Part shown: positions 1 through 48,564 of the stretch, one piece after another | Layout: each line of letters opens with the position of its first letter | How positions within the stretch are numbered: the first letter of the stretch is position 1 | Assembly (NCBI GenBank): GCA_949297305.1 | Contig: CASFSG010000016.1 | Location: 1 to 48,564, forward strand | DNA: 48,564 nt | Reading direction: 5' to 3' | Source: an uncultured bacterium | Lineage (GTDB): Bacteria > Bacillota_I > Bacilli_A > RFN20 > CAG-826 | Program-made: the position numbers and the translations under genes | Notes under the pieces: model-generated | What the model saw: only the letters and a program-made list of their open reading frames with translations | Told to the model about the DNA's origin: nothing | The model's database searches: none

Positions 1-381
1 ATAATTTTCCTCATTCCTAATCAGGTGGTCGCTAGGTAAAACAATCATTACATAATCATCATAAATTTGATTGACAATTTCTAAGCCTAAATTAATTGCT
101 GGAGCGGTATTTTTGCCACAAGGTTCATAGATGATATTTTCTTCTTTTAGTTGTGGCAATTGGGCTTTGATTAATTCTTCGTAATAGCGATTAGTCAAAA
201 TAAAAATATTTTCAGTTTTGACAAGCGTCTTTAAGCGATACACCGTTTCTTGAATCATTGTTAAATTTAAGGGGTTATTATCAATTACTAAGAATTGTTT
301 TGGCAAATTATTTCGGCTTGCCGGCCAAAACCTCTCGCCCCGACCACCAGCCATAATTAAAACGACTACTTCTTTTGACAT
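1..381 (-). CDS. manC: Mannose-1-phosphate guanylyltransferase, N-terminal part (truncated by window edge)
   Basis: Reading leftwards from an ATG at 381, the frame stays open to the window edge and gives 127 residues. The family makes GDP-mannose from GTP and mannose-1-phosphate for surface glycans. The start carries the nucleotidyltransferase signature MAGGRGERFWPASR (about residues 10-23), then LPKQF, and further on CGKNTAPAI and VLPSDHLI, which bind nucleotide and sugar phosphate in this family. The C-terminal part lies outside the window, so fusion to a mannose-6-phosphate isomerase domain cannot be judged. It is divergent from the sugar transferase at 603. An extended -10 hexamer ends only 8 bases before the ATG and no Shine-Dalgarno is seen. 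The function call is strong; the specific sugar is inferred from the motif set. Confidence 0.9.
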   Translation of the reverse strand, partial: MSKEVVVLIMAGGRGERFWPASRNNLPKQFLVIDNNPLNLTMIQETVYRLKTLVKTENIFILTNRYYEELIKAQLPQLKEENIIYEPCGKNTAPAINLGLEIVNQIYDDYVMIVLPSDHLIRNEENY

Positions 382-389
382 ACGCGTTC

Positions 390-395
390 ATTTTA
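390..395 (-). promoter_or_regulatory. Putative extended -10 element of the manC gene
   Basis: On the minus strand the bases read TGTTAAAAT, an extended -10 (TG, one base, TAAAAT). It ends 8 bases before the ATG at 381. No convincing -35 is seen. If used, the mRNA would have almost no leader. Confidence 0.35.
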
Positions 396-602
396 ACATA
401 AAAAGTTAGAAATTATATAATTGATTATGTCTTTTCATATAGCGTTACTAATTTTATTTATTAAATCGCATCGATATTACTTAAAGAAATTACAAAAATA
501 CAAAATATTGCAGTTATATAAAATATTTCTATATAACTTTCCTTTTTTCTCATTTAATTTCATTTGATATCGTTTGCTTTTTCAAGTATATTAAATAGGC
601 TG

Positions 603-1226
603 ATGAAAAAATATTATCCTCATTTAAAAACCCATCAAAAGGCTTATATGTTTTTTAAGCGTGGATTTGATATATTCTTTTCGTTTATTGGTATTATTCT
701 TCTATCCCCTTTAATGCTTATCTGCGCGATTATTATTAAATGTACCTCAAAAGGACCAGTATTTTTTCGTCAAGAACGACTTGGCAAAAACAAAAAAGTT
801 TTTCGCATTTTTAAGTTTCGCTCGTTGAAAGTGGACACTCCAGAAGTTGCACCTAGTAGCCTTAGTGTTGACGAGCAAAAGAAAATGACTTATAAGTGGG
901 GTTCTTTTATGCGTAAGACATCATTAGACGAGGTTCCACAATTATTTAATATCTTCGTTGGCGATATGTCTTTTGTCGGTCCTCGACCAGGTGCGGCTAA
1001 TAACGAAGAAAAATTAATGAACGAACGAGAAAAATATGTGCCAGGTGCCTATGATGTTCGTCCAGGTTTGACTGGATATGCTCAAATAAAACTACATCGC
1101 GGGCATAAGCCAAACGTTAAAGCTTATCTCGATCATCTTTATGTTTTAAGAATCAATTTCCTTTTTGATATCGAAATATTTGTTTATACTATTTTTATGT
1201 TTTTAGGAGTCGCCAAAGGGAGATAG
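603..1226 (+). CDS. Undecaprenyl-phosphate sugar-phosphate transferase (bacterial sugar transferase family)
   Basis: This membrane enzyme would start a surface polysaccharide repeat unit by moving a sugar-1-phosphate from a nucleotide sugar to undecaprenyl phosphate. It is the short, single-hairpin WcaJ/PglC-like form of about 207 residues. A basic lead (FFKRGFDI) is followed by one hydrophobic stretch, then GPVFFRQERLGKN, FKFRSLK, RKTSLDEVPQLFNIFVGDMS, FVGPRPG and VRPGLTGYAQ, which are the core family motifs. The frame also opens at a TTG at 564, but the ATG at 603 places the basic residues just before the membrane segment as usual. It has TATATT ending 10 bases upstream and only a weak TAGG. 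The likely polymer locus lies 20 kb downstream, with manC next to it on the other strand. The sugar specificity cannot be read from the sequence. Confidence 0.9.
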   Translation: MKKYYPHLKTHQKAYMFFKRGFDIFFSFIGIILLSPLMLICAIIIKCTSKGPVFFRQERLGKNKKVFRIFKFRSLKVDTPEVAPSSLSVDEQKKMTYKWGSFMRKTSLDEVPQLFNIFVGDMSFVGPRPGAANNEEKLMNEREKYVPGAYDVRPGLTGYAQIKLHRGHKPNVKAYLDHLYVLRINFLFDIEIFVYTIFMFLGVAKGR

Positions 1227-1247
1227 CGATTAAAGGAGGAATTAATT

Positions 1248-2099
1248 ATGAAATGTCCAAAATGCGGTGGTGAATTTTGTGGCCATCCTGACTACTGCCC
1301 ACATTGTAACCAAAAATTTAAATGGGTAAAAAAGGAAAAATCGGAAGCTAGAAAAGAAGAAACATCAATTGATTCAAAACTGGCTTCTACAAATAAAGTC
1401 ATCCTACCACCGATGCAAGAAGGTTTAGCAAATGAAGTGAAAAAGAGTGAAACTAAAGTAGTGGAAGAGCCTACTAAAGAAGAGGAAAAAGAAAAAGCAA
1501 CGAATGATGAAATCTACAATAAATATTCTAAACATTTCAAGAAATACTATTTATTTAGGTTTCTTACATTTTTAGGAGCTTTCTTAACTGTCATTTTCTT
1601 TTTCGTTATTCCTATTTATCATTTTGATTCAATTCGTTCATATTCAGTTTTAGCTTTTTTGCTTGGCTTAGACACTAGCGGTGTAGAACCCCCAATGATG
1701 AATGTTGTTATAGTAATTATTGGGTTATTCGCTTCTATTCCTAGTGTCGTTTTTATGATTATCTTTTTTGTTCGTCTCGTCAGTAAGAATAAAGGTCGTA
1801 GCTATGGTTTAAAAATCATTAGTAAAATTAGACTAGGTAAAAGAGGTTATCGAAGAGCGAAACTAGTTTGGCCAATCATTTCTTCAGCCATTGGTAGCAG
1901 CATTATCACTTATATTTTATATGGTAGTTTTTTCACTTTGCTTGGTGCAGGAAGATATCAATCTACTCATGAACAATTTATTTTAAATATCTTCGGTGTT
2001 ATTTTTGCTACGCTTTTTACCAATCTTCTATTCATCATCCTACCTTTTAATAGACATCAAATGAATGTAATTGTCGCGAAGGTAAAAAGCGAATTATAA
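1248..2099 (+). CDS. Zinc-ribbon membrane protein of unknown function
   Basis: Unrecognised beyond its architecture. The first 22 residues hold two cysteine pairs (CPKC and CPHC, with a further Cys-Gly-His between), a zinc-ribbon pattern of the kind found at the front of many Firmicutes membrane proteins. A charged, lysine/glutamate-rich linker follows (about residues 25-95). Four hydrophobic segments lie near 103-125, 150-175, 208-232 and 244-268, and the C-terminus is basic. A strong AAAGGAGG site lies 7 bases before the ATG. It begins 21 bases after the sugar transferase stop, so the two are probably cotranscribed. A weak AT-rich stem overlaps its stop codon but is not a convincing terminator. 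Zinc binding and membrane location are inferred from motifs; no role is proposed. Confidence 0.75.
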   Translation: MKCPKCGGEFCGHPDYCPHCNQKFKWVKKEKSEARKEETSIDSKLASTNKVILPPMQEGLANEVKKSETKVVEEPTKEEEKEKATNDEIYNKYSKHFKKYYLFRFLTFLGAFLTVIFFFVIPIYHFDSIRSYSVLAFLLGLDTSGVEPPMMNVVIVIIGLFASIPSVVFMIIFFVRLVSKNKGRSYGLKIISKIRLGKRGYRRAKLVWPIISSAIGSSIITYILYGSFFTLLGAGRYQSTHEQFILNIFGVIFATLFTNLLFIILPFNRHQMNVIVAKVKSEL

Positions 2100-2162
2100 G
2101 TGTAATTCTTTAAATATTGGCTAATTAATTTACTTGCTATTTAATCTTTATCTTCTTTTCGC

Positions 2163-2168
2163 TATATT
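2163..2168 (+). promoter_or_regulatory. Putative -10 element immediately before lacZ
   Basis: TATATT ends 6 bases before the lacZ ATG, with no Shine-Dalgarno between. The matching -35 position (2140-2145, TTTAAT) is poor. If real, transcription would begin at or next to the start codon, giving a leaderless mRNA. Confidence 0.3.
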
Positions 2169-2174
2169 TATTTT

Positions 2175-5100
2175 ATGGATTATAAAAGAATATTATTCGA
2201 CCCCGAAATCTTAGAAATTAATCTGCTCAAGCAACATAGTGTCTTCGATCATTATTTGTCGGCTGGGGACGCTAAAAAGGGCATTGATAAAACGATTAAA
2301 AATTTAAATGGCAAGTGGCGAGCCCTTTATTTTCAAGACTATGATGCGCCATTTCTTGTTTATGGCAATGTCAAAACTAATATCAATAAACTTGATACAA
2401 TCACCGTTCCAATTGCAAAAGAAATTCAAGAGCCGCGCTTTGGTGTGCCTCAATATGTCAATTGGCAATATCCTTTTGATGGTTATTCTAGCACCCCTAT
2501 AGATGAAGCACCCGATGTTCCTAATCCTTCAGTAGTCTATTTAAGAGATATTAACATCACTAAATTTGATAAAAATGGCAAAGATTATATTTTGCGCATT
2601 GGCTCTTTTTTAAGTGGCTTATTTCTTTATGTTAATGGTCAATTTGTGGGCTATAGTGAAAATTGTTATCTCGATAGTGAATTTAATATTACCGATTATT
2701 TATTAGAAGGTAAGAATAGATTATTAATCATTGTCTTTAAATATTCCTCTTCCTCGATTTTTTTAGATATGGATGCCTTCCGCTTCAGTGGTATTCATCG
2801 ATCGGTCGAACTAATTACCTTAAATAAAAAGCATATCGAAGATGTGGAAATTAAGACGCATCTTGATGGCCGTGTCGATGTCAAAATAAGTGGAAACCTC
2901 GATGGTTTAACTTTTCTTTATCAGCTCGATAAGGTTTTTGTACCAGTTAAAATAACTTCTGAGCAAAAGGAAATTACTTTGCAAATTGATAAAACCGACC
3001 TTTCATATTATTCGCCGAATAACCCCCGTTGTTATCGCTTATTTATTTATGCTTATGCAAATAATAAATTAGTTGATGCAGTTAGTGAATTATTTGGCGT
3101 TAAAGAAGTAAAAATTGAAAATAACATTTTACTTCTTAATGGTCGTCGCTTCATTTTTAAAGGCATCAATCGTCATGAATGGAATAATTATTTAGGCAAT
3201 CATGTGACGGAAGATGATATTTTTTACGATTTAGAATATTTTAAAAACCATCATATTAACGCGGTTAGAACATCGCATTATCCAAACACTAATTTCTTCT
3301 ACACCTGTTGCGATTATCTTGGGGTGATGATAATCGATGAATGCGCCTTAGAAAGTCATGGGACAATTGGTTCATATCTAAATTTTGATGGCAAAAATTC
3401 TTTACCCGGCTCAGATGTTCGCTATGAAAAATTAGTGACCACCAAGATTAGAAATATGTATCTTCGCGATAAAAATCATCCATCGATAATCTTATGGAGC
3501 TTAGGAAATGAATCGGGTAGTGGATTAAACTTTATCAAAATGAAAGAAGTCTTAAAAGCATTAAACCCCGAGGCTTTAACTCATTATGAAAATGCCTATT
3601 TTGATCATCGATATGAAGATTGTTCTGATGTCTTATCAATGATGTATCCTACCCCACAAAAAGTTAAAGAAATTTTAGATGCAGGTGTTAATAAACCATT
3701 TATTTTATGTGAATACGCTCACGCGATGGGTAATTCGATGGGAAATATGAAAGAATATCTTGATTTAATTGACCTTTATCCATCTTTTCAAGGGGGATTT
3801 GTTTGGGATTATCTTGATCAATCATTCCGCAAAAATGATAGTAAGATTTATTTTTATGGTGGCGATTTTAACGATCGCCCGAACGATTTAGATTTTTGTG
3901 GTAACGGGATTTTACCTTCTCGTAAGAATAGCGATACCGCTAAAGGTTTAGCGTTAAAAGAATTATATTCTCCTATTAAAATTAATTATTTAACTAAGGA
4001 AAAAGCATTAAAATTCACTCTTTTAGATAATGATTTACCCCGTGCCTCAATCAGCGTTTCTATCGATATATATATCGACGATAAATCTTCTTATCATTCC
4101 CTAAAAAGATATAGTTTAAATAAAGAAAAATGTCGAACATTGGATTTGATTGATGTAATACCAGAGTTTGTTCCTAATCATACTTATCTATTAAAAACAG
4201 AAGTCACTTTATATAAAAATAGTTCTAATATTGTCCTTGCAAAAATGCAAAAAACTTTCCTTTTAGCAAGTAAACTTAATTACACATATGGCTTAAATTG
4301 TCCCGCTAGAATTGTATATGGTAAAAATAATATTGGAGTGATTGGCAAAGATTATTCTTATTTATTCGCTTTATCACCCGTTTCCTTTAGAATGCCCGGA
4401 TTATATAGTATTAAAATTAAGAATAACGAATTTTTAGGTATGCCAATATATCCGACCATTTTTCGACCGCATACTTCTAATGATATTGGTTCTTGGTTCT
4501 TTAAAAGGAATCAACATTTATTAACGATGTCAAAATATTTTACCTGCTCCTCTAACGACATCACTTTCAATGAGAATGAAAAATATTTTACCATCTCTTA
4601 TAAATATTCTTTATCAAATAACGCGGATGAATTTGCCACTATAAAATATATAGTTGATAAGACTAATGGCGTTATTAAAATTGATGCCTATTTATCTCCT
4701 TTATCTAGCGTTGAGGAGATTGCTACATTTGCTACGACTCTCGCCATTAAAAGAGAAAAGGATATTTCTTTAGAATATTTCGGTTATGGACCTCTCGACA
4801 ATTATCCCGATCGCCTTGAAGGGGCAAATATTGATAATTACCAAATTATCTATTTTGGTCCTAAAAGCACTTTAGATGAGTATAGTAATGACTATCTTAA
4901 CCCACAAGAAGAAGGCACGAAGATGAATTGCCACTATCTAAATTACCTTTTTGATAATTTAGAGATTGGTCTACGCTTTTCTAAATGCGAACAACCATTC
5001 GCTTATAAATTTAATCATAATAGCGACTTTGAAATTGAAAATGCGCATCACCAATTTGAATTAGGCCAACCGATCGATGAATATTTAACAATTATGGGTT

Positions 5101-5231
5101 TTGTTCGCGGGGTTGGTGGCGATAATTCTTGGGGCGAAGATGTTCATGAACCTTATCGGCTATCCGCTAAGAAGGAGTATCGCTTTTCTTATTATCTTGA
5201 ACCAATTGATTTAAGTAAAATCAAGAATTAG
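2175..5231 (+). CDS. lacZ: Beta-galactosidase, glycoside hydrolase family 2
   Basis: This 1018-residue protein has the full LacZ layout and nearly the length of the E. coli enzyme (1024). It has an N-terminal jelly roll (about 50-215), an immunoglobulin-like domain, a TIM barrel (about 312-600) and the C-terminal small-chain domain ending in VGGDNSWGEDVHEP. Catalytic signatures are GINRHEWN, then the acid/base Glu446 in WSLGNESGSG, and the nucleophile Glu513 in ILCEYAHAMGNS. No signal peptide is present, so it should hydrolyse beta-galactosides in the cytoplasm after uptake. The RDD protein and the sugar kinase follow at +2 and -4 bases, which suggests one operon. No Shine-Dalgarno precedes the ATG. 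The enzyme class is secure; the natural substrate is not known. Confidence 0.95.
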   Translation: MDYKRILFDPEILEINLLKQHSVFDHYLSAGDAKKGIDKTIKNLNGKWRALYFQDYDAPFLVYGNVKTNINKLDTITVPIAKEIQEPRFGVPQYVNWQYPFDGYSSTPIDEAPDVPNPSVVYLRDINITKFDKNGKDYILRIGSFLSGLFLYVNGQFVGYSENCYLDSEFNITDYLLEGKNRLLIIVFKYSSSSIFLDMDAFRFSGIHRSVELITLNKKHIEDVEIKTHLDGRVDVKISGNLDGLTFLYQLDKVFVPVKITSEQKEITLQIDKTDLSYYSPNNPRCYRLFIYAYANNKLVDAVSELFGVKEVKIENNILLLNGRRFIFKGINRHEWNNYLGNHVTEDDIFYDLEYFKNHHINAVRTSHYPNTNFFYTCCDYLGVMIIDECALESHGTIGSYLNFDGKNSLPGSDVRYEKLVTTKIRNMYLRDKNHPSIILWSLGNESGSGLNFIKMKEVLKALNPEALTHYENAYFDHRYEDCSDVLSMMYPTPQKVKEILDAGVNKPFILCEYAHAMGNSMGNMKEYLDLIDLYPSFQGGFVWDYLDQSFRKNDSKIYFYGGDFNDRPNDLDFCGNGILPSRKNSDTAKGLALKELYSPIKINYLTKEKALKFTLLDNDLPRASISVSIDIYIDDKSSYHSLKRYSLNKEKCRTLDLIDVIPEFVPNHTYLLKTEVTLYKNSSNIVLAKMQKTFLLASKLNYTYGLNCPARIVYGKNNIGVIGKDYSYLFALSPVSFRMPGLYSIKIKNNEFLGMPIYPTIFRPHTSNDIGSWFFKRNQHLLTMSKYFTCSSNDITFNENEKYFTISYKYSLSNNADEFATIKYIVDKTNGVIKIDAYLSPLSSVEEIATFATTLAIKREKDISLEYFGYGPLDNYPDRLEGANIDNYQIIYFGPKSTLDEYSNDYLNPQEEGTKMNCHYLNYLFDNLEIGLRFSKCEQPFAYKFNHNSDFEIENAHHQFELGQPIDEYLTIMGFVRGVGGDNSWGEDVHEPYRLSAKKEYRFSYYLEPIDLSKIKN

Positions 5232-5233
5232 AA

Positions 5234-6400
5234 ATGAAAATTGCTGCTATAAATTATCCCTTACTTGATTACCCATCAAATTTCCGTCGCCTTGGAGCAG
5301 GAATCATTGATTTTATCATTTTATCATTGCTCACTTTTGCCGTCTTTTTAGGTTGCAGTTATCAAATTATCAAAGTTATTCCTGATTTTGTAAACAAAGA
5401 TCAAATTAGGGAAGAGGAGATGCGTGAGCTTTATCAAATATCAGAAGAGGCAGGTTTATTAACATTAAATGATGAAGGTTTGACTTATTCCCAAAGCCAA
5501 CTATTCGAATTTTATGCCTATAAACACATTGAATACGCTTATCAGTTAGATCCCGATTTTTTTATTAGTAGCGGTGTCTCTCAAATCGATAATCCCTATG
5601 ATTTTATTTCTATAAATAGTCCTTCTGATGATGATTTTTATCAATTTTATGTCAATTACGCTAACGAACATCAGCTAATCGATTATGGAAATAACACCCC
5701 ACGTGAATATTATTTAAATAACGTTTTGAAAGATTATGGTGAAATCTTTCGCTTAAGTGTAAGCGAAGGAATCGTGCCATTTAATAATGCTTTTGCCTTA
5801 AGTTTATATCGTGAAATTAATGGTAGTAGTGAAAGTAGTGAATATCTCACTAAATTGAGCAATTTTTATACTTTAACTTTCTCAAAAGCAGAAACTTTAC
5901 TTCGCAATGACCCTACTTATTTAACCCATTATCAAATCTATGAAACTAATTATCTAGGCTCGATGCAATACATGGCTTTTGGAATTTTAATTTCCTATTT
6001 TATTTCCTATTTGGCCGCTTATTTCTTTCCAACTTTCTTTACTAAATACGGTTTTACGCTTGGGCGTTTTATCTTTAAGCTAGTGATGTTTAAAAATGGT
6101 GAACCAGCAAAGAAATTACCTAAACTAGCCCATTTAAGTCTCAGCTTTATTTTGCAATATTTTTCTCTAGCTTTGCCATTTATCATCGCCTTTGGTACGA
6201 ACTTTTTAAGCGCGCCATTCTTTATAAGCGCTAACACTAGAGCCTTTAATAACCTACTTTTATGTTTAATAAGCGCAATTGCCTTCGTCATTATGTATTT
6301 TTCAGCATTTATTCGCCGCGATTCGCGCTCTTTAAATGATTTAATTTGCAAGATTGAAATAAAGAATGCGAAATATTATTTGGAGAAAAATAGTAAATGA
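5234..6400 (+). CDS. RDD-family membrane protein with a large extracellular insert
   Basis: RDD proteins are small membrane proteins, some implicated in ion or small-molecule transport; the function here is unknown. The hallmarks are visible: FRRLGAGIIDF leading into the first membrane segment (about residues 18-48), TLGRFIFKLVMFKNGEPA (about 275-292), and the final RRDSRSLNDLI. Unlike typical members of 150-200 residues, about 195 residues of polar sequence (50-245, rich in Tyr, Asn, Asp and Glu) lie between membrane segments 1 and 2 and are presumably exposed outside. Further membrane segments lie near 246-270, 300-325 and 335-360. It starts 2 bases after lacZ and overlaps the kinase gene by 4 bases, so it is translationally coupled to sugar metabolism genes. 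A 110-residue open frame on the other strand inside it is a shadow. Confidence 0.75.
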   Translation: MKIAAINYPLLDYPSNFRRLGAGIIDFIILSLLTFAVFLGCSYQIIKVIPDFVNKDQIREEEMRELYQISEEAGLLTLNDEGLTYSQSQLFEFYAYKHIEYAYQLDPDFFISSGVSQIDNPYDFISINSPSDDDFYQFYVNYANEHQLIDYGNNTPREYYLNNVLKDYGEIFRLSVSEGIVPFNNAFALSLYREINGSSESSEYLTKLSNFYTLTFSKAETLLRNDPTYLTHYQIYETNYLGSMQYMAFGILISYFISYLAAYFFPTFFTKYGFTLGRFIFKLVMFKNGEPAKKLPKLAHLSLSFILQYFSLALPFIIAFGTNFLSAPFFISANTRAFNNLLLCLISAIAFVIMYFSAFIRRDSRSLNDLICKIEIKNAKYYLEKNSK

Positions 6401-7284
6401 AAATCTTAGTCGTTGGAAGTTTGAATATCGATCATAATTATCGCGTGAATAATTTTTTAATTAATGGGCAAACAGTCGATGCCCTTTCTTATCATTTTAA
6501 TATTGGTGGCAAAGGTATCAATCAAGCCTACGCTTCTAGTCAATTAGTTGGAACAATGTTTTATGGTAAAGCGAATTATGAAGATATTAAGAATTTGCTT
6601 GAACAATTGCCCTCTAATGATAATTTTAATTTGCAATTAGTGCCCAGCAAATTAAATAGTGGTAACGCCGCAATAATTCTTAACCAAGAAGGTGAAAATC
6701 AAATCATTATTGCTCATGGAGCAAATTATGATTTTAATGATAGCGATTTAGCATATATTAAAACGATAATTAATCACTACGATGCCTTACTATTACAAGA
6801 AGAAATCAATGAAGATTTTCTTTTTAAATTAATCGATTTAGCAAATCGAGAACAAAAGATTATCTGCTTAAATCCCGCCCCTTATCATCCATACACCAAA
6901 GAATTATTAAATAAGGTGGATATCATTACCCCTAATGAAACTGAATTTATGGCCCTATCAGGATATCGCTATAGTGATACTCGTCTTTTAGATATCCAAA
7001 AACTACTTAATGATAAATTAAAATTAATTATTATTACTCTAGGTGAAAAAGGGGCAGTTGCAATTAATAAAGATGGTATCTACCACCAAGAAGCATTTAA
7101 AGTTAAAGTTATGGATACAGTTGGAGCTGGCGATACTTTTAATGGTTATTTTTTAGCAAATTATTTATTGACAAATGATTTAAAATTATCATTAAAACTG
7201 GCAACAAAAGCCTCTAGTGTTGCTATAACTAAAAACGGAACATTAGATGCTGTTCCTGAACCTTTTGAATTAAATTTTGATTAA
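6397..7284 (+). CDS. PfkB-family carbohydrate kinase (ribokinase-like)
   Basis: This 295-residue cytoplasmic kinase has the normal length for ribokinases. It opens with VVGSLNIDHNYRV, carries the first PfkB signature around residues 37-40 (NIGGKGINQAYA, sugar binding), and the second as DTVGAGDTFNGYF, with the catalytic base Asp246. NPAPY and TPNETE are further ribokinase-like motifs. It would phosphorylate ribose or another furanose/hexose with ATP. The gene overlaps the RDD gene by ATGA, and GGAGAAAA lies just upstream. A nucleoside-hydrolase domain is encoded about 9 kb downstream in the window, and its product would be ribose, which makes ribokinase activity attractive but unproven. A fructose- or nucleoside-type PfkB kinase is the alternative. 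Confidence 0.85.
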   Translation: MKILVVGSLNIDHNYRVNNFLINGQTVDALSYHFNIGGKGINQAYASSQLVGTMFYGKANYEDIKNLLEQLPSNDNFNLQLVPSKLNSGNAAIILNQEGENQIIIAHGANYDFNDSDLAYIKTIINHYDALLLQEEINEDFLFKLIDLANREQKIICLNPAPYHPYTKELLNKVDIITPNETEFMALSGYRYSDTRLLDIQKLLNDKLKLIIITLGEKGAVAINKDGIYHQEAFKVKVMDTVGAGDTFNGYFLANYLLTNDLKLSLKLATKASSVAITKNGTLDAVPEPFELNFD

Positions 7285-7347
7285 AATATTTAATTTCTGC
7301 ATAGTTTTTATTTTAAAACTTATCTTATTTTATATTAATTTTTGGCT

Positions 7348-7353
7348 TATAAT
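7348..7353 (+). promoter_or_regulatory. Putative -10 element (TATAAT) upstream of the surface protein gene
   Basis: An exact TATAAT lies 120 bases before the ATG at 7474, in the 189-base gap after the kinase gene. The corresponding -35 (about 7325-7330, TTATTT) is weak. The AT-rich surroundings make chance matches likely. Confidence 0.25.
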
Positions 7354-7473
7354 TTCGCATATGTGTGCGCGTTATAGACGCTAAGTAGTGCATGGCTAAA
7401 AATCATCAAGTAAAAAAAGATAATCCTTTTCTTCGCTAAAATTAATTTATAAATATGAGGAAAGGGGTTAAAT

Positions 7474-8907
7474 ATGAATAGTGTTATTACTTCTATATTA
7501 TTTCTAACTTTAACGAGTGCTAGTGCCTTTGCCCCACTAAAAATTAATGGTGAAGCAAATAAAATTGCTGTAAGCTCAATCGAAGCTAAATCAATTTTTG
7601 GTGGTTGGTGGGATAGTAGTGATGGCGATGCTAGTTGGGTAAATCAAGGTGTGATGGTTAATGTTCCTAAACAAACTTGGAATTATGAAGCACAATTGCC
7701 ATCTACTTTTGCTAGCCCATCTTTTAAAAGAAACTTCTCTTTAGTTGATAACGAAGCAATTTCCTTTAGAATTTCAGCAAATTTTTATGATGAAGATGGC
7801 AATGTTATAACTCAAAGCGTTAATGATGGTGGTGGAGCTTTTAATATTGCTGTTTATAATGCGGCAAACGAACAGAAAATATCCACTTTAAGAATCTGGG
7901 TGAATTCTCAGCCTAACGGCGCTGATCAAAATACCCAATTATGGGCAACTGTAAATGGTAATGATTGGCAATATAGTGTTAGTGGTGAACGCTGGATTAA
8001 AGGTACAGCTAAATTATCGAGTAGTTTTTACATTCAATTTGATAAAGAAAATCTCTTCTCTAGTTATGTGGGAGGTTCAGATAGTATTACTCCTTTAGCA
8101 ACCAACATTGATTATGTAAACGCTGTTAAAAATAATTTAGAAGGTGTCGATGAAGTATTCTTTAGATTTGGTGCTTCTAATGGTTTTACCGAAGATGCTT
8201 CACTAGTAATTTCTGAAATTAATGGCCAAGCATTAACAAATGTCGATGGTATTATTAATGATGTTAGCTCCCCTAAATTCTCTATGAGAAATAATTTACC
8301 TGCTACCTTACCAGTTAATGTACCAGTTGCCTTGAACATAGAAGCTTTTGATCTTTTAGATTCTAATTTAAAGTATCAAGTTAAATATGTTGAGAATGAA
8401 TTTAAAGACGGCCTAACCTTTACTCCGTTAGTTGTTGGTGATGATTCAGTCACTATTAAAGCGATTGATAGTAGCAATAATGAAACGACATACACTTATA
8501 ATTTCAAAGGCGTTAATGTGGCCGAATCATTTGCCGAGACATTTTTAAATACGACAAGCGTTTGTGATCCCTCTGGTGCTACTAACAATATCACTAGTGA
8601 GATGTGGCAAGAACTTGAAGATGCTTATAACGCTCTAAGTGTAGAAGAACGCGCGCGTTTATCAAACGCTCAGAATAATGAAAAAGGTACTAAATTAGAA
8701 AAAGCTGTTGCTCGCTATGAGTATATTGTTCATAAATATGGTTATAAAGATTTTATGGATCGAAATGTTGAGGTTTTAAGTATCAATAATCTAAATAATC
8801 ATGATGAAGTTTGGTTCTTACCTTTAATTATTTCTTTGTCAGTGATAACTCTTTTAGCAGTTGTTGTTTTAGTAGTTAAAACTCGTAAAAAAGATAAAAT
8901 CGAATAA
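7474..8907 (+). CDS. Secreted, membrane-anchored surface protein (lectin-like paralogue A)
   Basis: Unrecognised as a named family. The architecture is clear: an N-terminal signal peptide (ending near ASAFA), an ectodomain, one C-terminal membrane segment (about residues 445-468) and a short basic tail (KTRKKDKIE). No LPXTG motif is present, so it is anchored as a type I membrane protein. Residues 40-250 (from FGGWW through FYIQFDKENLFSSY to ISEINGQ) match the front of the 9130 protein almost domain for domain. An immunoglobulin-like module follows (about 260-350). Residues about 350-435 form a helical module with a CDPSG motif and the ending ARYEYIVHKYGYKDF, which the paralogue lacks. GAGGAAAGGGG precedes the ATG. 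The beta-rich, tryptophan-bearing ectodomain suggests carbohydrate binding, by context only. A strong terminator follows. Confidence 0.75.
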   Translation: MNSVITSILFLTLTSASAFAPLKINGEANKIAVSSIEAKSIFGGWWDSSDGDASWVNQGVMVNVPKQTWNYEAQLPSTFASPSFKRNFSLVDNEAISFRISANFYDEDGNVITQSVNDGGGAFNIAVYNAANEQKISTLRIWVNSQPNGADQNTQLWATVNGNDWQYSVSGERWIKGTAKLSSSFYIQFDKENLFSSYVGGSDSITPLATNIDYVNAVKNNLEGVDEVFFRFGASNGFTEDASLVISEINGQALTNVDGIINDVSSPKFSMRNNLPATLPVNVPVALNIEAFDLLDSNLKYQVKYVENEFKDGLTFTPLVVGDDSVTIKAIDSSNNETTYTYNFKGVNVAESFAETFLNTTSVCDPSGATNNITSEMWQELEDAYNALSVEERARLSNAQNNEKGTKLEKAVARYEYIVHKYGYKDFMDRNVEVLSINNLNNHDEVWFLPLIISLSVITLLAVVVLVVKTRKKDKIE

Positions 8908-8938
8908 AATTTCTTCTTTTTAAAATTCTATTTCCCCT

Positions 8939-8966
8939 AAAAAGCGTCAAAATTATGACGCTTTTT
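8939..8966 (+). terminator. Intrinsic (rho-independent) terminator
   Basis: AAAAAGCGTCA pairs perfectly with TGACGCTTTTT (11-base stem, 6-base loop AAATTA), and the stem ends in five T. It lies 31 bases after the surface protein stop and separates that gene from the operon at 9130. Confidence 0.88.
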
Positions 8967-9010
8967 GGCTATTATAATCTACATTAATCATAATGAGTTA
9001 GATTTAATCG

Positions 9011-9037
9011 TTAAAAATTAGAAAAAAAGCATATAAT
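9011..9037 (+). promoter_or_regulatory. Putative promoter of the glycan-utilisation operon
   Basis: A consensus -10 (TATAAT, 9032-9037) is preceded by TTAAAA (9011-9016, four matches to TTGACA) at a short 15-base spacing. It lies after the terminator and 92 bases before the ATG at 9130. This is the only gap before the long operon, so a promoter is expected here, but the -35 is weak and activator dependence is possible. Confidence 0.35.
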
Positions 9038-9129
9038 AAAACGGCTATAGTCAATAGTTAAAATAATCTAAAAGCAGAAAAAAATTAAAATATAAATGTA
9101 GAATGAAATAATTAACAAGGAGGACTTAT

Positions 9130-12084
9130 ATGTTTAAATTATTACTCATTCCAATCCTTAGTTTAACCATGATGAACACCTCACTGTTTGTTCGAGAGAG
9201 CGTTGATGTTTCTACCCTTAATGCGAATGAAATGTGGGGAGGTTGGGGACATAATACTTCCTTCACGGAAGATGGTCTTTTAGCTCTTTCACCTGGCCAT
9301 GACACGGTTGGTGATAACGCTTGGCAATATAAGACGGTATTACCAGGTGTTGGTGTTAGAACTAATAGCACGAATTATACTCAAAATTTTTCTTTGAATA
9401 ATAATGAAACAATCTCCTTTGAATTTTCTCTTAATATGTTTGACACTAGCGGCAATGATAATGTCATTGGGACGCATACCGATGCAAATAATCCAAACGA
9501 TATTTATTATTTAGATATTTATGTTCACGATCGAACTAATGATGCCCAATTAGCGTTACTTCGCATCTTTACCGAAAGTGGTTCAAAATTAAACGGCAAT
9601 CACTCATCTGCCTTATATGGAAGTGGTTGGGATCAACAATTATCATCATCTTATTGGTTGATGGGCGATGCCACTTTAGATAGTAGTTTCTATATTCAAT
9701 TTGATAAGGATAATCTATTTTCTAGTTATGCAGGAGGACAAGAAGGTATAGTTCCTTTATTTGATTTAAACAGTGATTTAGCTAAAACAATTAAAAATAA
9801 TTTAACTAATGTCGATGAAATTATTTTTAAAATTGCCCCTAATAATGGCTGGAATAAAGAAGCTTCTTTATATTTAAAATCAATTAATGGTCAAAAGCTA
9901 AATAGCGTAGATGGTGCAATTAGTGATAATGTTGCCCCAACCTTTAACGCTATATCATTACCATCCTCTTTAAGTATTAATAATCCTCAAACTTTAGAAA
10001 TTTCAGCGCACGATGTTTTAAGCGAAGTGCGTTATGAAATTGAATATAATGGCGTTAGAAACGAGGGTTTAACCTTCACTCCTAATAAAGTTGGTGCTGA
10101 TAGTGTTTTAGTTTATGCACTTGATAGCTCAAACAACGAAAGTTCTTATCTTTATAATTTTGAAGGTATTAATGTTATACCTGCTCCAACTTTTACTTCT
10201 TTGCCAACAATTAACGACGCAAAGTACAATTATTATGACAATATTGTGATAGATGCTCCATCAATTGAAGATGTTACTGGTGTGGCAGTAATTACTTTAA
10301 GTTATGGCTTAACTAGTGAAGAAACGAGAAATACTTTAAATATGGACATCAATCGACAATTCGTTATCAACATTGACAAAGAATTTGTTTTTGGTGAATA
10401 TGAATTCGTTTTTCTTGCTACTAATAGTGGTGGCACTTCCACTAGTGAACCGATTATTGTAAATATCTCGTTAGCAGATATTAATTTAGTCGATTTCATT
10501 GATGTCGGTGAGGCAGACATCATCCTAGATTATGCCGATTATGGCTTAAGAGCTAAGACTCGCACTAATTATCAATATTTAACTTTAGGTCGCGTCGATT
10601 TAGCTGATGAACAATCCCTCACCTTTGTCATCCCCTTTTCTTTAAGCGATGGTTCATCTAACAACATTCAATGTTTTGAATGGCAACTTGTGAATATTAA
10701 CGATCCGCAATACTACATTAGTTATCGCATGTGGACCGATCAAACAAGCACTAATTTTGATGCGCCTACCAACGTTTTAATTTCAACACCTAGTGGTATA
10801 AACGATATTACTAATTGTGGGTGGCGTAGTTATGGTCAAAACCCCGCTTATCGCGAAGTGACATTCGTTTTTGATCCAAATAGTTCGGCTTATTTCCATT
10901 CCTACGATAATAGCAATGTGTTAGTTCCAGCCCTTGGGGTGGATAATGCGATGGCTACATTCTTTAATGATGCTCCATCTTCTTATTATGAAGCGCGCGT
11001 TTGCGGTATGAACACTAGTTTAGGTGATGGACCATTATCGACAACCTTCGAATATGGTGTCGTTTCTTTCAGTGGTCAAAATTATAGGAACACTAACGGG
11101 GTAATTGATAACATCAATGATCCAATTGTCAAATTGAGCGGACCTAGTGAATGCGAAGTCAATCAAACAGTTAACATTAATTATTTCTATGATGATTACA
11201 CCGCTTTAGATGAAGATTTGGAAGTGAGTTTAAATGTTACTAATCCTCAAGGAGAAAAGATAGCACAAGATTTATCGCCTATTGGTTTATTGACTTTAAC
11301 TACGACAGAAATGGGAACTTATCTAGTTGAGCTAGATGTCAAAGGGGCAAGCGGTAATATTATACATCGCGAACTAAGCATTACTGTTAAACAAGAAAGG
11401 AATCCAATTGAAATCACGCTTAATGGTGAATATCCTACTTCTTTAAATGTTGGCGATTCGATTACGATTTTAGAAGCGACATATTCTGCTCATGCAAATA
11501 TGGATAAATCGACCATCACCATCATCGATATGAATAATGGGGAAATAAATGTTGATGTAGGTGATACTTTTACTTTTACTATCCCTGGGTTATATACGAT
11601 TCGCTATTTCGCTAGCGACGATGCCTTACCAGAAAACAACACTGCGACATTAGATATTCGTATTAATGTTTTAGATGTAACTAAACCGGTTGTAACGACC
11701 GATTTGTTAGATACTTATAATTTAGGTGAGGAAGTAACAATTACGATAATAGCGACCGATGAAACTGAACTTAGTTATCGCGTAATTATCATTTCTCCTT
11801 CTGGCACTCGCAAGGAATATACTAGCAATGTCATCACATTAACTTTCAATGAAATAGGAGAATATTCGATTCATATTACCGTTACCGATTTATACGATAA
11901 TGTCACACCGATTGATGACACATTTAATGTTATTGATAATCGTATTGCTCCAAGTGATCCTCCGTCAGCTAATGATGATCATACCGGTCTTATTATCGGC
12001 TTATCGGTTGCTGGTGGTGTCGTTCTTTTAAGTGGGGCGGCTGCATTAGTTATCGTTTTAATAAAGAAAAAGAAAGGGAGATAA
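9130..12084 (+). CDS. Large secreted, membrane-anchored multi-domain surface protein (paralogue B)
   Basis: This 984-residue protein is not recognised by name. A signal peptide (about residues 1-20) leads into a module (35-270) paralogous to the protein at 7474. It shares the GGW motif, SSFYIQFDKDNLFSSY and the SINGQ ending. Next come an immunoglobulin-like repeat (about 275-350), a further beta domain (355-450), a second lectin-sized region (about 455-675, with aromatic and Asn-rich segments), and three or more PKD/cadherin-like immunoglobulin repeats (680-940). The C-terminus has a linker, one membrane helix (about 955-977) and a KKKKGR tail. AAGGAGG lies 7 bases before the ATG. As the first gene of the operon, 4 bases before a glycosidase lipoprotein gene, it is probably a glycan-binding surface scaffold; that role is inferred from context. 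Confidence 0.75.
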   Translation: MFKLLLIPILSLTMMNTSLFVRESVDVSTLNANEMWGGWGHNTSFTEDGLLALSPGHDTVGDNAWQYKTVLPGVGVRTNSTNYTQNFSLNNNETISFEFSLNMFDTSGNDNVIGTHTDANNPNDIYYLDIYVHDRTNDAQLALLRIFTESGSKLNGNHSSALYGSGWDQQLSSSYWLMGDATLDSSFYIQFDKDNLFSSYAGGQEGIVPLFDLNSDLAKTIKNNLTNVDEIIFKIAPNNGWNKEASLYLKSINGQKLNSVDGAISDNVAPTFNAISLPSSLSINNPQTLEISAHDVLSEVRYEIEYNGVRNEGLTFTPNKVGADSVLVYALDSSNNESSYLYNFEGINVIPAPTFTSLPTINDAKYNYYDNIVIDAPSIEDVTGVAVITLSYGLTSEETRNTLNMDINRQFVINIDKEFVFGEYEFVFLATNSGGTSTSEPIIVNISLADINLVDFIDVGEADIILDYADYGLRAKTRTNYQYLTLGRVDLADEQSLTFVIPFSLSDGSSNNIQCFEWQLVNINDPQYYISYRMWTDQTSTNFDAPTNVLISTPSGINDITNCGWRSYGQNPAYREVTFVFDPNSSAYFHSYDNSNVLVPALGVDNAMATFFNDAPSSYYEARVCGMNTSLGDGPLSTTFEYGVVSFSGQNYRNTNGVIDNINDPIVKLSGPSECEVNQTVNINYFYDDYTALDEDLEVSLNVTNPQGEKIAQDLSPIGLLTLTTTEMGTYLVELDVKGASGNIIHRELSITVKQERNPIEITLNGEYPTSLNVGDSITILEATYSAHANMDKSTITIIDMNNGEINVDVGDTFTFTIPGLYTIRYFASDDALPENNTATLDIRINVLDVTKPVVTTDLLDTYNLGEEVTITIIATDETELSYRVIIISPSGTRKEYTSNVITLTFNEIGEYSIHITVTDLYDNVTPIDDTFNVIDNRIAPSDPPSANDDHTGLIIGLSVAGGVVLLSGAAALVIVLIKKKKGR

Positions 12085-12088
12085 TTAA

Positions 12089-13825
12089 ATGAAATATTTA
12101 CGTTTAATGATGTCTTTAGTTGGTTTAAGTATGGTTTTAGGTAGTTGTAATGATACTTGTCCATCTTTAAATTGTGACACTGGTGGTGAAGAAATTTCAG
12201 TTATTAAACCTGTCGAATATGATGATCCATCTAAGAGCGAAGCTCTTTATCATGGTGAAGATGTCTTAGTTAGCCAGGTTGCTACTAGTCAAGATGGTGA
12301 TACTTATATTGAATATAATGGCGCGCCCTTTATTTATAATGGCATCCAAATTCGCACCGATGCTTTTATGAACACTGATAAATGGAGCATCGATGAAATT
12401 GAAATTTTATTTCAAACTGCTAAAGAATGCGGCTTTGACTTAGTGCAAATTCCCCTCGAATGGGCGGATATTGAAATTGCTAAAGATGTTTATGACTTTT
12501 ACTATTTATTTAAAATTTTAGAATATGCACGAAAATATGATTTAAGAATGGAACTGCTATGGTTTGGAACAAATATGTGCGGTGACACTCATTCATATAC
12601 TGTGCCTGATTATATTTTAAAAGATGGTAAAACTTATCCAAAATTCGACGCTCCTCGCACGGGTGAGTTCTGGTCATATTATGGCTTGATGTGGTATTTA
12701 GATTTTGACGATCCAGATTTGCTCATGCGCGAAGGCTTAGCGATTGAAAAATGTTTAGATTTTATTTATGAATATGACTCGACGCATGGCGGACATAAAT
12801 CGGTCATTGGTATGCAAATTCATAATGAACCAGATTGTTTCCCCCGTTGGCGCATTTTCACCGCTAATAAAGAAGTTAAAGATCCATTAACAGGTCAAAC
12901 ATTCACAAAAGAAGATGCCTTTAAAAATGTTTTAAATGCTTTGGATTATTTAGGTAAAGTGGTAAAAAATCATCCTTATAAGATTATTACTCGCGTCAAT
13001 TTTGCGACGATGACGCGCGGTGATCAAGATGGTGAAAGCAGTGGGATTTATTTAAGTAATGGCAACTTAGCAACAATCCGTGATTTCGTTAAAGACACTT
13101 TTGCTTTAGAAGGTATCGATATAATTGGTGATGATTGCTATGATGCGGTTATTAATGATGTCAAAGGCATTCAATTGATGTTAAAGGAACAATTAGCGGG
13201 CAATTATCCTCATATTGCCGAAAATGATGGCAATTATGCGAATACCCCTAGTTTATTGCTTACTAGTCAAGTTGTTAAAGCCGGCTATATTGTCTATGAA
13301 CTTGCCACCTCTATTTTCTTTAAGGCAAACAACGCTTCTGATATCGATCAAGGTATTTATTCAGTTAACGCCGATAAGACATTAACTGGCAAAGCCCATC
13401 AGGCGAATATCACAAAAATGTTAAAAGCAATTAAAGCGTGCAAAAATCCTCTAGTGTTAGCAAAACAAGGAAATGTTTTAGGATTTAATTTAATGTCTAC
13501 TAATCCACAAAACAATTTTGCCCAAACCATCAATAGTGAAAATGCTTCAATTACCTTTACTACTTCCACTGGTGCTTTAGGTTATGTTTGTGATTATGAC
13601 AATTCTTTATATGCTTATTTCTTAGGCGATTGTTCCTTAGACATTTCCAATGTGACAGTCAGTGCGATTAGTGTTGGCGATTATAGTGGAGAAGAATTTA
13701 TCTCGACGACAACACTTAACGCTACTAGCAATATTAATATCACTGCAAATCAATTATATAAAATAGATTATCGTGATGTTAAGTCTCCTTTAATTAGTAA
13801 CGCTCTTGAAGCGATAGGAGGTTAA
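12089..13825 (+). CDS. Clan GH-A glycoside hydrolase-like lipoprotein (beta-galactosidase GH35/GH42-like), intact active site
   Basis: The signal peptide ends in the lipobox LGSC, so the 578-residue product should be lipid-anchored on the outer face. A TIM barrel spans roughly residues 70-430. Strand-end motifs fit clan GH-A: IQIRTDAF near the start, LVQIPLEWADIE, the Asn-Glu pair in MQIHNEPD with acid/base Glu247, and PHIAEND with the likely nucleophile Glu378. A beta-rich C-terminal domain follows. It resembles GH35/GH42-type exo-beta-galactosidases most, but the exact family and substrate are uncertain. GGGAG lies ahead of the ATG and the next paralogue begins 2 bases after the last base of its stop. 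Near the mature N-terminus is a Cys-rich stretch (SCNDTCPSLNC) shared in style with the next protein. Confidence 0.8.
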   Translation: MKYLRLMMSLVGLSMVLGSCNDTCPSLNCDTGGEEISVIKPVEYDDPSKSEALYHGEDVLVSQVATSQDGDTYIEYNGAPFIYNGIQIRTDAFMNTDKWSIDEIEILFQTAKECGFDLVQIPLEWADIEIAKDVYDFYYLFKILEYARKYDLRMELLWFGTNMCGDTHSYTVPDYILKDGKTYPKFDAPRTGEFWSYYGLMWYLDFDDPDLLMREGLAIEKCLDFIYEYDSTHGGHKSVIGMQIHNEPDCFPRWRIFTANKEVKDPLTGQTFTKEDAFKNVLNALDYLGKVVKNHPYKIITRVNFATMTRGDQDGESSGIYLSNGNLATIRDFVKDTFALEGIDIIGDDCYDAVINDVKGIQLMLKEQLAGNYPHIAENDGNYANTPSLLLTSQVVKAGYIVYELATSIFFKANNASDIDQGIYSVNADKTLTGKAHQANITKMLKAIKACKNPLVLAKQGNVLGFNLMSTNPQNNFAQTINSENASITFTTSTGALGYVCDYDNSLYAYFLGDCSLDISNVTVSAISVGDYSGEEFISTTTLNATSNINITANQLYKIDYRDVKSPLISNALEAIGG

Positions 13826-13826
13826 A

Positions 13827-15470
13827 ATGAAAAGAAATTTTTTACTATTGATTAGTGCTTTATTTTTAGTTGGTTGCAATGAAACATGTCCAACTTGTCC
13901 CCCGTTAGCGGGCGATATCGTAATAACTAAACAAGAAGTCTATAGTGCCCCTTATACATCAATAGCTGCTGAAAAATCATATATCGTTAATCAAAACAAT
14001 CAACCGCAGTTAATTTTATCTTCTTTAATTAGAACTGATTTATTAAGAAACGCTGATTTTTTAGAATATAGCGAAATGGAAGACTATTTTGCTATCGCTA
14101 AAGAGACGGGTTTTAATACCGTCGATGTCGTCATTACTTGGGCGGAAGTTGAACCGCATCGCAACGAATATGATTTTTCTAGTATTGAAGCTTATTTAAA
14201 CTACGCGTTAAAATACGACTTAAAATTAAATGTTATTTGGTATGGTTCGCTTGTTGATGGCGAATCGCATGGGGCTAATATTCCCCAATATATCCAATCT
14301 AATCCTGATGTTTATCCGGTGTTATTAGATTTATTTGATGGTGCTTATTATGGTCGTTTTCGCATTTTAGATTGGGACGATCCTGATTTAATCGCCCGCG
14401 AAAGCAATGCGATATATTCTTTATTTAATTACGTTTATGATTGGACGAGTGAAAAAGAATATAAAGATCCAGTCATCATGGCTCAAATTGGACAAGGAGT
14501 CGACCGTTTTCATAAGTGGCGCATCTCCCAATACACTGTTCCGGGTATAGAAACTGAATTAATGACATTAGAGGAAGCATTAGCGATGACTAATACCTAC
14601 TTAAATGAACTAGCAAAAGCCGTCAAATATTCGCGTTATCGCCCTTTAACAAGAGCGGAATTCTGTGAACAAACTGGAGTCGTTAATTATGTTAGAGAAG
14701 TTTATGATTTAGAATATATCGACATTGTTGCGACGACTTATCTTCACGATATTTCAGCGGCAAGAAATGGCATTCGTTCTTTTGCTGATGAATTTGATGG
14801 CATGCCAGTTATCAATGCGGAAAACTGGGCGAACGATATCAATCATCGCATGACTTTAGCTAATATTGCTTTAGGGGCAGTTGGTTATACTGCTTATCAA
14901 TTATCTAATCCGGTTTATTTCCCAGAAAATCCTAATGGTGCACTTTATGAAAGATACGATTCCTCTAAGGCAACTTTAGAAGAAAAGTTCATTCCAATTG
15001 CTAATCGTGTGACTTATAGTAAGTCGGTTATGAATGCTTTAAATAATTTATACGTTCCATCTAGCAAGACCATCCGATCTAATTTTGCGGCCTTGGGTTA
15101 TGATAACCGCCTTACTAGCGATAACGAAAGCCAAAAAGTTTATCTAAGTAGCGGAGTCATGCTCGAATTTAATAAGCCGACCTCCTCGATTGCTTTTGTT
15201 ATGCATGAAGGGGATTATCTATATGCTTATTCTTTAAATGATGCTTCCATAACCTTCTCTAATTGCGCATTATTAAATGCTCAAAAGGGTCAATTTGATG
15301 GATATCAAACCTTTAGTGGTGAAGCTGTTAGTCTAGAAAATAACATCACATTAAATTTAAAAGGAGGAGAAACTTATCGTCTGCGAGTCACAAGCGTGAA
15401 TAATTTACCAAGTGCGAGTGAACTTCGCGAATTAAATTATTCTTCTACTTTAGATGCGATTAGGTCATAG
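13827..15470 (+). CDS. Clan GH-A glycosidase-like lipoprotein, apparent acid/base loss
   Basis: This 547-residue lipoprotein (lipobox LVGC, Cys-rich start GCNETCPTC) is a divergent paralogue of the gene just upstream and follows the same layout: signal, TIM barrel and beta-rich tail. Matching motifs include IRTDLLRNAD, VVITWAEVEPHRNEYDF, LDWDDPDL and FHKW. The segment aligned to the acid/base site reads AQIGQGVDRFHKW, so the Asn-Glu pair becomes Gln223-Gly224. The nucleophile position is kept as Glu332 in INAENWAND. It may be a non-catalytic glycan-binding relative, or may use another proton donor. An AGGAGG inside the end of the upstream gene drives its start. The frame is intact over its full length, which argues against simple decay. 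Confidence 0.75.
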   Translation: MKRNFLLLISALFLVGCNETCPTCPPLAGDIVITKQEVYSAPYTSIAAEKSYIVNQNNQPQLILSSLIRTDLLRNADFLEYSEMEDYFAIAKETGFNTVDVVITWAEVEPHRNEYDFSSIEAYLNYALKYDLKLNVIWYGSLVDGESHGANIPQYIQSNPDVYPVLLDLFDGAYYGRFRILDWDDPDLIARESNAIYSLFNYVYDWTSEKEYKDPVIMAQIGQGVDRFHKWRISQYTVPGIETELMTLEEALAMTNTYLNELAKAVKYSRYRPLTRAEFCEQTGVVNYVREVYDLEYIDIVATTYLHDISAARNGIRSFADEFDGMPVINAENWANDINHRMTLANIALGAVGYTAYQLSNPVYFPENPNGALYERYDSSKATLEEKFIPIANRVTYSKSVMNALNNLYVPSSKTIRSNFAALGYDNRLTSDNESQKVYLSSGVMLEFNKPTSSIAFVMHEGDYLYAYSLNDASITFSNCALLNAQKGQFDGYQTFSGEAVSLENNITLNLKGGETYRLRVTSVNNLPSASELRELNYSSTLDAIRS

Positions 15471-15472
15471 TT

Positions 15473-17158
15473 ATGCTTAAAGCTCATGTCAATTCGATTA
15501 TTAAATATGAACATAAAGTAGGCGAATATGTTTTAAGACACCGCCATGAAGTGTATGAATTAGTTTATTATGCGCGTGGTGAAGGTCTATTAACGATTGA
15601 AGGAGATGGTTACTCTTATCAAGAAGGAACCATTACCATTACTAAAAAAGGTGTCATTCACGATGAAACCACGAAAGTATACACTAAATGTATTATCGCC
15701 CTATTCGAACTTGACGAAGAAATTGATGACGATTTTATTTTGGTGAATTTAAACGATAAAGATCTAGTTGAAGTAAATCATATTTTTCAGCAAATCTTTG
15801 CTGAAGAAACAGCGGATTTACCATACAAAAAGAAGTTGATTAACAATTACTTCAACGTTATATTGACTTATATTTTTCGTGAGAAATATGCCTATCAAGC
15901 CGAAGAAAAAAGCTATTTATCTTTAAATAAAAGAGCGAAAGCTTTCATCAAAGAAAATTATAAACAAAATATTGATTTTGTCCTATTAGCCAAATCATAT
16001 GGTTATTCCTACTCGCGTTTTCGCCATATCTTTAAAGAAGAAAATAATATTTCTTTAAATTCTTATTTGATTAATTATCGCCTCGATATGGCAAAAGTAT
16101 TTTTGCAAAATAAAAAATACTCCGTTAAAGAAGTTGGTTATCAAGTCGGCTTTAAATCACCAAGTTATTTTAATGCCTCTTTTATTAAAAAATTTCATTT
16201 AACTCCATTAGAATTCCGTCGTTCAATTAAAGATGTCGTTGGAGTAGGGGTCGCTAAACTAAAAGGTTTAGAGACGATTATCTTTGATACTGATTTAGGA
16301 TATGATTGCGATGATGTTGGAGCGCTTGCCCTCTTAAATATCTTTAAAAATCGCAATTTTATCGATTTAAAAGCGATTATTCATTCCGCCAAAAATAATC
16401 AAGAGGCCGACAAAGCCATCTATGCGATTAATAAATATTATGGTAATAAAGACATTCCAATTGGTTTATCTAATATTCCTAACCCCACTTTAAATCAATT
16501 AAAAATTAATCCTTATCAAACTGCGTTAATCGATGAATTTTATCATGGTGAAAATATTATTAAGCACGATTCTTTAGATTTGCTCATTAAAACTTTAATC
16601 AACGCAGAAGATCAATCTATCACCATCTTAATTACTGGCTTTTTAACTAATGTCGTCGCTTTAATGAAAACGATAAAAGTAAGCGATAATTTAAGCGGTA
16701 GCGATTTAATTAAAAAGAAAGTTTATCGCTTTGTCATCATGGGTGGAGCGTTTAAAACTAGTCAACCAGAATTTAATATTTTAAGTGATTTAAACGCGAG
16801 CATCTATTTCTTTCAACATGTTGAAACACCGACATATTTATTAGATTATGATACTGGTGTGACAATCTTTACTGGTCAAAACATGATTGATTCAGTAAGT
16901 AAAAATCCCATTGGAGTCTCTTATTCTATCTGCAACGGGAAAGCGCGAGAATCTTGGGATCCTCTAACAGCTTTATTTGCGATTAATCACGATGACCACT
17001 TATTTACTTTATCAAAAAGTGGAAATGTTGAAATCGATCAAGAAGGTTATTCGACCTTTCAAGAAGATAAAAATGGCTTTGTCCGTTTAATTTTATTAAG
17101 AGAAACACCACAGATGGTGGAAAAAATTATCAATAAATATTGGGAGGAAAACAAATGA
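15473..17158 (+). CDS. AraC-type regulator fused to an inosine-uridine nucleoside hydrolase domain
   Basis: One uninterrupted 561-residue frame holds three domains. Residues 1-130 are an AraC-type cupin sensor (HRHEVYELVYYARGEG). Residues about 150-258 are a double-helix-turn-helix AraC DNA-binding domain (LAKSYGYSYSRFRHIFKEE, then VKEVGYQVGFKSPSYFNASF). Residues about 265-561 are a nucleoside N-ribohydrolase. The hydrolase keeps the calcium/ribose motif (FDTDLGYDCDDVGALALL, Asp272, 274, 278, 280, 281), a central PEFNILSDLNAS and the final ARESWDPLTA with Asp496, so it looks catalytically competent. The start is 2 bases after the glycosidase stop and the end overlaps the binding-protein gene (ATGA). 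It probably regulates this operon. Whether it cleaves or merely senses a nucleoside or ribosyl compound cannot be told from sequence. Confidence 0.88.
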   Translation: MLKAHVNSIIKYEHKVGEYVLRHRHEVYELVYYARGEGLLTIEGDGYSYQEGTITITKKGVIHDETTKVYTKCIIALFELDEEIDDDFILVNLNDKDLVEVNHIFQQIFAEETADLPYKKKLINNYFNVILTYIFREKYAYQAEEKSYLSLNKRAKAFIKENYKQNIDFVLLAKSYGYSYSRFRHIFKEENNISLNSYLINYRLDMAKVFLQNKKYSVKEVGYQVGFKSPSYFNASFIKKFHLTPLEFRRSIKDVVGVGVAKLKGLETIIFDTDLGYDCDDVGALALLNIFKNRNFIDLKAIIHSAKNNQEADKAIYAINKYYGNKDIPIGLSNIPNPTLNQLKINPYQTALIDEFYHGENIIKHDSLDLLIKTLINAEDQSITILITGFLTNVVALMKTIKVSDNLSGSDLIKKKVYRFVIMGGAFKTSQPEFNILSDLNASIYFFQHVETPTYLLDYDTGVTIFTGQNMIDSVSKNPIGVSYSICNGKARESWDPLTALFAINHDDHLFTLSKSGNVEIDQEGYSTFQEDKNGFVRLILLRETPQMVEKIINKYWEENK

Positions 17159-18552
17159 AGAAAAGACATTTGCAAGCATCATTATTAACGATTATTAGTT
17201 TATTGCTTTTAACTAGTTGCGACAATAACTCTAAACGCGATTATGTCATCCTTTATATTTGGGGCGATAATAGTGAAATTAGTAGTTATGAAAGTATCGC
17301 AAGTAGTTATCGAGAGTTAACTGGCACAGAGGTCCGCGTCATTCCGGCAACGGATAGCTACTACAATAGTTTAAATATTCAACTAGGTTCTTCAAAAAGT
17401 GCGCCTGATATCTTTTTTACTGAAGGCGGAGAATTTCCTAGTCACATCGCTAGTAACAAATTATTAAATTTGACGCCTTATATAGAGTCTGGTGCCTTAG
17501 ATATTAAAACTGCCTCTAATGACGATGGACAAATTGAGTTATGGGATATCAACGATTCCTATCGTTATGATGGTGATAGTATTGGCCAAGGCGATTATTA
17601 CGCTTTAATTAAAGACTGGTCACCAGATTTTGTCTTATGGTATAACAAAGGTCTTTTCGATCGTTATAACGAAGTAAATAATTACAAAGCTGGCGATGAA
17701 GGGTTTTTAGAATACCCTAGTGAAACTATTCCGATGAGCTGGGATGAATTTTATGATTTATCGAATAAATTTGTCGGATTAGATTTAGGTGGTGGCGTTA
17801 AGGTTAATTATGGCACGATGCTCGACCGCGTTCCTTATAAACATTTGATGGAGTGGATTCAAATGACTGGTAGTAGCACTTGGACAAGCGATGGAATGGA
17901 ATTTAATTATACTGATCCAGGCGTTAAAAAGGCCTTTGAATTCTTTATCAATTTGCAAAACGGCGAGAAGAAATCTTCCCCAATTATTGGTCCAACATCA
18001 ATTGGTAGTGGCGATTTATTTAGAAATGGTCAATTGCCATTTTGCTTTTATGGTAACTGGGCTTATTCAAATTATAATTGGGATACAATTGGTTTTGATT
18101 TTGGCTTATGCCCACCTCCAGTTCCCGCTAAAGAGAGCGGTGAAGCTCTCACTATCGAAGATACATATGCGACTAGTTGCGGAATGGTTGGTTTAGCCGT
18201 TTATCGTTCTTCCCCAGTCGTTGATAAGGCGGTAGACTTTTTAAATTATTATATGACAGTTGGCCAAGAATTTATGGCTGAAAAATCTTTTAATATTCCC
18301 GGTAATAAACTCGTTGCTAGTAGCGATGCTTTTATGGAAAACGAAGATGCAAATATTGCTTATATCAATGAGTTTTTTATGAACATCGCGACAAATTATA
18401 CCCACGAGATTGTTTATAATAAATATGTTTCCCAAGAGGCATTTGAAAATATTATTGGAATTTATCTAATCCCATATATTGAAAATCCTTCTAGCTCTAA
18501 TTTAGATAAAGTTTTAGAAAATATTCATAATGATTTAATGCTCGAAATTTAA
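17155..18552 (+). CDS. Sugar ABC transporter substrate-binding lipoprotein (family 1)
   Basis: The 465-residue product has a signal peptide with lipobox LLTSC and a mature start typical of MalE-like binding proteins (YVILYIWGDNSEISSYESIA). Family features include APDIFFTEGGEF, WYNKGLFDRY, PMSWDEFYDL and LPFCFYGNWAY. It would capture an oligosaccharide outside the cell and deliver it to the two permeases encoded next. The ATG at 17155 is chosen because GGAGG lies directly upstream and it overlaps the previous stop as ATGA. An in-frame TTG at 17140 would put the ribosome site inside the coding sequence. Aromatic residues are abundant, consistent with sugar stacking. The ligand is unknown. Confidence 0.92.
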   Translation: MKKRHLQASLLTIISLLLLTSCDNNSKRDYVILYIWGDNSEISSYESIASSYRELTGTEVRVIPATDSYYNSLNIQLGSSKSAPDIFFTEGGEFPSHIASNKLLNLTPYIESGALDIKTASNDDGQIELWDINDSYRYDGDSIGQGDYYALIKDWSPDFVLWYNKGLFDRYNEVNNYKAGDEGFLEYPSETIPMSWDEFYDLSNKFVGLDLGGGVKVNYGTMLDRVPYKHLMEWIQMTGSSTWTSDGMEFNYTDPGVKKAFEFFINLQNGEKKSSPIIGPTSIGSGDLFRNGQLPFCFYGNWAYSNYNWDTIGFDFGLCPPPVPAKESGEALTIEDTYATSCGMVGLAVYRSSPVVDKAVDFLNYYMTVGQEFMAEKSFNIPGNKLVASSDAFMENEDANIAYINEFFMNIATNYTHEIVYNKYVSQEAFENIIGIYLIPYIENPSSSNLDKVLENIHNDLMLEI

Positions 18553-18553
18553 A

Positions 18554-19510
18554 ATGGAAAAAGTTGATATTCTCGATATAACTAAACAAAGGAAAAGTTT
18601 CAATCCTGAAAAACGAAAGACGATGCTCTTTTTCGCCTATATTTCCCCTTGGTTAATTGGTTTGACACTTTTTACTCTCGTCCCAATATGCATCTCTTTT
18701 GTTTTATCGTTTACTAATACGTCGATGATGAATTTTTCTAGCGATCCTTGGGAGTTTGTTGGCATTGATAATTATCTAAGAATATTTCGGGAAGATGCTA
18801 CCTTTTTAAGAGCTTTGCTCAATACTTTTATTTACGCCTTTGTTAAAGTCTTTTTGTTAGTAATTATCGCCTTATTAATCGCCTTATTGCTCAATAAAAA
18901 GATCGTAGGTCGCAAAGTCTTTCGCGTTTTGATTTATTTGCCGAGCATCATTCCTGTCGTCAGCGTTGCTCTTTTATGGAAAATGATTTTCACTGGCGGC
19001 GAATATAATATTGTCAATTACGTTTTATCTTTTTTTGGTTTTCCTGCCATTGATTTCTTTGGCGGAGAAGTCTCAAGTATGGCGACGATTATCTTCATTG
19101 GGATATGGAATGGTTTAGGTCCAACGATGTTAATCCTTTTAGCGGGTATTCAAGGCATCGATCACGATATCATTGAGGCGAGTGAACTCGATGGTGTCAA
19201 TGTCTTCCAAAAATTTTGGCACATCGTTTTACCTTCGTTATCTTCAACAATTTTCTTTGTTACTTTGACAAGCTTAATTTCTTCCTTACAAGTTTATGCG
19301 GAAGTTCAATTATTGACCGAAGGCGGACCTGGTATTGCGACGACAACTACTTCCTTATTAATTGTCCAAAACGCATTTAAATCGATTGGTTCGAAGACGC
19401 TTGGTTACGCTAGTGCACAATCATGGATTGTCTTTGTCATCACTTTAGCTCTCACCTTAATCTTTATGGCGATGAGCAATCATAAAGATAAAGTTGATAA
19501 AAGGAGATAG
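18554..19510 (+). CDS. Sugar ABC transporter permease (MalF/UgpA type)
   Basis: This is an integral membrane subunit of a carbohydrate importer, 318 residues, with six predicted membrane segments after a charged N-terminus (first near FFAYISPWLIGLTLFTLVP). The cytoplasmic EAA loop that docks the ATPase is visible as EASELDGVNVFQKFWHIVLP (about residues 211-230). LLTEGGPGIATTT is typical for the MalF-type partner. It begins one base after the binding-protein stop with only a weak ribosome site, so translation is probably coupled. It pairs with the permease encoded from 19513. Confidence 0.93.
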   Translation: MEKVDILDITKQRKSFNPEKRKTMLFFAYISPWLIGLTLFTLVPICISFVLSFTNTSMMNFSSDPWEFVGIDNYLRIFREDATFLRALLNTFIYAFVKVFLLVIIALLIALLLNKKIVGRKVFRVLIYLPSIIPVVSVALLWKMIFTGGEYNIVNYVLSFFGFPAIDFFGGEVSSMATIIFIGIWNGLGPTMLILLAGIQGIDHDIIEASELDGVNVFQKFWHIVLPSLSSTIFFVTLTSLISSLQVYAEVQLLTEGGPGIATTTTSLLIVQNAFKSIGSKTLGYASAQSWIVFVITLALTLIFMAMSNHKDKVDKRR

Positions 19511-19512
19511 AT

Positions 19513-20403
19513 ATGAACGATAATTATCTCGATTTAGCCCTTTATAAACGATATTCTCCTTCTTTTAAGAAAGTTAAACATATCGTCGTTTATATTGTTT
19601 TATTTGTTTTATGTCTAGTGATTAGTCTAGCGTTCGCTTTCCCTTTTATTTACATGGTTTTGATGTCTTTTATGAAAGATAGCAATTCTATTTTCTTATA
19701 TCCTCCCGTTCTTTATAGTGGGGAGTTAAGATTTCAAAATTATGTTGAAGCGTGGCAATATATTGATTTAGGTCAAAAGTTATTAAATACCATCATCATG
19801 GTCATTGCGACGATGGGAATTGGTATTGTCGCTTCCATTTTAATTGCTTATGGTTTTTCTAGATTCCGCAATCGCTGGTCGAATTTATTTTTCAATATTT
19901 TACTTTCAACGATGATGATACCTTGGGTCATCACGATGATTCCTGCCTATGTTGAATATGAGTTTTTCGGCTGGATAGGCACGCGCTTGCCCCTAATTAT
20001 TCCTTGGATTGGCGGTAGTGCTTTCAATGTCTTCATGTTGCGTTCTTTTATGGATGATATTCCTCTTGAACTCGACGAAGCCGCTAAGATGGATGGTAGC
20101 TCTTCTTTTCGCATCTTATGGCAAGTTATTTTGCCGCAACTTAAACCATGTCTAGCGACGCTTTTTGTCTTTAGTTTTATCAATGCTTGGTCAGATTATG
20201 TTGGGCCGAGCATCTATCTACAATCATCGCCGGAATTATTTACCCTTTCATTAGGGATGCAACAATTCTTCTCTTCGACTGGTCGTGTCGATTGGAATTT
20301 AGTGATGGCTGCATCGGTCATTTTCTCCGTTCCGATGGTCATCGTCATTTCTTTAGCCCAAAACGCCTTTGTTAGAGGTATCGTTCGTAGTGGCATCAAA
20401 TAG
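19513..20403 (+). CDS. Sugar ABC transporter permease (MalG/UgpE type)
   Basis: The second membrane subunit of the importer has 296 residues and six membrane segments. The EAA loop reads [20 protein letters not shown] (about residues 193-212), the MalG-type version. [12 protein letters not shown] near residues 38-49 and [15 protein letters not shown] are further family landmarks. AAAAGGAGA precedes the ATG, 2 bases after the previous stop. The ATPase gene starts 11 bases beyond its own stop behind GGGGAGG. Confidence 0.93.
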
Positions 20404-20414
20404 GGGAGGTCAAA

Positions 20415-22028
20415 ATGAAATTTCAAGAATGGTGTAAGAAAATTTTTAAAATTAAATCAGAAGAAGAAAAAATCCTTTTGAAGGAGCGCAATCGCGTTTA
20501 TCTCAACATGAAAAACGCCCAGAAAGATAATTTATCAGCCAAAAAAGACTTGCCTAGTGATGAGGCTTACGTTTCTTTAAGACATATCAATAAAATTTAT
20601 GAAAATCGCGTGCAGGCGGTTTACGATTTTAACTTGGATATTAAGAAAAATGAATTCATCGTCTTTGTCGGTCCTAGTGGCTGTGGTAAATCGACAACTT
20701 TAAGAATGATTGCTGGTTTAGAAAGCATTACTTATGGCGATTTATTTATCGACAAAGTTTTAGCGAATAATCTAGAGCCAAAAGAGAGAGATATTGCAAT
20801 GGTTTTCCAAAGTTACGCTCTTTATCCCCATATGACCGTTTATGATAATTTAGCTTTCTCTTTAAAAATTAAGAAATTTAAAACTTTAATTACTAATAAA
20901 GATGGTTCACCTAAAATTGCTATCGATGAAAAGATTGTCAAATATTTAAAAAAGCGCATCAAAAATCTCCCTAAAGAAAATTTAAATGAAGAAGAAAAAG
21001 CTAATCTTTTAGGGTCTTTAAAAGAATCTTTATCTTATTATGAAAATACTCCTATAGAGATTTATCGCCTCCGTCATCAAAAACGCGATGCAATTGATAT
21101 GCGGGTAAAAGAAGTTGCAAAAATCTTAGAACTTACTCCTTATTTATCTAGAAAGCCTAACGCCCTAAGTGGTGGGCAAAGACAAAGGGTAGCCCTAGGA
21201 AGAGCAATTGTTCGTAACGCGAAGCTTTTCTTAATGGATGAACCTCTATCTAATTTAGATGCGAAACTACGGGTTCAAATGCGTTCAGAGATTGTTAAAT
21301 TGCATCGTTCAATTAATGCGACAACTATCTATGTTACGCACGATCAAACCGAAGCGATGACGATGGCCGATCGAATCGTAGTAATGAAAGATGGTTATAT
21401 TCAACAAATTGGTACCCCAAAAGAAATCTATACAAAACCCGCGAATTTATTTGTAGCAATCTTTATTGGTTCGCCAGCTATGAATTTAATCGATGTGAAA
21501 TATCATAAGCAACGCTTATCTATCACTGACGAGTATTCTTTAGACTTAAACTACAATGTTGAAAAGGTCATTAAAGAATATTATCAAGGGGAAATTGCAT
21601 CAATTAAGTCGCAAAACGAAGATATTTTAAAAGAAATTGCTGAGATTAATGCGGAAGATAAACGTTTCCAAATGCGCTTAAAATATCTTCAAACTTTAAA
21701 AGAAAAAAATTGCAATTTATTAAACAAATATCAAGAGGCTTTAACTAACCCTTCTGATCAAATCGTTTTAGGAATAAGGCCTGAAGATCTTTATCACCAA
21801 GAATATATCGAAGCGAAAGCTGAAGTTTCTAAACCCCTTGCTATAAGTATTGATGTCGCTGAACTTGTTGGTAATGAATACTATATCCATTTTCAATATG
21901 GCGGGAAGGAAATGATTGCTAAAGTGCCTTCGACAATCGATTTAAAAGAGGGCGATCAATTAAAGATTGTAATGAATAAAAATCGCTTGCATTTGTTTGA
22001 TAAAATTTCTTCAAAAAGAATTATCTAA
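20415..22028 (+). CDS. Sugar ABC transporter ATPase (MsmX/UgpC type) with three extra segments
   Basis: The ATP-hydrolysing subunit of the importer, cytoplasmic at the membrane. Walker A is GPSGCGKST (86-94), the Q-loop Gln132 lies in [15 protein letters not shown], the signature LSGGQRQ is at 251-257, then [12 protein letters not shown] and the H-loop in [10 protein letters not shown]. Family members have about 365 residues; this one has 537. The surplus is a charged N-terminal extension (1-50), an insertion of about 70 residues in the helical subdomain (about 156-225, Lys/Glu-rich), and a predicted coiled coil of about 65 residues inside the C-terminal TOBE region (about 378-445). The catalytic core is intact. 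It is the last gene of the operon. The additions could be regulatory or specific to its permeases; that is inference. Confidence 0.93.
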
Positions 22029-22200
22029 CTATTTCTTTAAACGATATTGATTAGGTGTTTGACCATTAAATTTTTGGAAGGTACGAGTGAAATGGCTTTG
22101 ATTAATAGAGCCATAATCATAATAATCGCTTAATTATTAATCAGTATGGTCAACATTCAAAGCTTTTTAATGCCATCCTGCTAGCAGGTAATTAATAGAT
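22029..22200 (-). pseudogene. Remnant of an AraC-family regulator gene (C-terminal DNA-binding half)
   Basis: Read on the minus strand, 22136 to 22029 gives DYGSINQSHFTRTFQKFNG then QTPNQYRLKK and a stop, the unmistakable last helix-turn-helix of an AraC regulator. Upstream in the same direction, pieces such as INYLLAGWH (about 22195-22165) resemble the preceding AraC linker but are broken by stops and frame changes, and no start is found. The fragment meets the end of the ATPase gene tail to tail, its stop adjoining at 22029-22031. It differs from the AraC domain encoded at 15473, so it is not a copy of that gene. Extent beyond 22136 is approximate. Confidence 0.6.
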
Positions 22201-22315
22201 TAAGGGTTTTAACACCTATCTCTCGTATTTTTTAGTGAACTTAAACTAAATCATACATCAAATTAGGATGCATGATTTTATTGGTGAAATATCAATTTAG
22301 TTTATTAATAATTTA

Positions 22316-23377
22316 TTATTTCTTTTTAAATAATTTATCTTTAATTATTTTGATCAACATATTGATGTATTTACTTATAAAAGGAATGATTAATAAAACA
22401 CCAAAGATGATTATAGGGATAATAAACATCTTCGTAGTGTAATTCTCGTCCGTTATTAAAATATTAAAGTGTTGCATTAAGAAACTTATTCCGATGCCAA
22501 GGCCTGCTCCTAGGACATTAAGTATTTCAACGCATAGTAACACTATTTTAAATCTCTTTTTATTATCTTTTAGTTGATCGATAGTAAAGTCGAAAGAGAT
22601 AATAATTAATATTAGTGAGATTAAAAAGAAGACGATTGTCACAATGATTAATAAAACTTTATTTAGTAATGAATCATCGTTAAAAGATGGGATAATCGCG
22701 CTTGAAAAAGCTATTAAAAATGTATTCGCGATTAAACTGATTAAAAATATGAGCCAGTTGTTAATATAGAACTTCTTAAAGCGATAGGATTGCGACTTGT
22801 TATGATCTACTTCTTGGTTAAAAAGATAAAAATAATTTGTTTTCTTTTTTGGACTATCCATCTGACTCACTATTTTTAATTCTCCTTCTTGTTCAAAGGA
22901 TAGTAGGGGGTAATTTAAACGGTGTAAATTAGTAATATATGATCTATTTTCAATAAAATAATCATCGTTAGTAGTATCGTTTAAATTAATTAAAACCGCT
23001 ATTGGATGGAATTTGTTTATAATTTTAAATATTTCGTCTCTTTTAATATTTCTTTCCTCTACTGTGGCGATTTTTAACTCTTTTAATTTAAATAATTCTC
23101 GATTAATTTGGCTTTTATTTATTTCGCCATTAAGTAGAAAAATAGTCATTAATGATATTACTTTCGCGTCTATCTTTAAAAAATATAAATATTGATTATC
23201 TTCCTGTTTAAATAATTGACCATCAATTAATAACTCAAACGAGATTTTTCTGATATCGCCATGATATAAATATTTAAAGATATCGAGATTATCTTTGTTA
23301 ATGAAATTAATACCATCTTCAAAAATATAATCTTTTGTAATATCTTTTTTAACTAAATAATTTTTAATTTCAAGCAT
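22316..23377 (-). CDS. Membrane protein with a degenerate ABC-ATPase-like N-terminus
   Basis: Not firmly recognised. The C-terminal half (about residues 205-350) has four hydrophobic segments and a basic end (KDKLFKKK). The N-terminal 190 residues start MLEIKNYLVKK, continue with IFEDGINFINKDN and later ISFELLIDGQLF, which follow the order of beta-strands in an ABC ATPase (MLEIKNL..., IFDD..., ILIDG). The Walker A glycine-lysine loop is missing, as are a signature and Walker B, so it could not hydrolyse ATP in the usual way. The relation is inferred from pattern only. It stands alone on the minus strand between the uptake operon and the glycan locus. A TATAAT lies 13 bases before the ATG (minus strand, 23391-23396), with no clear Shine-Dalgarno. 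Confidence 0.6.
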   Translation of the reverse strand: MLEIKNYLVKKDITKDYIFEDGINFINKDNLDIFKYLYHGDIRKISFELLIDGQLFKQEDNQYLYFLKIDAKVISLMTIFLLNGEINKSQINRELFKLKELKIATVEERNIKRDEIFKIINKFHPIAVLINLNDTTNDDYFIENRSYITNLHRLNYPLLSFEQEGELKIVSQMDSPKKKTNYFYLFNQEVDHNKSQSYRFKKFYINNWLIFLISLIANTFLIAFSSAIIPSFNDDSLLNKVLLIIVTIVFFLISLILIIISFDFTIDQLKDNKKRFKIVLLCVEILNVLGAGLGIGISFLMQHFNILITDENYTTKMFIIPIIIFGVLLIIPFISKYINMLIKIIKDKLFKKK

Positions 23378-23784
23378 TTCTAACGGGTTAATTATAACAA
23401 AAGAAGATTAGTTTGTTTGACAAATTGTGATTATGTTAGAAAAATTGTAAATCTATAGGCGGTAAATAAGATAGATAAATTAAAAGCAAACATTTTACCA
23501 TTGTTTACCATAAAAAATTTTGAAGACGAAAGTTAAAAAACAACATTTTGAGATTGGCGAAAAACTACATTTTCAACTTGACTTTTACACCTAAACCTTT
23601 TTCTCAATTTGATAAAACGACCAAGTTCGACTAAATATCACTAAATAGCATCATGATTAAGTAAAATTAAAATTAAGCCAAATGGAATTTATAGGTAACT
23701 ATTACCTGCAAGTAACTATCGATATCGCGCTATTTTTAACATTGACAAAATTTATTGTCTTGATATATTAACAACGGGTATTTT
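23378..23784. other. Intergenic region between divergent genes (407 bases)
   Basis: No gene or RNA is recognised. It carries the start regions of the minus-strand membrane protein (TATAAT read on the minus strand at 23391-23396) and of the glycosyltransferase operon (promoter at 23742-23769). The middle is AT-rich without open frames of note or strong hairpins. Confidence 0.6.
23742..23769 (+). promoter_or_regulatory. Consensus sigma-A-type promoter of the polysaccharide locus
   Basis: A perfect -35 TTGACA (23742-23747), a 16-base spacer and TATATT (23764-23769). Transcription should begin near 23776, leaving a leader of about 9 bases before the ATG at 23785, in which no Shine-Dalgarno is seen. 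Confidence 0.65.
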
Positions 23785-24714
23785 ATGTCTGATTACAATG
23801 TCTTGTTAATCTTCTTTAATAACTTAGAGCGACTCCGTCAAACATTTACAGCAATCAAAAACGCTAAGCCAAAAAAACTTTTCCTTTATCAAGATGGGCC
23901 TAGAAATGCTAATGAAGTTGCTGCTATAATGGCTTGTCGCGAATTTATCGAAGAAAATTTAGATTGGGAATGCCAAGTTTATAAAAAATATCAAGAAAAG
24001 AATCTAGGTTGTGATCCATCGGAATATATTGCCCAAACCTGGGCGTTTTCTATTGTTGATAAATGTATTATTCTCGAAGATGATGATGTTCCGTCACCTG
24101 CTTTTTTTGAGTTTTGTTGGGAACTATTACTTAAATATGAAAACGATGAAAGAATTGGCATGATTTGTGGCATGAATCATTTTGAAACCTATAAAAAAGA
24201 ATATCCTTATGACTATTTTTTTACGACAAGTGGTAGTATTTGGGGTTGGGCGTCCTGGCGAAGAGTCATCAATTCTTTTGATTCAAAATATTCTTGGTTA
24301 GATGATAAGAATCAACTCGAAGTTATTAGACAAAATTTTTCGTCAAAAAAGAAATTTGATAATTTTATTAAAATAGCTACTAAACGTCGAAATTCCGGAA
24401 TTGAATATTATGAAACCATTTTAGGCGTCGCGTGTATGCTAAATAAACAATTAAATATTGTTCCGACGAAAAATCTTATTTCAAATATAGGCGCTTATGG
24501 TGGAACGCATACAGGAAAAAACCATTTTGTTGGATTAAAAAAATCCAAAAGCCTCTTTAACATGCCAACCTATAATTATGATTTTCCTTTAAAACACCCT
24601 AATTTCATTTATGAAGATGTTTCTTACAAAGTAAAAGTTGAAAAGAAAATCAGTTATAATTTCTTTGAAAAAGTTTTACTTAAATTGAAGAACCTTTTTA
24701 TTAGAAATAAATAA
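23785..24714 (+). CDS. GT-A-fold glycosyltransferase family protein
   Basis: This 309-residue cytoplasmic enzyme is likely to add a sugar to the lipid-linked repeat unit. The start VLLIFFNNLERLRQTFTAI is a GT-A opening strand and helix. ILEDDDVPS (Glu98-Asp101) is the metal- and nucleotide-binding DXD-type motif, followed by FFEFCWELL. SGSIWGWASW and the closing YETILGVACML are features of the group often labelled as hemolysin-related or GT2-like transferases. The C-terminus is basic and may contact the membrane. It is the first gene after the consensus promoter, with an almost leaderless start. Donor and acceptor are unknown. Confidence 0.75.
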   Translation: MSDYNVLLIFFNNLERLRQTFTAIKNAKPKKLFLYQDGPRNANEVAAIMACREFIEENLDWECQVYKKYQEKNLGCDPSEYIAQTWAFSIVDKCIILEDDDVPSPAFFEFCWELLLKYENDERIGMICGMNHFETYKKEYPYDYFFTTSGSIWGWASWRRVINSFDSKYSWLDDKNQLEVIRQNFSSKKKFDNFIKIATKRRNSGIEYYETILGVACMLNKQLNIVPTKNLISNIGAYGGTHTGKNHFVGLKKSKSLFNMPTYNYDFPLKHPNFIYEDVSYKVKVEKKISYNFFEKVLLKLKNLFIRNK

Positions 24715-24746
24715 TTTATAATTTTGTTGTGTCACTAGGATTAAAA

Positions 24747-25538
24747 ATGAATAAATTAGCCATTATAATTACTACTTGTGATAAATTTAGCGATCTTTGG
24801 AAGAACAATTCTTTATTAGTTAATAAATTTTGGCCAAATCATCCACCAATTTATCTTGTGAGTGATAAAGATAATCCTTTAGGTAAACAAACTTTTGATA
24901 ATTTTATGTTTTTTAATGGCGACTATTCTTTTAGATTAAAACAAGCTTTAAATCACATTGATGCGGAATATGTTTTTTTAACTTTAGATGATTATCTAAT
25001 ATCTAACTATGTTGATAAGAAAAAAATAGATTTTCTCTTCTCTTTTATGCAAAAAAATAAATTATCTTATTTACGCTTTTTTAAGCGAACCTTAACTAAA
25101 GGATGGATCGATAAAGTAAATCAAATTCATTTATTGCCACTAACTAAACGAGTTTATGAAGTTAACCTTTATCCATCCATTTGGAAAAAAGAAGATCTCT
25201 TAAAAATGATAGTCAATGATGAAAGTCCTTGGAAATTTGAAGTGAGATTAACTAGAAGAGCGCGCGAGCATAATCTTTTTTGTGGTTGGGTCGAAAATAA
25301 AAAAGTTTTTCCCTTTGTTGACACGATTAGAAAAGGTAAATATTTAAGAAAAGCCTATCGCTTCTTAAAGAAAAACAATCTCTATATTAGTAGTAGACCC
25401 AAGATGACAATTTTTGAGACGCTTCGTCTTGATATTAGAACATTTATTTCTAGACACGCTCCTAAAAAAATTAAAAATTGGCTGAAAAAAATGTCAAAAG
25501 GTAAGTATTATTCTGATTATTATAACACTGATGATTAA
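24747..25538 (+). CDS. Putative glycosyltransferase (GT-A-like, unassigned family)
   Basis: The 263-residue protein opens with LAIIITTCDKFSDLW, typical of transferases, and has a double-aspartate motif in VFLTLDDYLIS (about residues 84-94) plus SPWKFEVRLTRRA, which resembles the acceptor-loop region of small capsule transferases. The tail is strongly basic with no membrane segment, suggesting peripheral membrane binding. AGGA six bases before the ATG at 24747 favours that start over an in-frame GTG at 24729, although TATAAT (24717-24722) ends 6 bases before that GTG. It lies between two other transferase genes. The enzyme class is likely; specificity unknown. Confidence 0.65.
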   Translation: MNKLAIIITTCDKFSDLWKNNSLLVNKFWPNHPPIYLVSDKDNPLGKQTFDNFMFFNGDYSFRLKQALNHIDAEYVFLTLDDYLISNYVDKKKIDFLFSFMQKNKLSYLRFFKRTLTKGWIDKVNQIHLLPLTKRVYEVNLYPSIWKKEDLLKMIVNDESPWKFEVRLTRRAREHNLFCGWVENKKVFPFVDTIRKGKYLRKAYRFLKKNNLYISSRPKMTIFETLRLDIRTFISRHAPKKIKNWLKKMSKGKYYSDYYNTDD

Positions 25539-25544
25539 ATTAAA

Positions 25545-26792
25545 ATGGACAAAGAAGCGAAAATATTAATTGTTGGAACTCAACCATATAATAAAACAGT
25601 TCAATCAAGAGCGTTTGATTCATATTTTCACCAATTTAAAAAGACTAATCTTGCTCAAATTTTTTCTGATGCCCGCGTTCCATGCAAAGGTCACTGTAAT
25701 GAATTGTTTCAAATTACCGATTACCGTCTATTAAAACGCCGGGTTAATTCAAAGATTAAGACTGGAAGATTATTTAGATACGATGAGTTATTAGAAGAGT
25801 GGACTGATTTAAGTGTTAAAACTTATAAGCCTAAAAAGCGCGGACCATTATATCGCTTTATGCGTAAATGGCTTTGGAAGAAAAAATATTGGGACACTTT
25901 AGAATTAGAAGAATTTGTTGCGAATTTTTCTCCTAATTATATTTTTATTGCTTTTTCCAAAGATTTTTTTATTTTCGATATTGCCATCCATTTTGCTGAA
26001 AAATATCACACTAAATTAATTTTATCGATCGCTGATGATTATGTTTTTTATGATGCTTATCAAGGTCATTTGTTCAATCGCCTGTATCGAAAAAAATATC
26101 TTAAAATAATCGATAAAGTTATGAATATGGATGCTTTTTGCATTTTCGAATCCGAAAAAATTAAAAAATTGTATTTAAATCATTACCCAAATGTTGCTGG
26201 TGAAGTTATTTATATTGCTTCAAATATTTCACCAAAATTATGCGAAGGCATTGATTTAACAAAAGACTGGTATTATTTTGGGAATCTAGAATATGGTCGC
26301 TACGAATCTATTTTAGAGATTGCAAAAACATTGCAAAGTTTTAATTCCACTATCAAAATTCACGTTTATTCTCGTGATATTGGCAAAGTCAAAGATAAAA
26401 GCCAAAACATTATTCTTCGTTCTCCAGTCAATTATAACAAGATGATTGAAATTTCATTAAATGACGCAGGAGCGTTATTGCTTGTTGAAGGTTTTGCAAA
26501 AAAAGATGTTAAGATGGTTGAATATTCTTTATCAACAAAAGTTGGCGATTCTTTATCCCTTGGTAAACCAGTAATTGCTTATGGACATCAAAATAGTGGG
26601 GCGATAGATTTTTTACTAGAGAAGAAATGTTGTTTTCTAGCAACAAATAAGAATGATTTATCTCGTTTAATAAATGATATTATTTGTGGTTTAGAAGATA
26701 AAGATATTTACCTCAACCAATTTGGCACTGCTAAAAAGTGTTTTTCGCTTATAGAACAATCACAAAAATTCTTTCGTCTTTTTAACAAATAG
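25545..26792 (+). CDS. GT-B-fold glycosyltransferase (GT4-like)
   Basis: A 415-residue protein with a two-domain GT-B look. The N-terminal half ends in IFIAFSKDFFIFDIAIHFAEK and LSIADDYVFYDAY. The C-terminal half has the donor-binding pattern YYFGNLEYGRYESILEIAK, the sugar-nucleotide segment VEYSLSTKVGDSLSLGKPVIAY and a DFLLEK ending, close to the usual family-4 layout where a glutamate near the end binds the donor. It probably extends the repeat unit in the cytoplasm. The start is 6 bases after the preceding stop without a strong ribosome site. Its stop directly abuts the stop of the minus-strand transferase gene at 26793. Confidence 0.75.
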   Translation: MDKEAKILIVGTQPYNKTVQSRAFDSYFHQFKKTNLAQIFSDARVPCKGHCNELFQITDYRLLKRRVNSKIKTGRLFRYDELLEEWTDLSVKTYKPKKRGPLYRFMRKWLWKKKYWDTLELEEFVANFSPNYIFIAFSKDFFIFDIAIHFAEKYHTKLILSIADDYVFYDAYQGHLFNRLYRKKYLKIIDKVMNMDAFCIFESEKIKKLYLNHYPNVAGEVIYIASNISPKLCEGIDLTKDWYYFGNLEYGRYESILEIAKTLQSFNSTIKIHVYSRDIGKVKDKSQNIILRSPVNYNKMIEISLNDAGALLLVEGFAKKDVKMVEYSLSTKVGDSLSLGKPVIAYGHQNSGAIDFLLEKKCCFLATNKNDLSRLINDIICGLEDKDIYLNQFGTAKKCFSLIEQSQKFFRLFNK

Positions 26793-27602
26793 TTATTTCC
26801 AATATAATTTTGTAATTGATTTAACAATTTTAGATGGGAGTTTTTGCCTTAAAAAATAGATTATTTTATTCCAATAAAATCTAGGTTTGTTGATATAGTG
26901 AGTATCAAACATATATTTATTAAGCCATAATGCACTCTGATAAACTTCCATTTTTTTCCTTTTTAAAAATGTTCCATTGTCAGTGCGCATTGCTACTAGA
27001 TAATCTTTTATATTATTAAAGGTAGAACCATTTTGAATCATTCTAATCCAAAGATAATAATCCTCTTTAAATAAAAGATTTTTGTATCCACCCGCGGCAA
27101 GAACTTTACTTTTTTTAAATATCGCCGAAGGATGATTAAAAGGCGACCGCGTCTTGGAACATTTTATAATATCTTTTTTTAATATTGGAACATTGCGTTT
27201 ACCTATAATTTCATCCGGATGATTTTTAAATAATTCAATGCAGGTCGATGATATATCAACATTATCCAAAACAAATTTGTTTACTTGTATTTCAGCTCGC
27301 TGAGGTTTTGAATAATCGTCCGAATCCATCCGCATGACAATTTCATTTTTACAATATTTTAAGCCAAAATTAAGGGCATATCCTAATCCTTTATTTGTTT
27401 TATATCCGACTAAATTGATAATTTTTGGATATTTCTTTTTATAAGATTGCAAGATTTCATACAAATCTTTTGTTAGACTTCCGTCATGAACAATAACGAA
27501 GTCATTTGTTAAAAATGTTTGATTTAAAATACTTTCAATTGCTGTTTTTAAGAAAACAGGATTTTCTTTATGATAAACCGACATCAAAACCGAGTAATCC
27601 AT
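26793..27602 (-). CDS. Family 2 glycosyltransferase
   Basis: A classical inverting GT2 of 269 residues: YSVLMSVYHKENPVFLKTAI, the catalytic-domain landmarks VIVHDGSL and NKGLGYALNFGL, and the DXD motif as MRMDSDDYS (Asp93-Asp96). SPFNHPSAIFKK and FKEDYYLWIRM match the acceptor and catalytic-base region (Glu-Asp). It is the only transferase of the locus on the minus strand, converging without a gap on the gene ending at 26792. On its own strand TATAAT (27612-27617) ends 9 bases before the ATG, with no Shine-Dalgarno. It should add one sugar to the repeat unit. Confidence 0.9.
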   Translation of the reverse strand: MDYSVLMSVYHKENPVFLKTAIESILNQTFLTNDFVIVHDGSLTKDLYEILQSYKKKYPKIINLVGYKTNKGLGYALNFGLKYCKNEIVMRMDSDDYSKPQRAEIQVNKFVLDNVDISSTCIELFKNHPDEIIGKRNVPILKKDIIKCSKTRSPFNHPSAIFKKSKVLAAGGYKNLLFKEDYYLWIRMIQNGSTFNNIKDYLVAMRTDNGTFLKRKKMEVYQSALWLNKYMFDTHYINKPRFYWNKIIYFLRQKLPSKIVKSITKLYWK

Positions 27603-27921
27603 AACTATTTAATTATATAATAAAAAAGAAAACTATTTGATAACTTGTTAAGTTATAACTGCAAAATGGAAAAAATAACAAATAAAAAAACACCCTTATT
27701 TTTTACTATATTATCAGCTATGGGATAGAACTTTTTAATACTCAAAAATACAATTTTTTGATCTTTATTTTCTAGAATAATATTTAAATACATTCGGATT
27801 TGCGTCCAATAAACAGCAAAACGCCAATATTATATTCTTTTTTATCTTGCCTACAAACTAACATAATTGCCAACCATCATTTAATATTGATTATTTAATT
27901 TTAAATATTAAAATTATTTTC
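27603..27921. other. Intergenic region between divergent glycosyltransferase and flippase genes (319 bases)
   Basis: Very AT-rich, with no gene supported. It holds -10-like elements for both neighbours (27612-27617 minus strand, TATAAT; 27909-27914 plus strand, TAAAAT, ending 7 bases before the ATG at 27922) and the inverted repeat at 27640-27656. A 20-codon frame from 27666 is too short to call. Confidence 0.5.
27640..27656. repeat. Perfect inverted repeat, possible operator
   Basis: ATAACTT, a 3-base spacer GTT, then AAGTTAT. It sits about 40 bases upstream of the minus-strand GT2 start, near where a -35 would be. It could be a repressor site, but short AT palindromes are common in such DNA. 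Confidence 0.3.
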
Positions 27922-30771
27922 ATGGAAGTGGCGGTTGGCTCAACAAAAAAAATTAAAAAGGGCGCTATATTTTCATATCTAACAATCATCTTTGAAGTTT
28001 TAGTAAACTTTCTTCTTCTACGCTATTTAACTAGAGGATTAGGAGATAGTTATGGTTTATATACACTCGCGCTTAACACAATAAGCATTTTTTTAATTGA
28101 TTTTGGTCTAAGTCAATCCGTTACTAGGTTTATCGCCAAATATCGCATAAATAATGATGCTGAATTTGAAAATAGATTCTTAGGTTTAATAGCTAAAATT
28201 TATTTAATTATTGACGCTTTTATTGTTATATCGTGCGTAGTCGTTTTCTTTTGCATTCCATATATTTATGGCGGTTTATCATCTACTGAAATCGGCGACT
28301 TTAAAATAGTTTTTATTATTGTTGCAATTTATTCTTGCCTTTCTTTCCCGTTTTTACCATTAAATGGGATTTTAAATGGTCATGAGGAATTCTCGATTAT
28401 CAAAATTTTATCAATGGCGCAGAAGGCTTTAACCACAATATTATTAGCCTGTTGTTTAATTTTTGATTTAGGCCTTTATTTTGCTGTGTTTGCGAATGTG
28501 ATATCTTCAGTGATAATCATTACTATTAAAGCGTTTTTTGTCTTTAAAAAATGTCAGATTCGACCAAAATTAAATTATCGCGATAAAAGATTATTAAAAG
28601 GCATCATCGGTTATACAATTTGGATTGCTATATCTTCGATTGCGTCGCGAATTTCTTTAAGCATTATGCCGACTCTTTTAGCTACAACTCGCGATTCGGC
28701 CACGGTTGCCATCTTTGGCATTGCAATTACCTTTGAGACTTATGCTTTTATGTTTTCATCTGCTATCTCTAATTTATTCTTGCCGAAGGTTACAACATTA
28801 ATAAGTCAAAACAATTTTGATGCAATTAATAAATCATCAATTAATATCGGCAAATTTCAAATTATGATTGCGGGGCTGATTGCTAGTGGCTTCATTATTT
28901 TTGGACAAGATTTTCTTAATTTATATTTAGAACCGATGTATTCTGCCTCTTATTTACCAACGATTCTTTTGCTTGTTGATGTTATTTTTAATATTATTTT
29001 TATAATTCAACAAAATGTTTCTTTTGCGATGGGAACCATCAAGCAAGCCTCAATTATTGAACTCACCGTATCAATTGTGCGTCTAGGCTTATGCTGGATG
29101 TTTGGTTATTTTTACGGCATTCTTGGTTTAACTATTTGTTATTTATGTGGCACGATAATTATTAATGGTCTGAAATGTTATTTTGTGTATTATCGCCGAC
29201 AAAATTTTGATATTAAAAAATTTTTATTAAATGTTTTTGCTTTATATCTATTTCCTTTCACGTTATCTCTTTTAGCTGGTTTTCTCCTAGTTTACACTTT
29301 TGATACTTCCTCCTGGGGATTTTTAATTGCTACAATTATCATTTATTCAATCTTCTATTTATTCATCATGTTTGTTTTATTTCTTTCTAGAGGCGAACGC
29401 GCATCAATTGTTAATACCTTGTCTAGGCGCATCCCTTTTGTTCAAAAAATTAATGACGCTTTAATCAAAGCCGATAGTAAAGACGCCTTTGTGCCTAGAT
29501 CGTTAGCAATTATTTTGCTAATTCTATCTTTTTTTGCCTCTTCATATCCCTTGAATGATATTTCTTTATTAGCCGTCTTATTTTTTGCTATTATTGCTCT
29601 TATTGCCTACATTTATTTTCGTTTTCCTCTTGCTTTATTTAAAGATAAAAAGGTTGCCAAAAAATATTTTAGTGATGTCTCTTTATGGTATGTGATTATT
29701 TTTAGCATTTTAGTCGTGGTTTCAATGCTTGCAACTAAGAGTTTCAACACAGTTTTTGGCGTCGGTAAATTTCTCATTACAATTTGGTCAGCCTATTTGT
29801 TTGTTAAACTATTTTCATTTAAAACATTCTATAAATTATTTAAAAATCTCTTTTTTATTCTTTGTATTATTTCACTTTTCTTTACCCTTGTTATCTTCAT
29901 TAATGGCGAAAACTTTTCTAATTCAATTGTTAATGATTTATATTTCAATTATTTTTATATTTTCTTTTCGATTACTTCTTCTAGTATTTTAGGTAACAAT
30001 TGCGCGATCTTTTGGGAACCGGGCATTTTTGCTTCTTTTTGTTTGATTGCTCTAGCGATGCTAATTATCTTTGATAAAGATAGATGGTATAAACAATTAC
30101 CATATTATTTGGTATTTGGCGTTTCTTTAATTAGCACTGGCTCACTAGCGGGATATATTTTAATTGTCTTTTTAGTGCCGCTTTTTTTGGTTAAAATCAA
30201 TAAAAAAATTACAACAGTTTTGGCTTGGATTATCACCATTATATTTGGTATTGGTGTCATTGTTTGTATCCCGATGATTGGCACAATTTCGGAATTTTTC
30301 CCATTTATTGCCGAAAAAGGCGTGAGCCTAACAACAAGAATATATGCAATGTTTGTTGACTTTGAAATTTTCTTAAAATTTCCTCTTTTCGGAGCGGGAA
30401 GTTCATATCAATATTATTTCCAACTGATTTCTGAAAGCAAATATCCTGGTTTATTAGATACTTCTTTAAACACCTTTACCTACCTATTAGGTGCTTATGG
30501 TATAGCAGGTATTTTATTTATTTTATTCTTTTGTTTTGCTTTTTTAATGAACAAAAAAGTCAGCCTTATCAATCGATTATTATGTTTTCTTTTAGTAATT
30601 TTAATATTTATTAAAGAGCCACATCAAATGTCCTTATTATCAAATATCTTCATCTTTTATCTTGCTAATGACAATTATCTAACATCAGATAATAAAAATA
30701 ATCCAAAATTTGTTCATTCAACCATCTTCCAAAAAATAAAGGATAAGAATCATGAAAAAGAACTGGCTTAA
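27922..30771 (+). CDS. Flippase-polymerase fusion (Wzx-like plus Wzy-like)
   Basis: One 949-residue frame encodes two integral membrane proteins. Residues 1 to about 515 are a MOP-type polysaccharide flippase: KKGAIFSYLTIIFEVLVNFL, the conserved GLGDSYGLYTLA, DFGLSQSVTRFIAKY, and the typical two rows of six helices. From about 525 a second polytopic unit begins (SLAIILLILSFFASSYPL). It contains WEPGIFASFC (near 700), STGSLAGYILIVF, a long external loop and LFGAGSSYQYYF (about 823), the usual layout of O-antigen polymerases. The fusion would translocate the lipid-linked unit and polymerise it. The start has no Shine-Dalgarno; TAAAAT ends 7 bases before it. The next gene overlaps its end by 20 bases. 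The flippase is secure, the polymerase likely. Confidence 0.85.
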   Translation: MEVAVGSTKKIKKGAIFSYLTIIFEVLVNFLLLRYLTRGLGDSYGLYTLALNTISIFLIDFGLSQSVTRFIAKYRINNDAEFENRFLGLIAKIYLIIDAFIVISCVVVFFCIPYIYGGLSSTEIGDFKIVFIIVAIYSCLSFPFLPLNGILNGHEEFSIIKILSMAQKALTTILLACCLIFDLGLYFAVFANVISSVIIITIKAFFVFKKCQIRPKLNYRDKRLLKGIIGYTIWIAISSIASRISLSIMPTLLATTRDSATVAIFGIAITFETYAFMFSSAISNLFLPKVTTLISQNNFDAINKSSINIGKFQIMIAGLIASGFIIFGQDFLNLYLEPMYSASYLPTILLLVDVIFNIIFIIQQNVSFAMGTIKQASIIELTVSIVRLGLCWMFGYFYGILGLTICYLCGTIIINGLKCYFVYYRRQNFDIKKFLLNVFALYLFPFTLSLLAGFLLVYTFDTSSWGFLIATIIIYSIFYLFIMFVLFLSRGERASIVNTLSRRIPFVQKINDALIKADSKDAFVPRSLAIILLILSFFASSYPLNDISLLAVLFFAIIALIAYIYFRFPLALFKDKKVAKKYFSDVSLWYVIIFSILVVVSMLATKSFNTVFGVGKFLITIWSAYLFVKLFSFKTFYKLFKNLFFILCIISLFFTLVIFINGENFSNSIVNDLYFNYFYIFFSITSSSILGNNCAIFWEPGIFASFCLIALAMLIIFDKDRWYKQLPYYLVFGVSLISTGSLAGYILIVFLVPLFLVKINKKITTVLAWIITIIFGIGVIVCIPMIGTISEFFPFIAEKGVSLTTRIYAMFVDFEIFLKFPLFGAGSSYQYYFQLISESKYPGLLDTSLNTFTYLLGAYGIAGILFILFFCFAFLMNKKVSLINRLLCFLLVILIFIKEPHQMSLLSNIFIFYLANDNYLTSDNKNNPKFVHSTIFQKIKDKNHEKELA

Positions 30772-32014
30772 ATATTTCCTTTCTTCAATAATTTCTCTCT
30801 TGGTTTTTTCAGCCACCTTAGTTTCTTTTTCCTTTGGTTCACAAAATCAGCTTTCTTTATTAAAGGACGATTTAATTAATTACGCCTCTAGTATTGAAGA
30901 AAGATTATATTTTTCTATTGATAATGCTCCTAATAAAATCTCGTCGCTTTTAAATTCTTCTGCTTTATATAATTTAGAAAATCGTTATCGAACATACGCC
31001 TTAGCGACTAGAATGTTTACTGAAAACTTTTATTTTTCTATTTCTTACAATGATTCAACATTAAAAAAAGATATCAATTTATTAGAAAGTAAAGAATCGC
31101 CGCGCGATAATCAAGATTTTATTTATCTAGGTGATCTACCTATTTTAGATGGGGAAAGATTAGATTTAGACAATGATAATTATTATTCTCGTTATAGTTT
31201 TTTATCTAGTAGTGATGATGCAATATATATTCCAGAAGATTTCGCTAACGAGATATGCGAACAATTTAATCTAGACAGCTACAAAGATATTATATTTTCC
31301 GATGATGTTAGTTCGGGCTATCTATCAAAAATTAAGGTTGAATTAAAAAATGTTTTAGATGATGAATTTTCTTATGAATGCAAATTGCGTGGAGTTTATT
31401 CTAATGAAAGTCAATTAGCGAAGGAATTAAAACATATTCCTAATAATCAAAATATTCCTAATATAATTTGTTCACCAGCCTTATTTGATAATATTGATTG
31501 GGCAATAGATGTGCTTTTATGTGTCTTAAAACCGCCTCTATCAGCAATTTATATTGAAAATTATGGCCGCTTTTTAAATGTCTTAGAAAGCGCGAGCCAA
31601 AATAAAAAAATTAATATTGGTTTTGATTGTAACCTAAATGAAGAAATTGCTAATTATTTTAATAGTAGAGTTGAAATAATTAATAATTATTTCTTTTTTA
31701 ATTATCAGTGGGTCTATTATCTTGTTGGTGCAATTTTAGCCCTTTCTTATCTAGCTGTTATCATCTTTTATTTACGAAAGTTTAAAACTAATTTTTATAT
31801 CAATATAGCTATCTTAATTGGAACCTTCTTAATATCTTTTATCGTTTTACATTTTATTAATTTTCCCAATATAATTATTCCTTCTAATTCATCATTATAT
31901 TGGACAATATTATGTCTAGCTTTTTATCTTATTCCTTTGTTTTTACTATGTTATCAAAAGTCCAAACCAGAAAAAAATCAATTACAAAATATTTATGAAG
32001 AAATTTATATTTAA
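30752..32014 (+). CDS. Membrane protein with a large extracytoplasmic domain (FtsX/MacB-permease-like topology)
   Basis: Function not recognised. The 420-residue product has one N-terminal membrane segment (about 8-30), about 290 extracytoplasmic residues rich in Ser, Asn and Asp, then three hydrophobic segments near 323-343, 351-371 and 381-401, and a charged tail. This 1+3 arrangement is that of FtsX/MacB-type permeases, which need an ABC ATPase; none is encoded beside it. It could equally be a chain-length or export accessory of the polysaccharide machinery. AAGGATAAG precedes an ATG lying 20 bases inside the flippase-polymerase gene, so its translation is coupled to that gene. The topology is sequence-based; any role is inference. 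Confidence 0.6.
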   Translation: MKKNWLKYFLSSIISLLVFSATLVSFSFGSQNQLSLLKDDLINYASSIEERLYFSIDNAPNKISSLLNSSALYNLENRYRTYALATRMFTENFYFSISYNDSTLKKDINLLESKESPRDNQDFIYLGDLPILDGERLDLDNDNYYSRYSFLSSSDDAIYIPEDFANEICEQFNLDSYKDIIFSDDVSSGYLSKIKVELKNVLDDEFSYECKLRGVYSNESQLAKELKHIPNNQNIPNIICSPALFDNIDWAIDVLLCVLKPPLSAIYIENYGRFLNVLESASQNKKINIGFDCNLNEEIANYFNSRVEIINNYFFFNYQWVYYLVGAILALSYLAVIIFYLRKFKTNFYINIAILIGTFLISFIVLHFINFPNIIIPSNSSLYWTILCLAFYLIPLFLLCYQKSKPEKNQLQNIYEEIYI

Positions 32015-32022
32015 GAGGTAAT

Positions 32023-33162
32023 ATGTCTAAATCAAAATGTTTTATTTTATGTAATGTAAATAATGCGCAGTCATCATACCTTTTTGCGTCCAATGCCGGG
32101 AGTAATTTATCCTATTATATTGCTAATTCGCTTCCGAAAAATTATGATGTCTACCTTTTAAATGTCGGTGCGCCTAGAAAAAAATGGCCATTTAAAGAAA
32201 AAAATCATCAATTCCAAGTTAATTCATTAACAATAATTGAATTTGCTGGTGGATTAACTATTTTACCTACAAGAATTAAAGCCAAATTAATTATTAAACG
32301 CGCGATTCAATTTACTTTAAAAAACAAAGAAATAGACGATAAAATCATTATTTATCATTCATTATCATTCTCAAAATATTATCAAACTCTTATTGATTCA
32401 TTTTCTCCTAAAAACGCATTTTTATTTGTTGCCGAGTTATATTCTGATGTAGGTAATATTAAATATTCAGTTATAAAAGAAATCAATTATATTAGGAAAT
32501 TTAAAAAGACTATTATGATTTCGCATCCTCTTCATCGAAAGATCTTTAAAGAATCAAAGGAAAATCAAACAATATTTTTATATGGCGCATATAATTCACT
32601 GAAAAATCTCGCTCATAAAAGTAGTAGTGATTTAATCCACATTGTTTATGCTGGCACTTCCTCGAAGATTAAAGGTGGGCTTTTTAATATTCTTAATGCG
32701 TCTAAATTGTTACCTAAAAATTATCTTATTCATATCTTTACCCAGGCTGATGAGACACTGATAAATTATTTAAAATCGTTCCCGGTTAGCTATGATGGTT
32801 ATGTTAATGAAAACGAATTATTAGAAATCATTCAGCTTTACGATATCGGTTTAGCAACTCAAAATCCTCATTTAGTGTTTAATGAAAGTTCATTTCCTTC
32901 AAAGATTATTACTTATTTAGCGTGCGGTTTAAATGTTGTCTCCTCTAAATCCATCAGCGTTATTGACTCACCCTTTTTAGATAGGGTTATCTTTTATGAC
33001 GAAGACGAAAGCGGAGAGAATTTAGCCCAAGCAATTATTAAATCAGCAAACCATATTAATAGGGAAGAAAATGCGAAATATATTTCTCAATTAGATGATG
33101 AATTTAAAGCAAATTTATCAAATTTATTAGAAGGGGGATCTGATGAAAGTTTTTCTCATTAA
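32023..33162 (+). CDS. GT-B-fold glycosyltransferase
   Basis: The 379 residues fit a family 4-like transferase. The N-terminal domain starts CFILCNVNNAQSSYLFASNA. The C-terminal domain shows HIVYAGTSSKIKGGLFNIL (donor-domain start), GYVNENELLEIIQLYDIGLA and the sugar-nucleotide segment NESSFPSKIITYLACGLNVVS, whose FPSKI/YLACG pattern is the usual E-X7-E region in relaxed form. It would act in the cytoplasm on the lipid-linked unit. GAGGT lies upstream of the ATG, 8 bases after the previous stop. The following transferase gene begins 20 bases before its stop. Confidence 0.78.
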   Translation: MSKSKCFILCNVNNAQSSYLFASNAGSNLSYYIANSLPKNYDVYLLNVGAPRKKWPFKEKNHQFQVNSLTIIEFAGGLTILPTRIKAKLIIKRAIQFTLKNKEIDDKIIIYHSLSFSKYYQTLIDSFSPKNAFLFVAELYSDVGNIKYSVIKEINYIRKFKKTIMISHPLHRKIFKESKENQTIFLYGAYNSLKNLAHKSSSDLIHIVYAGTSSKIKGGLFNILNASKLLPKNYLIHIFTQADETLINYLKSFPVSYDGYVNENELLEIIQLYDIGLATQNPHLVFNESSFPSKIITYLACGLNVVSSKSISVIDSPFLDRVIFYDEDESGENLAQAIIKSANHINREENAKYISQLDDEFKANLSNLLEGGSDESFSH

Positions 33163-34324
33163 CGGTAACGCGAAGATTTCCTCGTGGCAAATTTGTAAGA
33201 ATATTTGTGAAGCGCTTATTAAGCGCGGTAATCAAGTATATGTTGCTACTCCAGACGAAAAACCTCATGACTGTAATTTTAATTATTATCAAATCGGAAA
33301 TAGCATAAATCGTCGTTTCAACCGTCTATTAACTCATCTAGATGGTTCCGATGGTTTTAGAAATTACTCAGTTACTCGTAAATTAATTAGATACATTAAT
33401 AAAATAAAGCCAGATGTAGTCCATTTACATACATTGCATGGTTATTTTATTAATGTTTCTTTGCTTTTAAATTATTTAAAAGATAACCATATTAAAACAA
33501 TCATAACTTGTCATGATTGTTGGTGGTTTACTGGTCGCTGCGCGCATTTTTTTAAAGACAATTGTTATAAATGGCAAACGCTTTGTCAAAATTGTCAACA
33601 TAAAGCAAATTACCCTAAAACCATATTAATAGATCGTTCTAAGAAATATTTTTTTGTAAAAAAAAGAATATTTGCCGATTATGATAATTTAGTTATCACC
33701 TGTGTTTCTAATTGGCTTACTAATTTATGTGCACAATCACCATTTTTTCAAAATAAACGCCTTGTTACCATCTATAATGGCGTTGACCCTAGTGCTTTCC
33801 AATTAAAAAAGATGAGAGAAAAATCTTCTCAGATTAATTTAATCAGCGTTGCTAATCAGTGGGGGAAAAGCAAAGGCTTAGATATGATTCTAAATCTTGC
33901 CAATAATTTTCCAATGATTAATTTTACCCTTGTTGGTCATCTAAATAGTAACATCCATCTTCCTAAAAATATTAACCATCTTGAAAGGACATTAACTATT
34001 CAAGAATTAAATGACTTATATTGCGCGCATGATGCTTTGCTTAATTGCTCTAGGCAAGAAACTTTTTCTTTGATAAATATTGAAGCCCAAATGTGTGGCT
34101 TGCCAGTTATTTGCTTAGCAGATACTGGTTCACTAGAAACAATTGATTTACAAAATTCTTTTCCAGTTGAGCGTTATGATCTCGCGTCTTTTACTGAAAC
34201 GATTAAAAAATTTCTTGAGCGAAAAGATAATATTAATCATCAAGCATTACGAGAATTTGGTGAGAGATTTTCAAAGGAGATGATGGTTGAATCTTATTTA
34301 AAACTTTATGATAAAGACTATTGA
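33143..34324 (+). CDS. Family 4 glycosyltransferase with a Cys-rich CHDCWWFTGRC motif
   Basis: This is a clear GT-B family 4 enzyme of 393 residues. VHLHTLHGYFIN and TCHDCWWFTGRCAHF followed by CYKWQTLCQNC match a subgroup of capsule and colanic-acid transferases with clustered cysteines. VTIYNGVD marks the domain boundary, LISVANQWGKSKGLDMIL the donor domain, and CSRQETFSLINIEAQMCGLP the conserved E-X7-E region. GGGGG lies 5 bases upstream of the ATG within the end of the preceding gene. It terminates with TGA. It probably adds an inner or branching sugar; the sugar is unknown. Confidence 0.88.
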   Translation: MKVFLINGNAKISSWQICKNICEALIKRGNQVYVATPDEKPHDCNFNYYQIGNSINRRFNRLLTHLDGSDGFRNYSVTRKLIRYINKIKPDVVHLHTLHGYFINVSLLLNYLKDNHIKTIITCHDCWWFTGRCAHFFKDNCYKWQTLCQNCQHKANYPKTILIDRSKKYFFVKKRIFADYDNLVITCVSNWLTNLCAQSPFFQNKRLVTIYNGVDPSAFQLKKMREKSSQINLISVANQWGKSKGLDMILNLANNFPMINFTLVGHLNSNIHLPKNINHLERTLTIQELNDLYCAHDALLNCSRQETFSLINIEAQMCGLPVICLADTGSLETIDLQNSFPVERYDLASFTETIKKFLERKDNINHQALREFGERFSKEMMVESYLKLYDKDY

Positions 34325-34365
34325 TGCAAATTTAATTTTTACTAATTATGATTGGGGGATGAAAC

Positions 34366-35193
34366 ATGAATAACTCAATTGAAAGATGCATTGCAACCTA
34401 CTTAGTGTTAAGAGATATGCCAAAAGACATTACTCCTTTAAGTGAGCAAAAAATTGATTTAAGTCTAGAATTTCACCAAAGAGTTAACATTAAAACAAAA
34501 TTAGACTTAGATAATTATTTAAAAGAATATTTTAGTGAACTTGATTTTACTAAAACTGGTATTTGTCTTAGTGGTGGCATCGATAGTGCTCTCCTTGCTT
34601 CTTATTTGCCTAAGGGCACACTTGCGTTCACTTTAAAATATCCGGAAGTGACAGGCGTAGATGAAGTTGAACAAGCCCACATCTATGCAGAAAAATTTGG
34701 TTTAAGATTAATTGAAGTACCGGTAACCTTTCAAGATGTATTAGATTTTCAAGACGATCTGATGTTACAAAAGGGTGAGCCATTATCGCCGATTGAAATT
34801 GGCTTATATAAAATGGCTATTCGCGCGTTGGATTTTGGTTTAGAAAATCTAATTACTGGTTCAGGCGCGGATTTATGTTTTGGTGGTTTATATAATCTCT
34901 TATCAAAAAATTGGACTAATGAAGAATTTGTCGAACGCTATACATTTGTTAATCCCTCAAAAGTCATGAAAGTCAATGCTGAGCCGTATGATTTTTATCA
35001 AGATTATTTTGCCAAACCTTATTTTAATTTAAATGATTTTATGAATGAAATTTATGGCATAGCGACATCGAAATATTTTAATAATGCATTTAAATTAGCA
35101 AATATCAATTTTAAAGCGCCTTATGAATATATTAATCGCGATTTTGAATTAGATATTCGCGAATTAAAAATGGTGAAGAAAAATATTTCCTAA
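34366..35193 (+). CDS. Asparagine synthase-like ATP-pyrophosphatase domain, apparently frameshifted at its end
   Basis: The 275-residue product matches the C-terminal synthetase half of AsnB-type enzymes. The PP-loop is LSGGIDSALLASY (Ser69-Ser74), followed by AFTLKYPE, DEVEQAHIYAEKFGL and TGSGADLCFGG, a changed form of the usual GDGADELFGG. No glutaminase domain is present, so ammonia or another amine would have to come from elsewhere. It would activate a carboxyl group with ATP, possibly to amidate a sugar acid. The end looks broken. Shifting frame in the five-A run at 35166-35170 continues the family with NGEEKYFLRELFKERV and VPRKYPLPRPL, straight into the next frame. GGGGGATG precedes the start. 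Confidence 0.75.
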   Translation: MNNSIERCIATYLVLRDMPKDITPLSEQKIDLSLEFHQRVNIKTKLDLDNYLKEYFSELDFTKTGICLSGGIDSALLASYLPKGTLAFTLKYPEVTGVDEVEQAHIYAEKFGLRLIEVPVTFQDVLDFQDDLMLQKGEPLSPIEIGLYKMAIRALDFGLENLITGSGADLCFGGLYNLLSKNWTNEEFVERYTFVNPSKVMKVNAEPYDFYQDYFAKPYFNLNDFMNEIYGIATSKYFNNAFKLANINFKAPYEYINRDFELDIRELKMVKKNIS

Positions 35194-35246
35194 GAGAATT
35201 ATTTAAAGAGCGAGTAGGGGATATATTTGTTCCTCGTAAATATCCC

Positions 35247-35819
35247 TTGCCTCGACCTTTAAAAGCTTGGAATAATTACTATGGTGAAATTATTAATTGT
35301 GATATTTTTTATGAAGATGCTTATGTGCGTTGCTTAAAAGATGAAGAAAGATGGCTAGTCTATTCGGCCGATCACTATTTATATTTATATCGCAATCGTT
35401 GTTTTAATAAATATCATCGTATTTACACGACTGGGGTGTATGATATGTTCCATATTGGACACTTAAATATTCTTCGCCGCGCGAGTAAGATGTGCGATGA
35501 ATTAATCGTAGGTGTAACCACTGATGATCTAGTGGGCTATAAAGGTAAACATTCGATCATCTCTTTTGCTGATCGCATTCGCTTAGTAAGATCATTACCT
35601 TTTGTCACAAAAGCAGTTGAGCAAGAAGACATGGATAAAGTAAAAGCTTGTAAACATTATCAGATTAATGCAATCGTTGTTGGCGATGATTGGAAAAATA
35701 CTGCGAAATGGAATAATTATGAAAAGCAATTAAAAGCGTTAGGCGTTGATGTTATTTACCTACCATACACCAAAAGAGTTTCATCAACTAAACTCGTTGA
35801 GGAAATAAAGAAGAAATAA
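35247..35819 (+). CDS. Glycerol-3-phosphate cytidylyltransferase-like domain (TagD type), probably the tail of a frameshifted fusion
   Basis: From about residue 60, TTGVYDMFHIGHLNILRRA is the nucleotidyltransferase signature of TagD/PCYT enzymes, followed by ELIVGVTTDDLVGYKGK, ISFADRIRLVRSLPFV and IVVGDDWKNTAKW. The reaction would be CTP plus glycerol-3-phosphate (or another phospho-alcohol) to the CDP derivative. The first 60 residues are not part of that domain. The frame is open from 35148, lacks any ATG, and its early part completes the asparagine synthase-like protein encoded upstream. The TTG at 35247 has no ribosome site and is probably not the true start. A LicD transferase gene converges on it, the expected user of a CDP-activated group. 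Domain call strong; independent expression doubtful. Confidence 0.8.
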   Translation: MPRPLKAWNNYYGEIINCDIFYEDAYVRCLKDEERWLVYSADHYLYLYRNRCFNKYHRIYTTGVYDMFHIGHLNILRRASKMCDELIVGVTTDDLVGYKGKHSIISFADRIRLVRSLPFVTKAVEQEDMDKVKACKHYQINAIVVGDDWKNTAKWNNYEKQLKALGVDVIYLPYTKRVSSTKLVEEIKKK

Positions 35820-35846
35820 TTAAATTTTAATTTAACAAAACAACAA

Positions 35847-36731
35847 CTATCTTTTAACATCTAGCATCATATGTCTTTCCCTTTTCTCTAGGGGTGGCAA
35901 AGTCATATAATTATCCCCATATTGTGCTTTTAATAAATAATCATAATTTGCTAAAGAAAGATAGCGATGATTTTCAAATTGATATTCCCTTTCTTGCGAT
36001 AATATTTCTTGAGTAATACCATAATCATTTTTTAACCCAATCGCGATATTAATAGCATAATAACCAGTATCTTGCTTATCATATCTATGGTAATTTTTTA
36101 ATAATTTTTTTCTTGACCAAAGATAAAAAGGCGCGCATAGCATGCCCATCAGGCGTCGTTTTTTATAATATTTTTCCACATCACCACCTTGCTTTAGTAA
36201 AGTAGTAGGTGGATATTTATATTCAAAGGCTAACGCTCCGACATGACGATAAAATGACATTTTCTTATACATTTTTTGACGCTTTTTTAGGATTTGACTC
36301 ACCTTAAAAATTGGAAAGATATCAATAAATATACCGCGGGGATCAGGATTATTTTCCGCATTGATTTCAATCGCTTTACTGCCTTTTAACATAACTTTTA
36401 AAGCAAAAAAGGCGTTTTGATGGTAATTTTCAAATAAACCGGCAAATTCATATTTATTTGGATAATCTTCTAAAATCGCCGCCTTAATTTTATCAAAATC
36501 TTCTAGATATGCAGCTGTGTCAATATCATCATCCCAAGGTATAAAGCCTTGATGTCTTACTGCACCTAGCATCGTTCCATGCATTAAATAAAAAGGAATT
36601 TTTCTTTTTCGACATGCTTGATAAACATCATCAAAGATTTCTAGTTCAACATCCTTTAATAGTTGTAGTTTCTCATCGCTAAGGAGATATTCATTTAAAT
36701 TATTAGTTAAAACATTTTTTGCTGATTTCAT
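35847..36731 (-). CDS. licD: LicD-family phospho-alcohol transferase
   Basis: LicD enzymes move a phospho-alcohol such as phosphocholine from its CDP form onto a sugar of a surface polymer. The 294-residue product carries the nucleotidyltransferase core MHGTMLGAVRHQGFIPWDDD followed by Ile-Asp, the family's metal-binding aspartates. FIDIFPIF follows, then a basic middle and a C-terminal DYGITQEILSQ. The start is taken at the ATG at 36731 because GAGG lies 6 bases upstream on that strand; the in-frame TTG at 36737 is less likely. It converges on the cytidylyltransferase frame, with 27 bases between the stops. Together they suggest decoration with phosphoglycerol or a similar group. Choline cannot be excluded, but no choline kinase is seen here. 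Confidence 0.9.
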   Translation of the reverse strand: MKSAKNVLTNNLNEYLLSDEKLQLLKDVELEIFDDVYQACRKRKIPFYLMHGTMLGAVRHQGFIPWDDDIDTAAYLEDFDKIKAAILEDYPNKYEFAGLFENYHQNAFFALKVMLKGSKAIEINAENNPDPRGIFIDIFPIFKVSQILKKRQKMYKKMSFYRHVGALAFEYKYPPTTLLKQGGDVEKYYKKRRLMGMLCAPFYLWSRKKLLKNYHRYDKQDTGYYAINIAIGLKNDYGITQEILSQEREYQFENHRYLSLANYDYLLKAQYGDNYMTLPPLEKRERHMMLDVKR

Positions 36732-36858
36732 TTTCAACCTCGAAAGTATTATATAGAAGTAATACTTAATTTTTAAGTCGATTACACTAATTGATTGTTT
36801 TATGAAGAATAATTGTATAAATAAATAATAATGTATTATGCAAAACTTGCATTCTCAA

Positions 36859-36887
36859 TTGCGTACTCACTTGATATTTGTTAAAAT
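36859..36887 (+). promoter_or_regulatory. Possible promoter of the capE-capG-capF operon
   Basis: TTGCGT (36859-36864), 17 bases, TAAAAT (36882-36887). It ends 18 bases before the capE ATG and precedes GAGG. The spacing is ideal but the -35 matches only its first three bases well. Confidence 0.35.
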
Positions 36888-36905
36888 AAGACGAGGTCAA
36901 CGAAG

Positions 36906-38099
36906 ATGAATTTAAAAGAAATACGCAAAAACTGCAAATTAACCCAAAAAGAGGCTAGTGAAGTTATCGGCATGCCATTACGCACATATGTATTGTATGA
37001 ACAAGATGAAATCCACGCCGATCAACTTAAATTAGAAAGAATTAAAGAAAAATTGATGGAGTATATTGCTAAAGATACATCGATTTTAAAAGATAAAATT
37101 TTATTAATTACTGGTGGTACTGGTTCTTTTGGACACGCTGTTGTCGATCGTTTCCTAAATACTGATATTAAAGAGATAAGAATTTTATCGCGGGATGAAA
37201 AAAAACAAGACGATATGCGCAAGGAATATAATAATGATAAATTAAAATTTTATATTGGCGATGTAAGAAATTTAGATTCGATTATCGATGTTTTTAGAGG
37301 GGTCGATTATTGCTTTAGTGCCGCCGCCTTAAAACAAGTCCCGTCTTGCGAATTTTATCCCATGGAAGCGGTTAGGACGAACGTTTTAGGCTCGGATAAT
37401 GTCATCACTGCCTGCGTTCGTAATCATGTAAAAAAAGCTATTTTCTTATCGACCGATAAAGCCGCATATCCTATTAACGCTATGGGCATATCAAAAGCCT
37501 TAATGGAAAAAAATGTCATTGCTAGAAGTCGTCAGTTACTAGAGGGTGATACAATCTTATGTTTGACTAGATATGGTAATGTGATGGCGAGTAGGGGTTC
37601 AGTTATACCTTTATTTTTAAATCAAATTCAGGAAGGTAAACCAATCACCATCACCAATCCTAATATGACACGTTTTATGATGACGCTTGATGATGCGGTC
37701 GATTTAGTGCTTTATGCTTTTGAACATGGTAAACAAGGTGATTTATTTGTGCAAAAAGCACCATCGGCAACAATTGACACTCTAGCGAAAGCCATTATTA
37801 ATTTAACAAATAGTCAAACCGGTATTACTTATATTGGCACGCGACATGGCGAAAAATTATATGAAACACTCGTCACACAAGAAGAAATGCTTAAAGCCGT
37901 TGATTTAGGTAATTTCTTTTGCATCAAAGCCGATAATCGCGATTTGAATTACGATAAATATTTTTCAAAAGGTAACAAAGCTTTGAATTTAGGTGAAAGT
38001 TATACTTCCCATAACACTGAACGACTCGATGTAAGAAGCATGGAAGAATTACTAAAGAAATTGGAACTTTTTGGTGGAACAGTTAAACAACACGCTTAA
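36906..38099 (+). CDS. capE: UDP-GlcNAc 4,6-dehydratase/5-epimerase (CapE/FnlA-like) with N-terminal XRE helix-turn-helix
   Basis: From residue 62 the protein is a CapE/WbjB/FnlA-type enzyme that starts UDP-N-acetyl-L-fucosamine synthesis from UDP-GlcNAc. ILLITGGTGSFG (about 65-76) is the NAD(P) site, then IGDVRNLDSI, AAALKQVPSCEFYPMEA, STDKAAYPINAMGISKALME (Met at the usual SDR tyrosine place, as normal in this subgroup) and RYGNVMASRGSVIP. Residues 1-55 are extra: LKEIRKNCKLTQKEASEVIG then RTYVLYE, a well-formed XRE helix-turn-helix. GAGG and a promoter-like element precede the distal ATG, while no good ribosome site precedes the internal Met51, so the long form is favoured. It is followed 15 bases on by the epimerase. 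The DNA-binding role of the front is inferred. Confidence 0.9.
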   Translation: MNLKEIRKNCKLTQKEASEVIGMPLRTYVLYEQDEIHADQLKLERIKEKLMEYIAKDTSILKDKILLITGGTGSFGHAVVDRFLNTDIKEIRILSRDEKKQDDMRKEYNNDKLKFYIGDVRNLDSIIDVFRGVDYCFSAAALKQVPSCEFYPMEAVRTNVLGSDNVITACVRNHVKKAIFLSTDKAAYPINAMGISKALMEKNVIARSRQLLEGDTILCLTRYGNVMASRGSVIPLFLNQIQEGKPITITNPNMTRFMMTLDDAVDLVLYAFEHGKQGDLFVQKAPSATIDTLAKAIINLTNSQTGITYIGTRHGEKLYETLVTQEEMLKAVDLGNFFCIKADNRDLNYDKYFSKGNKALNLGESYTSHNTERLDVRSMEELLKKLELFGGTVKQHA

Positions 38100-38114
38100 A
38101 GAAAGGATTAAAGA

Positions 38115-39266
38115 ATGAAGAACTTTGTAAATAATGGCAAAATAAAATTATTAATTATCGTCGGTACTCGACCAGAGATTATTCGTTTATCAGCGATTAT
38201 CAATAAATGTCGAGAATATTTTGATACGCTTTTAGTCCATACTGGTCAAAATTATGATTATTCGTTAAATGGTATCTTTTTTAAAGATTTAGGCGTGGCT
38301 GAACCAGACATCTATTTAGATGCATCTAGAGATGATTTGGGTATGACAATTGGAAATATTATTGCTAAGTCGTATCAAGTGATGGTAGAAGTTAAACCTG
38401 ATGCTTTGTTAATCCTAGGCGATACGAATAGTTGTTTATCATCTATATGTGCGAAAAGATTGCACATTCCCATCTTTCATCTAGAAGCCGGCAATCGCTC
38501 GAAAGATGAATGTTTGCCCGAAGAAACTAATCGCCGTATCGTCGATATCATCAGCGATGTCAATCTCGCTTATAGTGAACACGCGCGTCGATATTTAATT
38601 GAATGTGGCTTTCCTAAAGAAAGGATTTATGTCATCGGATCGCCGATGACGGAAGTATTGACTAATAATCTATCTAAAATCCAAGGAAGCGATATTTTAA
38701 AAAGATTAAATTTAGAAAAGAATAAATATATCTTATTAAGCGCGCATCGCGAAGAAAACATCGACACTGATGAAAATTTCTATTCTTTATTTAACGCGAT
38801 TAACGCTTTAGCGGAAAAATATAATATGCCCATTTTATATTCCTGTCATCCGCGATCAAAAAAGAAATTAGCCCAAACTAAATTTCGACTTGATTCGCGA
38901 GTTATTACGCATGAACCATTAGGTTTCATCGATTATAATAATTTGCAATTAAACGCTTACTTCGTCGTCTCTGATAGCGGAACATTACCAGAAGAAAGTT
39001 CTTTTTATGCTTCGCTTAATCAACCCCTTGCTGCCGTTTCGATTCGCACATCTACCGAACGACCAGAAGCCCTCGATAGTGCCTCCTTTGTCTTAGCAGG
39101 CATTAATGAAAAGAGCTTATTACAAGCTATTGAGGTAGCCCTAAATAATAAAAACGGCAATGGTGTGTGCAAAGATTATCTCGACTTAAATGTTAGTGAT
39201 AAAGTTATAAAAATCGTTCAATCTTATGTCGATATCGTTAATAGGTTAGTTTGGAGAAAAAGGTGA
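38115..39266 (+). CDS. capG: UDP-N-acetylglucosamine 2-epimerase family protein (CapG/FnlC type)
   Basis: A 383-residue epimerase of the WecB superfamily: VGTRPEIIRLSAII (Gly17 onward), HTGQNYDYSL, LGDTNSCLSS, LEAGNRSKDECLPEETNRRI, SAHREENID and VSDSGTLPEESSF are the successive family motifs. In the company of CapE and CapF it is most likely the CapG/FnlC enzyme that performs the 2-epimerisation giving UDP-L-FucNAc, rather than the UDP-ManNAc-forming WecB. AAAGGA precedes the ATG. Its TGA shares one base with the ATG of capF, so translation is coupled. Confidence 0.88.
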   Translation: MKNFVNNGKIKLLIIVGTRPEIIRLSAIINKCREYFDTLLVHTGQNYDYSLNGIFFKDLGVAEPDIYLDASRDDLGMTIGNIIAKSYQVMVEVKPDALLILGDTNSCLSSICAKRLHIPIFHLEAGNRSKDECLPEETNRRIVDIISDVNLAYSEHARRYLIECGFPKERIYVIGSPMTEVLTNNLSKIQGSDILKRLNLEKNKYILLSAHREENIDTDENFYSLFNAINALAEKYNMPILYSCHPRSKKKLAQTKFRLDSRVITHEPLGFIDYNNLQLNAYFVVSDSGTLPEESSFYASLNQPLAAVSIRTSTERPEALDSASFVLAGINEKSLLQAIEVALNNKNGNGVCKDYLDLNVSDKVIKIVQSYVDIVNRLVWRKR

Positions 39267-40372
39267 TGTTAAATATTTTAGTGACCGGTTCAAAAGGTTT
39301 TATCGGCCATCACCTTGTCAAACTATTGCAGGATAAAAATTATACTGTTTTAGAATACGAGTTAGGTTGCCCGATTGATGAATTAAATGACTATATATTT
39401 AAATGTGACATCATCATCCATCTTGCCGGCGTTAATCGACCGCTTAATCAAGAAGATTTTTATCGCGGAAATTTTGATTTAACAAAATATCTCGTTGAAA
39501 CTTTAAATAAATATCATAAAAAGACACCTATTATTTTTTCTAGCTCCATTCAAGCAACCTTAAATAACGATTATGGCAAATCTAAAAAGATGGCAGAAGA
39601 TTTCCTCTTTAATAGCGGCTTACCAGTTTATATTTATCGCTTAAATAATGTCTTTGGAGCAGGGTGTAAGCCAAATTATAATTCGGTCGTCGCGACTTTT
39701 TGTTATAACATCGCGCATGATTTATCCATTGATATTCATGATGAAAATCACCTCGTTCACTTTAATTATGTGGATGACGTCGTTAAAGAATTTTTAAAAA
39801 TTGTCGAAGGGAAGAACTATCAAGGTCAAAAAGATATCTTGTCCTTATCTTTAACATATGATTGTTCGATCGGGAAATTAGCCAAATTAATTTCTTATTT
39901 TAAACAAGAAATAGTTTCTAGCCATCATCTACCACTGATTCATGATGAATTCGAACTAAAACTATTTAAAACCTTCTGTGCCTATTTTAGTGATGAAGGA
40001 GTCAACTATAACCACGTAGAAGATGAACGAGGATATTTCCTCGAATTATTTAAATCTAAAAGATATGGACAAATTAGTGAAAATATGTCCTACCCATCAA
40101 TTAAAAAAGGCGGACATTATCATACATATAAACAAGAAATTTTTTATACGGTGGTTGGAAGGACTAAAATAGTTCAACAAAATATTAATAGTGGGGAGAT
40201 ATCTATAAATATTGTCGATGGTGAACATCCTCAATTGATTAATATCGCGCCATCACACACCCATACAATTGAAAATATCAGCCAAGATAATTCTTATACT
40301 TTAATGTGGATAAGTGAAATCTATCATCCTCAAACCGCGGATACTTATCAAAAAGAGATAGTTAATAATTAA
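39266..40372 (+). CDS. capF: CapF/FnlB-type bifunctional reductase with C-terminal cupin
   Basis: The N-terminal domain is an NADPH-dependent SDR reductase (ILVTGSKGFIGHHLV, HLAGVNRPLNQEDF, SSSIQATLNNDYGKSK with Tyr-X3-Lys), followed from about residue 245 by a cupin domain (DERGYFLELFKS, GGHYHTYKQEIFYTV with its metal-binding His/Glu, APSHTHTIEN). This order is diagnostic for CapF/WbjC/FnlB, which catalyses the C3-epimerisation and C4-reduction of the CapE product. The start is taken at the ATG at 39266, overlapping the capG TGA by one base, with GGAGAAAAAGG just before it. A TTG at 39251 would include that site. With capE and capG it completes the UDP-L-FucNAc route. Confidence 0.9.
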   Translation: MLNILVTGSKGFIGHHLVKLLQDKNYTVLEYELGCPIDELNDYIFKCDIIIHLAGVNRPLNQEDFYRGNFDLTKYLVETLNKYHKKTPIIFSSSIQATLNNDYGKSKKMAEDFLFNSGLPVYIYRLNNVFGAGCKPNYNSVVATFCYNIAHDLSIDIHDENHLVHFNYVDDVVKEFLKIVEGKNYQGQKDILSLSLTYDCSIGKLAKLISYFKQEIVSSHHLPLIHDEFELKLFKTFCAYFSDEGVNYNHVEDERGYFLELFKSKRYGQISENMSYPSIKKGGHYHTYKQEIFYTVVGRTKIVQQNINSGEISINIVDGEHPQLINIAPSHTHTIENISQDNSYTLMWISEIYHPQTADTYQKEIVNN

Positions 40373-40606
40373 TTTTCATTTTATTTTTTACCTTTGTCGG
40401 TGGTATTAATTGCAAAGTCATATTCCAAATATGCTTTATTTTCTTCCTTAATTTTTTCGCAAATATTATATAATTTTTGCAAAATCTCTTTAGCTAACTT
40501 TCTTTTTAATGTTATAAGTTAACTCTTAATTTATAGGTATAGTATTCTTACTAATCAAATTGGCTCTATTGAGTTATTCTTGATAATAATTTATAATTCA
40601 TGTCAT

Positions 40607-40629
40607 TAGATATATAAAAAATATATCTA
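40607..40629. repeat. 9-base inverted repeat directly before the second polymerase gene
   Basis: TAGATATAT, five A, then ATATATCTA: a perfect inverted repeat ending 10 bases before the ATG at 40640. It overlaps a TATCAT -10-like hexamer (40628-40633) and could be an operator. No Shine-Dalgarno lies in the remaining space. Confidence 0.4.
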
Positions 40630-40639
40630 TCATCTTGCT

Positions 40640-43534
40640 ATGATTAATAAAAGATTATTTATCACTAACGGATTAATATATTTCATCTTTATTCTAGCCT
40701 TCATTTTCACATCTAATCTAGCTATTTTTGATTTTGGAGCCTATAACCGCCCCTTTACGACGGTGGAATATTCGTTGCTTTTTACTACCATTACCATCCT
40801 AATTGGTTTAACTTTATATCTAGAGTTTAAAAAGAATAATATTCGACCAAACTATCTCGTTTTATTGTTATTTCTAGGGCTATTTATATGCAATATTGTT
40901 GCAACCTTTCTAGTGCCATCTCAAGTCGATATTACTTTTGTGGGCACTGATGGCTTAACTTATATTACAAATCTCACATCCACTTTAAGCGACCGCATTT
41001 ACAATATTTTAAATAATGGAGTAACAATTCTTTTAACTTATTTTCTTTTCTTTATTTTACCGCATAAATTTCATTATCAAAGGCAATTAAATTATTTATT
41101 TTATGCGGTAGTCCTTTTCACTATTATTATCATCGCCTATACTTTTTTTGCTGAACTAGACACTTATAAAACGATTTGGGATGGCTTAATTCGCGGATTA
41201 GATGTTGCCTATCAAAAAATTAAATCAATCTTTATTAATGGCAATAATTATGGTTTTGTCATTTTATTAGGCATCATCGCTTTGATTTATTTAAATAATA
41301 ATCGCCCGAATGTGATTTGGTATCTATTAATGATTGCTTTCTATTTAGCGATGATTTTCTCTTTATGTAAGACGACCATTGTAATTGCAACAATCGTCAT
41401 ACCAGTCTATATTATCGCGCGATTAATTATGACGATGAAAAAGCATTGCGTGAGAAATATCTTTTTACTCGTCAGCGTTTTAGCTATCTTTACATCCTTT
41501 ATAATCATCGTTATCTTATCGACAAAATATTATAATTTACCAATCTTAAAACAAGTGCATTTCTTCCTCAATAATATTTTTAAAGATCACGGCACTTCGA
41601 CGATGGATTCTCGCGGTTATTTATGGTCGCTTGGTTATCAAATTATCAAGCAATTCAATTTGTTTATTGGAGTAGGGAAGAATCAGTTTGGCGAATTGCT
41701 CTCCAATATGCAAAACGCTGATGGACAATCATTGAATAATTTAATCTATGTCCATAATGGATATTTAAATATTTTAGGCGAAGGTGGTCTACTTTTAGCC
41801 CTTTGTTCTATCGGTATGTTCACCTATGTTTTATTCGCTGCTATTAAAACATTTAAATACGATAAGACTGTCGTTTTATCTACAGCTTTAGGTTATTTTA
41901 TTTTATTTATCTATATGTGGGCGGAAACTCCTGCCTTCATCTTCGCCTCTTCGTTAGAGCATTTTCTATTTATCGCGATGATTAATTTACCATTATTAAG
42001 TCGTTATTACGCTTTTAATCACCCTTATTATAACGAAGAAATCCTCTATTACGATTCAAATAAAGAATTATATCATCTAGAAAAAGAACATAATTTTGGT
42101 TTAATTAAACCATTGATGTTTATACTTTTGCCTTTATTAGGGGTCGCTTTATCATTTTTATTTTATTTAGCGATTACGAATAACTTATCTTGGATTCCCT
42201 TTTATATCGTCTTAGGCGTTACATCATTCTTATTATTGGTTTTACCAATCTTTTTAGAAGGTATTTATGGACGCGTTAAAAAGATTAAGATGAGGAAAAA
42301 GAAGTTTTTTATTGAATGTTATTTAACTCCCTTCGTTTATTTTTTCATCATTTTATTTATTACCAATTTAATCTTCTATTTACTACCTAGTCCCACATTT
42401 ACCGTTTTGTGTTATGTGACGATTCTTATTGTTACTATTTTATATGTTTTGACTTTCATCATTAAGCCATTAAATAAACTTCTAGGCATCAATGTATTCT
42501 TTAATAAAATAAATAATTTATTTATCAAGTTATATAGCCGCGGAATTAAAAAAGACAAGACGCAGGAAACTAAAGTTAATCCCGCTTATTTTGATGAAAA
42601 GCGACATCTTCTATTAATTGCCACTAAAGAAACTTATCATCTCGATGAAATTGTCACCGGCATTAATCAACTAAATTTTGAAGTCGATGTCTTTTCTAAA
42701 GATATCATCTTAAATAAATTAGAAAGCTTCTTTGCTAAAATTAATAAGAACTTCGTTTCTTATCAAAGCGAGCTATATTTAGAAGATATCGCTTCTAAAA
42801 CCCTCAATAAAAAATACACCCACATTCTCATTATTGATGAACCTTATTTAAATAAGCGTCTATTAAGGAATTTGTTTTTGACCCATCCTAGCGCCGAAAA
42901 AATTTACTTAAGATGGCATAAGATGAAGCGTTCGCGTTCTTTTATTAAAATGTTTGATAAAACTTATCTAGTTGCTAAAAGGAAAGAAAAGCAAAAGAAA
43001 TATTATCGTCAAATCGAACAATTTGCCTCGCTTAAATTCCTTCTTAACCATCAAGAAGATAACCGTTATGTTTATGGAACTTTATTATCTAAAAAGAATC
43101 TCGCTTTGCTCAATAAACTTAACGCCTATTTAGTCGAACCATTAACTGGTTATTTTGTCCAAGAAGGCTATCTAGCAAAGCAATTTTCAACGCCTAATTT
43201 CTTAATAAAATATCAACAAAATCAATACGAGAAATCTTTCCAAAATGTTTATCAAACTTATATTAATTCAAAATACGTTTTGTCGTTAGATAAAAGCGAT
43301 TATTTCCTCGTTCATAATTATTTGATTGAAACTTTATATAGTTATCGCAAAATCATCGTGATGAATATTCCACGATTATTAAGCGATGAATTATATCGAG
43401 AAAATAATCTTTATCTTTACGATAATATTCTCAACTACGATCATCCCTTCTTCCGCGACCATTATCGTTTATATCAACCGGAAATATATCGTAAATATAA
43501 TATTAAACAATTCTTATTAGAAATATTAAAATAG
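40640..43534 (+). CDS. O-antigen polymerase/ligase-like membrane protein with C-terminal cytosolic domain
   Basis: Residues 1 to about 460 are a Wzy/WaaL-type polytopic protein. FSLCKTTIVIATIVIPVYI lies near 240. The large external loop begins near DSRGYLWSLGYQIIKQF (about 323), and VHNGYLNILGEGGLLLAL (about 371) is the most conserved polymerase/ligase segment. Two further membrane hairpins follow (about 490-540 and 565-625), then about 325 cytosolic residues starting RHLLLIATKETYHLDEIVTG. That part has an alternating strand-helix pattern and a late SDELYRENNLYLYD, resembling distant GT-B-like or CgeB-like glycan proteins, but this is only a pattern match. It may polymerise or attach the glycan. 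The gene follows an unusual start region without Shine-Dalgarno. It is the second polymerase-like protein in the locus. Confidence 0.78.
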   Translation: MINKRLFITNGLIYFIFILAFIFTSNLAIFDFGAYNRPFTTVEYSLLFTTITILIGLTLYLEFKKNNIRPNYLVLLLFLGLFICNIVATFLVPSQVDITFVGTDGLTYITNLTSTLSDRIYNILNNGVTILLTYFLFFILPHKFHYQRQLNYLFYAVVLFTIIIIAYTFFAELDTYKTIWDGLIRGLDVAYQKIKSIFINGNNYGFVILLGIIALIYLNNNRPNVIWYLLMIAFYLAMIFSLCKTTIVIATIVIPVYIIARLIMTMKKHCVRNIFLLVSVLAIFTSFIIIVILSTKYYNLPILKQVHFFLNNIFKDHGTSTMDSRGYLWSLGYQIIKQFNLFIGVGKNQFGELLSNMQNADGQSLNNLIYVHNGYLNILGEGGLLLALCSIGMFTYVLFAAIKTFKYDKTVVLSTALGYFILFIYMWAETPAFIFASSLEHFLFIAMINLPLLSRYYAFNHPYYNEEILYYDSNKELYHLEKEHNFGLIKPLMFILLPLLGVALSFLFYLAITNNLSWIPFYIVLGVTSFLLLVLPIFLEGIYGRVKKIKMRKKKFFIECYLTPFVYFFIILFITNLIFYLLPSPTFTVLCYVTILIVTILYVLTFIIKPLNKLLGINVFFNKINNLFIKLYSRGIKKDKTQETKVNPAYFDEKRHLLLIATKETYHLDEIVTGINQLNFEVDVFSKDIILNKLESFFAKINKNFVSYQSELYLEDIASKTLNKKYTHILIIDEPYLNKRLLRNLFLTHPSAEKIYLRWHKMKRSRSFIKMFDKTYLVAKRKEKQKKYYRQIEQFASLKFLLNHQEDNRYVYGTLLSKKNLALLNKLNAYLVEPLTGYFVQEGYLAKQFSTPNFLIKYQQNQYEKSFQNVYQTYINSKYVLSLDKSDYFLVHNYLIETLYSYRKIIVMNIPRLLSDELYRENNLYLYDNILNYDHPFFRDHYRLYQPEIYRKYNIKQFLLEILK

Positions 43535-43550
43535 AAATGAGGTTATTGAA

Positions 43551-44750
43551 ATGATTAAAGAAATTGTTCCAAATGTTTATGGCTTATTCTATGCTAACAA
43601 GGAAGAAAAAACTTTTGAAGGCGTTTTGCCTTTAGAAAAAGGAATGAATTATAATGCCTATTTAATTAAGGCCAATGGTAAATTCATTTTATTTGACACG
43701 GTGGATAGCGAGGTCAGCGAGCAATTTAATTGCGAACTTAAATCGTTATTAAATGGCCAGCCGATCGCTTATTTTTTCATTCAACATTTAGAAAGTGATC
43801 ATTCTGCTTATGCTTATCAAATCATCAAAGATAATCCAGGGGTGGAAGTAATTACTTCGCCGCTAGGTTTAAATATCTTAAAGCGCTTCTTTGATTTGGA
43901 TGGTTTATCTTATAAAACCCACCTAATTAAAGATAATGAGCACATCATCATTGAAGATAGAGAATTTGTTACTTTGACCGCGATGATGGTCCATTGGCCA
44001 GAAGTTTTTGTCACTTATGATGTTCATGATCAAATTCTATTTTCGGCGGATGCCTTTGGAAGTTTTAATCATTTAAAGCAAGATGTTTTTACTTCCGCTT
44101 TCGATTATGAAAAAGTTTGGTTAGAACATGCACGAAGATATTACACTAATATCGTCGGTAAATATGGTCCACAAGTTTTAGCCTTATTAAACAAAGCAAA
44201 AGAAGTCAAAATTAAATATCTTTGCCCCTTACATGGACCAGTCTTTGATAATTTAAAAGATATAGATTTTATTATTAGAAAGTATCTCTTATGGGCTTCT
44301 TATCAAGAAGAAAAAAATGGTGTCTTAGTATTATCTTCTTCTATTTATGGTCACACTTATGAAGTCGCTCAAAAAATCTATCAAACTTTATTAGCTAATC
44401 ACCTCGATGCAACATTTATTGATCTAAATAATGAAGATGTCTCTTATGCTTTAAGTGCCTCATTTATTTATCGCAAAATTGTTTTGTGTGCTTCGACATT
44501 TAATATGGGTATCTTTACTTCGATGGAACATTATTTATTAGATATGATTAATCACCAAGTAAAAAATAAGAAATTTTATTTAGTTGAAAATGGTTCATGG
44601 GCTCCTAGTAGTGGCCGCCTAATGAAAGAGATGATTAATAAAGTTCCTAATAATGAAGTATATGAAGAAATCTACACGATTACTAGCGCGCATCATCCCT
44701 CCGATGATGAACGCTTAAAAGCTTACATCGATAAAATTATTAATTCTTAA
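43551..44750 (+). CDS. fprA: FprA-type flavodiiron protein (oxygen/NO reductase)
   Basis: A cytoplasmic enzyme that reduces O2 to water (or NO to N2O) in anaerobes. The N-terminal metallo-beta-lactamase domain keeps every diiron ligand: His79-X-Glu81-X-Asp83-His84 in QHLESDHSAY, His148 in MVHWPE, Asp167 in SADAFGSF and His228 in CPLHGPVF. The C-terminal flavodoxin domain (about residues 255-399) starts GVLVLSSSIYGHTYEVAQ and has CASTFNMGIF and NGSWAPSSGR for FMN. At 399 residues the length is normal and no rubredoxin domain is fused. GAGG precedes the ATG, 16 bases after the polymerase stop, so it seems cotranscribed with glycan genes, an odd partner. Confidence 0.93.
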   Translation: MIKEIVPNVYGLFYANKEEKTFEGVLPLEKGMNYNAYLIKANGKFILFDTVDSEVSEQFNCELKSLLNGQPIAYFFIQHLESDHSAYAYQIIKDNPGVEVITSPLGLNILKRFFDLDGLSYKTHLIKDNEHIIIEDREFVTLTAMMVHWPEVFVTYDVHDQILFSADAFGSFNHLKQDVFTSAFDYEKVWLEHARRYYTNIVGKYGPQVLALLNKAKEVKIKYLCPLHGPVFDNLKDIDFIIRKYLLWASYQEEKNGVLVLSSSIYGHTYEVAQKIYQTLLANHLDATFIDLNNEDVSYALSASFIYRKIVLCASTFNMGIFTSMEHYLLDMINHQVKNKKFYLVENGSWAPSSGRLMKEMINKVPNNEVYEEIYTITSAHHPSDDERLKAYIDKIINS

Positions 44751-44762
44751 GGAGAAGAAAAA

Positions 44763-45434
44763 ATGCTTGAAAAAATTGAATGCTTAATTGAAAAAGCTCA
44801 TCTAAAACAAGTAGCAAAAATTGTCGTTTTAGCGTCCGTAGGTTTATCCTTTCTTTTTTACCTTATTGGATATATATCCGCTTGGGCGATCAATGGTTTT
44901 GCTTTAGAACCTTTCTTTACCTTTTTACTTTATTTTATTTTAGCAAGCTTTGTGGTGGTGTCCTTATTGCTTAACCGCGGGACTTTAATCAAAACCTCTG
45001 TCGCTTTATTTATTATTGCAATTGGTGTTTTATCGTTTATTAAACTCGCGGATGGGCAAATTATTTCATTATGTTTTGATGAGATTGTTCGTGAATATTT
45101 ATGGGCGCAGGGAGTCGCTTCAATCTTTTCTTTAATTATTTCGATTTTTAATGTCATCATCGCTTTTTTATTCATCATCGCCTTTTTCTTTAGTAAAAGA
45201 GGATTAAATTTATTTGGATTTTTAGGTGGTATTGTTAATATTATTTTTGAAATTTTTGCTATTATCTTCGTTCTTGTCTGCGTGATTATTTTAGGTGTGA
45301 ATAATGATGTTGTTACTGGGGCTATCGATAGTTATTGGCCAATGTTGATTATTGCTTTAGGTGATTTTTGTGCATTAAGCGCGATGGCTTTCCTTTTGCT
45401 AAAAGCTTACGATATTGATCTCGCTAATTTTTGA
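44763..45434 (+). CDS. Small polytopic membrane protein of unknown function
   Basis: No family is recognised. The 223 residues contain a short amphipathic charged start (LEKIECLIEKAHLKQVAK) and six hydrophobic segments (about 15-37, 43-66, 71-92, 112-140, 148-175 and 190-215). AAGGAG lies upstream of the ATG, 12 bases after the flavodiiron gene, so the two are probably one transcript. It ends in TGA. A minus-strand open frame inside it is a shadow. Confidence 0.65.
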   Translation: MLEKIECLIEKAHLKQVAKIVVLASVGLSFLFYLIGYISAWAINGFALEPFFTFLLYFILASFVVVSLLLNRGTLIKTSVALFIIAIGVLSFIKLADGQIISLCFDEIVREYLWAQGVASIFSLIISIFNVIIAFLFIIAFFFSKRGLNLFGFLGGIVNIIFEIFAIIFVLVCVIILGVNNDVVTGAIDSYWPMLIIALGDFCALSAMAFLLLKAYDIDLANF

Positions 45435-46243
45435 GTTTTAATTAATTTTACTTCTAGATTTACTTCTAGATTATTGGAAATAAGTTTTTGTATAGCGTCT
45501 TAATTTTAATCGATAGATGAAATAGTCTTTTTCACTAGCGAAATTATTATCAATCTTTTAGTGATTTTTTCTAATGATAGTGGACTATAATTAGGTAGCA
45601 ATAAAATTCCGCATTTTAAAGTGTTTATCTTTTTCTTTTTAATATATGGTATCACTTGTAAAAATGTTGCAATTGGTATCGATGGCGTTTGCCTTTTTTA
45701 GTAAATTATATTGCATTAAGAAAGGCATATTTTTTCATATTTAAAAGATAGATTGCCTAAATGTTGTTATCACTGATTTTTCTAAAAATTGCACTTTATT
45801 TCTTATTAATAAATCTTGATTTATCGACTTAAGAAATAATTAATGAGATGTTTTCTAATAGCAATAGTTATGATCGAAAAAATAAAGGTAATAAAATACC
45901 TACGACTTAGTGAAAAAAGTATTCCTCAATAAATTAAGAATAATAAAACTAACAAAAGTAGTTAGGCAAAAAACTAGTAACAGAGACTTTTTAATCATTG
46001 TATTGAGTTAATTCTATTCAATCAACGATATACTTTGCCCCGTTCAAATATGCCTAATAAATCTTTTTGTCTAAAAATTGACGAAGTAAATGCAACAATT
46101 TCTTAAAATGATAGAAAGGGACTATTTATTATTTTTTGGTTATGCTGGGTTTATCATCAAACATATTTTTTAATTGAGCATTCATCTATTAAAGTCAATG
46201 AAATCTAGTTATAATAATTTTCCCCTTAGGAGAGGAAAATATT
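45435..46243. other. 809-base region without a recognisable gene
   Basis: No intact coding region, tRNA or clear RNA is seen, and frames are broken everywhere by stops. It contains a two-copy 12-base tandem repeat (45447-45470), a TGCCTTT/AAAGGCA inverted pair around 45690-45727, and a 32-codon hydrophobic minus-strand frame (45900-45998, MIKKSLLLVF start) without a ribosome site. At its end lies TATAAT (46210-46215) before the metalloprotease gene. It may be decayed coding DNA. Confidence 0.45.
45447..45470 (+). repeat. 12-base tandem duplication
   Basis: TTTACTTCTAGA occurs twice in direct succession (45447-45458 and 45459-45470), just after the membrane protein stop. Only two copies; probably slippage. 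Confidence 0.6.
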
Positions 46244-48346
46244 ATGAATAAATTATCGTTAATTAAATTATTATCTATCGGTGCAGCCTTAATTTTATCA
46301 AGCTGCGATTTCACTAGTATTAGTTCTATTAGTAGCGCGACCTCAAGTGAAGAAAGCATTACAAATAGTGAGTCTACTAGTGAGATTACTAATGAATTAA
46401 CTCATTTGACGATAACTAATTCCCAAAGTCAATATTATGTTGGGGATATTTATTTATCTAACAATCATTTACTAGTTAAAGCCCATTATTCTAATGGCGA
46501 TGAAATCACTTTAAACTACGATGAAAATGGGACGACTGGTTATTCGTTAAGTGCCTATCAAGCAATCACCAAGCAAAAGATTAATTTAAATGAACCTTTT
46601 AAAAATGAAGGTCTAGTTTATCTTAAAGCTTCTTATCTAGGTTTAACTAGCGAAGAAATATCATTAAATATCATCACAAAAGATACTCCAATTGTTTATG
46701 TTCAAAATATTGTCTCAGATGTCGTTTCTTTAACTATTGATGAAGGTGAAAGTCATACGATTAAAGTGACTATTTTACCTGAAAACGCGACGAATAAAAC
46801 TTTAAATTATTCTTCTAGCGACACAAAAGTTGCCACTTTTTCTAATGGGGTAGTCAAAGCATTAAAAAAAGGTAATGCGATTTTAACGATTGCATCTAGT
46901 GATGGTAGTAATGTGACCTTATCAATCCCTTTAACCGTCAAGGAAATAGTCTCGACAAATGAAGGTTATTATCGTTATCAAAATCCTTTGACACATACGA
47001 TAAAAGATTATCAAGATTCAATTGGATATGATTCATTATACACAAGTGGTGAACAAAAACTTTTAATTGTCCCAGTTAAATTTAGTGATGGTCCCTCTTT
47101 TACTAACGCAATGTTAAATAATATTGAAACGGCCTTCTTTGGGGACGCTAGTGAGACAAATTATTGGGAAAGCGTCAAAAGTTTTTATGAAAAATCAAGT
47201 TATGGTCAATTGACCTTTACTGGTGAAGTTACATCAGTTTTAAATATTAATATCTCTTCTTCTACTTATGCTTCTAGATATGGCGAAGCGGGAGTTGAAT
47301 CTTATATTAGTGAGCAATTTTATCAACAAGCAAATAGTGCTTTATTAAAAGAATATGATGCTGATAATAATGGCCATGTTGATGCAACGATTTTTATTTA
47401 TTCTAATAGTTATGGTGATTATTATAGCGATAGTGAAGCTTATCAAAATGCTTTCTGGGCTTGGGTCTTTTATATGAGCAATCCAACTAATTTAAATAAA
47501 CCGACGATCGCTAACTACATGTGGGCGTCCTATGATTTTTTATTCGATGGTACTTCTAATGGTTTAGATACGCATACTTATATTCACGAAACTGGTCATT
47601 TATTAGGTTCAGATGACTTTTATAGTGGCGATAGTTATGATCCGGTCGGCTCATTAGAAATGCAATCTCATAATGTTGGTGATTTATCAATCTTTTCTAA
47701 ATTCCAATTCAATTGGGTTGAGCCTTATTTATTAGATGGCACTATTGATGAGGTGGAAATTCCCCTTCGTTCGAGCGCCTTATATGGCGATGTTATTTTA
47801 ATTAATGATAATTGGAATGGCGGTAGTGGCGATGAATATTTATTGATTGAATACTATACACCTGAAGGGAATAATACTTTAGATAGCAAAACGGCCTATA
47901 ATGGTCGCAATCGAATGTATACTGAAACTGGTTTAAGAATCTATCATGTGGATGCTAGACTAGTTAAAATAGAAGTCGATAATGGGGGATATTATACGAC
48001 TTATGGTTATAGCGATGAAATTAAAGATGATGGTTATGTTTATTTCCCTGGCGCTTCTAACTATTACACCCAATTGAGTTATTTAGATTCCCCTTATAAT
48101 AGCGTCTATAAATTAGTGGAAATCATTCAGGCTAATGTCACTTCTAGTAGTGATCGCGATTCAGTTAAAAACGGCGGAGATGTTTCAAATGCTTCTTTAT
48201 ATCAAATAGGCGATAAATTTACTCCTGCCTCATATTATTTCTATAATGGTTATAATAAATTTAACGATAATAGTAATATCGGTTATACCATTGAACTTGT
48301 AAAAGAAAATAGTGGGGTTGCTACCGTTAAAATAACAAAAATTTAA
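46244..48346 (+). CDS. M6-type metalloprotease lipoprotein with Big2 domain
   Basis: The signal peptide ends in a lipobox (ILSSC), giving a surface lipoprotein of 700 residues. A Ser/Thr/Glu-rich linker and a first beta domain (about 45-145) precede a bacterial Ig-like group 2 domain (about 155-235: ESHTIKVTILPENATNKTL and NGVVKALKKGNAILTIAS). The peptidase part starts near 265 (KLLIVPVKFSDGPSF, as in immune inhibitor A relatives) and holds the zinc motif HETGH at 448-452, followed by LLGSDDFY, the gluzincin/M6-like extension. A beta-rich C-terminus follows. It should cleave proteins outside the cell. TAGGAGAGGA precedes the ATG, with TATAAT 28 bases before it (46210-46215). Its stop overlaps the convergent phosphodiesterase gene by 4 bases. 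Confidence 0.85.
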   Translation: MNKLSLIKLLSIGAALILSSCDFTSISSISSATSSEESITNSESTSEITNELTHLTITNSQSQYYVGDIYLSNNHLLVKAHYSNGDEITLNYDENGTTGYSLSAYQAITKQKINLNEPFKNEGLVYLKASYLGLTSEEISLNIITKDTPIVYVQNIVSDVVSLTIDEGESHTIKVTILPENATNKTLNYSSSDTKVATFSNGVVKALKKGNAILTIASSDGSNVTLSIPLTVKEIVSTNEGYYRYQNPLTHTIKDYQDSIGYDSLYTSGEQKLLIVPVKFSDGPSFTNAMLNNIETAFFGDASETNYWESVKSFYEKSSYGQLTFTGEVTSVLNINISSSTYASRYGEAGVESYISEQFYQQANSALLKEYDADNNGHVDATIFIYSNSYGDYYSDSEAYQNAFWAWVFYMSNPTNLNKPTIANYMWASYDFLFDGTSNGLDTHTYIHETGHLLGSDDFYSGDSYDPVGSLEMQSHNVGDLSIFSKFQFNWVEPYLLDGTIDEVEIPLRSSALYGDVILINDNWNGGSGDEYLLIEYYTPEGNNTLDSKTAYNGRNRMYTETGLRIYHVDARLVKIEVDNGGYYTTYGYSDEIKDDGYVYFPGASNYYTQLSYLDSPYNSVYKLVEIIQANVTSSSDRDSVKNGGDVSNASLYQIGDKFTPASYYFYNGYNKFNDNSNIGYTIELVKENSGVATVKITKI

Positions 48347-48564
48347 TTACTTTTATTTAGCTTATCGATTACTTCCTTTAAAACATCTGGTGCATTCGTG
48401 GTGATGACATCCGCGCCTAATCTAACTAAATTTTCCATTTGTTTTTGATCGTTAATTGTCCAATAAATTGTTGAAATGTTTCTTTGATTAGCGATATCAA
48501 TTAAATCTTTTCTCGCTAAATTAATCCCGGAAAAGGAATATTGCATCTGAATGCCATGATATGG
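48343..48564 (-). CDS. Glycerophosphodiester phosphodiesterase, C-terminal part (truncated by window edge)
   Basis: The minus-strand frame is open to the window edge, so the gene begins outside. The 73 visible residues end a GDPD TIM barrel: ISTIYWTINDQKQMENLVRL then GADVITTNAPDVLKEV matches the usual closing pattern (W-T-x-N, then G-D-x-I-I-T-x-x-P). The enzyme hydrolyses glycerophosphodiesters to glycerol-3-phosphate and an alcohol, which could feed the CDP-glycerol-type enzyme encoded upstream; that link is speculative. An ATG at 48546 is internal, since PYHGIQ precedes it in frame. Stops of this and the metalloprotease gene overlap in TTAA. Confidence 0.85.
   Translation of the reverse strand, partial: PYHGIQMQYSFSGINLARKDLIDIANQRNISTIYWTINDQKQMENLVRLGADVITTNAPDVLKEVIDKLNKSN

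Follow-up and report, generated by a model that had tools for sequence, protein, structure and literature searches.

Why should a putative regulator of sugar uptake carry an entire hydrolase behind its DNA-binding domain? The question is raised by one gene in the window (the whole stretch of 48,564 nucleotides analyzed here, from a gut bacterium). A single ATG-started frame at 15473..17158 on the forward strand encodes 561 amino acids without an internal stop, joining an AraC-type regulator to a nucleoside hydrolase (NH). The N-terminal cupin (residues 1-95; 15473..15757) is matched by the Pfam family AraC_binding at residues 18-64 (24.0 bits against a cut-off of 21.1) and is modelled as beta strands from residue 4 to 92. 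The helix-turn-helix (HTH; residues 172-250; 15986..16222) matches HTH_18 along its full extent (64.6 bits against 33.6, E 1e-17) and HTH_AraC at 213-250 (39.4 bits against 26.6). With HTH and cupin both above curated cut-offs, the protein fits the AraC/XylS regulators. A linker (residues 253-266; 16229..16270) then leads to the NH domain (residues 267-561; 16271..17155), matched by IU_nuc_hydro (PF01156) at 269-525 (60.2 bits against 34.2, E 3.3e-16). The initial annotation was thus right to read cupin, AraC HTH and hydrolase in one frame, and the frame is open through residues 255-265, where it had allowed for a stop.

Is the hydrolase half equipped to be an enzyme? Its residues 272-281 (16286..16315) read DTDLGYDCDD, an aspartate cluster of the form DxDxxxxxDD. 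An N-terminal DxDxxxDD (or DxDxxxxxDD) motif is the calcium/ribose motif of nucleoside hydrolases, and those of group II have a tryptophan before the last aspartate (PMC10526354). The latter trait is found in RESWDP (residues 492-497; 16946..16963), where the tryptophan of SWD (494-496) precedes the C-terminal aspartate and takes the place of the active-site histidine. Between these lies PEFN (432-435), whose EFN (433-435; 16769..16777) aligns with the AEFN of known nucleoside hydrolases. Every one of these elements is in place, including the aspartate cluster and Ser-Trp-Asp that had been claimed as intact at the outset. At the region of the classical N39, the asparagine after the first strands, the protein reads HSAKNN, so its contacts with the sugar may differ from those of the classical enzymes. 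A single-sequence search of the PDB with the NH domain gave no match at E 0.001; a profile search did match.

The fold tells the same story. In an AlphaFold prediction built from fused relatives, cupin, HTH bundle and NH fold can all be seen. The mean pLDDT is 81.7, falling below 50 at residues 253-264, and a pTM of 0.54 leaves the arrangement of the domains uncertain. Compared with solved structures by Foldseek, the AraC half matches the AraC-type regulators ToxT and Rns, and the NH half matches the nucleoside hydrolases 2mas, 8ctm and 1yoe (TM-score normalized to the target 0.62-0.75, about 0.7). Both halves are predicted to fold as the initial annotation would have them, as regulator and hydrolase with a flexible linker between. 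By its profile match, N-terminal calcium/ribose motif and predicted fold, the NH half fits PF01156. One polypeptide would then unite an enzyme domain, its motifs apparently intact, with a DNA-binding domain, as a trigger enzyme does.

The surroundings of the gene are those of a glycan-uptake operon. The fusion gene sits, as had been noticed at first, in the middle of a tight run on the forward strand (9130-22028), beginning 2 bases past the preceding gene and overlapping the start of the next by 4 bases (ATGA; 17155 against 17158). The first gene of the run encodes a large surface protein, secreted and anchored in the membrane, that matches PKD weakly (9130..12084); next come a lipoprotein with a DUF4978/GH35-like domain (12089..13825) and a second GH35-like lipoprotein (13827..15470). 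Beyond the fusion come an extracellular solute-binding protein (17155..18552), two ABC permeases (18554..20403, as 18554-19510 and 19513-20403) and an ABC ATPase of the MalK/UgpC type (20415..22028). The ATPase, at 537 amino acids, has long insertions that break its family match into pieces, and homologues of similar length occur in L024 and L025. The first protein of the run shares features of its N-terminal half with the product of 7474-8907, likewise secreted, membrane-anchored and of no clear Pfam family (FGGWWDSS and WGGWGHNTS; KNNL..VDE). A region read by eye as the putative promoter/operator (8967..9129, forward strand) follows a hairpin at 8941-8964; a promoter scan of this candidate region found promoter-like matches no commoner than in shuffled sequence and identified no operator.

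Is the fusion an oddity of one genome? That idea had to be given up. Another, independent genome from the genus (G002; L003/L063) has the same fused frame at 98% identity, and five more genomes, from Bacilli and Clostridia, carry forward fusions at 25-36% identity. One of these five, in the same order as the window's genome (G039), stands at about 35% as far as its contig reaches. When 84,980 species genomes were scanned for the pattern DTDLGxD[CV]D and the 80 loci kept were tested by HMM, fusions came to light also in L068, L072, L074 and L076 (metagenome-assembled genomes labelled Clostridia or Firmicutes). Their alignment with the window protein extends from the cupin, across the linker, to where the NH domain ends. 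The fusion is rare all the same. Among 395 genomes drawn from the window's class, its own genome is the sole carrier; among 391 drawn from the class of the L068 genome, that genome alone has it; and in the window's order three forward and two reverse-order fusions occur among 279 genomes. Plasmid records gave separate NH or AraC matches and no fusion.

Some candidates from the search were set aside. A frame of 1304 amino acids in L072 is a GC-rich read-through of the frame upstream, the homologous part being about 585 amino acids, and the NH-bearing frames of L174 (597 amino acids), L153 (543) and L175 (472) are not AraC fusions. That of L174 (4561-6351, reverse strand) joins the N-terminal part of an FAD oxidoreductase to a C-terminal NH part at RFDD-AGAL; this may reflect another type of fusion, or else a deletion or a join made in assembly.

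The operon is nearly always kept along with the fusion. Relatives of the DUF4978 lipoprotein (12089-13825) adjoin AraC-NH genes in L022, L068, L072, L074 and L076, and permease homologues follow them in L067, L068, L072, L074 and L076. The full order of DUF4978/GH35-like lipoproteins, AraC-NH, binding protein and two permeases is found in the window and in L074; L022 has its first half, up to the end of the contig, and in L068, L072 and L076 the DUF4978 gene stands at the end of the run. A divergent gene for an FAD-dependent oxidoreductase (PF12831) adjoins the Clostridia operons (L068:3015-4772, L072, L076). All six full-length forward fusions have the catalytic motifs intact, as does the truncated one of G039 in the part that it covers. 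Among the intact Clostridia fusions, identity is 53-64% in the NH half against 45-49% in the AraC half; this stronger conservation of NH is the pattern expected if activity is under selection. Comparison of the window's genome with its near-identical relative gave 9 synonymous and 9 non-synonymous changes, too few for inference from dN/dS.

I propose that the protein is a riboside-responsive one-component AraC regulator, in which a catalytically competent NH domain doubles as the sensor. Judged from sequence, this trigger enzyme has a somewhat better than even chance of being the right account. Its most serious competitor holds that a stop was lost between neighboring genes of an operon, so that the NH domain is an enzyme and nothing else, the cupin does the sensing, and equal amounts of the two activities are the only gain. 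The initial annotation had left room for relatives in which the domains are always apart; what is found is fusion in several genomes and separation in some. In G055 the two domains are tandem genes with a gap of 4 bases, and in L091/G626 they lie 65 bases apart, just what a lost stop would start from; such pairs, seemingly working unfused, count against a trigger enzyme. (In L069, L075, L082 and L083 the AraC gene adjoins the NH gene divergently.) The flexible linker and the intact catalytic residues also suit a mere joining of neighbors. In the NH tree all forward fusions fall in one clade (SH-aLRT 98, 14 rows), and in the AraC tree the AraC partners, fused or tandem, do so too (support 97, 12 rows). 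Such a pattern would arise if an old AraC-NH partnership had been fused once and then split, or fused several times.

Then there are the fusions in reverse order, NH-cupin-AraC, in two genomes of the window genome's family (G029 and G141; 584 and 597 amino acids; L057:8109-9863, forward strand, and L058:12144-13937, reverse strand). They head ABC-uptake operons similar to those of the forward fusions, and they derive from NH and AraC clades other than those of the forward fusions. By these trees, NH-cupin-AraC is a fusion event independent of the forward one, and the pairing of AraC with NH arose at least twice. On the same two contigs, a polysaccharide deacetylase gene precedes a standalone NH gene of the forward type. 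A chance loss of a stop does not sit well with a reversed fusion from a different NH lineage, nor with the observation that no operon partner other than AraC is found fused to NH at these loci, save for the one doubtful oxidoreductase frame.

A further argument comes from a second fusion in the genome that holds the L068 fusion (L173:4925-6514, reverse strand). Its frame is open, without a stop, and adjoins DUF4978 and ABC permease genes. In its NH part D278 is deleted, D280 and D281 are replaced by S and A, EFN is gone and SWD has become VMD. The AraC half is 47-50% identical to those of the intact fusions, the NH half 26-28%. Pfam does not recognize NH in this half, while BLASTP (E 9e-20) and profile comparison (probability 96%) show it homologous to the intact ones, and its predicted model matches NH folds in the PDB, the nearest being 4p5f (XopQ/XOO4466). 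A domain kept after catalysis is lost presumably serves the regulator in some way beyond hydrolysis, which an NH domain that is an enzyme only would not do. This paralogue is the best single argument and suggests a non-hydrolytic role, though it is a single example that relaxed selection might also explain. Reversed fusion and dead paralogue together weaken the lost-stop account, which I regard as unlikely, at roughly one chance in four.

Might the window's own NH domain likewise bind a riboside or ribosyl sugar and never hydrolyze it? The paralogue shows that such a state exists, and in the NH tree the branch of the window protein, at 0.95, is fairly long. Yet the window protein and its 98% relative keep every residue of the calcium/ribose motif, and the window genome yielded no second NH gene that could do the cleaving, so pure sensing is improbable there. 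That the fusion is an assembly join or a missed stop between two genes merits almost no credence: nothing was found in its favor beyond the draft state of the genome (93 contigs), and the 98% copy in an independent genome rules out local assembly or sequencing error, with the homologous fusions of five further genomes to the same effect.

If the protein is a trigger enzyme, what might it cleave? The window has a ribokinase-like PfkB kinase (6397..7284, forward strand), matched by TIGR02152 with 215 bits, under the cut-off of 299.65. It belongs to a tight same-strand group a short way ahead of the operon (2175-7284), with a LacZ-type beta-galactosidase and an RDD-like membrane protein. It is also the sole PfkB gene found in the window's genome, as the fusion is the sole NH gene, and both lie within the window. 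The operon of G055 ends with a ribokinase-type gene, and others lie near the NH gene in G030 and L066; the G055 and L066 genes score above the curated cut-off for ribokinase. A PfkB gene is within 10 kb of NH in 4 of 13 genomes where 0.6 would be expected (P about 0.0025, post hoc), a proximity seen in some lineages only. Nearby ribokinases, and the lone NH and PfkB genes of the window, favor the release of ribose. The glycan-uptake setting would favor a ribosyl oligosaccharide as substrate over a nucleoside, and as a candidate ligand a free nucleoside is no better supported than a ribosyl sugar derived from an oligosaccharide that the cell takes up.

The trigger-enzyme model would work as follows. 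Glycans would be trimmed outside the cell by the GH35-like lipoproteins, and the ABC transporter would take in a ribosyl-containing product. The NH domain would bind this product by means of Ca2+ and the aspartate cluster and split off ribose, to be phosphorylated by the nearby ribokinase. A ligand in the NH pocket, perhaps with a contribution from the cupin, would alter the AraC dimer and hence how the protein's own operon is transcribed, starting at a promoter before 9130 and probably past the hairpin. The initial annotation's idea of a trigger enzyme draws strength from fusion recurring in both orders, from the dead paralogue, from the conserved operon and from the ribokinase neighbors; catalysis, the identity of the ligand, the DNA site and the coupling I infer. 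A broader version, to which I would give a little less than even odds, is that on at least two occasions AraC regulators of glycan-uptake operons took on NH domains as their sensors, that the intact forms cleave a ribosyl-sugar inducer and so reset the switch, and that at least one lineage became a pure pseudo-enzyme sensor.

There are few examples of a metabolic enzyme joined to a DNA-binding domain, and they are difficult to trace. In these related genomes, apparently active, split, reversed and catalysis-dead forms coexist, making the step from enzyme to sensor directly testable. If the model is true, L173 and L068 catch the transition from enzyme to receptor within one genome. It would also suggest that ribosyl residues are an inducing signal for a DUF4978/GH35-like glycan-uptake operon.

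How does the protein compare with known systems? AraC, RhaS and MelR, the one-component sugar regulators of the AraC/XylS family, likewise combine an N-terminal cupin with two HTH motifs at the C-terminus and serve sugar-uptake operons, but they have no domain after the HTH and sense by the cupin alone, whereas the window protein has a full enzyme domain there. With the inosine-uridine and IAG hydrolases (RihA/B/C, Crithidia IU-NH, T. vivax IAG-NH) the NH domain shares fold, aspartate cluster, EFN and final aspartate. It differs from known PF01156 members as a divergent subfamily (60 bits) with DxDxxxxxDD spacing, as well as in its glycan-uptake neighborhood and its fusion to a regulator. PutA and BirA are trigger enzymes (PMC6978683). 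Like the window protein, they unite enzyme and DNA-binding part in one polypeptide; they differ in folds and substrates, and the activity of the window protein is a prediction.

Ada-type fusions of AraC with an enzyme, and fusions with a solute-binding protein such as Btr, also add a non-classical functional domain to an AraC HTH, but the partner domains and signals are others. No fusion of either type is known to have a nucleoside hydrolase as partner. The Btr family was also returned by the family search (NF049932), and among the family names returned for window proteins there was no AraC-NH architecture. XopQ/XOO4466 (PDB 4p5f, with ADP-ribose) indicates that an NH fold can bind riboside ligands, though it is an injected bacterial effector and not a regulator, and the resemblance is one of fold only. 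In the literature searched, covered in part by titles and abstracts, there was no description of an AraC-NH fusion, nor any paper on DUF4978. AraC regulators with extra domains are already known, and so are trigger enzymes; the combination of AraC with NH appears to be new.
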